Positions 1-64,000 of a DNA stretch of 64,000 nucleotides are shown here, piece by piece. The stretch spans positions 5,704,001 through 5,768,000 of the forward strand of contig JAYJMM010000113.1 in assembly GCA_037349105.1 (NCBI GenBank), written 5' to 3'. Both the position numbers and the translations under genes were made by a program. The notes under the pieces were generated by a model. The model did not search any database. It saw nothing but the letters and a program-made list of their open reading frames with translations, and was not told the origin of the DNA. This stretch comes from Limnomonas spitsbergensis (taxonomy: Eukaryota > Chlorophyta > Chlorophyceae > Chlamydomonadales). Each line of letters starts with the position of its first letter. Within the stretch, counting starts at the first letter, position 1.

Positions 1-3000
1 GGCTTGAGACTCTCCAGCTGCAGCCCAAACTCCTGCATCACGGACCCACTGACGGAGCGCACTGTGCTGATCAAAGCCACAGTCAGACGGCGAAGGTGCT
101 CCTCAGGCCTAACCAATGCCTACAAGTCAGCAGTGCAGGACAGGTCAGGGTTTAGGGTTTAAGGACTTTGTTGACGATGCTTCCCAAAGCACACACACCT
201 TTTTTTAGTCCTGCATGCGGTGGTGTAATGTTCCAGAACTGGTGTAATACACATATTTTGAAGGGTGTCATAACAGCAATCAGGCCTAAGGTGTCCCCTG
301 GGCGGATTCTGCCTGACCTCTGCTCTCTGCCTACCTTCTTGCCCAGTTCCCTGATCAACTCCGCTTGCTGCTTCTTATCCTTGTCCTGAGTGCGGCGCTG
401 AGACTTGACCACGCTGCACAGAAATCACGGGGATATATCAGGTCACATTCCACGGCGTACAGGCCAATAAATGAGGGTTCTGATACCAAACAGTATTGAG
501 TTTTGAGAATATCACATTCCGAGTCAGAAGAGCTTCTGATAGTGTTAGCTGGCAACGCTCAATCTGCTATACTGCATGCTATATGAGTGAGATACACCAG
601 CAGGAAACACAGGCCGAAACACTTCCGACGACTCACATGCATGCCCTTAACCCTGACAACTCACGTGCGCACCCTAAACCCTGACCACTCAAATGCACAC
701 CCTAAACCCCGACAACTCGCATGCATACCCTACACCCTGACAGTTCACATTAACACCCTAAGCCCTGACAATTCACGTGCACAATATAAGCCTGACAATT
801 CATATCCACACCCTGACAACTCACATGCATGCCCTTGACCCTGACAACTCACGTGCACACCATAAACCCTGACCACTCACATGCACGCCATACACCCTGA
901 CAACTCACATGCATGCCCTTGACCCTGACAACTCACGTGCACACCCTAAACCCTGACCACTCACATGCACGCCATACACCCTGACAACTCACATGCATGC
1001 CCTTGACCCTGACAACTCACGTGCACACCCTAAACCCTGACCACTCACATGCACACCCTAAACCCCGACAACTCGCATGCATACCCTACACCCTGACAGC
1101 TCACATTAACACCCTAAGCCCTGACAATTCACGTGCACACTCTAAACCCTGACAATTCATATCCACACCCTGACCACTCACATGCACACCCTAAACCCTG
1201 ACCAGTCACATGCACGCCATACACCCTGACGACTCACATGCATGCCCTTAACCCTGACAACTCACGTGCACACCCTAAACTCTGACCACTCACATGCACA
1301 CCCTAAACCCCGACAACTCGCATGCATACCCTACACCCTGACAGCTCACATTAACACCCTAAGCCCTGACAATTCACGTGCACAATCTAAACACTGACAA
1401 TTCATATCCACACCCTGACAACTGACATGCATACCCTAAACCCCGACCACTCACGTGCACACCCTAAACCCTGACCACTCACATGCACGCCATACACCCT
1501 GACAACTCACATGCATGCCCTTGACCCTGACAACTCACGTGCACACCCTAAACCCTGACCACTCACATGCATACCCTACACCCCGACAACTCGCATGCAT
1601 ACCCTACACCCTGACAGGTCACATTAACACCCTAAGCCCTGACAATTCACGTGCACACTCTAAACCCTGACAATTCATATCCACACCCTGACCACTCACA
1701 TGCACACCCTAAACCCTGACCAGTCACATGCACGCCATACACCCTGACGACTCACATGCATGTCCTTAACCCTGACAACTCACGTGCACACCCTAAACTC
1801 TGACCACTCACATGCACACCCTAAACCCCGACAACTCGCATGCATACCCTACACCCTGACAGCTCACATTAACACCCTAAGCCCTGACAATTCACGTGCA
1901 CAATCTAAACACTGACAATTCATATCCACACCCTGACAAATCACATGCATACCCTAAACCCCGACCACTCACGTGCACACCCTAAACCCTGACCAGTCAC
2001 ATGCACACCCTACACCCCGACCACTCACATGCACACCTTAAACCCTGACCACTCACATGCACACCCCAAACCCTGACCACTCATATGCATACCCTAAACC
2101 CGACCACTCACATGCACACCCTAAACCCCGACCACTCACATGCACACCCTAAACCCCGACCACTCACATGCACACCCTACACACTGGCAACTCACATGCA
2201 TACCCCGAACCCTGACAACTCACGTGCACACCCTAAACTCTGACCACTCACATGCACACCCTAAACCCCGACAACTCGCATGCATACCCTACACCCTGAC
2301 AGCTCGCATTAATACCCTAAGCCCTGGCAATTCACGTGCACACTCTAAACCCTGACAATTCATATCCACACCCTGACCACTCACATGCACACCCTAAACC
2401 CTGACCAGTCACATGCACGCCATACACCCTGACGACTCACATGCATGCCCTTAACCCTGACAACTCACGTGCACACCCTAAACTCTGACCACTCACATGC
2501 ACACCCTAAACCCCGACAACTCGCATGCATACCCTACACCCTGACAGCTCACATTAACACCCTAAGCCCTGACAATTCACGTGCACACTCTAAACCCTGA
2601 CAATTCATATCCACACCCTGACCACTCACATGCACACCCTAAACCCTGACCAGTCACATGCACGCCATACACCCTGACGACTCACATGCATGCCCTTAAC
2701 CCTGACAACTCACGTGCACACCCTAAACTCTGACCACTCACATGCACACCCTAAACCCCGACAACTCGCATGCATACCCTACACCCCGACAGCTCACATT
2801 AACACCCTAAGCCCTGACAATTCACGTGCACAATCTAAACACTGACAATTCATATCCACACCCTGACAACTCACATGCATACCCTTGACCCTGACAACTC
2901 ACGTGCACACCCTAAACCCTGACCACTCACATGCACGCCATACACCCTGACAACTCACATGCATGCCCTTGACCCTGACAACTCACGTGCACACCCTAAA

Positions 3001-6000
3001 CCCTGACCACTCACATGCATACCCTACACCCCGACAACTCGCATGCATACCCTACACCCTGACAGGTCACATTAACACCCTAAGCCCTGACAATTCACGT
3101 GCACACTCTAAACCCTGACAATTCATATCCGCACCCTGACCACTCACATGCACACCCTAAACCCTGACCAGTCACATGCACGCCATACACCCTGACGACT
3201 CACATGCATGCCCTTAACCCTGACAACTCACGTGCACACCCTAAACTCTGACCACTCACATGCACACCCTAAACCCCGACAACTCGCATGCATACCCTAC
3301 ACCCTGACAGCTCACATTAACACCCTAAGCCCTGACAATTCACGTGCACAATCTAAACACTGACAATTCATATCAACACCCTGACAACTCACATGCATAC
3401 CCTAAACCCCGACCACTCACGTGCACACCCTAAACCCTGACCACTCACATGCACGCCATACACCCTGACAACTCACATGCATGCCCTTGACCCTGACAAC
3501 TCACGTGCACACCCTAAACCCTGACCACTCACATGCACACCCTAAACCCCGACAACTCGCATGCATACCCTACACCCTGACAGGTCACATTAACACCCTA
3601 AGCCCTGGCAATTCACGTGCACACTCTAAACCCTGACAATTCATATCCACACCCTGACCACTCACATGCACACCCTAAACCCTGACCAGTCACATGCACG
3701 CCATACACCCTGACGACTCACATGCATGTCCTTAACCCTGACAACTCACGTGCACACCCTAAACTCTGACCACTCACATGCACACCCTAAACCCCGACAA
3801 CTCGCATGCATACCCTACACCCTGGCAGCTCACATTAACACCCTAAGCCCTGACAATTCACGTGCACAATCTAAACACTGACAATTCATATCCACACCCT
3901 GACAACTCACATGCATACCCTAAACCCCAGCCACTCACGTGCACACCCTAAACCCTGACCAGTCACATGCACACCCTACACCCCGACCACTCACATGCAC
4001 ACCCTAAACCCTGACCACTCGCATGCACACCCCAAACCCTGACCACTCATATGCATACCCTAAACCCGACCACTCACACGCACACCCTAAACCCCGACCA
4101 CTCACATGCACACCCCAAACCCTGACCACTCACATGCACACCCTAAACACTGGCAACTCACATGCATACCCCGAACCCTGACAACTCACGTGCACACCCT
4201 AAACTCTGACCACTCACATGCACACCCTAAACCCCGACAACTCGCATGCATACCCTACACCCTGACAGCTCGCATTAACACCCTAAGCCCTGACAATTCA
4301 CGTGCACACTCTAAACCCTGACAATTCATATCCATACCCTAAACCCTGACAGTTCACATTAACACCCTAAACCCTGACAATTCACGTGCACAATCTAAAC
4401 CCTGACAATTCATATACACACCCTGACAACTCACACGCATACCTTAAACCCTGACCATTCACATGCACACCCTAAACCCTGACAACTCGCATGCATACCC
4501 TACACCCTGACAGCTCACATAAACACCCTAAGCCCTGACAATTCACGCGCACACTCTAAACCCTGACAATTCATATCCACACCCTGACAACTCACATGCA
4601 TACCCTAAACCCCGACCACTCACGTGCACTACCTAAACCCTGACCAGTCACATGCACACCCTAAACCCTGGCAACTCACATGCATACCGTTAACCCTGAC
4701 AACTCACGTGCACACCTTAAACTCTGACCACTCACATGCACACCCTACACCCTGACAACTCGCATGCATACCCTACACCCGACAGCTTGCATTAACACCC
4801 TAAGCCCTGACAATTCACGTGCACACTCTAAACCTTGACAATTCATATCCGTCCATACCCTAAACCCTGACATCTCACATCAACACCCTAAGCCCTGACA
4901 ATTCACGTGCACAATCTAAACCCTGGCAATCTATATCCACACCCTGACAACTCGCATGCATACCATAAACCCTGACCACTCACATGCACACCCTAAACCC
5001 TGACCACTCACATGCACACCCTAAACCCTGACCACTCACATGCACGCCATAAGCCCTGCCCACTCACATGCACACCCTACACCCTGACAGGTCACATTAA
5101 CACCCTAAGCCCTGGCAATTCACGTGCACACTCTAAACCCTGACAATTCATATCCACACCCTGACCACTCACATGCACACCCTAAACCCTGACCAGTCAC
5201 ATGCACGCCATACACCCTGACGACTCACATGCATGTCCTTAACCCTGACAACTCACGTGCACACCCTAAACTCTGACCACTCACATGCACACCCTAAACC
5301 CCGACAACTCGCATGCATACCCTACACCCTGGCAGCTCACATTAACACCCTAAGCCCTGACAATTCACGTGCACAATCTAAACACTGACAATTCATATCC
5401 ACACCCTGACAACTCACATGCATACCCTAAACCCCGACCACTCACGTGCACACCCTAAACCCTGACCAGTCACATGCACACCCTACACCCCGACCACTCA
5501 CATGCACACCCTTGACCCTGACCACTCGCATGCACACCCCAAACCCTGACCACTCATATGCATACCCTAAACCCGACCACTCACACGCACACCCTAAACC
5601 CCGACCACTCACATGCACACCCCAAACCCTGACCACTCACATGCACACCCTAAACACTGGCAACTCACATGCATACCCCGAACCCTGACAACTCACGTGC
5701 ACACCCTAAACTCTGACCACTCACATGCACACCCTAAACCCCGACAACTCGCATGCATACCCTACACCCTGACAGCTCGCATTAACACCCTAAGCCCTGA
5801 CAATTCACGTGCACACTCTAAACCCTGCCAATTCATATCCATACCCTAAACCCTGACAGTTCACATTAACACCCTAAACCCTGACAATTCACGTGCACAA
5901 TCTAAACCCTGACAATTCATATCCACACCCTGACAACTCACACGCATACCCTAAACCCTGACCATTCACATGCACACCCTAAACCCTGACAACTCGCACG

Positions 6001-9000
6001 CATACCCTACACCCTGACAGCTCACATAAACACCCTAAGCCCTGACAATTCACGCGCACACTCTAAACCCTGACAATTCATATCCACACCCTGACAACTC
6101 ACATGCATACCCTAAACCCCGACCACTCACGTGCACTACCTAAACCCTGACCAGTCACATGCACACCCTAAACCCTAGCAACTCACATGCATACCGTTAA
6201 CCCTGACAACTCACGTGCACACCTTAAACTCTGACCACTCACATGCACACCCTACACCCTGACAACTCGCATGCATACCCTACACCCGACAGCTTGCATT
6301 AACACCCTAAGCCCTGACAATTCACGTGCACACTCTAAACCTTGACAATTCATATCCGTCCATACCCTAAACCCTGACATCTCACATCAACACCCTAAGC
6401 CCTGACAATTCACGTGCACAATCTAAACCCTGGCAATCTATATCCACACCCTGACAACTCGCATGCATACCATAAACCCTGACCACTCACATGCACACCC
6501 TAAACCCTGACCACTCACATGCACACCCTAAACCCTGACCACTCACATGCACGCCATAAGCCCTGCCCACTCACATGCACACCCTAAACCCTGACCACTC
6601 ACATGCACACCCTAAACCCTGGCAACTCAAGTGCACACCCTAAACCCCGACCACTCACATGCACACCCTTAACCCTGACAACTCACGTGCACACCCTAAA
6701 CCCTGACAACTCACATGTACACCCTTAACCCTGACAACTCACATGCACACCCTAAGCCCTGTCCACTCACATGCACACCCTAAGCCCTGACCACTCACAT
6801 GCACACCCTAAACCCTGACAACTCACGTGCACACCCTAAACCCTGACAACTCACATACACACCCTACACCCTGACAACACAAATGCACACCCTACACCCT
6901 GACAACTGATATGAACATCCTAAACCCTAACAACTCACAGACACATCCTACACCCTGACAACGCACATGCTCAACCTTAACCTTGACAACACACATGTAT
7001 ACCCTAAACGCTGACAACTTGCATGCACACCCCAAGACCCTGACAACTCACGTGCACACCCTAAACGCTGTCAACTCACGTGCTCACCCTAAACCCTGAC
7101 AACTCACGTGCACATCATAAACCCTGACAACTCACGTGCACACCTCCATGGGAAAGGCAGCACCGTTCCTGGCCACCACGCATGGCAGGCCTGGATATTG
7201 GAGCGTCACACCGTACCGCTCCTTGTAGTACTGTTCTACGCTGACCTCACGGTCATTCTCATCCTTGAGCTTAAAAGTCGTGTCACGAGCAGACAAGGTA
7301 CTGATGCCCTTGAGATACACACGCCTGCGTGTGTGCGACAGCTCCACCTGGTCAAAGATTGGGGCACAACAGATCAAGGCACTCAATGCCGGATAAGGCA
7401 GGGTAATAGGGTATACATGTTGGCATGTCATGGAGGATAGTCACTCAAGCAGGCTACACAGATTTTTAATTTACCCAGCCAAACAGAGGCAGCCCTCATG
7501 CAACGGTGCAAGAGGCCCATTTGCCACCAGCAGTCCACGCAGGATTGAGGACTCCATTAAATTGCAAAGCCCCACTCTAGTCTCTCAAAGCCACTCAGCT
7601 CCCTTGCTCCTTCGAGGAGTGCCCCCCTCTGCCGCCGCCCAAGCACCTGATAGTCAGATATGTCGGCCCTCGCAGCGACGGCCCTGTCTTTGAGCTTCAC
7701 AAGTTCTGATATGTCCCTAAGACGCGCTGCCTTCACCAGGACGTCCATCAGAGGCCCGTCCTCCAACACAGCACCGACCTGTGCACACAAGCAGAAAGAA
7801 ACACGCATTCCGGTCATTACTTACGCTGCTATTACAAGAAGCAGGTGCAGGCAAGCTGTATAAATCGCTTGGCAATGTTTGCCAGCAGTGATGCAAATTT
7901 TCAGGGCATTGCTCAAGAGGGACCCTGGGTGCCATCTACACGGCTCCTTCCACTGGGGAACAAACAACAAGCAGGTGCAGACAAGTTTGTAAATTCCTTG
8001 GAATTATTGCGAAATCTTCTGCCAAAGTGATGCCAAAGTGATAGGGTATATTGCTCTCAGGAGGTAGCCTGAGTACGGTCCACATTTCTCCTTCCACTGG
8101 GGAACAAACAACATGGCTGCACTCCCTCATGACTAGCACAAGTGTATTATTTTGGAAAAGCTTCCCTGTCAAGATTTGATGCAGGCATTTTACCAGGCAC
8201 AACTTGATCAGGAAGCGGGTCTCGCAAATTCGACGAGTTCACAAGGTCTGTCCGCTCCCTTTTCCAACCCCAATGACGCCCCCAGCCCCCTTGCAATCAC
8301 CTGGTGGTCAACACACAAGAGAAGACCCGCTTTAAGAACTCGGACGGAGGAGGTGAGGCCTGACAGGCGCTGCAATTTTGCAAGCATTCACAACACGGTG
8401 TTATCGATTGGTGCTTCAGCCACAATACAGCTACGTCACACCCTACGGCTGCGGTGGCCTAGCACAGCGAGCCCTGGTGCTTTGGCCATTGGCCGTAGGC
8501 CAGTCAAGGTTTTGTCCTGAACGGCCCAGTGGTGGCCGCCAAGCGGCCTGTCAAAGGGGTCCTCGTACGCACTCAGATAGAGACACCAGCAATCATAAGG
8601 GGGGCCGCTTCAGAGAACTAGAAGCGAGGGAATAATCCATGAGCAACCGCAAATGCAGGGTGAGCAGTTTGTATGCAGGATGTCTCCTCCCTCGTCACCT
8701 TCAACCAGTGCGGTCCAAAGGGATACGCTTGATCAGCTTTCTTGTAGCTCAGGTACCCTGAGCGAGTGCGCACACTGTCCGGGTCCGCCGCAACTGCCGC
8801 CTTTAACACCATACCGCACCAATTCAGGAAAGGAGCAAGAGAGGCGGGGGAGCCTGTCCCTTTCATGTAGGCCTGCAGTGACTCTTGTGCGTTGAAGCTG
8901 CCAACCTTGCACAGCTTGACCTGAAGGAGCAGCAGCAGTGAGCATGAAGTGTGCAGCAAACCGCCTAGGGCAAGCCTGTGGGTGGATTTCACTGTGCCGA

Positions 9001-9760
9001 TGAACCCTCGCTCAGCCTACGGCCTAGTTGTAGGGCCTGCTGCACCTGGAATGTCTGGCTGTAGGCTATGATGTAGCTGAATTGTAGTAGACGCATACGT
9101 AAGTATTAAGAGCATGTTCACCGGAGCAGTGGCGGTGAGTAAAAAAACGTATGCAGCAGGTGCAGTAAGCATAAAAAGTATGAAGTAGTAGTTACAGTGA
9201 CTCAGTCAGGCTCTGATGCAACAGATGCCCCGAGCTGCACTTGCTGACCCAGGCTCTGGAGATTCGGGCAGCCCAGTCAGCATGCATGGCCTGTCTGTTG
9301 CCTACCTTGAAGTCCTGCACCGCAGCTCCTTTGCCCAGGCGCACGCTGAAGCTATCCTCTGCCCCCAGGTTGTCACGGACGCTGCACATGGAGGCCGAGT
9401 TGTCGTAGTAATACTGGGTGGCCCAACCTTGGTCGGCTGCCAGCTCTTTCATGACTGCAGCTGCTTCCTCCCTGTGAATCAGGCCAGCTCTTTTGCGCTG
9501 CGCAGGGTAAGGGGTACCAGCTCCGGCTCCCGACTGTTCCGCTCTGGGCATCATTTGAATGTCGACGGTGTATTGATGTGTCATAACCGGGTTGCGTATC
9601 TTGAGCCAAAAAATGTTTGTCAGCACCTCGAAGTGTATGCCTGCCTTTCCTTGACCTGGGCTCACAGCGCGAATGCTGCCGTTGAGCTGCGATTAGCAAC
9701 GTTGGGAATCAGGGCTCCGTTTGAATTGCGAGGGATTGCACCTCGAGGGCACTCAGACAT
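1..9760 (-). CDS. AGO: Argonaute, 5' part (N domain, PAZ, start of L2); runs off the left edge
   Basis: Small-RNA-binding core protein of RNA silencing. Exons read on the minus strand: 9742-9760, 9306-9655, 8699-8920, 8301-8369, 7647-7778, 7136-7347, 335-413, 1-119 (partial). All junctions are GT-AG and keep frame for 400 residues. The chosen ATG (9758-9760) gives a very short start, MSECPRGQGKAGIHFEVLTN; it is the weakest junction. The N domain follows (NIFWLKIRNP, then VQDFKVKLCKVGSF), linker GLTSSVRVLKAGLLL, and PAZ at about residues 225-345 (HTRRRVYLKGIST, VEQYYKERYGVTLQYPGLPC, FPMEVC). KKQQAELIRELGKK and VMQEFGLQLESLK match the start of L2. MID and PIWI, including the slicer residues, are outside the window, so catalytic status is unknown. 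Intron 414-7135 is filled by a 28-bp satellite. Family assignment is by recognition of PAZ and N-domain patterns. Confidence 0.85.
414..629 (-). other. Intron sequence outside the satellite, 3' end of the Argonaute intron
   Basis: Unique-looking sequence between the satellite and the acceptor next to 413. No motif was seen beyond the acceptor. A TTTAGGG-like tract at about 149-162 (AGGGTTTAGGGTTTAAGG) lies in the neighbouring short intron 120-334. Confidence 0.6.
630..7135. repeat. 28-bp satellite array inside an Argonaute intron
   Basis: Monomers of about 28 bp, of the form CACATGCACACCCTAAACCC plus TGACNACT, tile this stretch with variants (CACGTGCACA, CATATCCACA, CATTAACACC). The core contains telomere-like CCCTAAA. 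Higher-order structure is clear: blocks of about 0.25-0.5 kb recur from 1,250 to 3,750, and 3564-5070 is repeated almost unchanged at 5071-6577 (offset 1,507 bp). Read on the minus strand, the monomer carries GTGCAC|GTGAGTTGTCAGGG, the same sequence as the exon end and 5' splice site at 7135/7136. Short ORFs through it are by-products of repeat composition. Confidence 0.95.
8391..8545 (-). mobile_element. Copy of a GGCC-rich dispersed element (Argonaute intron)
   Basis: Contains CACAATACAGCTACG, GGCCGTAGGCCAGTCAAGG and CCCAGTGGTGGCCGCC. In reverse complement it matches the elements at 11475-11668 and 57305-57482. Related fragments lie at about 12920-13055, 31105-31195, 37015-37135, 48358-48420, 53500-53560 and 56895-56960. 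Non-coding; probably a short non-autonomous transposon family. Confidence 0.55.
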
Positions 9761-10488
9761 GCGCAGAAGTCACTCTCGTACCGTTTTTTGCTCAGTTATC
9801 TTGGAAATGTCCTCTGGCGGACCTGGCCTGTTATTTGCACTCCTTGCTCTAGCATCCTCTCCTTGCCCCCCAGCATGACGGGCAGAGACCAGTACCGATA
9901 ACAATCGGGTCCTGCGGGATCTTTCTCTCACCCGAGCCCGACAGGAAAGCCCGGCAGGAGAGTGCACTGATAACATGCCAAAATCACAAACCGGATGAAA
10001 CACGTTAAAAAGTCGAGCCTGAACTCCCTCCGCCCGTGTGAGAGTGCATATTTGAGATGCAGATTCGGTTGCCACCGGTTGGACCTCTTCACCGGGTACG
10101 CCTCGCGCCTCGTGTCACAAAAGTCTCGCTTGCCAACTCAGCTCAATATTGTGACAACTCAGCTCCAAGTTCGGTTGGGGGAATCACGATTCCGCCTTCA
10201 TTTCAAATAGCCTGCAGCCCTGATATGTTGGACCTTCGCAGCTCAGCTTCATAATTGACTTGACTTGATTGTGACGCCCGATCCCTCCCGCTGCAGGGCA
10301 CAACTTCTTTTCTTTGAACTTGCGAATTCATGACACGAGGGCGAGGGTTTGGCCCGGGCTGGTTAATATCTGGACACACTTTAGCGGAGGAAGCTAGAAG
10401 CTAGAAGCTGGAAAGCCCGAAGCCCATTCTACCCCTGTCTAGTGGCATGGCGAAGCAAACGCCTCGAATTGGTAAGTAAATCGATATC
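9761..10488. promoter_or_regulatory. Divergent intergenic region between Argonaute and the VHS-GAT gene
   Basis: 728 bp separate the two proposed start codons and must hold both promoters and 5' UTRs. No TATA box or other element could be called with confidence. An ATG at 10447 followed by the good donor GTAAGT (10472) suggests an alternative first exon for the plus-strand gene. The assignment as regulatory rests only on position. Confidence 0.4.
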
Positions 10489-13400
10489 ATGGCCAGCCTC
10501 GACCCGGCAAGGCTAGCTGCCACACTGCTGCAACCCTCTCGCCAGGAGGTGTGCTTCCCAGCCATATTCCAGCTTGTCAAAGGCATTGTTCGCGCTGACA
10601 ACGTTGAGGATGACCTGCGCTCGACACTGAAAAACTACCTCAAGCAGGCCAGCGACACGGCGCTCGCCTTGATGAGCCTCACGGTGCGGTGAAGACGACT
10701 ATGTGCACATTAAGCCGACATAAGCCAGTGTAGATGAGCTGGACGTTTGATTCCATGATGCGCCACGAGTGCATGGGCAATATCCGCATGTCAGTTACCA
10801 GTGACATTTTGACCAGGTCCATCTCATGCTACCTATTCACTATCAACGTCCTCTTGGATGTGTGAATTAATCCTCCAAAACATCTCAATGAGCCTCTCGG
10901 CAACGCAATCAGTGTTATGCCATCCCATGCGGCCATACGCCCCTTGAGGACGACATGGCCCCTGACATAACAGCTCTCCTCTCAAGCATTACTACCCTGC
11001 TTTCCCCATGTCAAACCCACCTGGCTGACGCAAATGCCCTGACAGATCATTCACAGCATAGCGCTAAACGGCTCGGCCACGCTCCGCTCACAGCTGGCCG
11101 GCCCCCGCTGGGCACCTAGACTGGAAAAGCAGCTCCTGAAGCCTCAGAGTCAGGCAGTGGGCGCGGCACTGGCGCAGCTGATGATGGATTGGGCTTACCT
11201 TTTCGGGTGGGTCAGAGCTTAAGATGGAGTAATAATTTGCGGGTACGAGTAGTTCAGGATGCTGAGATTAGCCTAGTCACCGTGTTCCTGCCTGTGTGCT
11301 GCGTGCTATCTTTTAGCAACGGAGGACGAGCTCTGGCCCTTGCGGCCACATGGCTACATCCGTATGAAGCTAGTTGGGCAGGATGGCATGTGCGGTATCA
11401 TTCAGCTCGCTGTGCAACCACCCGTCATATCACGTCAAACAAATATAAAGAGTTTTGTCATGATCAGTGATTATTTTAGTGGGTACCGGACCACCTTTGC
11501 TGGGCCGACCCGCGGCCAACCCTGGGCCGATTCTCATTAAACCTGGACCGGCCTCTGGCCGGTGGCCAAAGCAGCAGGGCTAGCCGTACCAGGGGCTTGT
11601 CGCCGGGGGCCACACTACTGCCACAGTGTAGCTAAACTGTGGCTGATAGTGGTATACCACTCACTATAAAAACCACTGTTCATTATGTGTCCTTAACTCC
11701 CACTGCCAGGTTAGGGCTAATGCCTACGCCAACAAAATCCAGTGCTAAATTGCTGGCGATTATTTTAAGTAGCAATGTTTGAACCTCTAAAAACATCACA
11801 CACTTGCCAGACATCCTCACATTCCCTGCTCTCAGGCCTGAGGACCCGCTTGGCAGTTTCAGCCGGGCTGCATTATATGCGGGCTTCCCTAAGCACCGGC
11901 CACAGCTCGACACCGCACTCGACCATCGGTACCATGAGCACCAACTCAGCTCCAGGGCGGTGCAAAGCCTGCAGTCAGTTTCGGGAGCAGTCACTGCCTC
12001 GGGGGCGGCCAGTGGCAGCAGCAGCGGCGGCAGCCCTCCCCTGGGTCCCAGTGACCAGGCGGCCTCAGCCGACGAGGAGCGGCAGATGGGCATGGCGACG
12101 GTGGGGCCTAGAAGGGTGCCTGACTTTGTCAAGATGTTCCGTATAGCTGGGTGCAGCACCTCGGGCGCACCGCAGCAGCACCTGCAGAGCGCGCCAGAGT
12201 CCACGCAAGCCCGGCAGTTGATTCGACTGATGCACGTGCCAGCGCTGGCGGGAGACAATGCCTCGATCACGGGCTTGGGTGTTCACCTGGCCTCGGTGCG
12301 TACTGCTGTGGCTTAAGTTTGCTGTGGCCTGAGGGTGCTGCGGCCCTGCTACCTGGCTTTGTGAAGCCTGGACTGTATTGCAAGATATGGATGTTACCCC
12401 TGCTAGGCTCAAAACACCCGGCCCTTATGATGAATCGTACACACAAAGCATTTCCAGGACCCCTACTCTTCCTCGCAGCCGACCTTGCTCAGATAGTGGC
12501 CCTCACATTCACATGTATTATGAATTCATTACCCCTGTGCAGTGCCCTGCTGCGCTCAGACGGCACTTGCAATGACAGCCACCCTCAAGCATCACATTTC
12601 AATTTTTCCCTCCGTTGTTTTCCCTCCGTCCTCGCCCTCTCTCACTTCCCATGCCCTGGCCGCCCAACCTCACTGACTGTCCACCCACAGATCACATACA
12701 GTAGATTTGCTTTACCTTCCCTCATACTTAACGTTGTTTGGGGTTGAGGGATCTATGTACATATTAGTTACCGTTTGTCGACGCAAGATTTCAGTTGAAA
12801 AAAGGTTTTTCGACAGTTTGCCCCTGCTTTGCCCCGAAGGCAGCATTAAACCAAATCACATTTTTGATGCCTGAGGGTAGGCATAGCAAATCTACGGTAC
12901 ATCAGATCACATGAATCATGGCCTGCAGCCAAGGTTCCTAGCGCAGCAGGCCCTGCTACTCAGGCCACGATGAAGCTGAATTACTCGGGCCACCTGCCGC
13001 TGGCCAGTCAAGGTTAAGTCCCAATCCGCCCAGTGTCGGCCGCTCATCGGTCCTCCTAAGATGGTATGATGCGCACTAAGCCATGAACACCGTCCACCCG
13101 ACAGGTGGCTTCGACCATCAGTGACATGCAGACACACGCCTCTGAGCTCCAAGCACAAGTGGTGGCCACGGAGGCCGTGTTGTTGAAGCATGCGGGCAAT
13201 GCCGGAAACCCCCTGAGCACCAGTGTTGTGGAAGCCGCGCTAGGTCAGGGATACGTTGCTGCTCAGCGGTGCAGCGTGTGGAGGGGCAGGTTGCAGGTGT
13301 GTGGAGGGGCAGGGTGCAGGTGTGTGGAGGGGCAGGGTACAGGTGTGTGGAGGTGCAGGTGTGTGGAGGGGCAGGGTGCAGGTGTGTGGAGGGGCAGGGT

Positions 13401-16400
13401 GCAGGTGTGTGGAGGGGCAGGTGTGTGGAGGGGCAGGGTACAGGTATGTGGAGGGGCAGGGTGTAGGTGTGTGGAGGGGCGGGTGTGTGGAGGGACAGGG
13501 TGCAGGTGTGTGGAGGGGCAGGGTGCAGGTGTGTGGAGGGGCAGGTGTGTGGATGGACATGTGTGTGGAGGGGCAGGTGTGTTGATGGGCAGGTGTGTGG
13601 AGGGACATGGTGCAGGTGTGTGGAGGGGCAGGTGTGTGGAGGGGCAGGTTGCAGGAGTGTGGAGGGGCAGGTGTGTGGAGGGGCAGGTTGCAGGAGTGTG
13701 GAGGGGCAGGTGTGTGGAGGGGCAGGGTGCAGGTGTGTGGAGAGGCAGGTGTGTGGAGGGGCAGGGTGTATGTTTGTATGTGGAGGTGCAGGTGTGTGGA
13801 GGGGCAGGGTGCAGGTGTGTGGATGGGCAGGTGTGTGGAGGGGCAGGGTGCAGGTGTGTGGAGGGGCAGGTGTGTGGAGGGGCAGGGTGTATGTGTGTGG
13901 AGGGGCGGGTGTGTGGAGGGGCAGGGTGCAGGTGTGGAGGGGCAGGTGTGTGGAGGGGCAGGGTGCAGGTGTGTGGAGGGGCAGGTGTGTGGAGGGGCAG
14001 GGTGTAGGTGTGTGGAGGGGCAGGTGTGTGGAGGGGCAGGGTGCAGGTGTGTGGAGGGGCAGGTGTGTGGAGGGGCAGGGTGCATGTGTGTGGAGGTGCA
14101 GGTGTGTGGAGGGGCAGGGTGCAGGTGTGTGGAGGGGCAGGTGTGTGGATGGGCAGGGTGCAGGTGTGTGGAGGGGCGGGTGTGTGGAGGGACAGGGTGT
14201 ATGTGTGTGGAGGGGCAGGGTGTATGTGTGTGGAGGGGCAGGGTGCATGTGTGTGGAGGGGCAGGTGTGTGGAGGGGCAGGGTGCATGTGTGTGGATGGG
14301 CAGGTGTGTAGTGGGGCAGGGTGTAGGTGTGTGGAGGGGCATGTGTGTGGAGGGGCATGTGTGTGGAGGGGCAGGGTGCAGGTGTGTGGAGGGGCAGGTG
14401 TGTGGAGGGGCAGGGTGCAGGTGTGTGGAGACGGGATTTGTTTCATGGCCAGCACGCATCTGGCGTGGATCGCAAACAGGAAATTCTGGTTTATCTCACA
14501 TTCAAACAACCACCCTGCCAGCTCAAGCATCACAGGACATAAAAGGAAGTAAATGGACTCCTGTTCCCCCACAAGGAAAGACCTGTCCCAGTCGGATGCA
14601 TTTGTGGTGCACTGTATTCACAGGTCTGACCTGCTGTTGTTGGATCTTTTTGTGTGCTTTAGTCCCAGGATTGGCCTGCCCTGGTCTGATGCTTTTGTGC
14701 GCAAATGTGTGTTGCAGGAGCTGACTCAAACCATGGATGCCGAGCTGGATGTGTCGCAGCTGCTCTTGGCTATCGACGGGGTCAACTCAGCGTTGACCCA
14801 GTGGCAGGCCCTCACCGCAGACCGCGTGTATGTGGCATTAGGGATCCATGTGAGGGGCCGCAGCGCAGCCGCACCGGTGGCTACCTCTGCCGGCGTCAAC
14901 ATGGACCTCCTTGGCCTTAACGAGCTTCTAGGGGACTTGACGTGCAGGGAAGCTGCAGGAAGCAGCCCGCATGGTGCAGCAGCCAGCGCGGCTAGGCGCG
15001 GGGGGAGCTCCGTTTCGCCTAGCGCGCAGAGTGACGTCAGCCGCGGGCCTGCCGGTGCATCGGCTGCTGCTACGTTCTTAGCGAACCCATTTGCTGGGTG
15101 TGCTCTGTCACATACCCAGTCCATGTCGTTGGATCCAAGCCGACTAGTCCACAATCCTTTCGACTTGCTGACACCGCCCTTGGAGGCGAACCCCTCGTTG
15201 TCCGCTGGGCAGTTGAACAGTGCGGTGCGGTGGCCTGGGAGAGGGCCGGCTCCGAGCGCACCAGCTGCTGGTACAAACCCGGCTGCGCAGGGAACTGGAG
15301 CGGCGGCTGCTGTTGCTCCTATGGGGCGGCCTGCTGCGCAGCCGTTGCATCCAGGTAGCTCAGCCGAGGGGAGGCTGCCGGATCAGGTCCCACATGCGAT
15401 GCAGTGCCATCCGCTGGGGGGCGCACCTCTTGCGGCTTCATCAGTGGCCTCAGCGCCTGCCGCGTCCGCTCCCGCAGCCAATGGGATGTGGGAAAGCTTT
15501 TCTTTTGCAGATCATCAGCAGCAGCAGCAGGCGTCGCCCGTCTACCAGCATGGAAGCACCGGCGGCTCTGCATACCAGCAGCAGGTCGCCGAAGGCTCTG
15601 CATTGCAGCAGCTTGTAAGAGGAGGCTGCATGTATCAACAGCAGACGAACGGAGGCTCAGCTTACCAGCAACAGCTAACGGGGGACAGCGCTCAGAGTGA
15701 TCAGCAGCAGCACTCTCTTAGCTGGGAGCAGTTTTCAGACCAGCAGCATTCATCCGTCCCTGGGCATCCCGAAGAACAGCACTCCGCACAGCAGGGCGTG
15801 ACGCTCAGCAGGGCTTCAGACCAGGAGCGTGGATCAGATGGTCACATCCCTCACACCGCACCCCAATACCTGGCACAGCAACATCAGAAGCAACACCAGA
15901 CGCAACAGCAACAACAGCAGCAAGCGCAGCAGGACCAGGGTATGGGACCTGCGGCTCGGGTTGCCAAGGCTGATGCGACCGCTGCATCGTCAGCATCTGC
16001 TCAGATTGACGACCTTTGCTTGCGCCTCCTGCAGCAGCACCGGCACTGCTCAGGTATCCCTGAAGCGCTGACCCAGCTCCAGCAGCTCGTGGGAAGGTTG
16101 AGGAGAGAGCATGCAGAGACCACAGAAGCAGTGAAGCAGGTGCATGTTGGTTGGGGTGTGTGTTGTATTGAGCTGGTGGCTATTCGCTGTTGCTGTGTCG
16201 AGCTTAATTATGCCTGGAGTATCATGTGCCTGTGTGGTGCAGTATGTCAGGATGTAACATGTTGCAGAGTTAATTGCAATGTTTCTCATGGCGTGGCAAG
16301 AGGCGGGTCATTTGCGTGCATGTGCCCTGCTGCTGAGTTCATGTAAGCCTGAATTATGGTGTGGTCGGAGGCGTGTCATTTGCGTGCATGTGCCCTGCTG

Positions 16401-19400
16401 CTGAGTTCATGTAAGCCTGAATTATGGTGTGGTCGGAGGCGGGTCATTTGCGTGCATGTGCCCTGCTGCTGAGTTCATGTAAGCCTGAATTATGGTGTGG
16501 TCGGAGGCGGGTCATTTGCGTGCATGTGCCCTGCTGCTGAGTTCATGTAAGCCTGAATTATGGCGTGGCAAGAGGCGGGTCATTTGCGTGCATGTGCCCT
16601 GCTGCTGAGTTCATGTAAGCCTGAATTATGGTGTGGTCGGAGGCGGGTCATTTGCGTGCATGTGCCCTGCTGCTGAGTTCATGGAAGCCTGAATTATGGT
16701 GTGGTTGGAGGCGGGTCATTTGCGTGCATGTGCCCTGCTGCTGAGTTCATGTAAGCCTGAATTATGGTGTGGTCGGAGGCGTGTCATTTGCGTGCATGTG
16801 CCCTGCTGCTGAGTTCATGTAAGCCTGAATTATGGTGTGGTCGGAGGCGGGTCATTTGCGTGCATGTGCCCTGCTGCTGAGTTCATGGAAGCCTGAATTA
16901 TGGTGTGGTCGGAGGCGTGTCATTTGCGTGCATGTGCCCTGCTGCTGAGTTCATGTAAGCCTGAATTATGGTGTGGTCGGAGGCGTGTCATTTGCGTGCA
17001 TGTGCCCTGCTGCTGAGTTCATGGAAGCCTGAATTATGTTGTGGTCGGAGGCGTGTCATTTGCGTGCATGTGCCCTGCTGCTGAGTTCATGGAAGCCTGA
17101 ATTATGGCGTGGTCGGAGGCGGGTCATTTGCGTGCATGTGCCCTGCTGCTGAGTTCATGTAAGCCTGAATTATGGTGTGGTCGGAGGCGGGTCATTTGCG
17201 TGCATGTGCCCTGCTGCTGAGTTCATGGAAACCTGAATTATGGTGTGGTCGGAGGCGGGTCATTTGCGTGCATGTGCCCTGCTGCTGAGTTCATGTAAGC
17301 CTGAATTATGGTGTGGTCGGAGGCGGGTCATTTGCGTGCGTGTGCCCTGCTGCTGAGTTCATGGAAGCCTGAATTATGGTGTGGTCGGAGGCGTGTCATT
17401 TGCGTGCATGTGCCCTGCTGCTGAGTTCATGGAAGCCTGAATTATGGTGTGGCAAGAGGCGGGTCATTTGCGTGCATGTGCCCTGCTGCTGAGTTCATGG
17501 AAGCCTGAATTATGGTGTGGTCGGAGGCGGGTCATTTGCGTGCATGTGCCCTGCTGCTGAGTTCATGGAAGCCTGAATTATGGTGTGGTCGGAGGCGGGT
17601 CATTTGCGTGCATGTGCCCTGCTGCTGAGTTCATGTAAGCCTGAATTATGGTGTGGTCGGAGGCGGGTCATTTGCGTGCATGTGCCCTGCTGCTGAGTTC
17701 ATGGAAGCCTGAATTATGGTGTGGTCGGAGGCAGGTCATTTGCGTGCATGTGCCCTGCTGCTGAGTTCATGTAAGCCTGAATTATGGTGTGGTCGGAGGC
17801 GGGTCATTTGCGTGCATGTGCCCTGCTGCTGAGTTCATGGAAGCCTGAATTATGGTGTGGTCGGAGGCGTGTCATTTGCGTGCATGTGCCCTGCTGCTGA
17901 GTTCATGTAAGCCTGAATTATGGTGTGGTCGGAGGCGGGTCATTTGCGTGCGTGTGCCCTGCTGCTGAGTTCATGGAAGCCTGAATTATGGTGTGGTCGG
18001 AGGCGGGTCATTTGCGTGCATGTGCCCTGCTGCTGAGTTCATGTAAGCCTGAATTATGGTGTGGTCGGAGGCGGGTCATTTGCGTGCATGTGCCCTGCTG
18101 CTGAGTTCATGTAAGCCTGAATTATGGCGTGGCAAGAGGCGGGTCATTTGCGTGCATGTGCCCTGCTGCTGAGTTCATGTAAGCCTGAATTATGGTGTGG
18201 TCGGAGGCGGGTCATTTGCATGCATGTGCCCTGCTGCTGAGTTCATGTAAGCCTGAATTATGGTGTGGTTGGAGGCGGGTCATTTGCGTGCATGTGCCCT
18301 GCTGCTGAGTTCATGTAAGCCTGAATTATGGTGTGGTCGGAGGCGTGTCATTTGCGTGCATGTGCCCTGCTGCTGAGTTCATGGAAGCCTGAATTATGGT
18401 GTGGTCGGAGGCGGGTCATTTGCGTGCATGTGCCCTGCTGCTGAGTTCATGGAAGCCTGAATTATGGTGTGGTCGGAGGCGTGTCATTTGCGTGCATGTG
18501 CCCTGCTGCTGAGTTCATGTAAGCCTGAATTATGGTGTGGTCGGAGGTGGGTCATTTGCGTGCATGTGCCCTGCTGCTGAGTTCATGGAAGCCTGAATTA
18601 TGGTGTGGTCGGAGGCGTGTCATTTGCGTGCATGTGCCCTGCTGCTGAGTTCATGGAAGCCTGAATTATGGTGTGGTCGGAGGCGTGTCATTTGCGTGCA
18701 TGTGCCCTGCTGCTGAGTTCATGTAAGCCTGAATTATGGTGTGGTCGGAGGTGGGTCATTTGCGTGCATGTGCCCTGCTGCTGAGTTCATGGAAGCCTGA
18801 ATTATGGTGTGGTCGGAGGCGTGTCATTTGCGTGCATGTGCCCTGCTGCTGAGTTCATGGAAGCCTGAATTATGGTGTGGTCGGAGGCGGGTCATTTGCG
18901 TGCATGTGCCCTGCTGCTGAGTTCATGTAAGCCTGAATTATGGTGTGGTCGGAGGCGGGTCATTTGCGTGCATGTGCCCTGCTGCTGAGTTCATGGAAGC
19001 CTGAATTATGGTGTGGTCGGAGGCGGGTCATTTGCGTGCATGTGCCCTGCTGCTGAGTTCATGTAAGCCTGAATTATGGCGTGGCAAGAGGCGGGTCATT
19101 TGCGTGCATGTGCCCTGCTGCTGAGTTCATGTAAGCCTGAATTATGGTGTGGTCGGAGGCGTGTCATTTGCGTGCATGTGCCCTGCTGCTGAGTTCATGG
19201 AAGCCTGAATTATGGTGTGGTCGGAGGCGGGTCATTTGCGTGCATGTGCCCTGCTGCTGAGTTCATGTAAGCCTGAATTATGGTGTGGTCGGAGGCGGGT
19301 CATTTGCGTGCATGTGCCCTGCTGCTGAGTTCATGGAAGCCTGAATTATGGTGTGGTCGGAGGCGGGTCATTTGCGTGCATGTGCCCTGCTGCTGAGTTC

Positions 19401-22344
19401 ATGTAAGCCTGAATTATGGTGTGGTCGGAGGCGGGTCATTTGCGTGCATGTGCCCTGCTGCTGAGTTCATGTAAGCCTGAATTATGGTGTGGTCGGAGGC
19501 GGGTCATTTGCGTGCATGTGCCCTGCTGCTGAGTTCATGTAAGCCTGAATTATGGTGTGGTCGGAGGCGGGTCATTTGCGTGCATGTGCCCTGCTGCTGA
19601 GTTCATGGAAGCCTGAATTATGGTGTGGTCGGAGGCGGGTCATTTGCGTGCATGTGCCCTGCTGCTGAGTTCATGTAAGCCTGAATTATGGTGTGGTTGG
19701 AGGCGGGTCATTTGCGTGCATGTGCCCTGCTGCTGAGTTCATGGAAGCCTGAATTATGGTGTGGTCGGAGGCGGGTCATTTGCGTGCATGTGCCCTGCTG
19801 CTGAGTTCATGGAAGCCTGAATTATGGTGTGGTCGGAGGCGGGTCTTTTGCGAGCATGTGCCCTGCTGCTGAGTTCATGGAAATCTGAATTATGGTGTGG
19901 TCGGAGGCGGGTCATTTGCGTGCATGTGCCCTGCTGCTGAGTTCCTGGAAATCTGAATTATGGTGTGGTCGGAGGCGGGTCATTTGCGTGCATGTGCCCT
20001 GCTGCTGAGTTCATGTAAGCCTGAATTATGGCGTGGCAAGAGGCGGGTCATTTGCGTGCATGTGCCCTGCTGCTGAGTTCATGTAAGCCTGAATTATGGT
20101 GTGGTCGGAGGCGGGTCATTTGCGTGCATGTGCCCTGCTGCTGAGTTCATGGAAGCCTGAATTATGGTGTGGTCGGAGGCGGGTCATTTGCGTGCATGTG
20201 CCCTGCTGCTGAGTTCATGTAAGCCTGAATTATGGTGTGGTCGGAGGCGGGTCATTTGCGTGCATGTGCCCTGCTGCTGAGTTCATGGAAGCCTGAATTA
20301 TGGTGTGGTCGGAGGTGGGTCATTTGCGAGCATGTGCCCTGCTGCTGAGTTCATGGAAGCCTGAATTATGGTGTGGTCGGAGGCGTGTCATTTGCGTGCA
20401 TGTGCCCTGCTGCTGAGTTCCTGGAAATCTGAATTATGGTGTGGTCGGAGGTGGGTCATTTGCGAGCATGTGCCCTGCTGCTGAGTTCATGGAAATCTGA
20501 ATTATGGTGTGGTCGGAGGCGGGTCATTTGCGTGCATGTGCCCTGCTGCTGAGTTCCTGGAAATCTGAATTATGGTGTGGTCGGAGGCGGGTCATTTGCG
20601 TGCATGTGCCCTGCTGCTGAGTTCATGTAAGCCTGAATTATGGCGTGGCAAGAGGCGGGTCATTTGCGTGCATGTGCCCTGCTGCTGAGTTCATGTAAGC
20701 CTGAATTATGGTGTGGTCGGAGGCGGGTCATTTGCGTGCATGTGCCCTGCTGCTGAGTTCATGGAAGCCTGAATTATGGTGTGGTCGGAGGCGGGTCATT
20801 TGCGTGCATGTGCCCTGCTGCTGAGTTCATGGAAGCCTGAATTATGGTGTGGTCGGAGGCGGGTCATTTGCGTGCATGTGCCCTGCTGCTGAGTTCATGG
20901 AAGCCTGAATTATGGTGTGGTCGGAGGTGGGTCATTTGCGAGCATGTGCCCTGCTGCTGAGTTCATGGAAGCCTGAATTATGGTGTGGTCGGAGGCGTGT
21001 CATTTGCGTGCATGTGCCCTGCTGCTGAGTTCCTGGAAATCTGAATTATGGTGTGGTCGGAGGTGGGTCATTTGCGAGCATGTGCCCTGCTGCTGAGTTC
21101 ATGGAAGCCTGAATTATGGTGTGGTCGGAGGCGGGTCATTTGCGTGCATGTGCCCTGCTGCTGAGTTCCTGGAAATCTGAATTATGGTGTGGTCGGAGGT
21201 GGGTCATTTGCGAGCATGTGCCCTGCTGCTGAGTTCATGGAAACCTGAATTATGGTGTGGTCGGAGGCGTGTCATTTGCGTGCATGTGCCCTGCTGCTGA
21301 GTTCCTTGAAATCTGAATTATGGTGTGGTCGGAGGCGGGTCAATTGCGTGCATGTGCCCTGCTGCTGAGATCCTGGAAATCTGAATTATGGTGTGGTCAG
21401 AGGCGGGTCATTTGCGTGCATGTGCCCTGCTGCTGAGTTCATGGAAATCTGAATTATGGTGTGGTCGGAGGCGGGTCAATTGCGTGCATGTGCCCTGCTG
21501 CTGAGTTTATGGAAATCTGAATTATGGTGTGGTCGGAGGCATCTCATGTCCTGTGTGGAGGCATCCTATGTTACCTGCAGCTAAATCCATTCAAATAATT
21601 CACATGTCGTGGTCAGAGGCATCTCATGTGCGTGGCCGTGACCTGCTGTTGAGTGAGCAACCATGGCTCCAGGGGTGACGCGGGTTCCTCTTGTTCGATG
21701 TCCACATTCAGTTCAGTGCTCAAACTGGTTTTCAGGCACCTGTCCCCCACTTCAAGCTTGATGCTATACTGGACTTCACTATTTACATTTCACATGGCGC
21801 GAATGCTTCATTTCCCCCCTTTCCTTTTTCCTGCCCCTATGAGTTAGGAGCCCACACGGCCGAGCCTTTTTTAGCAGGGCCCAGAGGTGTATCGTTGTTT
21901 ACATTTCACATGGCGTGATTGCAGGCCCTCCAAGCGGAGCTGTCGTCTGTGAAGACAGCTTCGCTCCAGAAGATCAAGGAGGTCCTCAATTCGGCCCAGC
22001 ATCAGCACACTATGTCGCCCGGTGCAGGTGCAGATACCGCCACGCAGCGGCAGGCCTCCGCTCAGGCCCCTGCTTCCAGAGCCAGCTCGATGGCCAATCC
22101 AGGCCTTTCTGATTCAAGCTTGGAGGTTGCAGGGCCGCCGCCTGCCTACTCTGGGGGTATGCCTACCACATGGGGGTCTCATGCTGCCCATGTTGTCCGT
22201 GCAGCTCAGCCAAGCTATCAGTGGGCTTTACCAGTCAATGGGTTGACTACTTCCAAGGCAGGTCTGGCTGCCTACCCGCCAGTGCCTATTGCAGCCCAGG
22301 CAGGTTGTGGCAGGATGCAGCTGCAGCGAGACTGGATGCTGTGA
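10489..22344 (+). CDS. VHS-GAT domain adaptor (TOM1/TOL/GGA-like), 968 codons
   Basis: Predicted ubiquitin-cargo adaptor of the endosome/trans-Golgi. Exons: 10489-10683, 11046-11210, 11325-11394 (tentative), 11811-12295, 13105-13254, 14718-16139, 21925-22344; they sum to 2,907 nt in frame. VHS at residues 1 to about 145: DDLRSTLKNYLKQASDTAL joins IIHSIALNGSATLRSQLAG, ending MMDWAYLF like the WA..F end of VHS. A GAT-like helical region spans about residues 270-400 (DMQTHASELQAQVVATEAVL, then DVSQLLLAIDGVNSALTQW). The long Gln/Ser/Ala-rich tail carries two NPF motifs (about residues 478 and 501, the second followed by DLL), typical ligands of EH-domain endocytic proteins. A coiled-coil-like segment crosses the last junction (AVKQ|ALQAELSSVKTASL). 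Introns 5 and 6 are full of satellite. The VHS call is good, GAT is inferred; exon 3 and the last codons are least certain. Confidence 0.72.
11475..11668 (+). mobile_element. GGCC-rich short element in an intron of the VHS-GAT gene
   Basis: About 190 bp, running from GTGGGTACCGGACCACC to GGTATACCACTCACTATAAA, with weak inverted similarity between the ends. Most of its length aligns with 57305-57482 (shared: AAACCTGGACCGGCCTC, AAGCAGCAGGGCT, CAGTGTAGCT or close forms). No coding capacity. Confidence 0.6.
13265..14430. repeat. Minisatellite of 16- and 23-bp units in a VHS-GAT intron
   Basis: Two alternating units, GTGTGTGGAGGGGCAG (16 bp) and the same followed by GGTGCAG (23 bp), form a 39-bp composite for about 1.2 kb. 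Substituted versions occur (GGATGGGCAG, GGAGGTGCAG, GGTGTATG). Because 39 is divisible by three and the unit lacks stops, long open frames appear on both strands. The array lies wholly inside intron 13255-14717. Confidence 0.95.
16285..21545. repeat. 68-bp satellite, about 77 copies, in a VHS-GAT intron
   Basis: The 68-bp monomer runs GCCTGAATTATGGTGTGGTC, then GGAGGCGGGTCATTTGCG, TGCATGTGCCCTGCTGCTG, AGTTCATGTAA. It fills intron 16140-21924. Copies differ at a few two-state sites: ATGTAAGCC or ATGGAAGCC, GCGGGTC or GCGTGTC, GTGGTCGGAGG or GCGTGGCAAGAGG, and towards the 3' end CTGGAAATCTG. Variants recur in blocks, suggesting multi-monomer amplification. The TGTAAGC form resembles a 5' splice site. 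Degenerate units continue to about 21650. Confidence 0.95.
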
Positions 22345-24004
22345 GGATCACACATCTAAAACAATGCATCAGCGCGCTTTGTGACCCCTCCTATCATATA
22401 TGTTCATTTCCATGCCTTATTCATGCTGTTATCCTTTGTACCGGTATTGATCCCTATGCCACGATAAACCATTATGCCTGCTATGCATATGCTGGCCAAG
22501 CTAAACGTCATTCTTTGATACCCGTAACAAGTTTTGACATTTCATCCTTTCGGCATTTCAGATTCATAATATGTTAAGAACGGTGCATACCCGCTGAGCC
22601 CTTCAGATTCATAATATGTGAGACCGTGCCCCCCCTAGCCTTCTCAGCCTCAAGCGCATGGTCCCTGAGGGTACCAAAGGTCTCCTCCTTCCAAGCTCGC
22701 CGCATTGGCTCCGTGATTCTACTCCCCATTTGGGCTGGGGCCGTCCACAATGGATGCATGATTCTGCCTGTGGGTGTTGCAGTGTAGCCAACAGGTTTAG
22801 GGTTAGGGTTGCAGTGTTCCCAACGCATGATGCCTGCGTTTCAGTGTTCCCAGGGGAAGGGGTCAGGGAGTTAGACGTGCATCAATTGGATAATGAACTC
22901 ATATGATGTTTGGCAGGGAATTGTTGAAGCGAGGGCGAAGGCAATGCTCATATGGATCATCTGCTCAGATCTGAGGGTACCATCTGCCCCAGCCTGCCCC
23001 TCAATCACCCGCCAGTCCGCCACCATTTACAAATTGTGCATACTGGTCGGGCCCTGCTGGACGCTACGGGGGGCTGGTAGGAGATAAGCAGCCACAAGTT
23101 CAGCTACCATGCGCAGCCAGGGCCATGGTGCAGCCAAGTCTCCCTCCTGCCACGTCACCAGTCAATGGTATTACTCCTATGGGCCATGATCAAAAGGCTT
23201 GGCCGAGTGGGCACCCGACTGTCTGGATGGGAGAAGAAACTAAAGGCTCGAGGAGAAGGGAAAGAAACAGACGGAAAAGGAATGGGGAAAGACTACTCCA
23301 AAAAGTTAAGGAAGTTTGAAGAATCCCCAGCCCATGCAGATCCTAGCCCTCAACGAAGAGGAATGAAAATAATATACCGGACAGTTGGTCAGGAAAACCA
23401 GGAAGGGGGGAATAATTAAAAAAACGTGGGGATCTTTGCCACCTTTCCCGGGCTTTTGGTGTATTTACTTTTCCTGAACCTTTCGCTCTTTTTCAGGGTT
23501 GTTTTCTTTCGGGTGCGAACAACCATCGGCGTGTCAGTGCGATAACGCACGGTCTGCAACAACTTTATCTGCCACCGGCAGGTATCGAACTCGCGACCTC
23601 CGCTTCATCAGTATCGACGGAGCTAGGCTGTAAACGACTGACACCAGTACGGCATTAGTCACGGTCGATTACGTTGGGTGGGTGGCGGGCGAGAGGTGTC
23701 ATCGCCGCGCGGCCAAAAAGCTTTCCGAATACATATCGCCTACACCCGACGTTGGGTACAATGGAATCGCATTGCTAATGCGATTCATTTGATCGAGGCC
23801 GCGCTTGTGTTAGCATACTTCATGCCAACCCACCCCTGGCCTGTGCCTGCGGAGCGTCGTGAGCCGTCGCTTCGGCATAGTAGGTTTGGTGACCGTTTTT
23901 TTTTTTTTTTTTTTTTTAGTCACTTTTTTTTCTAGGCACACTTTTTTTACAGTCTCCCATGAAGGAGATCCCTAATAAAAGAAAGGGACACAAATGCCAC
24001 CACC
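22345..24004. other. Intergenic region, no gene seen
   Basis: Region between the ends of the VHS-GAT gene (plus) and the DUF3228 gene (minus). It contains a TTTAGGG-like tract (22797-22815), a perfect 10-bp hairpin GAATCGCATT-gct-AATGCGATTC (23764-23786), a tRNA-like stretch (separate entry) and a T-rich run (about 23897-23933). No convincing exon was found. Confidence 0.6.
23575..23645 (-). repeat. tRNA-like sequence, possible SINE head
   Basis: On the minus strand TAGCTCCGTCGA resembles a pol III A box and GGTCGCGAGTTCGATACC resembles a B box at normal spacing. A credible anticodon arm and acceptor pairing were not established, so this is better read as a tRNA-derived SINE or decayed tRNA than as a functional tRNA gene. 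Confidence 0.3.
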
Positions 24005-26102
24005 TCACCAGTAAGCAGCACTCTTATCGTAGGCGTCCCGATCCAGAGGCACGCCGCTGCCGCCCTCCGCCTTGCCCAGGCAGTTGCGCATGATGGTGAT
24101 GGGCTGCATGGGCGTTTCGTGCATCTCGTCTTGAGCCTTCACACTGATGATGCCCCATGGAGCATTGGGGAGGTCAGCGGGGCTGCCCTTGCCAGGCAAA
24201 GCCTCATACTCCTTGACAATCTGCTCCCTGCAAGAAATGGAGTCGGTGGGGGCTAGGTGTACATCAGACAAGTCACGACAATTGGCAAGATGAACGTGCA
24301 CACTGTGCACCCAGCCAGAACAGGACTAGATGGACATTGTGCGTGTAAAATCTAAATGCAAGACAACAAATGTACATGCTACCGTAGCACGGGGATTTGT
24401 TCACCCCTTGTTCACGCTAGCTAGCTACTAGCAAGCTAGCTAGCTAGCATGAACTACGGGTGCTAGCTAGCATGTACAATGGGTTGTTCATGCTACCTAG
24501 CATACAAAATGTACATGCCAGGAATCCTAGCATAGGGAGGCATACACCCGCTACCAAGGGGCCTGTCACTAGGGGGGTCGGACTAGTCCCCCGACACCCT
24601 CCCGGCTTATGATGCGACCCCATGGTTGGCGCCTTAGCACACGGAAGAATCGGCTGGCGTCCAGGACTAAAGCCATTGAATACAAAATGAAAAAAAGTTT
24701 TTCCCCCTGGTCGATTCTTCCTTGTGCAAAGGCGCCAACCGGGCACTGAAAGCCCCTGTTTGGGGGACTAGTCCGACCCCCCTAGTGACAGGCCCCTTCC
24801 GCTACCTGCTGTAAAGGATGATGTCCAGCGACTGAGCCACAGGCACCTCCACATCAGCAGCTCTGAACCATCTGAAACAACGGGAAGGCGGACAGCACAA
24901 AATAAATCATTTTCAATTGGCCAAGCAAAAATGACAAAATAAGACATCACTCGAATGGTCTGCTCCAATCAAGCAAGTGAGCAGCGGGTTGCCCCATTAA
25001 AAAGTGCGAGACGCTGGCAGGTCAAAGCATCTTCTGCCCTCAGCTGGTCTTGAGCGCGCAAGCATGCCACCAAAGTCGTACGCACCTTGTGAGAACCGCT
25101 AGCTCTTCTGGTCGTCGCCTTGTGTAACCTGATCTCAGTGGGCAGGTGGGAGATCATCTCTAAGGCTAGGACTTTGAGACATAAGCGGCATACACCAGGG
25201 TTACCCGGTACGGTCAAATGGTACGGTATGGTGCAGATACTGATTTGGTACGGCCACAAAGGACGGACTGCTAAGAAAAGGGCCGATATAGTGTTTAAAC
25301 ACGGTGCAGTTTTGTTAAACGGTGTGGTATGGTACAGTAAAAAATACGGGATTTTGGCCCCAACGGCCGTTCTGGGTAACCCTGGCATGCGCCACTTTCC
25401 GAGGCGTCCCGGATCATCCCTCTTGTCCATGCCGTCATAAACAGGTGTCGTTCAGACACCGTACTCGTGAGGCTGACATCAGAGTGCCCTGGTACCAATT
25501 CAAGTGGCCGTGTTCACGTTGGATCAAACATTTTTTGCCTTAATCATGCCCATCTCAAGTTCGTTCATCTGCAGGGGATAAGAGGTCCGTACCAGACTGG
25601 AGGAGGGATCTGTTGCTGTCCGTGATCTCCAGAGCGCCAAGCTTAGCTCCCGCAAAGTTCTCAACAAACACATGTTTGCAGAAGGGTGCATACCCGTCAA
25701 CCAGGACACTCCCTTGTGCCTTGAAAAGCTCATGCACGCGTTGCAGAAACTGCATGGCGACATGCATGCAGGGGACATCTGAGGGGGAGCAGCTCTATAA
25801 GATTGGTTGAGCCCATCATGGCATAACTACAGGTATCCCAGGCTTAGTTAGTACCGGTGTAGAGTCTTCATAAACATGCAAGTGCGCGGTATGCGCACTG
25901 TCTGGACTCTGAATGGCTGACAGGGAAGTGTAGTGTGGGTGTGTGGGCGTGCGACTCGCGAACATGATAAATGATTGTACTGGCTGATGCAGCTCACCTG
26001 AGCTTTGTCGAAATCCAGTTTTGTGCCCCCGCATTTCGGATCGTCCCACTGCCTCAGCGCGAAGTTGTCTAAGAAGAAGGTCTCCCCTGACAGCAAAGCC
26101 AT
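24005..26102 (-). CDS. DUF3228 family protein, five exons, 197 aa
   Basis: A conserved protein family of about 200 residues without assigned biochemical function. Exons on the minus strand: 25998-26102, 25593-25749, 25086-25128, 24806-24871, 24005-24227; all GT-AG, total 594 nt with the stop. Landmarks in order: DNFALRQWDDPKCGGTKLDF (N-terminus), VDGYAPFCKHVFVENF, LLQSGYTRRRPEELAVLTRW (built across two junctions), SLDIILYSREQIVKEY, NAPWGIISVKAQDE and GGSGVPLDRDAYDKSAAYW at the C-terminus. The ATG at 26100-26102 fits the family's usual start. A short further exon beyond the TGA at 24005-24007 is possible because ACTG|GTGAGG there could be a donor. Two introns contain MITEs. Confidence 0.9.
24411..24482. 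repeat. GCTA-rich simple repeat
   Basis: Repeated GCTAGCTAGC with interruptions (AAGCTAGCTAGCTAGC, GTGCTAGCTAGCATG) inside the last intron of the DUF3228 gene; self-complementary and able to form hairpins. Confidence 0.8.
24556..24798. mobile_element. hAT-like MITE, 243 bp, with 8-bp target duplication
   Basis: Perfect 37-bp terminal inverted repeats beginning AAGGGGCCTGTCACTAGG run inward from both ends. Further imperfect inverted matches lie inside (GGTTGGCGCC with GGCGCCAACC). CCGCTACC flanks both sides (24548-24555 and 24799-24806). The 8-bp duplication points to the hAT superfamily. It carries no protein. The right-hand duplication covers the last base of the exon ending at 24806 and the 5' splice site that follows. 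Confidence 0.88.
25196..25384. mobile_element. Second hAT-like MITE, 189 bp, in a DUF3228 intron
   Basis: Ends are CAGGGTTACCCGGTACGG on the left and, read inward from the right, CAGGGTTACCCAGAACGG. Flanks GCATACAC (25188-25195) and GCATGCGC (25385-25392) agree at 6 of 8 positions, consistent with an old 8-bp target duplication. The interior is rich in GGTACGG-like motifs and non-coding. Confidence 0.7.
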
Positions 26103-27927
26103 TTTGCCACTGACGCTACGCACAGCGGTCTTGGTGGTGGTACCAGAGAGGATTTGGCGACTGATTCGCGGCAGTAGCGTCCTTTTGCTGACGGATAGGT
26201 GCGCCATGCAACAAACTTCCGACAGCCACTTTCCGGTCGATCCAATCTCTTGCAGTCCACACTTCAAGGTTACCGGTAATCTCGGCGAGCCTCGGAAACC
26301 ACGTGCACAGGCAAACATGTTGAAGCCCATGATTTAGGCACCAGTTCAACCTCCTTGAGTAGCAGGTTAGCTGGTCAAGCTGCAAACACGGGCAACGTGT
26401 CACCAACAAATAAACCAGTGCCGAGCCGACACTAAATGTTTGCTTGCCGGGCACCTTGATGTTCCTAAAACAAAAGCGCAGAAAAGTCCAAGAAACATCT
26501 GGACGCCGAACCTCAAAATCTCAACACAACATGAACGTGGAGCTCTCTGATGTCGAAGCCACCATGGCACCATCTTCTTGGCCTTGCTGCTCCAGTGCTC
26601 CCCACTGCCCTCTTCATCAACTGCATGAGATCGAACTTGCAAAACAGTGCAAACACGGTGGCGTACTGGCGTGTGACGTGTGTGGGTGCACCTGCTGAAG
26701 TTGCCGGCAATCCATCGGTCTCCAAAAAGTTGAGTACCTCGCTGTAGTAGTGGCCATGCTCAGGAAAGGAGTAGAACATCACGTCTAGAAACGGCAGAGC
26801 AGGGAGGTGGGACTGGTGGGATAGACCAGGGTAGGGCACAAGACTTTGCAGATCCAATGGAAAATAAAAAAGTAAATCAACTTGACACTGAAGCACACAC
26901 ATGCATATAGCCGCACATGACCTTGACGTCCGACTGGAAGTGATCAGCACACAGCCTGCAACAGAGGAGACCCGTCCATGGGGGAATATTGCACTGTTTA
27001 TTTGCTGACCCTGCAGCCTCATTTAAGCTAACACGGCCTGCGGCTGAGGGGGCCCAGGTGCAGCAAGCCTTGCTGCTAGGGCCAGTTCTTGATCCCAAAT
27101 CCCCTAAGGCCCAATCATGGCTATCCAGCGGTCTGCCAAATGTGGCCCGGTGCAACCTGAAATAAACGCTACAAATCTGGATGAAGTGACAGCTTTAGGT
27201 GACCGCATGAGGGGTTCAGGTGTTACAGCCTTACCAGTACAGGTTGCACCCCGCATGAGGCTTCAGCACATGACACAGGGGACATGCATGAGCGACGTTA
27301 TATGATGGGCAGGCAAGATGCGGATGAGTCCCACCTGGTCTCCCACCTCGTCAGATCCGTCGCTGCTACCCTCCTCGCATGCTCTATCCCCATGGCCCCC
27401 TGCTGCACGTGGCGCTGCGTCAGGGCACTCGAGGAGCAGCTGAGCGTCCCGACCAGGAAGGCCTAAGCGTTAACATGCCCCAGCAGCTGCGCCACGTCAG
27501 CATGGTAGCTCGGAGGCATTGCATGGGGCATCGGTGCGGCCGTGGTCCCTAGCATGTAATGGCCTAGCCTGCCCTTGCTGGGTCTTTTTCTTGTACGCCA
27601 GAAGGACGTTTTTCGATTTGACTGGTGTCTCAACTCCATCTGTAGATAACGCTTAAATATGTAGCAGCTTTCCCAGATTGCCTCGTCCCATCGTGCATGC
27701 ATGATTGTGGCCGCTGTGGGGTTGCGTAACGTAAATACGTAATGTTTCGGAGCACTGGCGTTGTCAACATACATTGTTCGCGGGCTATGGGCGGGTGGGC
27801 AACGGAAATACAATTTCTTACCCTGCGACTCACCTATTATTCTTGCTTGCAGCATCTAACTTAGTCAATCCTCGTCATCCTGGTAACCTTGGAGCTTCGA
27901 GATCTAATTTTATTTAAAGCCTCTTAA
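26103..27927. other. Region between the divergent DUF3228 and ARL3 genes
   Basis: Apart from the weak candidate exons at 26513-26965, no gene is supported. It must contain the promoters of both flanking genes; no core promoter element was identified. Confidence 0.5.
26513..26880 (-). CDS. Possible exon(s) of an unidentified protein
   Basis: An open frame on the minus strand reads protein-like: LVPYPGLSHQSHLPALPFLD, VMFYSFPEHGHYYSEVLNFL, RQYATVFALFCKFDLMQLMK. Candidate splice sites are nearby (acceptor TTTCTAG at about 26787; donor GAG|GTACTC at about 26735), and another exon-like piece with LCADHFQSDVK lies near 26930-26965. I could not assemble a phase-consistent model or recognise the family. 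It could be chance. Confidence 0.22.
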
Positions 27928-29010
27928 ATGGTAATCATGCCTCTCAACGGCTTTATCTAAGCTGCCTTATCGTCTATGCCGCGGGCTTATATGATCTCGT
28001 CGCTTGACAGGGTCTCTTGTCGTTGCTGAGGGGCATAAAGAAGACCAAGGGAGAGGTGCGCTTTCTACACAAGTATCGCAGTGTACATAAGAGATGCTCT
28101 TTGTCTGAACCCTCGCCGACCTCGAGTTGCTGTTTTTTTCAGGCCCGCCTGTTGGTCCTGGGACTTGACAATGCCGGGAAGACCACCATCCTCAAGGCAA
28201 TGTCAGATGAAGACATCACGACAATCACACCCACCCAGGTCCATGAGCAGCCACTGAGCCCATATGGCGCGCAGCCTTGCTGTGCCATGCACCTAAACAT
28301 GACTTTTTGAGCCTGCGACAGGGTTTCAACATCAAATCCCTGACTCGAGATGGATTTAACCTCCGCCTTTGGGACATTGGCGGCCAAAAGTCAATCAGAC
28401 CTTACTGGTGAGCATGAGAAGCACAGCAATCTGCACTACGGTGCAGAATCATAATTTCTACACAGCCTTGCACTGTGCTTCTGACGCTTTTCCTGTTGCT
28501 TCAATCTTCCAGGCGCAATTACTTTGACTCGACAGATGCCCTCATCTATGTGGTTGACAGCGTTGACTCCCTCCGCATGGAGGAGTGTGGCTCAGAGCTG
28601 TCTGAAATCCTAGGAGTAAGCCTTGCACACAAACGCACCTTTACCGACTCTGCATGGCTCCCAACACTAGATAGCCCTTCAGGTGTTCGCCGACTGATGG
28701 ATGCTGCGCTGATGCTAGAAAGAGCCGTACATTATGCATCTGAATATGGGATGCTCGCACAAGTCTGTAGCGTTGCTTTAATTGCGAATGGTGTCCCTCC
28801 TTGGTACAGGATGAGAAGATGGCCAACGTACCCCTTCTGGTGTATGCCAACAAGCAGGACTTGGTCGGTGCGCTTACAGCTAATGACATTGCTGAAAAGC
28901 TGGAGCTCCTAACCATTAGGGACAGGCCTTGGCAAATCCAGGCATGCTCTGCTAAGGAGGGGGAGGGGCTGCAGCAGGGGATGGAGTGGCTCCTTAAGCA
29001 AGTCAAGTGA
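27928..29010 (+). CDS. ARL3: ARL3, ADP-ribosylation factor-like GTPase, 177 aa
   Basis: Small GTPase that releases lipidated cargo from carriers such as UNC119/PDE6D inside cilia (family knowledge). Exons: 27928-27930 (the ATG alone), 28011-28055, 28143-28238, 28322-28407, 28513-28615, 28810-29010; all GT-AG and in frame. Sequence order: [15 protein letters not shown] (amphipathic N-helix), P-loop GLDNAGKTT, switch [13 protein letters not shown], switch [23 protein letters not shown] at the guanine site, CSAKEGEG near the end. The match to ARL3 is closer than to ARL2 or ARF1 ([19 protein letters not shown]). Length is close to the usual 182. The 80-nt first intron follows the start codon directly; a longer alternative N-terminus would need another upstream exon. 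Confidence 0.93.
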
Positions 29011-29883
29011 TTGGATAAAGCCTGTGCATGTGATTGACTGTGCATTTCAAAGTGGTTTATAAGGACTTTAGGAGGCGTACATTGGGGCGTGCATCATGAC
29101 AGTGACAATTTACATGGTATTTAGGGGCTGGGTCACCACAGCTACTAGTATGTTATTAGGAATTACTGAAGTTACCAAGTCGAATTTTGGTTCCAGGCTT
29201 GGTGGGAGTATGAATTGCCTTGCTGGATATGTTACAACAGCACTGCTGCTTCAATCTAGGTACCTAAAATGGTTGAAATCAGGGGAGTGAAAATCGAGAT
29301 GAAGTCCTTCGGGATCAATTGTCCCTCTCTCTTATTTGGGGGGATATTCAGGATTCTCACCTGTCAAGGAGGTGGGTCCCCCAGCCTAAAAGAGAAAAAC
29401 TGCACATCACAGAGGGAAAAAACAGAGCCCCCATAACACACAGGCCCACCACAAGCACTCGTGCAACTGTACAAGACGGGGTCACTCCGTTGTACATGAG
29501 TGACGTACCAAGGTTGCAGCCCAAGGAAAGCATGGCTAAGGCACCCTTTGACAAACTGCAGCACCGATTTGTCCTACCATGAGAAGCTGTGGGCAGGAGC
29601 AGGTAGGAAATCCCAGGCAAGCCTGGTCATAGGGGACTCCAAAGTCGATCGGGGATTGAGCCCAACCACCAATGACGTAACAACATTGGGCCCTGCTCTA
29701 GGGGGCTTGGTCGCATGGGGGTCCAACCATTTTGTTTGAAATGAAATGGTCAGAATGAAGAAAGAGATAAACTTTCCTTGTCAGAGGTGAGGCAGTACAA
29801 TACTAAAATCACGAAGTCCTGGCAGCTTGCGCAGGGGCCATGATCAAGCTCAAGCAATATGTAAAGTTGTAAACTACAACATG
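29011..29883. other. Convergent intergenic region between ARL3 and B9D1
   Basis: Must hold the 3' UTRs of both genes. No exon, repeat or RNA gene was recognised. Confidence 0.5.
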
Positions 29884-31417
29884 CTACAACTGTTGTGTGA
29901 CTGCATTTAGTCGTCCATCCTTGCCTGCGCCATTGCTGTAGCCAAATAGCTCCATGTCCTGGGGGCATGGGTAGCAGGCAGGTGGTGCCGTGTGAGCTTT
30001 CTGTCTCAAAGGAAGCGGATGCAAGACTGCCATTCCAAGGACATCATGGGCTGTCCTACGCATTGGACAGAGGATACACCACTGGCAGCTAACATGATTG
30101 CAAAATCAGTTAAGTCTCACCTTCGTGAGCGCGTTGACTTGAACGTTTACAACTCCTCCGGACTGCACTCTAGTCACTTCAAAATAGTGGGTACAAAGAA
30201 AGGTGGTAATTGAATTAATGTGTTGTATCAAGGCAAACATGCTCATGCCACGCTAGTCATGTGCGATGTTTTAGCTCAAGCAATGAAGTCAATCGTGATG
30301 AAATACTCTTCAAATCACAGTTTCCCTATTCTTGAACACCTTATTCCCATGCATCTTCTATCCATCGACTCTTGCGCTATTTTAATCACTGCCAAACTTC
30401 CCATCACTAGGGCTTTCCAAGCCGCATCATTTCCCTAGCTGCCCTCACCTTCCCTGCCCTCGCCATAGCTTGGAAACCTTGGATCTGAGAACTCAGCAGG
30501 CATGCCCGACATCTAGGACGCAAAAGTCTGCATCAAAGACGCCGATCTTGGCTTGAATAGCCGCAGCTTCAGGTGGAACCTAAGCAGAATAAACAGGGGG
30601 GGGAGGGGGGCACAAATTGTTACCCCCTCTGGTGTGAATAATGAGCAAATGGCAAGCCGCTGCAGAGAACTAAACAGTAGGCTGCTGCAAGGAAGATAAC
30701 TATGGTTTGCAAGGGAGCTGGAGAAGTCGTAAGAGCAGATCATGGTTGGTTTAACTGCTTTGATATATGTTCCAACTGCATTGACATCTGTGTGAAGTTC
30801 CTGAGGAGGATGGAAGCCTCACCTGCCACTGCAGGTAGGTATGTGCATGCAACCGTATCCCTTGATCACATCTCTTCCAAAGCCATCAAGGCCGTACACG
30901 CTGACGACCAACTGCGGCCAACCGAAAGCATTGGTTGTCTTGTAGGTGACATCGATGGGGAAGTTCCACACAAGCATATGGTCATAACCTGCGCAAGCGT
31001 CCGCAGGCAATGATGTTACACCTCTGGGCCCTGACCAAAGGATTGTCCGCATAGGCGCCCACAGTCAGTGTTCATTATGACAATTAACTATTTTTTTTGC
31101 GCATGGGACCACCCTGGGTAGGCCACTCGGCAGTCAGGACTGAGCTGACGGGGACCGAACCTTGACTGGCCTACGGTCAGTGGCCCAAGTGGTATGACTT
31201 TATGTCCTCAAGCCTTCAAGCCTCAAGGCTTTAAGACACGACACCGGCAGTCTTTACTGATCAGGTTGCGCTTCTCCCCTTACCCTACAAGGCCTTTTAC
31301 CTTGTGACGATCTTGAGGCCTGTGTACCGTAATTCCCTCCTCAAGTCCATCCAAAGCCTGCCAATCTTCCCCTGCCACTAACTGGAACTTGAGGTATACA
31401 TTATCGCAGTCGGGCAG
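29884..31417 (-). CDS. B9D1: B9 domain-containing protein 1 (ciliary transition zone); N-terminal exon unresolved
   Basis: Member of the MKS/B9 complex that gates the ciliary transition zone. Exons on the minus strand: about 31309-31417, 30823-30988, 30449-30579, 30121-30176, 29884-29958. Recognisable segments: LPDCDNVYLKFQ and EDWQALDGLEEGIT; then LVWNFPIDVTYKTTNAFGWP and SVYGLDGFGRDVIKGYG; FHLKLRLFKPRSASLMQTF; FSDPRFPSYGEGRE; VTRVQSGGVVNVQVNALTK; last exon DMELFGYSNGAG to the TAG at 29884-29886. Phases agree at all junctions; the first donor (C|GTCACA) is weak. The third exon has an in-frame TAG (30513-30515) exactly where the family has Trp (TFAS-stop-MSGMPAEF). The first exon with the start codon was not found; VVTSVGQRGQVDGGRL (about 31540-31600) is a possible source. 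Functional status is therefore open. Confidence 0.82.
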
Positions 31418-31419
31418 CT

Positions 31420-32767
31420 GAACCATGCGAGCATGCAAGAGGTAGTTGCCCCGGTCTATTATTCAAGACATAAAAAAGATGTACAAGTCGTCGGTGTACG
31501 GCAACACAGTGGATTAAAGACAAAAAAAAGATGTACAAACCGACCAGCAACCGACCGCCGTCAACCTGTCCCCGCTGGCCAACGCTCGTCACCACGACCT
31601 CGTTGTGATGTTAACCTCTACATCGCTGGTGTATTTAGCTGTTGTTAGCCATTATAGAATGTCGAGTGGAAAAGCGAGAGGAAACCGTGAGTCAGAGAGT
31701 GAACAGCGATGACTGCCAGGGAGCGTGCCTGCTACAGCTGACAGCTGGGATTCAAACTGCGTTCACACTCTTCACACTCGTTCTAGCTACATATCGCTAG
31801 AGCAATTCGAGTGAACAGCGATGACAGCTGTAATTCAAAATGTTACTCGTCACATGCTGTCGCTGCTGCTAGAATCGTGTCTTTCTAGCTACTCTAGCTA
31901 GGCTTTCCATTGGAGTTTGAGGTGAGCAGTCGGGCAGGTCAGTTTTGTTCGGTCCGCGCCAAGGTTTTAGCCTGAGGTGGAGACCACCACAAGAAAACCC
32001 GGCCTTCGTTTCCATTGCATGTCCGGGGTGGCCGATTCGTATTCAGGAACCTCGCAGGCTAAGATTTTCGAAATGTCGCAGCATTCCTTGGTAGTTGTTA
32101 AGTCGCGTTTGTTGTGCTGCTGCAAAACGAATCGCGCTATCGGCTTGTCCATGCGTAGTAGCATTGGGCGCAGCTGGCAACGCTCTTTTGAAATTTCTGA
32201 ACCTATGTAGCTTGAACACTTAGATCATAGCAACCAGTGGTGCTTACGTATACTATTGCTTTATTTCGATTCAGTCGCGCATGCTGCAGCAACGCAACGA
32301 CGGGGTAGAAAATCGTCACGTGAGGTTCCGTGGGCCGGGACAGCCAGTCGACTTCCATCGAACCAGCAGAGTTTATCAGCGGTATGAATATAGGAGAATG
32401 AGCACAGGGCTCAAAAAACAAGGCTGCGAAGTATTGTCCAGCTGGCGTTTGGGGTGGATGTCACCCAAACTCACTTCGGGTCTCGGACCCGAAGTGGATT
32501 TGGGTAAGTTTGGGCAGATGAGTCTGGGAAACCAACCGTCGACTGTATTAATGCCGGTCGTGTTTCGACGTCCAATGGAAACGTTTTCGTCGGGGTGGCA
32601 CAGCTGGCGCCTAGCTGGCAACCCACCCCGACGTCAAAACAGCCAATGGAAACACAGCCTTAGTATGCGGGTTGGATCTGCGCAGTAACTGGCCTTTGCT
32701 GGTACACTGCCAACTTCTCAGACGTCCACATAAAGCAGTTCTGGCACTCAATCTTTAATTGTTCAGA
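31420..32767. other. Region without a supported gene
   Basis: Probably includes the missing first exon and promoter of B9D1 near 31530-31650. It also holds a small palindrome (CACTTCGGGTC/GACCCGAAGTG, about 32471-32495). Nothing else was recognised. Confidence 0.4.
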
Positions 32768-32807
32768 CTTACACCCGAACATTAGTGTTACAATGTTCGG
32801 GTGTAAG
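32768..32807. repeat. Perfect 16-bp hairpin with 8-nt loop
   Basis: CTTACACCCGAACATT, loop AGTGTTAC, AATGTTCGGGTGTAAG. It sits about 20 bp before helicase homology begins and may mark the edge of the inserted or decayed element. Confidence 0.85.
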
Positions 32808-32828
32808 CCTTGACGTTTGTTAATAAAA

Positions 32829-34027
32829 AAGTTATACTTTGTGCATCCACTGCCAAGGCTGCCAATGGGTTAGGAAACAATGCTACCACCTCTCACAATG
32901 CATTTGGGTTTACCGGTTCAGATTATGATTACCTCACGTCCGTGCCCCTAGCCATCTTCATCAAGTTGGCTGATGTCATCATAATTGACGAGGTTGGAAT
33001 GTTGCAGGCTGAAATGCTTCAAAAGATTCACAACCGGTGCCTTGAGTGTTGCAATGAGGCCTCTGCTGCCTCCCCTTTTGGTAGAAAAATTGTGATCTTG
33101 ACGGGTGACATCCACCAATTACCTGCTGTTTGCAAGAAGTGTCGTGACGTGCATGCTTGCCCACACCAGCCCAAACGGTGGTTGATGTGGTCTATGTTTA
33201 CCCTCTTCACATTTTCTGCTAACCACAGACAGTCTGACCCTTCTCAAGCTCCCTTTGTCTCACTGCTAAACTACCTCCGGTTGAATGCACCAACCGAGGC
33301 TGAATTAGCTTCTGCCGAGTTTAAAATCCTGCATGATAGGATCTTGCCAGTTGGGCAATCCCCTGACATTGGCCCAGAGGACGTGATCATAGCTCCGACC
33401 AATGAGTTGGTAGATTCATACAATGCCACCCAAGTTAAAAAAATCTTCGCCCCCGAGGATATTGTCACCCTCACTGATAGAGATTAATATTCTAAGATGC
33501 ACTTGCTCTCCCTTGCTGACCAAGAGAAGTTGAGGTCAAGGCTGGCTAAATCATCTGATCTGCCCTCTGAGTTGTCCCTTGCTGTTGGCTGCCCCATTAT
33601 GATCACTCGCAACCAAAAATGTATGGGGTTGGCTAATGGGGACGTGGGTGTTGTGTCATATGTTACCCCTACCAAGTTGAAAATGAAAATAGAAATTGAT
33701 GGGGTCATGAAGGAGGTCACTGTTGGACGAGAGTATGAGTGTGTCCGTGTGGGCAACACAAGCATTGAACGGTACATGTACCCTGTGAGACTGGCTTATG
33801 CCCACACGGTATTCAAGGTGCAAGGTGAAACTGTGACTGGAAAGTTGTTCATTCATGTCGAAGGCATTGGAACTCCTGGCGAGGCATATGTGGCATTCTC
33901 CCGGCCCACACACCTAGAGAATGTAACGATTTTACCTGCAGGTGTCACTCTCATCCCATCCATGTTTACCCCCCACATACCCGGCGGTCCTCTAGGGGGC
34001 GCAGTGAGGGTTGAAGTTGGGGTTTAG
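32829..34027 (+). pseudogene. PIF1-like helicase fragment with an in-frame stop
   Basis: Relic of a superfamily 1B helicase. The frame shows CASTAKAANGLG, a Walker B-like VIIIDEVGML, VILTGDIHQLPAV, APTNELVDSYN, then after a single TAA (33485-33487) the same frame continues with VGCPIMITRNQKCMGLANGD and the C-terminal PVRLAYAHTVFKVQGETV and AYVAFSRPTHLENVTI. The N-terminal Walker A (GxxGTGKT) is absent from the sequence directly upstream. Loss of Walker A plus a stop makes a pseudogene most likely. Such genes are common in Helitrons and large DNA viruses; no Rep domain or capsid gene is present to choose between them. An unseen intron around the stop is the alternative. Confidence 0.75.
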
Positions 34028-34202
34028 GTTAGGGTTTAGGGTAATATGGGGGTCAATAGTAAATACATTTAATTGCTCTACTTGGCAGTGGAGGCACAAA
34101 GTTTAGATATGTAGTGGTAGTTTAGAACATGTACGCACCCTTTGTTAAAGCACTTCCTTATACCTGATGAGAGTTGCATACATATCTTAGTCCAAATTCA
34201 CC

Positions 34203-35540
34203 ATGTCCTTCACAGGTGGTTCCGCCTTCAAGCCAGGGAGTCTAGAAGATATTCTTGACATGGTGAATGCCGAAATCGAGGAATTCGACCAGAATAACGA
34301 GCCTATGTCTGATAAGCAGTCGACATGGCTCAACGATATGGGCGTCCTCTCTGCTGAGATGGCGAACATGACAACGTATCGTAACGTAACGTGATACCGT
34401 AACCCGTTCCCTGTGTCCCTGCATGACATACGCCGATGCCAGCCGTCTTATTGACGAGAAGAAGGGCGCCTTTGCAGTCTTCAAGCTTGCCCACAACAAT
34501 TTAAGACCATCTACAGGGAAACAACGCTTGAAGGCGACACAAATCGGGTTGGAGTTGCCACCAGGTAGACTATTTACTTGTCTTGCTGGGTAGTGAATTA
34601 TTGCTCCTAATTTAATTGCCTATAATATGCTAAAAAGCCTAATTTGCCTAAACTGCCATTTATTAAGTGTACTTAAATTGCTTAAACTGCCATTTAACTG
34701 CTAAATTGCCCTAATTGCCCTAATTGCTTAAACTGCCCTAAATTGCCCTGCCCTAAATTTCCCTAAAACGCCTAAATTGCCTTAAACTGCTAAATAGCCC
34801 TAATACGCCTAAATTGCTTAAATTGCTAATTAATTAGTTATTTCGTGTAAATAGTAACCCTGCCAGTCCAAGGAATTATGAATTGTAAATTGCCTCACTA
34901 ATTATTCCCTCACTGTCCAGGAGCTACTGTTGTTGAGGCCAAGGAGCTGATCGGAGATCACATCACGGAAAATGGCTGTGCCAACAAGAACGACGACGTC
35001 CCCCCGACCGAGCCTCAAATTGCTTTACTCAAGAGGCGTCTTGCATCAAACTTCGTCATGCCCACCAGCAAGGCTGAGGCATCCACAATGATCTCCAGCT
35101 TGTCCGACTCGGCCGCTTCGGGTGCCCAGGACAAGCCGGCATCAGCACCCCAGTTAAAGTACATCCTCGGCCTCCTCCAAGGCTTGAACAAGGGCACCGC
35201 TCAGGTCAGGCATACATTTTATGAGATAGTGAGGATGATTAAAACGGACTCTCATTACAGGCATCTCTTCATGGCAACTTGTGTCTTCCTTTTCTATTTA
35301 GTTCTAGAGACGTTCGAATACCCCATTATAGTATTCGTTAAGAATGTTCATCGTGAAGTGAGATTTGCATACCATCATCCAAGGTGGCAATTGCTTTTGT
35401 GATCTACCACATCTGATCTATTGCAGGCGGTGTACGATCGCTTCGTGGAAAGTAGCCCTACCACGGCCCAAGCCCAACAGCTTATCACGCAGCTCAAGGC
35501 GAAGGCTGACAAGCAAAAAAATGCCAAGAATCGTGGCTAG
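34203..35540 (+). CDS. Small protein of four helical repeats (DUF3072-like), four exons, 230 aa
   Basis: Exons 34203-34375, 34443-34564, 34921-35204, 35427-35540, all GT-AG and in frame to TAG. After an acidic start (EIEEFDQNNEPMSDKQ) the protein carries four copies of a short motif, roughly Q..L..LG followed by T.AEA..LI..L: DKQSTWLNDMG with RLIDEKKG; GKQRLKATQIGLELPPGATV with VEAKELI; EPQIALLKRRL with TSKAEASTMISSL; APQLKYILGLLQGLNKG with TTAQAQQLITQLKAK. It resembles the short domain found in DUF3072-type proteins; the function is unknown. Intron 1 ends with ATGACATACGCCGATGCCAG, which would encode the missing start of repeat 1's second helix (MTYADAS), so its splicing is doubtful. It follows the helicase relic by 175 bp. 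Confidence 0.6.
34615..34835. repeat. AT-rich degenerate repeat in the repeat-protein gene intron
   Basis: Runs of CCTAAATTGC, TTAAACTGCC and CCCTAATTGC recur at about 10-14-bp spacing inside intron 34565-34920; base composition is clearly lower in GC than the flanks. Confidence 0.7.
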
Positions 35541-36578
35541 TTAGGTCACTCTGGTTGTTAGAGGTCACTCTGGTAGTCGGTACTGATAGTGTTAGTTCTG
35601 CATGCATACGTCAGATGAAATGTTTTGAATAAGGATTTGCGAGTGTTGGTCCGCCAATGGGTGAGCCCCCCACCCCCAACACAGTCCCTGCTGGGTAGCA
35701 AGTCCGATCTTCACATCAATGCATGTGGAACAGGCATGACGGTATCCGACGCACGATCTTGACAGTGGCCTCCGTGGTTGGGATTTTTTGTAACCTAAAA
35801 TGATAGTCTCAATACTATGAATGCGGCTGATTCGATCTAAATTAAGCCATCAAATTAAGCTAATGTGCCAAATCAACTTATCTGAATCCGAAGGAAGTCT
35901 ACAGAGTATACTCCAAAACCACTCCGTTCATACCAGGTCGGACCCACCGATATAAAGCCCCCCCCCCATAGCCGTAAATAGAACCGGGGCCTATAACCAC
36001 CATTACACGTGGTGATGACCTGTTAGCGGCAAGCAGGCATGCTGTTGGATGATTTCACAGCTATTCACTGAACTTACCACTGCCGACTCAATCTGGCCAG
36101 TTGCAATGACACTAAAAGTGCTAGGGGCTTCCATTCCGCTATGGAATGGAAACGAATCCCCTGGTTCCCTGAAGCTGTCCCAGCAGAACGTAAAAAAGCT
36201 GTCCAATATTTATCAAACACGAAGCGTAGACGGGTGTCAATCGGGTGTCCTCAGATGGTTGAGAAATTACGAGCGAAGAATAAGCGGGCAGAACTGAGCA
36301 GGAACAGACTCGCTGGGAGACTGCTGATGACTGTCTACACCCGCACCCGCGCAAACCAGATTTAGTTCACACCTTCGGAGTTCGGCCAGTCCCGGAGAGC
36401 GATGGCGACAGCGCGATGATCTAGCACAACCTAGAGCGACCTGTAGCGCCTTGCCGATCTGGATAAATTCAAATCAGCTCGTGCACAGTACTTTTTTGAA
36501 TCGGCTTAAGCACCCACTCAATTATCGAGCTAGGCTCCCTTCACCCACCGTGCAAGGGAGCCCGTTGACGGCATTCCG
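35541..36578. other. Intergenic region upstream of the giant kinase gene
   Basis: No exon was recognised. It contains a hairpin TTCCATTCC-gctat-GGAATGGAA (about 36130-36152) and a C-run (about 35961-35969). The kinase gene's promoter should lie here. Confidence 0.5.
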
Positions 36579-39500
36579 ATGGGCTCCACCGCACCTTTGC
36601 GTATCGACTTAATTAACGTCGCTGCCCCCGGAATCTCCTCCGAGGACGAGCATGGGTACTTCGATGACGGCTTTGAGACGAGGTTTGGTACCCCACCCGT
36701 AGCGACGTGGCAGCAGCCTCGATCCTACAAGCAAAATCAAGGTGAATGCATACAGCCAAGCGTTTTGAGGCGTCTAACTGAATCGCCCCCCCCCGCTCAC
36801 TCACCACGCCCGCTGAGGGCACCTAACCCCCTATATCCCGCCATGATCCCTGCTGCCACTGTCCATGTAAAATGCAGCGACCAGGGGAGAGGTGAACAAG
36901 AAGGTTAGGGGCCCGGCAACCAAGTTCAAGCAGGTGAGGTCGCCCTGCATGGCGGTGTTTATTTAGGGTGCATGAACTGCACTTTATTTACAACGAGCTG
37001 CACTTTGTTTACAACCAGGCCTACAGCCAGCAGGGCTGTTGGCCTGGTTGGATGCAACCAGCCCTGCGGCTTGGGCCTGGCCGGAAGCCTGTCAAGGTTT
37101 GGTCCTTATCCAACCAGTGGTGGCCGCCCAGCGGCACCCCTAAGTTAGTCTGGCGCACAAAAATGAATCACTGCTGCTTGGACATGCCTGGGTGACTGGC
37201 TGTGGCAAGCATTGCCGAGCTTGCATGGACTTCAAGATTGGGCTTACGCATGGACGCGATGAATAGGATTGCATGGACCTGCATGGCTACATTCTCCTGC
37301 ATTGTCACAATCATGATCAATGCACGATGCCAGAGATTTCCCCTGTCGCTCCAACGCTGGAACCTGGAACCTGGAACGCTCGGTGATGATGCCCCGCCAT
37401 ATTCCCTATAGGTTTGTCCCTCACATGAGTTTCAGCATGTGCGCGTCCATGAAGGCATAGCGAAACGCATCATATACCTCCCTCTTGTTACCTGCAGGCG
37501 AGCATGCAGCAGATCGGCCGCTCCTCCAAAGCGTTGACCCTTGGGAGGAAGGAGAGCAAGGACAAGCGGCAGAAAGAGAGGCATGAAGCACGGGCGTTCA
37601 AGGTGAGACTGGATGACAAGTTGGGTTTCTTTGTATTCTTCTGTACTTTCTTCTGGTGTTATTTAAAAGTGCATTAAGCTTAATGTGCATGAAGCTGACC
37701 CTGCCCGCTGGTAATCATATGCCACGCTTTTCCTTACTTACCTTCCTCATGCGCTGCCCTGCACTCTGCGTGTCCCTCTCCGCTGTGTCCAGGAAGTAGA
37801 CTCTGTGATGGAGGCCCTGGGCGTTCCCGTGAACGCACCTTTCGTTCCCGGAGGTGGTGGCTCGGATGAGCCTTCTGGGCTGAGCTCCCACGAAGTCTCG
37901 TCAGCCTCTCTGGACCAGCGCCTGCTGGCCAGCCCCAGCAACATGAGCCTCGCCTCCTCCAGCGACGGCCGACAGACGCCGCCACATCCGCAGCACGCAC
38001 ATCACAAACAGGTGACAATCCAGTCAGCGACTGCATGCATGTGCATGGCAGCATGTCCAGCAAGCAGGTGCATGCATGCATGGCTGCGCTGGGCCCCTAT
38101 GTGACTGATCTATGCTGTTGCTGCGGCAGCCACGCTGCGCTTCAGACTTCCAGTGATTCCATACCACCCAGGGCGTAGCCGTACCGGCCTGTTGTTTCCC
38201 ACGTTTGTGTTTTGTCTGCCGCTTTTTGAACTGCAGATTAAGAGCGCCAGCAACCTCAACTTGGGCTCAGTGTCGGCGGCTTCGTCGAGTGACGGGCGCC
38301 CACCCATTCCTTGGACGCCTCCGGGCTGCGGAGGAGACTGGAGACAGCAGCATCAGCAACTGCAGCAGCAACAGCTACAGCAGCAACAACAGCAGCAACA
38401 ACGGCCAACGCAACAGCAGCAACAGCTACAGCAGCAACACCGGCCAACGCAACAGCAGCAACAGCAGCAACACCGGCCAATGCAACAGCAGCAACAGCGA
38501 CACCAGCTTATACAACCGCAATTGCAGCAGCAGGTCGACAAGAAGCTGCATGCACAAACGTGAGTCATGAAAGCTTTTGCTGTTTGCGACAGGTCGAAGA
38601 TGGCCTGTCTGCCTTGCCATATCGTTCCGGGTAACTTTAATTTGTACCTCACTTTGGTGCTGAAGCGCTGCAGATGCTGAGGAAAGATTACGTGTAACAT
38701 TTTATTTTTCTCTGAATACCTGTATACCGTACCGGTATGCTTCATTGGCAGGCTGAAGCTTCTCTTCTCCACCTGGTGGTGAATATTCCTTACTACCTTA
38801 CCAGATTCACGGGTGCCCTTCTTTGCTAGGTTGGACACACAAAGTTTATCATATTTGATTGGTTAGGTGTGGTGTGTCTGCTGGGAGTCAAAATGAGCCT
38901 GTATGTGTCCACCCTCGCTTGGCCCTGCTTCTGAACCCTCAAAACGTAGCCTGAGCTGCCCATCAGTCACTTGATTAGTAGAGAGAAGCACATTCCCGGT
39001 ACCCGCAACTTGGCTTGAACCTTAAACCCTGCCAGGGCCCATGCGACTGATGCATATCACCTCCTGCTCCATGATATCAGCCTTTCCTCAACGTGTCTTA
39101 CCGCCTTCCCGTAACTCATTTTCTTACTTCATTGAAATTCGATTTTTGAACAGGAAGGCACCATTAGCCAGGAGCTGGGCAGCTGTAGCCTGTGCGCCCC
39201 CAACCCGAGGCCCACCCTCAGGCGCTGGTCAGGGCCGCAGCACCACCTCCACAGCACCTATATCTCAAAGAGGCGCGCCCACCCCTCCCCCACCCCCATC
39301 CGTGCACCACCACAGCCACAGCTGCAGCCAGATGAAGCGCCCGGCTGCACCACCCGAGGTGTCCGCTGTTCTGTCTGAGCGGCGGGCCGAGCCACCGGCC
39401 TGCTTGTCTCCGTCCTCAGTTGCGCGGCCGCTGGCAGCCAAGGCTGCTGTTCCCAGCGCCACTGACGCCTCTTGCTACTCCGCCGCTGACCCCTCTGGCT

Positions 39501-42500
39501 CCGCCTTTCCCCCGCATGCTGCTGCTGCTGCTGTGTCGGGCGCGGGCGGCGCATCAGGTCGGGAGCGGAAGCAGGGCGTCGTGCGCAGGCAGTCCAGTGA
39601 TGACCCTGGCAGCCTCCGTGCCCCGCCATCAGAGGACGATCCGAAAACTGTGGAGCGGGATCGGCTGGTAGCTGAACGGTACGCACTGTGCCTTAGATAA
39701 GAGATGACTGTGCTGGGAGAGCTAGGGCGTCCTTTCCTTTATTTCTTTCTTTTGTTACTGGGCGGAGAGCTAGGCCTCCCTTGCACAAGGTGCTCTCATC
39801 CTTCAACTGCATTGCCCCCCACGTTTGCTTCCTTTGTTCCCGCCCCCCAGTGCTTGTTGGATGATGTAGGTGTGACAGTCTGGCCTTCGTCTCCCCTTTC
39901 TTACCACCCATGCTGCGTCTGTTCCCTCTCCACAGTGCTTGTTGGGAAGGGGGGAACACATGCTTCAAAGTCCGGCCTCCACCCTTGCTGACTCTGTTCC
40001 CCATCTTAACGATTTGGAGGAGGGAAACATGTGTCACGTTCCAAACTTGATCTTACCTCCTGACGGCAAGTAAATTGTGATGTGGCACATATGTGATGTG
40101 CAGTATCCCCTCCCCCCTGCAGCGCCTCGTGGCAGCGCCGTATGTGTGAATGTGGCACATGTGTGATGTGTAGTGATGTGCAGTATCCCCTCCCCCCTGC
40201 AGCGCCTCGTGGCAGCGCCGTATGTGTGATGTGGCACATGTTTGATGTGTAGTGATGTGCAGTATCCCCTCCCCCCTGCAGCGCCTCGTGGCAGCGCCGT
40301 ATGTGTGATGTGGCACATGTGTGATGTGTAGTGATGTGCAGTATCCCCTCCCCCCTGCAGCGCCTCGTGGCAGCGCCGTATGTGTGATGTGGCACATGTG
40401 TGATGTGTAGTGATGTGCAGTATCCCCTCCCCCCTGCAGCGCCTCGTGGCAGCGCCGTATGTGTGATGTGGCACATGTGTGATGTGTAGTGATGTGCAGT
40501 ATCCCCTCCCCCCTGCAGCGCCTCGTGGCAGCGCCGTATGTGTGATGTGGCACATGTGTGATGTGTAGTGATGTGCAGTATCCCCTCCCCCCTGCAGCGC
40601 CTCGTGGCAGCGCCGTATGTGTGACGTCCTTGACGGCCGCCTGACCCTGGATGACATTGAGGGCGTGGTGGGGGACTGTGTGAGCAAGGCCGAGGACATC
40701 AAGCAGCAGCTGATCGTGCTTGAGACGCCGCTCTCAGGCTGGAAGGAGATTGACGACCGGCTGGACATGATGGCGGAGTGTGTGAGACAGGTGCGCTGGC
40801 AAACTCTTCGACACATTCTCCCTTGCTCCTGCTCCTGACTCCTGAATGTGTATGAAGGCCAGGCTGGCGCTATTGGACAAGTGTGCTGGCATACTTTTCG
40901 ACATATCATTCCTCCCGTCTGTTGATAAATCCTGAAGGCCATGTGCGGAGGCCAGGTTGACGCTCTTTGACCTCAATCCCCAGAGAAAACCGCTGTCGGG
41001 ATGACATTCTGATGTATTTTGTGTTGCCATCGCCCCCTACCCCTGAACCCGATGCACGAAGGCTAGGCTGGTGCTGCGGGATCTAGAGCCCCACAAGCGG
41101 CTCCTGATGCAGTCAGCTAGGGACGCAGCCGCAGAGCAGGAGGAGCATGCGCCAGCGCCACCCGGCCCTGCCCCGGCGGCCAACGGTGTTGGGCAGCAGC
41201 AGCAGCAGGATAGGATGCAGCAGGACATGTTCTTGGACTGCAAACAGAGGCTCACCGGTGCCGTGTACGAGCGCGTCCGCATGGTCATGCTGCCCGAGAT
41301 GGTCACGGCTGTGCAGGTGGGCACTTTCACAATAGCAGGCAGGCTCATACAGGCAAGCATGCAGGGGACCACGTACAGGCATGCAGGGGACCACGTACAG
41401 GCATGCAGGGGACCACGTACAGGCATGCAGGGGGCCACGTACAGGCATGCAGGGGGCCACGTACAGGCATGCAGGGGACCACGTACAGGCATGCAGGGGG
41501 CCACGTACAGGCATGCAGGGGGCCACGTACAGGCATGCAGGGGACCACGTACAGGCATGCAGGGGGCCACGTACAGGCATGCAGGGGGCCACGTACAGGC
41601 ATGCAGGGGGCCACGTACAGGCATGCAGGGGGCCACGTACAGGCATGCAGGGGACCACGTACAGGCATGCAGGGGGCCACGTACAAGCATGCAGGGGACC
41701 ACGTACAGGCATGCAGGGGGCCACGTACAGGCATGCAGGGGGCCACGTACAAGCATGCAGGGGACCACGTACAGGCATGCAGGGGGCCACGTACAGGCAT
41801 GCAGGGGGCCACGTACAGGCATGCAGGGGGCCACGTACAAGCATGCAGGGGACCACGTACAAGCATGCAGGGGACCACGTACAGGCATGCAGGGGACCAC
41901 GTACAGGCATGCAGGGGGCCACGTACAGGCATGCAGGGGACCACGTACAGGCATGCAGGGGGCCACGTACAAGCATGCAGGGGGCCACGTACAGGCATGC
42001 AGGGGGCCACGTACAGGCATGCAGGGGACCACGTACAGGCATGCAGGGGGCCACGTACAGGCATGCAGGGGGCCACGTACAGGCATGCAGGGGGCCACGT
42101 ACAGGCATGCAGGGGGCCACGTACAGGCATGCAGGGGGCCACGTACAGGCATGCAGGGGGCCACGTACAGGCATGCAGGGGGCCACGTACAGGCATGCAG
42201 GGGGCCACGTACAGGCATGCAGGGGGCCACGTACAGGCATGCAGGGGGCCACGTACAGGCATGCAGGGGGCCACGTACAGGCATGCAGGGGACCACGTAC
42301 AGGCATGCAGGGGGCCACGTACAGGCATGCAGGGGGCCACGTACAGGCATGCAGGGGGCCACGTACAGGCATGCAGGGGGCCACGTACAAGCATGCAGGG
42401 GACCACGTACAGGCATGCAGGGGGCCACGTACAGGCATGCAGGGGGCCACGTACAGGCATGCAGGGGGCCACGTACAAGCATGCAGGGGACCACGTACAA

Positions 42501-45500
42501 GCATGCAGGGGACCACGTACAGGCATGCAGGGGACCACGTACAGGCATGCAGGGGGCCACGTACAGGCATGCAGAAGACCACGTACAGGCATGCAGGGGG
42601 CCACGTACAGGCATGCAGGGGGCCACGTACAGGCATGCAGGGGACCACGTACAGGCATGCAGGGGGCCACGTACAGGCATGCAGGGGGCCACGTACAGGC
42701 ATGCAGGGGGCCACGTACAGGCATGCAGGGGACCACGTACAGGCATGCAGGGGGCCACGTACAGGCATGCAGGGGGCCACGTACAGGCATGCAGGGGGCC
42801 ACGTACAGGCATGCAGGGGGCCACGTACAGGCATGCAGGGGGCCACGTACAGGCATGCAGGGGACCACGTACAGGCATGCAGGGGGCCACGTACAGGCAT
42901 GCAGGGGACCACGTACAGGCATGCAGGGGGCCATGTACAGGCATGCAGGGGGCCACGTACAGGCATGCAGGGGGCCACGTACAGGCATGCAGGGGGCCAC
43001 GTACAGGCATGCAGGGGGCCACGTACAGGCATGCAGGGGGCCACGTACAGGCATGCAGGGGGCCACGTACAGGCATGCAGGGGGCCACGTACAGGCATGC
43101 AGGGGACCACGTACAGGCATGCAGGGGGCCACGTACAGGCATGCAGGGGACCACGTACAGGCATGCAGGGGACCACGTACAGGCATGCAGGGGACCACGT
43201 ACAGGCATGCAGGGGACCACGTACAGGCATGCAGGGGACCACGTACAGGCATGCAGGGGACCACGTACAGGCATGCAGGGGACCACGTACAAGCATGCAG
43301 GGGACCACGTACAGGCATGCAGGGGACCACGTACAGGCATGCAGGGGACCACGTACAGGCATGCAGGGGGCCACGTACAGGCATGCAGGGGGCCACGTAC
43401 AGGCATGCAGGGGGCCACGTACAGGCATGCAGGGGGCCACGTACAGGCATGCAGGGGACCACGTACAGGCATGCAGGGGGCCACGTACAGGCATGCAGGG
43501 GACCACGTACAGGCATGCAGGGGGCCACGTACAGGCATGCAGGGGGCCACGTACAAGCATGCAGGGGACCACGTACAGGCATGCAGGGGGCCACGTACAG
43601 GCATGCAGGGGGCCACGTACAGGCATGCAGGGGGCCACGTACAAGCATGCAGGGGACCACGTACAAGCATGCAGGGGACCACGTACAGGCATGCAGGGGA
43701 CCACGTACAGGCATGCAGGGGGCCACGTACAGGCATGCAGGGGACCACGTACAGGCATGCAGGGGGCCACGTACAGGCATGCAGGGGGCCACGTACAGGC
43801 ATGCAGGGGGCCACGTACAGGCATGCAGGGGGCCACGTACAGGCATGCAGGGGACCACGTACAGGCATGCAGGGGGCCACGTACAGGCATGCAGGGGGCC
43901 ACGTACAGGCATGCAGGGGACCACGTACAGGCATGCAGGGGGCCACGTACAGGCATGCAGGGGGCCACGTACAGGCATGCAGGGGGCCACGTACAGGCAT
44001 GCAGGGGGCCACGTACAGGCATGCAGGGGGACCACGTACAGGCATGCAGGGGGCCACGTACAGGCATGCAGGGGACCACGTACAGGCATGCAGGGGGCCA
44101 CGTACAGGCATGCAGGGGGCCACGTACAAGGCATGCAGGGGGACCACGTACAGGCATGCAGGGGGCCACGTACAGGCATGCAGGGGGCCACGTACAGGCA
44201 TGCAGGGGGCCACGTACAGGCATGCAGGGGGACCACGTACAGGCATGCAGGGGGACCACGTACAGGCATGCAGGGGGACCACGTACAGGCATGCAGGGGG
44301 CCACGTACAGGCATGCAGGGGGACCACGTACAGGCATGCAGGGGGACCACGTACAGGCATGCAGGGGGCCACGTACAGGCATGCAGGGGGCCACGTACAG
44401 GCATGCAGGGGGACCACGTACAGGCATGCAGGGGACCACGTACAGGCATGCAGGGGGCCACGTACAGGCATGCAGGGGGCCACGTACAGGCATGCAGGGG
44501 GCCACGTACAGGCATGCAGGGGGACCACGTACAGGCATGCAGGGGGCCACGTACAGGCATGCAGGGGGCCACGTACAGGCATGCAGGGGGACCACGTACA
44601 GGCATGCAGGGGGACCACGTACAGGCATGCAGGGGGACCACGTACAGGCATGCAGGGGACCACGTACAGGCATGCAGGGGGCCACGTACAGGCATGCAGG
44701 GGACCACGTACAGGCATGCAGGGGGCCACGTACAGGCATGCAGGGGGCCACGTACAGGCATGCAGGGGGCCACGTACAGGCATGCAGGGGACCACGTACA
44801 GGCATGCAGGGGGCCACGTACAGGCATGCAGGGGGCCACGTACAGGCATGCAGGGGGCCACGTACAGGCATGCAGGGGACCACGTACAGGCATGCAGGGG
44901 GCCACGTACAGGCATGCAGGGGGCCACGTACAGGCATGCAGGGGACCACGTACAGGCATGCAGGGGACCACGTACAGGCATGCAGGGGGCCACGTACAGG
45001 CATGCAGGGGGCCACGTACAGGCATGCAGGGGGCCACGTACAGGCATGCAGGGGACCACGTACAGGCATGCAGGGGACCACGTACAGGCATGCAGGGGAC
45101 CACGTACAGGCATGCAGGGGGCCACGTACAGGCATGCAGGGGACCACGTACAGGCATGCAGGGGACCACGTACAGGCATGCAGGGGACCACGTACAGGCA
45201 TGCAGGGGGCCACGTACAGGCATGCAGGGGACCACGTACAGGCATGCAGGGGACCACGTACAGGCATGCAGGGGACCACGTACAGGCATGCAGGGGACCA
45301 CTTACAGGCATGCAGGGGACCACGTACAGGCATGCAGGGGACCACGTACAGGCATGCAGGGGACCACGTACAGGCATGCAGGGGGCCACGTACAGGCATG
45401 CAGGGGACCACGTACAGGCATGCAGGGGGCCACGTACAGGCATGCAGGGGACCACGTACAGGCATGCAGGGGACCACGTACAGGCATGCAGGGGACCACG

Positions 45501-48500
45501 TACAGGCATGCAGGGGACCACGTACAGGCATGCAGGGGACCACGTACAGGCATGCAGGGGACCACGTACAGGCATGCAGGGGACCACGTACAGGCATGCA
45601 AGGGGACCACGTACAGGCATGCAGGGGACCACGTACAGGCATGCAGGGGACCACGTACAGGCATGCAGGGGACCACGTACAGGCATGCAGGGGGCCACGT
45701 ACAGGCATGCAGGGGACCACGTACAGGCATGCAGGGGACCATGTACAGGCATGCAGGGGACCACGTACAGGCATGCAGGGGACCACGTACAGGCATGCAG
45801 GGGGCCACGTACAGGCATGCAGGGGACCACGTACAGGCATGCAGGGGACCACGTACAGGCATGCAGGGGACCACGTACAGGCATGCAGGGGGCCACGTAC
45901 AGGCATGCAGGGGACCACGTACAGGCATGCAGGGGACCACGTACAGGCATGCAGGGGACCACGTACAGGCATGCAGGGGACCACGTACAGGCATGCAGGG
46001 GACCACGTACAGGCATGCAGGGGACCACGTACAGGCATGCAGGGGACCACGTACAGGCATGCAGGGGACCACGTTCAGGCATGCAGGGGACCACGTACAG
46101 GCATGCAGGGGACCACGTACAGGCATGCAGGGGACCACGTACAGGCATGCAGGGGACCACGTACAGGCATGCAGGGGACCACGTACAGGCATGCAGGGGG
46201 CCACGTACAGGCATGCAGGGGACCACGTACAGGCATGCAGGGGACCACGTACAGGCATGCAGGGGACCACGTACAGGCATGCAGGGGACCACGTACAGGC
46301 ATGCAGGGGACCACGTACAGGCATGCAGGGGACCACGTACAGGCATGCAGGGGACCACGTACAGGCATGCAGGGGACCACGTATGGTACAGAAATTCACA
46401 CCCGAAGACAGCTGCAATTGGCATCCTTTTGACCTGCCTTGCCGGCACACCCTGGCCCTTCGATCCTTCATCCGCAATTGTGATCCTTTACACTTGCCCC
46501 TGTTTGTGCTCCCAGATGTTCTCGTCGTCGGTATGCGAAACGTGGCATCACATGCAATCCGAGGAGGATGTGCGGCTTGGCGCCAGCGTGGCTAACAAGC
46601 TGCTCAAGGCGGTGCGCGCCATGGTCAGAGACCTACTCAAGTGGGTCATTAAGTCGGGGGTACAGGGTGCAACGGGGTTAGGTGTCAAAGTCCTTCATGC
46701 CTACACCTGCTTAAGGCGGTGCGGGCCATGATCAGAGACCTGATCAAGTAGGTGATGCGCTTGCTGAGAGACAGTTTAGCTGTACGCAACGGCTGATAGG
46801 GGCATGCCTTTTAGCTGGATGCAATCTTTGGCATGGAGCCCCGTACTGTACGGCAACCAGGATGTTATTTTCCGCACATCGGGTACACTATACCCTCTGC
46901 AGTACACTGTACCGCATATAAGGTACAATGTGCTGAACCGCATGTCAGGTACATCATTACCGTTCCGCACTGCTGCTAAAGTGTTCAGTACTGCAGGGTT
47001 ACCAGGCTATTCAGTACTGCACGACAGCTACACTGAAAATGTAACATGGCAGCTGCAATGCACTGTGTAGCAGCAGTGACATTCTGTACCACACGGCTGT
47101 TATCGTGTACTGTAGATTTGCTTTGCCTTCCCTCATAATTATGGTTGTCTGGGGGATCCATAAATGTACTTCTTATTGATTTTCCTAATGTCCACGCCAG
47201 CTTCTGTCAGAATTTAAGAGTTTTGGTTGATAATTTGCCCTGAGGGCAGCTTAAAAGGAAAACGTTTTTTCCTACCCGAGGGATGGAAAATCAAATCCAC
47301 GGTATGCCCCTGCCTCCATTTCAAGCTTGCTCTCTGCTGAAGGGATCCCAGCTTCAGATGCAGAGGCCGCCATCGAGCTGCTGTACAGAATACCGCAAGT
47401 AGCTGCGCTGTACCCCCTCAACCACTTAAGCTAGATGCAGGGTTACCAGCTGGATGTCAGCGGGCGCTGACTCCGCCGCCTAGCTGTACGTTTTGGCATC
47501 CGCTTTTTACTCTTAACCGCTGTCCACACTTGTACTGTCGAAGGGATCCCAGCGACGCGGCCGCCGCCGCTGAGCTGGCCTCGTTTGACAAGCGCCTGGG
47601 CCTCTACTCGGCCTCGGTCGCGTCTGCGGTGTCCGAGGCCTCGGCTCTGCTCGCCGGACAGCTGCTCGACGTTGACAGCCTGCGCCCGGGCGCCTTCGTG
47701 CACGAGACCAGCGCTAAGTCCAAGGCGTTGACCGCGTCGTGGCGCGCAGCGTCGGAGCTGGCTGGGCGCGTCGGGCGCCATTGGGGCGCCACTCGCCTAG
47801 GTCTGCAGCGCGGTCTGATGGAGAGCGTGCTACACGCAGCAGAGTGCGCATTGGAGATGCACGACGCCTGGCTGCCAGGTGTGTGGGTCCCACAAGTATA
47901 AGGCAGGGTTGGGGTTAGGGGTTGAGGGTTAAGGGTTTCCCCCTTCAAATTCCCTTAGTCAGTCAGCACCGAGTGTGACGTCATTGCAAGTCCTTACAAT
48001 TTATGGCATTTGATTTGAATGCTGCCTTTGAATACCCAGACTTATTTGAGGGTTGATGCCTGCCTTCCTGGTTCATATTTCCAGTCCGGAATGCCACTTT
48101 TCCTCCAGAGCTCCTCGTGTTGGTTCGGCCTTGCCATCCCAAAATATTTCCAGTCTGGGATGACACTTCTTATTCAGAGCTCTTCCTGTTGGTCCGGCTT
48201 TGCCATCCCAAAATACACCCCAGGGCGGATGCGAGGCTGCCGTAACAACGACAGCGTCACCTGCATCGGTGTTGATTGTAGGGTGCTCCAGCTGATATCT
48301 TGCTATGATCTGGCCTTCTGCCAACAGGACTAGGTGCAGCATGTTCTGTTGCTGGGGCCACATGCTGTAGCCTGGTCAAAGTTTTAGTTGGTCCCCATGA
48401 GCCCAGTGTTGGCCACTCTAGCCCTCTCCCCCCCCCCCGGTAAAGTGGTATGGCGTGCTCTAAATTAATGACTGGTCCAGCTGAGTAAAGCGGACACAAT

Positions 48501-51500
48501 GGTGAGAGGACCATCATTCCAATGAATGGTGGCCGTGACCATAGCTTTTGATAGAATGACAGGCTCCCTGAATGTGTGAAACATCTAGGTTCATGTCCTA
48601 TTAAGGCTGGTGGAGATGTTTTGCCCTAAGCTCCCTGACCCTGAACCCCCCAATGACCCAGCTGAGTCCCTCACCCTGACCCCCCTCACCCTGATCCCCC
48701 CACTGACCCAGCTGAGAGCGACGAGGAGCTAGACGACTTCACGGGTGGCACCAGCTCTGGCATGACGGGCGCGTGGGGCTCATCACCAGCTGCAGCAGGG
48801 GCGCAGCAGCAGCAGCAGCAGCTGGGCCAGATGGAGCCGCTGAGGAGGGCAGGTGGCTGCCGGACCACTGGGTATTCTGGCGCATTGACCGATGAGGATG
48901 TGCAGGTGACCTCTGTTTCTGAGGATAAAGGTTTAGACAGTGTAGGGCTTAGGTCTTCTGTGTTTGGCTGTGTTTGACGAGCTTGGGTGGATGGGCTAGA
49001 GTTGGCTTGACGAGCTTGGGTGGACAGGCGAAGGTTGACTGATTAGCACACGAGCTTGAATGGACGGGCTAGGATTGACAGGCTTGGTTGGACTGGTTAC
49101 CACGCAGGCTTGGTTGGACTGGTTACCACGCAGGCTTGGTTGGACTGGTTACCTTGCTTTGATGGGCTAGGGTATGCAGGCTTGGTTGGACTGGTTACCT
49201 CATTATGGCTTTTCCCACCAGCTTGTACTCACATGACCCGTCCTGGGTGCAAGCTTGCCAGCGTTTATTTGTTTAGCTACGATGCCTCTTTGGGCGGGCA
49301 GCCAAATGGCTGGACTGGGGCCAATTGGCCAAGCCCTTTCACCTAACAGTCTAGCCCAGTTAGCAGAGCATGGCCAGCAGAGTATGGCCAGCTCCAGTTT
49401 GGGTCCCTAGCTGGAGGCCAAAATTCAGCTGGGATGTTGCTGAAATTGGGCCAAGCCACAATCCTTGGGTGCCTGGCCTTCTGCTGGCATGGTCTGGCAC
49501 TGTGGCTCTTAGATACATAAATACGCCCTAGGGCGTGGATTCAGGATGGACCATGGCTCTGACAACACAAGCTATCCGCGTATCCCACCATGTGTGTTTG
49601 CAAACCAAGACGTGCATGCAGACCCATGCGGCCATGCAGACCCAGGCATGCATGACTGTATGGAGGAGAATGCGTGTCTTCCAGGCCTGCTGCTGCGGTC
49701 GACTGGTTTTTCACTGTCTACTCACTTACCCACCCCGCTATGCATGCAGGCCCATGCCTGGGTGCCTGGCTTGCTGCTGACTCTGATCGACCGGGCCCAG
49801 GTCCAGCACCGCAACATGCGCGAGGAGTTGAGCCAGGAGCTGCTCACCTCCTTTATGGACGATGCAGAGGAGGATGCGCTGTACGGATTGCTGGACAAAC
49901 TGCAGGTGAGCAGGGTTTAGTTTTGTGAGTCTCGGCTACAGCTCAGCTACCTTCATGGATGATGTTATTGATGTGGAGGAGGAGATGCTGTATGAGCTGC
50001 TGGACAGACAGCTGGTGAGCGATGTTTAGTTTTGCAAGTATCAGCTACAGTTCAGCTACATCCTTCATGGATGATGTATTTATGTTATTGATATGGAGGA
50101 GGAGACGCTGTATGAGCTGCTGGACAGACTGCAGGTAAGCTGTGATTGATTTTGCAAGGATCTCTTACAGTTCAGCTACAGTCCAGCTTCAATATAGCTA
50201 TAGTTCAGCTACAGTTCAGCAACATGCTTCATGGATGATATGAAGAAGGGAACGCTGCATGGGCTGCTGGAATTCTTTTACTTCAGTGGCTTGGCTACAG
50301 TTCAGCCACAGTTCAGGTGCAGGGCTTACAGCGTTGCTTTATCAGGCCACGAGTCTACCTCGCCATTTAAAACTAAAAAAAGTATTATAAAACAAGCGTT
50401 TTACATTCAGCGGGCAGCCCCGCGCCCCAGTTACACTATCTCCAGTCCATGAAATTTCTAGGTCCATGGCACGCTGTGAAAGAATGCAGCTTGCATCCCA
50501 TTTTCCCTTTCGCTGTTTTTCAACTCCTTTAGTCTCTGAGCTATTTTCAGTCCTGGACCCTCACAGCCGCTCCTGCCCCCTGCCCCCTGTCCCCTGCCCC
50601 CTGTCTCATTCCCTGCCCCCTTTGACCCCCCTGCACCCCAGGCCATCTTCAGTCCTGGACCCTCACCCCCCCCCCTGTCCCGTTCCCTTATCCCTCGGGC
50701 CCCCTCTGACCCCCTTGATCCCCAGGCCATCTTCAGCCGCCTGGCCATCGCCAACACCCGTCGCACCGCCCTGCTGTGCGGCCGGCCACAGCCCCTGTCC
50801 TACTATGCCCTGGAGATCCTGCGGGACCAGGCGGAGCAGGCGCTGCGCCTGATTCAGAAGTACGACAGCAGTACTCTAGGCTTGGCAGACCTACTGGTGG
50901 AGGAGGTGGGAGGATTAGGACAGAGAGACTTACCCTCCAGTATCAGTCTAGTCAGATCTGCCTAGAGATCACTGAGCACCTCTGCTATATCAGCGCAGCA
51001 CTGTTTGTCAAGTACTGTAAGCACGGTAAGGTTAGCCCAGTAATGTTAGCCCGGTGTGCCTGCACGGACTGTAGGATAACGTATGGTACGGGGGTCATGG
51101 GTGGGTGGGAATGGTACGGTGATGACAGCTTAACCCAGTGTGCCAGGTATGCTGTATAATGCGCAGCACTGCGAGGGGCCTGAGGATAACTAAGAAAAAA
51201 CATACGGGTTGTCTTTGCACTTACCATTGCTTTCGCTCTTCAAGGATGCAGCCGTGCCAGAATGTAGTTTTGAATTCGAATTGTTGCTTGGTTTGACTGC
51301 ACCGGTTCTGGTTTGCAATTTGTATTTGTCTTGCAGGAGAATATCGACGGTGACACCGCACGGCTGTTCTACTCTCTCAAATATTCAACCGATCGCGTTG
51401 CCAACGGCCTGCTCCGGGTGAGAGATTCTAGTCTGCCCTGAGTGACAAGCGCAAGCCCTTCATTGAGATATAAATCTACATCATACACCTTTGTATGGAT

Positions 51501-54500
51501 GCTGTGGTTGACATGGCTCACTGGCATGCCGCTGAACCCTGGCTGAGAGCTGAGCATTCTGTGTCACACCTTGACCCCTGGATCCTATACCCTGATCCCT
51601 TTATATTGTATCCCAGCAATATACCTGGGATTTCTGGGATACAATATAGAGGGATCAGGGTACCGTATAGGATTCAAGGGTATATCCTATACCCCAGATC
51701 CAAAATTTGACCCCACCCAAATACTGCGCACAACCCCCTTACAGCCCTCCAGGCATATCGATAAAGCAATTTCAGTATTGTAGACCATTCCGCCTATCCC
51801 CGATATTCACCATACGATGTGTCAAACCCTGTCTTGGAAACATAGTACGCTGCCATCCCCACTTGCAGGTGAGACGTCTGCTGAAGCTGCGGCGTGCAGA
51901 TGAGGACGCTCACACCCAGGCACTGCCCAGAGTGCGCTTTCCCTCCTCTCACAAACCGCAACAGCAGCCGCAGCGACCAGGCCAGACGCAACAAAAGCAA
52001 CAGCTGCATCAGCAACAACAACAACAGCTGCAACAGCAACAAGGGCATCTGCCGCAGCCACAGCCGCAGCCACTCCAGCTGCAGCAGTCATGGGGAGCAG
52101 CAGCAGCAGGGGCAGCATCAACCTCAGCAGTTGCAGCACCAACAGCATCAGGACCATCGTCTTCTGCAGCTGCAGCAGTAGCACGAGCTGCACCTTCTGG
52201 AGGAGCGGCAGCGGCCCCCGCGCCCACGCACAGGGATGGGCCTGAAGCAGGTGCTGGCAGCAGAGCTCTGGGGGCTGCAGCTGCAGCAGGCGCGCCCTCC
52301 TGCGGACCAGGGCAAGCATCAACTGCTGCTGGGAGGCACGCACCTGCCCAGGCTGCAGAGAAGCGAGCGGGCCCCTCAGACCAGACCCATGCAGGTGGTA
52401 GAGAGGCAGTTTGTGCCTCTGCTGCTCCAGCTGCTGGCTCCAAGGCAAAACCCTCCAGCAGCGGCGGCAGCCCCAGCCTTGTATCAAGCATGGATGCAGC
52501 TGAAGGCAAAGCTGCTGGCTGGAGAGCAGCAGGACCTAGAGCCGCTCCTGCACCCTCGCATACCAATGGAGCCGGGGGCGCAGGGAGCTGCTGGGCGGGC
52601 CCGTCTGCGGAACTGGGCTATGCACCTGACGCTGCGGGGGCGCCCAGCCCTGCAACCCACTCCCAGCCAAGCAAGGTAGCCGGCAGCAGCACCTGGCCAG
52701 CCTCGTGGAACGCAGCGGGCGTGGCAGCCAACGCAGGCGTCGCGGCCGGCGCTGACAGTGTGGCATCCAACGCCGGCGAGTCGGGGTGCAGCTCGCTGCA
52801 GAGCTCGGCAGGCGCTGCGACCTTCGCGGACGTGCTGAAAAGGCTTTGGCCTGCTCCTGCAATGTCGATTGCTGCTGTCGCAACACCTTCCCCGGCAGCG
52901 GTGGCGGCTGCGAGCAGGAGCGTTGCAAACTCTGCGTTGCCCAAAGGTGGCATCAGCCGAGACCTCGCTGCCCTTTCGTCGCCTTGCGTGGCCGCGGCCG
53001 TGGCGGCATCTGCAGGGCCGGCCCGGCCTGTCGTTCACAATGAGGCCTCTGCAACCGGCCTTGCGATTCCCACCGTGGCCGCGTCCCCTGCCACAAGCTC
53101 AGCTACAGATGCGGTGGGAGCACCTCGGACTGCCGTAGCTCGGGGTGCGATCCGGACCTCGGTATTTGAGGCAAACGTCGATGCTGTCCAGACTGCTGCG
53201 GTGGCCGCGGCCTCTCTCCAGCCACCGCCTGCAAAGTCCGCGTCGCCTTTCGCCGCGGCTTGGTTTGACAGTGGTGGAGATCCCTCCGTGGGTCCTCCTC
53301 CTCATGCCATCGCTCCTCCTGTTATGCCTCCTCCTCCCCAGCCTCCACCGTCGTCGACTTCAAAGCCGAGGCGGTCGCCTTTTGCGTCGGCAACCGACGA
53401 GGCTGCCACTACAGACGTGGCACAGGTGCACGCTGAGGGCGCTCAAGGACCAGTGGCTGCCGCGGCACACTACCCATTCAAGGTGTGTGTCTTTTTTGTG
53501 CACCACCGGGCCGGTAAGGACTTAACCTGCCGGCCTACAGCCGGTGGCCGAGACAGCAGGCACCTTACACCCTGGATGAGGCTCCCTTTCAGCAGGCCAT
53601 GAAATAGTTGGGCAGAAGCTGGAGCATCCCGACATAAGCTGTGATGTGCACTTCTCCTCAGCCTCCCGAGGAGCAGCAAAAGGAGCGGGACGGGAGGAGG
53701 GGAAATTGAGGTCACTGATGGTCCTTCCGTTCCCGAATCCTTTTGCAGCCATCAACTTGCGGCCATCAGCATGCGGCCCTGGATGGACAACCTTGTTGCC
53801 TTACAGATCTCCTTCCGCGCGTCTCATCCCACACCTCTTGCTCCACACCTCACCTTTCACATGCCTCACTCCACACCTCTTGCTCCACACTTCTAATTCC
53901 ACACCTCTTGCTCCTCCCCTCTCCTTTCGCAGTTTTCAGGCCCAGGCCCCACAGCCTGGTCCCCGCTGGCTGGAGACGCGACGCCGGTTCTCTTCGGGGG
54001 CACCTCCCCCGCCCATTCCCCGGAGACAGCTCTTGCTGGCAAGACCCGTCTCGGGCCCAGCCCCGCACCCCTGACCCCCCTGGATACGGCAACCCACCGC
54101 CCCTACCACCTGCAAATACCGGGAACCGCAATCGGCCCTGGCTCATCATCAGGGGCAGGCTCAGGGGAGGGATCAGGAGCAGCGGGGGCTGCTACGGAGG
54201 CAACAGCGGCAGTGGGTATGGCCTGGGCCGGCAGCCCACCTGCGGCCCCTGCGCGTGGCCCGGCTGCGGCCGCTCACGGATGGCAGGGTACTGGGCAGGC
54301 CCTGGCAGCCGCCTCGCCGCAGCAGGCTACGCCAAGGGGGCGCTCGCCTTCGGCTTCGGCTTCGGGGTCGGGGTTTTCGGTGGGCTACGATGGTTTCTGG
54401 AAAATCCGATGGCATGAGCTCAAGAGTGAGCTGCTGGAGCTGATCGGGAGCGGCAGCTTTGGACAGGTGGGTGTGCCTGTGTTGGTGTGTGTGTGGGGGG

Positions 54501-57500
54501 GGGGCAGAGAGTTGTTTGGAGAGGCGGTGTGCCACTGAGTGTTTAGTTGGGCCACTACTGGTTGCTATGCTGTTTGGTGTGCGCAATGCACTTATAAAGT
54601 AACGTTAAGCTCAGACGAAGCGGAAAACTTTTCCAACTGAAGGTCTTTCACGAGCTTAGCTCCTTTACACCCCATATAGGGGTTTAGGGTTACGATCGAG
54701 TATTTCCACTCTTGTAGCCCCCCAAATCCTTCAGGTTTGTGCATTACTATGCTCTAACCTTGCTCTTTTGGCAGGCTGATGGGCGGCCACCGCTAGGCTG
54801 ATGTGGACCAAACCTGGATTTTCATATGGGCGGTGGACCAAGCAGCAGTGCATTCTGCACCAGGCCGCCGCCGCGGCCATGGACTGTGATGTAGCTGAAA
54901 TGTGACGACGCAATCGGTGCCTCTTGGGTGAACAGCTGAACGCGTTGGCTGCAAGGAAACAGCCGAAAAGGGCTGGTCTGAACAGGGAACCTTTCTTTCC
55001 CCCTTCAAACAAATTGGCAAGCCTCTGTTTTGTTGCATTTCTAAATTTCCAAACAACAGGTTTGGCATGCCATGTACCACCACGAGGAGGTGGCTGTCTA
55101 CCCCTTCAAACATATATCTCGACAAGTTTCCAGTTTTTTTCATCCCTCCGTTTTCAAACATCAGGTGTGGCATGCCATGTACCACCACGAGGAGGTGGCT
55201 GTCAAGGTCATCACCATCGATCGGCAACTGGAACATGACGGCGATGCAGTGGACAGGTTCAGGTGAATCGTGATTCATAGTTATAGGGGATGAGGGCCCC
55301 TAAAAAGCTTATGGGAGACCCCCACATTTGTTATATGGCCTTGTCGCTCCAATTTGATTGGTTCACACTTCCCACTTGGCCTTCTGGTCATATTTTAGGC
55401 TGTCCTGTCTGTTGCCTCCTGGTCGTTGGTTGTGCTGCGTGTGCTTGTACAGTTTTTCTCTGTGTCTGTGCTCCTTTGCTTTGCCATGTGCCTCCTTGTT
55501 GCGGGTTTTAGGTTTTATTCTAGTTATTGTCTCTGGCTCTCCCCGTGTGTTCCGCCTGGCCCTTTCGAAAAAGGCTGTCGGTAACTGCGTTAACTTCATA
55601 ACAATAACAAGGCTGACGGGAACCAACCCTGAAACCTGGAAATTCACCATGATGCCGTGGATGCCATGATGCCGTGGATGCCAGGTTCAGGTGAAAACAA
55701 AACCGTCACTTCATCGACTTGTTTGATTCCTGGATCATTGCAATGCCTCCTTAATTAATTACACAATAATAATTACCGGTACTTGATGACTTAATTACAT
55801 TAGCAACATTTGGAGCGTAAAGTGATATGAACTCAAGTTACTTGTATACTCTCAATCCGGGATGCCAATAATAATCACAGGTTTTTCAGAATTCTCGTGT
55901 TTTTCAAAATCACAGGTTATCCAGAATCCACGTGTTTTGAGGCCCCAGCGGGTGCCTGGGATGTCTGTCCACAGGCAGCAGATACAAGACGGATGGATTG
56001 GACTATGGGAGGCGCCTAACCTTGGCTGCTCTGTGCTCTGTCCTGAAGGGGGGGTGAGGGGCCATGTTTTCCCTTTTTCATTTTTTTCTTTTGGAAACAA
56101 TGGTGAAGGATTGGTCCTCGCTCCTCTCCCCCTCCCTCCCTCAGCCCCCTCCTCCCTCTCCCGTTTCCTAGTCATCTCCCCCCTTAGCCCCTCCCTCCCC
56201 GGCTCCCCCCCTCCCTTTGTAGGCAGGAGGTGGACATCCAGCGCCGTCTGTCCCACACCAACATCGTGCAGATCCGCGGAGCATGCTGCGAGTACCTCCC
56301 CGACACCTCCTTTGCTACCTTGCCCACCTCATCCTCCGGGGTCAGCAACAACGGGCCATTAAAAGAATCCGACAGCAGCGAGAGCTTCCAGGTGTGACAA
56401 ACGCTTAGGCTTCAGGTTAGGGTTAAGAGTGGAGTTTCAAGTTGAACCAGAACCCTAAACCCTGCCTCCAGCAGCCCCCTGGGTCTGCGCCCATGATGGC
56501 GATAGTCACGGGTACGGGAACACATGTACTCACCTTCCAGGAGAAACAGACGGAGTTTCAAGTTGAACCTGAACCCTCAACCTTGCTTCCCCCCCCAGCA
56601 ACCCCCTGGGACTGCGCCCATGATGGCGATAGTCATGGAGTTCTGCCGGCTGGGCAACCTGTTTAGGATGATCAAGCTGGCCAGGGACCTGAGGGCCAAA
56701 ATGGAGACGCCAGGCTTTGTGCCAGACCCACGCATCTTCCGTACGCCCTACTACCGCTTCTACAACAGCTGGGAGAGGAGGCTGGAGGTGTGTGTGCTTC
56801 TGTGTGGGGGGGTATGAACGTATGATACATCCGGTGTGCATTGTGGCGCACAGCCTGTGAGGGCTTGAGGGGACCCGATATTCAGCACTGCTGCGTAGGC
56901 CTCCGCAGGCCAGTCACAGTTTGAGCCCCATCGCCCAGTAGTGGGTGCCCAGTGGCCCGCCGACGATGGTCAGAGCTTCCCAAGCACTTGGCCAAGAGGG
57001 ATCCACACCACGAGGGAAGTTGTTTTTGTAACTACCGTAAACAAACTTGAAAGGTGGATGATCAGTAGCAGGGGACCACCTCCCAGTGCAGCGTTTCAAT
57101 CTGTCTGGGTGAGCTTTCATGAGCCCTTTGAGAGGCGCTCAGCTCTTTGTCCTGGATGCCTCACTCTGCTGCTTAACTATGCCCTTATTTTGTTGAAGCG
57201 CACTTCAGCCACAATTCAGCTACCTGACAGCCTATGGCCGCGGTGGCTGGGTGCAGTATGCCCTGCTGCCTGGGCCACTGACTGAAGGCTGCAGTGTTTT
57301 TTGTAGTGGGTGAGGGACCACCTTTGCTGGACCGCCCCGCGGCCACCCCTGGGCCGAATCACACCAAACCTGGACCGGCCTCCGGCCGGTAGCCCAAGCA
57401 GCAGGGCTGGCCAAAGCAGGGGCTTGTGGCCTGGGGCCACTGTGTAGCTGAACTGTAGCTGATAGTAGTAAACCACTCACTAAGAAACTGAGGTAGGCCG

Positions 57501-60500
57501 GTCCAGGTTTTGGTCCCCATCGGCACAAGGTGTGACCTGCTGATGGTAGATGAAACCTGCTGATGGTAGATGAAACCTGCGGATGGTAGATGAAACCTGC
57601 TGATGGTAGATGAAACCTGCTGATGGTAGATGAAACCTGCGGATGGTAGATGAAACCTGCTGATGGTAGATGAAACCTGCGGATGGTAGATGAAACCTGC
57701 TGATGGTAGATGAAACCTGCTGATGGTAGATGAAACCTGCTGATGGTAGATGAAACCTGCGGATGGTAGATGAAACCTGCTGATGGTAGATGAAACCTGC
57801 TGATGGTAGATGAAACCTGCTGATGGTAGATGAAACCTGCGGATGGTAGATGAAACCTGCTGATGGTAGATGAAACCTGCTGATGGTAGATGAAACCTGC
57901 GGATGGTAGATGAAACCTGCGGATGGTAGATGAAACCTGCTGATGGTAGATGAAACCTGCTGATGGTAGATGAAACCTGCTGATGGTAGATGAAACCTGC
58001 TGATGGTAGATGAAACCTGCTGATGGTAGATGAAACCTGCTGATGGTAGATGAAACCTGCTGATGGTAGATGAAACCTGCGGATGGTAGATGAAACCTGC
58101 TGATGGTAGATGAAACCTGCTGATGGTAGATGAAACCTGCTGATGGTAGATGAAACCTGCTGATGGCTCGCTGGCTATCCACCTGAAGGTGGCCGGTGGC
58201 ATCGCTTCATGAGGGCATGTCGGCACTAGGCTGGGCGGGTCGCCGTGTGTCACAGCTTGAAATAAATACCCTGAAATGAACACATCTGCGGGTTGCTGCA
58301 TACTGCTGATGGATGTCCCTTGCTGATGGTGGCTGGCTTCCCTCCTGTTGTTGGCTGATGGCATTGCTTCACCAGTTTGGGCCAGGTTGTGGCAGAGGAT
58401 TGTAGCTTGGAAAAAAAGGATTTAAAACAGCTACTGTTTGCTGCATGCTGCTAATGGCTGAACCTTGCTGCTGCTCGCTGGCTACCTTCCTGCAGGTGGC
58501 TTATGGCATTGCTGCTGGCCTGGAGTTCATGCACCACAATGACGTCGTGCACAGGGACCTGACCTCATACAACGTGCTGCTGGAGTTGGGGAAGGACCCT
58601 GGATCTTTTGTGGCCAAGGTACGTCCTGAAATAATGAAGTCTGGACTCTTATAGCGTACCGCTTGAATTGGGGGATAATGACCCAGGGGATCCTTCATGG
58701 CCAAGGTAGGCCGTCCGCCTAAAAATACTGAACCTAAAACTGGCCCTCCCTGCAAAGAGCTGCTTGAAAGGGGAGGGGCCGGTTTGGGGTTCAGTTTTCA
58801 TTGAATCTCCTGGGGATCTATAACCCGTTGTGATGAAGGTGGGTTGTTGTGGCGCCCGTCTGAATCTGGCGCAGATTATCTGCTTAAATATGAAATCGAA
58901 ATGGAATATCCCTCGGCCTGTATCCAGCTGGGGTGCGCATCTCTCTGTCTAGCCTCGGCCTCCCAGATCCGCCCAATCGCAAACTGGGTCCTGCCACCTT
59001 ACTGTTTGAATTCATATTCGAATGCCATTGTTGACTTGTTCAAATTAAAACGACACGTTTGGATTCGAGTTTGGACACGCGACCTACCGTTTTCGCAGGT
59101 GTGTGATTTCAACCTCAGCAAGATGGTGCCCCCGGAGCAGCTTCTGGCCAAGAGCCAGGGCATGGCCAACAGCCCCGCGTGGGCATCACCGGAGCTGCTG
59201 AATGGAGAGGACTACAGCTTCCCCCATGACACCTACACGTTCGGCATCATCCTCTGGGAGATCATGACACTGCAGGTACTGTTAATATTCTAGCCTGGCC
59301 TGATCCTTTAAACGCCTGGGACATGGCACCATCCTCTGGGAAGCATGACACCAAGATATGCGTGCCATGCAAGATATGCGTGCCATGCAAGATATGCGTG
59401 CCATGCAAGATATGCGTGCCATGCGAGATATGCGTGCCAAGCAAGATATGTGTGCCATGCAAGATATGTGTGCCATGCAAGATATGTGTGCCGCAAGATA
59501 TGCGTGCCATGCAAGATATGTGTGCCATGCAAGATATGTGTGCCATGCAAGATATGCGTGCCATGCAAGATATGCGTGCCTTGCAAGATATGTGTGCCAT
59601 GCAAGATATGCGTGCCATGCAAGATATGTGTGCCATGCAAGATATGTGTGCCATGCAAGATATGCGTGCCATGCAAGATATGCGTGCCATGCAAGATATG
59701 TGTGCCATGCAAGATACGCGTGTCATGCAAGATATGTGTGCCATGCAAGATACGTGTGCCATGCAAGATATGCGTGTCATGCAAGATATGTGTGCCATGC
59801 AAGATATGTGTGCCATGCAAGATATGCGTGTCATGCAAGATATGCGTGCCATGCTGATATGCGTGCCATGCAAGATATGCGTGTCATGCAAGATATGCGT
59901 GCCATGCTGATATGCGTGCCATGCTGATATGCGTGCCATGCAAGATATGCGTGCCATGCAAGATATGCGTGCCATGCAAGATATGTGTGCCATGCAAGAT
60001 ATGCGTGCCATGCAAGATATGCGTGCCATGCAAGATATGCGTGTTATGCAAGATATGTGTGCCATGCAAGATATGCGTGCCATGCAAGATATGTGTGCCA
60101 TGCAAGATATGCGTGCCATGCAAAATATGCGTGCCATGCAAGATATGCGTGCCATGCAAGATATGCGTGTCATGCAAGATATGTGTGCCATGCAAGATAT
60201 GTGTGCCATGCAAGATATGCGTGTCATGCAAGATATGCATGCCATGCAAGATATGCGTGCCATGCAAGATATGCGGGCCATACTGCCAAGTAGGCTATGT
60301 GAAGGTGATGTTGATGCCTGCAGGTCCCTGGGGGTCACATGCAAAGCCATGCCGGCCATGCTAGCCATGCCATGCGACCTTCAGCCATATATACTCTAAG
60401 ACCCGCCACTTAAACCTTACGCAGCCCTTCACCTATGCCATGCTGTTCTTGCTGGCCATGTGCTGTATTATATAGCCACCGCGACTGCTATTTGCTTTAA

Positions 60501-60849
60501 TGTATGCTAGCCCTTTTGCTGGCTTTTCATGCCGCATCAATACTTGCAAGATTTTGTATTGCAGGTCCCCTGGGGAAGCGGCGTCCAGGACGGGATGCGC
60601 GGCCGGAGCGAGGTGCGCCTCTTTGACGCGATCAACAAGGTGATCAGCGGGGACCGGCCGCCCCTGCCGGACCCGAATGAGCTGCAGCCACCTCTGCCCG
60701 AGGCGGCCCAGCTGATGGCGCTGATACAGCATTGCTGGGCGCAGGACCAGCGGGGGCGACCGGCAATGACAGCCGTGGCGGACCGGCTGAAGGAGATGCT
60801 GACGAGTGTCAAGCTACGCGCCAAGGCTGAGCGGCTCGCAGTACGTTGA
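36579..60849 (+). CDS. Giant TKL-type protein kinase with long regulatory N-terminus, 22 exons, 2,028 aa
   Basis: Exons: 36579-36741, 36890-36933, 37498-37602, 37793-38011, 38237-38559, 39154-39678, 40598-40790, 41062-41316, 46516-46640, 47544-47878, 48712-48905, 49750-49905, 50726-50905, 51337-51417, 51869-53482, 53933-54466, 55165-55262, 56223-56391, 56599-56787, 58496-58618, 59099-59275, 60565-60849; 6,087 nt, all phases consistent. Residues 1-460 are low complexity with a CAG-encoded poly-Gln tract (exon 5). Residues about 460-970 are helical and unrecognised (LTLDDIEGVVGDCVSKAEDI, SFDKRLGLYSASVASAVSEA). Residues 970-1660 are a Gln/Ala/Pro linker. The kinase domain (about 1660-2020) has IGSGSFGQ, VAVKVI (Lys 1696), HRDLTSYN (Asp 1855), DFNLSK in place of DFG, SPE at about 1905, and HCWAQDQRGRPAMTAV. 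Tyrosine-kinase-like (MAP3K/Raf-type) is the best class; substrate unknown. Could be two genes, but phase continuity argues for one. Confidence 0.8.
40080..40614. repeat. 79-bp tandem array copying a 3' splice site and exon start
   Basis: Seven copies of CCTGCAG|CGCCTCGTGG followed by CAGCGCCGTATGTGTGA begin (at AGCGCC) at 40121, 40201, 40280, 40359, 40438, 40517 and 40596, spaced 80 then 79 bp. The last is the true acceptor and start of the exon at 40598. After the shared TATGTGTGA the six intronic copies continue TGTGGCACATGTGTGATG, the true exon continues CGTCCTTGACGG. All six upstream copies keep an intact pyrimidine-CAG acceptor. Confidence 0.95.
40858..41085. repeat. Echoes of the 41062 acceptor
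   Basis: The true exon start GAAG|GCTAGGCTGGTGCTG has two upstream relatives: GAAG|GCCAGGCTGGCGCTATTG at 40858 and GGAG|GCCAGGTTGACGCTCTTT at 40951. The sequence after the first echo (TGTGCTGGCATACTTTTCGA) in turn resembles the donor side of the preceding intron (GTGCGCTGGCAAACTCTTCG at 40791), so the unit spans from exon edge to exon edge. Confidence 0.8.
41358..46383. repeat. 22-bp satellite, about 228 copies, in a kinase-gene intron
   Basis: Monomer AGGCATGCAGGGGACCACGT plus AC, 22 bp, with a two-state site (GGGGACC or GGGGGCC) and occasional ACAAGC for ACAGGC. GGCC forms dominate the first two thirds and GACC forms the last third. A 23-bp form with GGGGGACC is confined to about 44020-44640. 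The monomer has no stop in any frame on either strand, so very long ORFs appear in all frames; they are not genes. The array lies inside intron 41317-46515. Confidence 0.97.
46601..46755. repeat. Echo of the 46640 donor side
   Basis: Exon end TGCTCAAGGCGGTGCGCGCC (46601 on) recurs 107 bp downstream in the intron as TGCTTAAGGCGGTGCGGGCC (46708 on). Both continue with ATG-TCAGAGACCT and end at a potential donor: CTCAA|GTGGGT (true) and ATCAA|GTAGGT (echo). Confidence 0.85.
47335..47575. repeat. Echo of the 47544 acceptor
   Basis: True junction TCGAAG|GGATCCCAGCGACG and echo CTGAAG|GGATCCCAGCTTCAG at 47343, 201 bp upstream. Both continue with a similar GC-rich segment (GCGGCCGCCGCCGCTGAGCTG and GAGGCCGCCATCGAGCTG respectively). 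Confidence 0.75.
48650..48716. repeat. Echo of the 48712 acceptor
   Basis: AATGACCCAG|CTGAG at 48661 and CACTGACCCAG|CTGAG at 48711, 51 bp apart, embedded in repeated CTCACCCTGACCCCC. Confidence 0.7.
49849..50275. repeat. Four copies of an exon 3' end with donor (true donor at 49906)
   Basis: The exon end GCGCTGTACGGATTGCTGGA..CTGCAG|GTGAGC is followed in the intron by two full echoes ending in their own donors (CTG|GTGAGC at 50015; CTGCAG|GTAAGC at 50135) and a truncated fourth near 50222-50272. Spacing is about 110-120 bp and includes shared intron sequence (TTAGTTTTG, CTACAGTTCAGCTAC). Confidence 0.9.
50520..50745. repeat. Echoes of the 50726 acceptor
   Basis: The true start CCCCAG|GCCATCTTCAGCC has an identical CCCCAG|GCCATCTTCAG at 50641 and a looser copy (GCTATTTTCAGTCCTGGACC) near 50540, separated by CCCTGCCCCC-rich sequence. 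Confidence 0.8.
51582..51672. repeat. Long imperfect hairpin in a kinase-gene intron
   Basis: Left arm 51582-51616 and right arm 51634-51672 are complementary over about 34 bp (CTGATCCCT, TATTGTATCCCAG and their complements) with one 5-nt bulge and a 17-nt loop. Could be a tiny MITE or a tandem inversion. Confidence 0.75.
55000..55210. repeat. Echo of the 55165 acceptor and exon start
   Basis: True exon start CATCAG|GTGTGGCATGCCATG and echo CAACAG|GTTTGGCATGCCATG at 55060, 105 bp upstream. They share TACCACCACGAGGAGGTGGC before diverging (CTGTCAAGG against CTGTCTACC). The echo keeps the codons up to the invariant kinase Lys region but not the Lys. Confidence 0.92.
56425..56645. repeat. 127-bp duplication over the 56599 acceptor
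   Basis: GGAGTTTCAAGTTGAACC through an acceptor and GCGCCCATGATGGCGATAGT occurs twice, with exon-like starts at 56472 (echo) and 56599 (true). The echo diverges where the real exon reads CATGGAG. Confidence 0.92.
57305..57482 (+). mobile_element. GGCC-rich short element in a kinase-gene intron
   Basis: About 178 bp aligned along most of its length with 11475-11668 (GGACCACCTTTGCTGG, AAACCTGGACCGGCCTCC, GTAAACCACTCACTAA end). Fragments of related sequence lie just upstream (57205-57290). Non-coding. Confidence 0.6.
57536..58166. repeat. 20-bp minisatellite, about 31 copies
   Basis: Unit TGATGGTAGATGAAACCTGC with a two-state first base (T or G). It lies in intron 56788-58495. Downstream, CTCGCTGGCTATCCACCTGA (58166 on) and GTGGCTGGCTTCCCTCCTG (58329 on) are degenerate echoes of the true acceptor context CTCGCTGGCTACCTTCCTG at 58476-58494. 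Confidence 0.95.
59242..60285. repeat. Exon-end echo leading into an 18-bp satellite
   Basis: The exon end GGCATCATCCTCTGGGAGAT (59244 on, through ATGACACTGCAG) reappears at about 59323-59355 as GGCACCATCCTCTGGGAAGC followed by ATGACACCAAG. From there an 18-bp unit, ATGCAAGATATGCGTGCC, repeats to about 60282 with C/T and GCC/GTC variants. All of it is in intron 59276-60564. Confidence 0.88.
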
Positions 60850-63148
60850 TGACGCTGGCTTGCCTGTGGCAAACCCCAAGGCTTGCCTCTGCTGACATTT
60901 TCTTTGATCACCCGCCTGTCTTGGGTGCGCTGAGGCAGGGGTCGTTTTTATTTTTATTACCGTGAGGGTGAGCAGGAGTCACAAGGCATATAATATAAGT
61001 GGTTGCCAATTTGCCATTGGATTCTCCAGCTTCCATGTTGCTCATGTTGCATCAGGCAGCCAAGGTTGTCACTTGGCTGGACCGTGTGAATTAGGGTTTA
61101 GGGTGATGGCACCACATATGCATATGTGGCATGGGCCCCAAGCTTATTTGTTTTTCAACTCTCCCGCCGCCCCATGGAGGGCGGCCTAGTTTCTTTTTAT
61201 TTTTGTCATGTTCAGAAGGGAGGTCGGAAGTTTTGATGCAGGTTGTTCCTGCTCGTATGCACACATACAACATTTATTTTCGCAAACCCATAGGCTCTCA
61301 GCTGCTTGGCTTTAGTCTGCTTTTCAAGTTCACCAGTAACGTGCATTCGTTTCTTTCTTATTTACTTCTGCCCTGACCTGGCTTTTGCCCTCGTGCATTC
61401 AGTGAAAATATGCAGGCATCAAGGTCATGATCCCCCTCCCTATCGCCCTGCCCCTGCCCCGGATCAATGTCATTAGTTCGTTTATTTTGAATTATTAATG
61501 GACAAATATGAGAATTCAAGACCTGTTTGACACTCTTTAAATTTCCAGGTTAGTTTTTGTTGGTTGGCTACCCGTGAGATTGCGTGGCCATGTTACGTTG
61601 TTGACAAGATGCTGCCAGTGGCTCAGTCATTTTCGAGCGCAGATATTTAATCCGGTATGCCGTTCTTGATTATATATTGGTTGATGTTGTCGTGCCCAAG
61701 TGTCGAATGCATATCATAGGCCCCTCAGCTCCGAATTCGGTCACAGTCAACTTTCATGCACTCTGTCCAGTTAGATAGGGCTACATTAGGTTTATCAATG
61801 GATGCTGCCTAGCGCCTTCCTGTTGATGACGTCACACCTCTGGGCCCTGCTCGAAAATAAGGCTCGGCCACTTCGGCAAACAGAAAGTCTGCTAGGAAAC
61901 TCAAGAGAGAAGGTACGGGAGAAGAGAAAGGAAAGAGTCTTCAGTCTACACCTTATAAACAACAGCAGTAACAAGAAAATGACAGGCAGGTCGAATCCCT
62001 AGGCCATGAAGAGACTAGCCCTCAACAAGATAAACCACATCTAGCACATTCCTGTTTTCGTCACTGTTCTGTCGCATGCATCAATTGTGCTGCTCCGTTG
62101 TAAAAACAATCCAATCTGTCATACCAGGCAAACCTTGCATTCTTCATGGGGCATTGCAACCACATATCTGACAATGGCAGCTTCAATTAAAGAGCAAATC
62201 TCCAAGTACTGCAACTGATATAGCTCCTTCTACGCTTCACACTGCTTCTCAAGCACTCATCAGAGCCTGTTATGAATCGTAAGCTCTGCCTCAGCTGGGA
62301 ATCTCAGATTGTGAGCTGAACTATCCCCAATGATGTGTCAAGGGCTCATCGATGTTTTACTGAGGGGCTCCCTGATGTCTGTGGTGGGCGCTGTACCTGG
62401 ATCAATTGGGACCCATTAGCCCAGCCTTGGTCAGCCCACAGCTATCGGTTTCCAAAGCAGCTGGACTGGCTACACCAAACCCTGACAGAAGTAGGTCTGG
62501 TTGTAGGTAAATGTAGACGAAGTGCGTTAAAGTAAGCATTGCACCTTATGAACCTGATGTGAAGTTTTGTGAAGTTTTTACAGTCCAACGGGGCATCACA
62601 TTTGATGAACCGAGGAGTCTGATCAAATGGAAGATGAGCACCCCTGTTACCCTCGTCAGTCATATGACATCTTCATACCCTAAAAGCGATAATGCTTAGG
62701 ATGGTGCCTGCTCAAATTACAATGGCGAAAAAGCTGTAAATCATTAGGCCGAACACAGGTCTCAGATGGTCTACCTCCATTGAAACACGGGCACACACAT
62801 TCAAGATTTATAACCCAGAAAAAAAGAATGGAATGGCTGTGCATTACGCGGAACATAGGTCTGTGATGGTTTGCTTCAAATGGAACATGAGCGCCTCCGT
62901 CATCCCTCCCAGCAGCAAGGCATCGCTGCTCCCTGCCACCTGTACACTCAGCAAGCTGCCGCTACCTAGACCCAGCGTGGGCACAGGTCGCTGCCCAACG
63001 TGCTCAATGCTGTCCAAGGGAACCGCCAGCATCTGCACAGCATGGCAAGGAGGCAGGTATCCTTAGCTAAGCCTTTTATGCACCAGACAGCCTTTTGGGG
63101 GGGATGCCTCCCGGCCGCACCCTAATAATATAAAACATAAAAAAAAAT
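60850..63148. other. Region downstream of the kinase gene, no confident gene
   Basis: Contains the kinase 3' UTR and a TTTAGGG-like tract (about 61093-61105). A GC-rich open stretch on the minus strand (about 62844-63038, reading DSIEHVGQRPVPTLGLGSGS and LLLGGMTEALMFHLKQT) looks exon-like but has no recognised family and no clear donor. Confidence 0.4.
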
Positions 63149-63555
63149 ACCGTAGACGTCCTTTGCCTTCGCACCGTTTAATGTGAACTGGCTCACGCGG
63201 AATGACACTCGGTTCTCTAACAAATCATTTTAGGGTCGCACGGCTTACCGGTAACTCAATAATCGAAATCTGACATTTTGGCCTGAGAGTACCTATGCCG
63301 TACCAATTCCCCACACTTTCCCACAACTATACCGGCATTCTGTTTGTCATGATCTGTGCATTCCGACCTACCCATGCAGCTGCTACGCCTACTCTTGCTA
63401 TCGAAGCGCCAGTTCCCATTTTAGAAGCTTAGCGGATGAACATTTAACAATTCATGGCCCCTGCAGCTTAATACAAACTCCTTTATGGCCCCGCGGTTTA
63501 AAAACTCTTAAAAAACTAATCAATTGCCTCACGCGAAGGCAAGAACGTCTACGGT
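63149..63555. mobile_element. TIR element of about 407 bp
   Basis: Left end ACCGTAGACGTCCTTTGCC, continuing TTCGC (63149-63172), and right end, read inward, ACCGTAGACGTTCTTGCC, continuing TTCGC (63533-63555), are inverted copies with few differences. TA on both sides (or nested in TACGG) would fit a TA target duplication as in Tc1/mariner-type MITEs. The interior shows no protein. Confidence 0.6.
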
Positions 63556-64000
63556 ACGGTAAATACCGGTAAATGAAGGGAAACAATGAGTGTTTTCCCC
63601 CAGTTAAAAAACACATAGATTATATGCTTGCAGAAAAAAACAAATAAATTCCTTCCTTTTCAGCAGAGCCCCCCGGGCGGCCGAAGTTCGCTGGGGGCGA
63701 AGCCCCTGGGGTCAACCCGTGTCTGTCCGTCCGTCCGTCCGTCCGTCCGTCCGTTCGTCATCCTGATGTTTCTGGAACGCCCTGGAAACTTAATGCGCTA
63801 CAATGCAAATCAACCGACTGTATTTATTAAGATTATTCCTGTCAGACCTCAAAGGCTGAGGTGCAGAAATGAGAAACTCAGCTACGGTGCCAAGGCTGGA
63901 TCTCACAGCGGATGACATGAGGTGATACGCGACAGCTGCAACTTCGCTTCTCTATGTGCAGTTTGATGCGCATCATTACCAACACGCACTTGGCCAGTGA
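63556..64000. other. Right edge of the window, no gene seen
   Basis: Contains a (TCCG)n microsatellite at 63721-63759 just after a GC-rich stretch (GGGGCGAAGCCCCTGGGG). The last 200 bp were not recognised. Confidence 0.5.

Follow-up and report, generated by a model that had tools for sequence, protein, structure and literature searches.

Decayed copies of exon edges and splice sites inside introns of the green alga Limnomonas spitsbergensis

In a giant protein kinase gene of Limnomonas spitsbergensis, imperfect copies of exon edges together with their splice sites (here called echoes) lie slightly inside the adjacent introns. This raises the question of whether a process acts on the splice junctions themselves or whether the junctions are only one of many places that are duplicated. 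The gene lies in a stretch of 64,000 nucleotides that was analyzed as a whole (the window), located on a contig of 6.35 Mb (JAYJMM010000113.1) in an assembly of 260 Mb in 124 contigs. A near-identical duplication of 36.9 kb was also seen in the region of the window. An initial annotation had listed echoes at 11 junctions, described them for this one gene, and proposed a recurrent process of tandem duplication spanning junctions.

We rebuilt the kinase gene model, which contains 15 exons (40598-59275). All 15 are phase-consistent, with a single frame open throughout. The last 307 residues of the model matched the protein kinase domain PF07714 (E = 4e-36). A metagenomic relative is 56% identical across 282 aligned residues, and the alignment has 4 gap positions and no echo-sized insert, which supports the exon joins of the model; this alignment is weak around the 56391/56599 join, and a 3-residue gap falls in that stretch. 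The large kinase exon itself contains a duplication. Our own gene finder was trained on paralogue-supported exons of six dynein heavy-chain genes plus the kinase gene, so it is not independent for the latter, while the held-out dynein genes described below are independent of it. Without hints, it recovered the splice sites of the kinase model with few exceptions: acceptor 47544 was chosen where the model has 47553 (both are in frame), the 1.6-kb exon was split, micro-exons were placed in an array of 79-bp units, and an additional upstream exon was called at 39322-39678.

To score echoes, a query of 40 bases (25 exon and 15 intron) around each junction was compared with its own intron and with 72 control introns. 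At all 11 listed junctions the own-intron score was higher than that of every control intron, and the copies described in the initial annotation are real. When all junctions of the kinase gene were examined without selection, 15 of 30 passed, a frequency above chance, compared with a false-positive rate of 1 of 144 on mismatched introns. Four passing junctions were absent from the earlier list (donor 40790, acceptor 49750, donor 55262, and donor 58618). The features of the gene are as follows.

40093..40624, + strand: 79-bp unit repeated 6.7 times at 99% identity, running across acceptor 40598, with the acceptor and about 27 bp of exon edge in every unit
40598..40790, + strand: exon 1 of the kinase gene model; its acceptor is echoed, and its donor echo passes only if intron bases are included
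40854..40871, + strand: weak echo of acceptor 41062 with 14 exon bases
46600..46649, + strand: exon edge and donor 46640
46707..46756, + strand: echo of donor 46640, 86% identity, GT kept
47339..47352, + strand: echo of acceptor 47544, weak, 10 exon bases
48647..48666, + strand: echo of acceptor 48712, 15 intron and 5 exon bases
49613..49629, + strand: echo of acceptor 49750, absent from the earlier list
49861..50180, + strand: donor 49905; exon edge and donor occur two more times, with periods of 109 and 229
50540..50652, + strand: echo of acceptor 50726 that retains the AG and includes 11 exon bases
54300..59275, + strand: protein kinase domain region (exons 54300-54466, 55165-55262, 56223-56391, 56599-56787, 58496-58618, and 59099-59275)
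55000..55098, + strand: echo of acceptor 55165 that retains the AG and includes 39 exon bases
56431..56511, + strand: echo of acceptor 56599 that retains the AG and includes 40 exon bases
58279..58368, + strand: echo of acceptor 58496; the nearest copy has lost the AG
58688..58708, + strand: echo of donor 58618, absent from the earlier list
59333..59352, + strand: exon-edge echo of donor 59275, exon bases only

The share of exon sequence differed among these matches. At donor 59275 only exon bases matched, and the matches at acceptors 48712 and 47544 took in just 5 and 10 exon bases. A second test used 30 exon bases only and was applicable to 9 of the 11 listed junctions (all but 40598 and 59275). 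It was weak at 41062, 47553, and 48712, where 2, 3, and 21 of 40 mismatched controls, respectively, reached the score. Two of the additional junctions, donors 40790 and 55262, failed on exon bases alone (34 and 4 of 40 controls, respectively). At acceptor 40598, the echo formed by the 79-bp units is a minisatellite that takes in the exon edge.

Dynein heavy-chain genes were chosen for comparison because their paralogues allow exons to be marked regardless of echoes. Approximately 17 dynein heavy-chain loci were found in the genome by our own grouping of exon matches, which together with the GT-AG introns indicates a flagellated eukaryote; six were used as the main set and two were held out. 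In the main set, which is distributed over four other contigs, 38 of 144 junctions were echoed (donors and acceptors alike at 19 of 72, and between 3 and 9 echoes in each gene) versus 1 of 144 in the mismatched control. The two held-out genes had echoes at 5 of 28 junctions in a related test based on exon bases only. With the exon-only 30-base test, 40 of 172 junctions exceeded the 99th percentile of mismatched introns (8 of 28 in the kinase gene and 32 of 144 in the dynein genes). Predicted exons around the window, which are without homology support, gave 3 of 18, one being the listed donor 59275. Thus, echoes are not confined to one gene; they are present in nine genes on seven contigs. At about one in four of the splice junctions tested, the exon edge and splice site occur a second time, in decayed form, slightly inside the intron. 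The kinase gene, which was picked for study because it looked rich, had about twice the frequency of the dynein genes (15 of 30 vs. 38 of 144, Fisher P = 0.016).

It is very improbable that the echoes are an artefact of wrong exon models or assembly. The near-identical 36.9-kb duplication could be an assembly error, and our gene finder took some echoes for exons. However, the kinase exons keep phase and show homology across their joins, the copies differ by 3-32%, which assembly errors do not produce, and echoes recur on other contigs.

We then asked how junctions compare with the rest of the introns. One-sided copies were found for 20 of 172 exon edges and for 37 of 207 intron-interior windows of 30 bp; a larger set of 2,760 windows, which resamples the same introns, gave 17%. 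Copies of mid-exon sequence beyond 30 bp numbered at most 2 of 172, so exon edges exceed mid-exon but, in the pooled set, show no excess over mid-intron. Coverage by local duplicates in dynein introns was 0.23 adjoining the junction, 0.29-0.32 at 60-150 bp, and higher farther in. In dynein exons it was 0.20 in the first 10 bases, 11% at 20-30, 0.04 at 45-60, and 0.005 at 60-100. These window counts and the coverage profile imply that exons are protected and that, for the genes taken together, duplication is not concentrated at junctions.

Based on these data, we suggest that a general process of short tandem duplication operates in introns and that echoes are its margin toward the exon, tolerated where the extra copy falls in the intron, and we assign this reading a probability of roughly 0.8. 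Short tandem duplications would arise throughout the introns of this genome, perhaps initiated by microhomology or break repair. Where a unit spans a junction, the exon-side copy would remain the functional edge and the other copy would turn into intron, forming an echo. Selection would remove most units that take in more than about 50 bp of exon; echoes that include much exon sequence, or whose intron part is too short to hold a branch point, would compete with the true site. Older echoes would decay by drift, the intron part faster.

Alternatively, a process aimed at splice junctions, such as breaks at R-loops or splicing-linked structures, could copy them preferentially. The excess of echoes in the kinase gene over the dynein genes would agree with this, as would the fact that units seldom extend deep into exons. 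With overlapping arrays excluded, coverage in the kinase gene was 0.24-0.28 within 60 bp of a junction, about twice the 0.09-0.13 found beyond 150 bp; with arrays included, it was flat within 500 bp (25-33%). On the other hand, the slope in the dynein genes is opposite, interiors being covered more than junction flanks, and in the pooled windows the match rate of exon edges does not exceed that of interiors. The exon-side ends of the copies, the only ends compared, spread over 10 to 49 bases. A junction-aimed process is therefore unlikely. Tandem duplication spanning junctions, as proposed in the initial annotation, fits the echoes, but the tie to junctions does not fit exon edges at 20 of 172 against 17-18% of intron windows; the facts were right and were over-read as a junction process.

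The depth to which copies enter exons was compared with a neutral expectation in which the observed unit lengths were placed uniformly. Observed and expected counts were 20 and 27.9 at exon depth 0-30, 15 and 19.3 at 10-40, 11 and 15.1 at 20-50, 2 and 11.9 at 30-60, and 0 and 9.5 at 40-70; these windows overlap and are not independent, and binomial values serve as a guide only. The depth cut-off is based on 172 junctions and our own gene models. In 26 of 27 measured echoes the exon part made up less than half of the unit. Four further blocks lie close to exon ends, three of which extend about 57, 73, and 75 bp deep, and a sharp cap at 49 exon bases was softened for this reason. One of these blocks (C75b 12115-12174) is an echo that our pipeline called as an exon. 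The scarcity of echoes deeper than about 50 bp probably reflects selection, and a mechanical restriction on where duplications end may be an alternative.

The structure of the copies is informative about their origin. Unit length at junctions was mostly 60-150 bp. A minimum period of about 57 bp was withdrawn when an ungapped scan gave junction echoes with periods of 37 and 45; blastn discards hits near the main diagonal. In one dynein gene (L018 ~1569-1770), a 98-bp unit made up of the last 53 bp of an intron and the first 45 bp of the exon occurs twice with 100% identity, and the 6-bp microhomology ATCGTC is present at both ends. This junction (C86) was mis-modelled by our pipeline and stands outside the 33 gapped echoes considered below. 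The pristine duplicate looks like a newborn echo. Other echoes showed 68 to 97% identity between copies, and this range together with the 100% case fits a continuing process. In the printed alignments, exon parts appeared by eye better kept than intron parts, as expected with one exon copy constrained. A microhomology survey of 37 recent two-copy cases, several of them from the same arrays, gave a mixed picture, with an alignment excess of -7 to +86. Some echoes belong to arrays, implying that edge duplication may seed a minisatellite, as at 40598.

The same orientation of copies was built into the search. Copies were adjacent or overlapping in 18 of the 33 echoes, and a spacer of at least 10 bp separated them in 15. 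Of 11 spacers inspected, 4 matched the same intron and were read as decayed further units. The other 7 had no partner in the same intron, e.g., at C75b 8507, where the copies are 96% identical over 52 bp. Such unpartnered spacers are an outcome that plain tandem duplication does not predict. They could suggest that mobile or introner-like elements had entered at junctions and generated long target duplications. However, among the matches listed, no recurring element appeared when the 11 spacers were searched against seven loci, and spacer matches elsewhere were short or simple in composition; the adjacent or overlapping copies, one 98-bp case being perfect, also argue against inserted elements, which we regard as highly unlikely.

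Echoes add intron length and leave site-like decoys, as had been noted initially. The GT or AG was retained in 27 of the 33 gapped-echo junctions, close to the neutral expectation of 25.9 calculated from flanking identity, and purging of decoy sites was looked for among these 33 and not found. Median splice-site scores were 5.6 for kept echoes and 6.7 for their true partners, with -0.4 and 0.5 for background GT and AG in the same introns. Sixteen of 33 echoes lay above the 95th percentile of intronic GT/AG, compared with 131 of 172 true sites. Another measure counted the echoes exceeding the 5th percentile of true sites (25 of 33) and was dropped, since that cut is approximately the median of ordinary intronic GT/AG. 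Of the 27 echoes with kept sites, 24 would cause a frameshift or introduce a stop if used, and 3 would leave the frame open; distances showed no excess of multiples of 3 (8 of 27 echo sites).

The high retention of GT/AG and the strong scores could indicate functional alternative splice sites retained through use. This is quite unlikely, considering that retention is close to neutral and that few echoes lie at multiples of 3 or keep an open frame. Echoes look like neutral decoys and, as such, like a natural experiment in splice-site choice. Roughly half of the echoes have strong-looking sites and the majority would be harmful if used, yet they are drifting; either exon context silences them or surveillance clears their products. 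In 1986, Reed and Maniatis reportedly found that duplicated splice sites compete and that the amount of attached exon decides between them. Theirs were made constructs, whereas here there are many natural pairs with graded exon context. We tentatively propose, as somewhat less than an even chance, that about one junction in four genome-wide bears a duplicate splice site that often approaches the consensus, in most cases lies no more than about 150 bp away, would usually break the frame if used, and is neither purged nor kept, and that exon context with a threshold of about 50 bases lets the spliceosome ignore these duplicates. If true, the genome would provide a natural genome-wide assay of the exon length that a splice site requires.

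Several known systems resemble these echoes. Small tandem duplications from staggered-break repair are head-to-tail short copies, described as the commonest short (<100 bp) insertions in the human genome, and their cause was demonstrated experimentally with 3' overhangs (Nat Commun 2021, PMC8355091). Echoes are likewise head-to-tail copies of short stretches, adjacent or overlapping in 18 of 33 cases, and are not restricted to one kind of site. In contrast to the duplications described there, they are known from sequence outcome alone, their units are often >100 bp, and they are dense enough in introns to affect one in four of the junctions tested. Tandem genomic duplication of AGGT-containing segments, a route of intron gain, also places two splice-like sites side by side (PMC3443670). 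There, an intron is born inside an exon, whereas echoes extend the edge of an intron that is already present, and none is gained; the kinase echoes lie within introns of a continuous frame and not in a new intron in former exon. The introns of the two green algae Chlamydomonas and Volvox were reported to show the highest densities of tandem repeats, which are more numerous close to intron-exon junctions (PMC3887541). That study counts repeat motifs, and copies of exon edges or splice sites are not treated in the part of it considered here. Titles and abstract openings of open-licence papers, among the matches listed, contained no exon-edge copies in introns.

Echoes show one route of intron growth, local duplication. 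They also carry a warning that ab initio gene finders may call echoes exons, as in the 79-bp array. If the observed rate holds genome-wide, this alga would possess very many graded pairs in which a true splice site is matched with a decoy, the pairs differing in relative age, and RNA-seq alone could then measure how score, distance, and exon context decide splice choice.

Tandem arrays were found both within and beyond the kinase gene, and the sequence from about position 46240 recurs 36,878 bp downstream with 99.98% identity over 17,762 bp, a length bounded by the end of the query:

627-7144, large 28-bp minisatellite, 238 copies, beyond the kinase gene
16300-21540, large 68-bp minisatellite, 77 copies, beyond the kinase gene
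41357-46383, 22-bp minisatellite, 228 copies (5 kb), filling one kinase-gene intron
46240-64000, and on to 5818000 in coordinates of the contig carrying the window (G000:C113), near-identical duplication

The upstream limit of this duplication (about 46240) falls within the 22-bp minisatellite. Either a segment of the genome was duplicated very recently, or the repeat is an artefact of assembly.

In one dynein heavy-chain locus (L031), the start of the P-loop exon, which encodes PAGTGKTET, is present three times in succession at about 8700-8900 of the locus, with CCCTAAA/CCCTGAA-like strings lying between the copies.

Telomere-like strings, CCCTAAACCC and CCCTGAACCC, were also observed in dynein-gene and kinase-gene introns at a frequency far above that expected from composition. 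In the dynein regions both are biased toward the sense strand (43:3 and 24:9, respectively). Among occurrences in supported introns, 13 of 22 are located no more than 63 nt upstream of the acceptor, which would be the expected position of the branch point.
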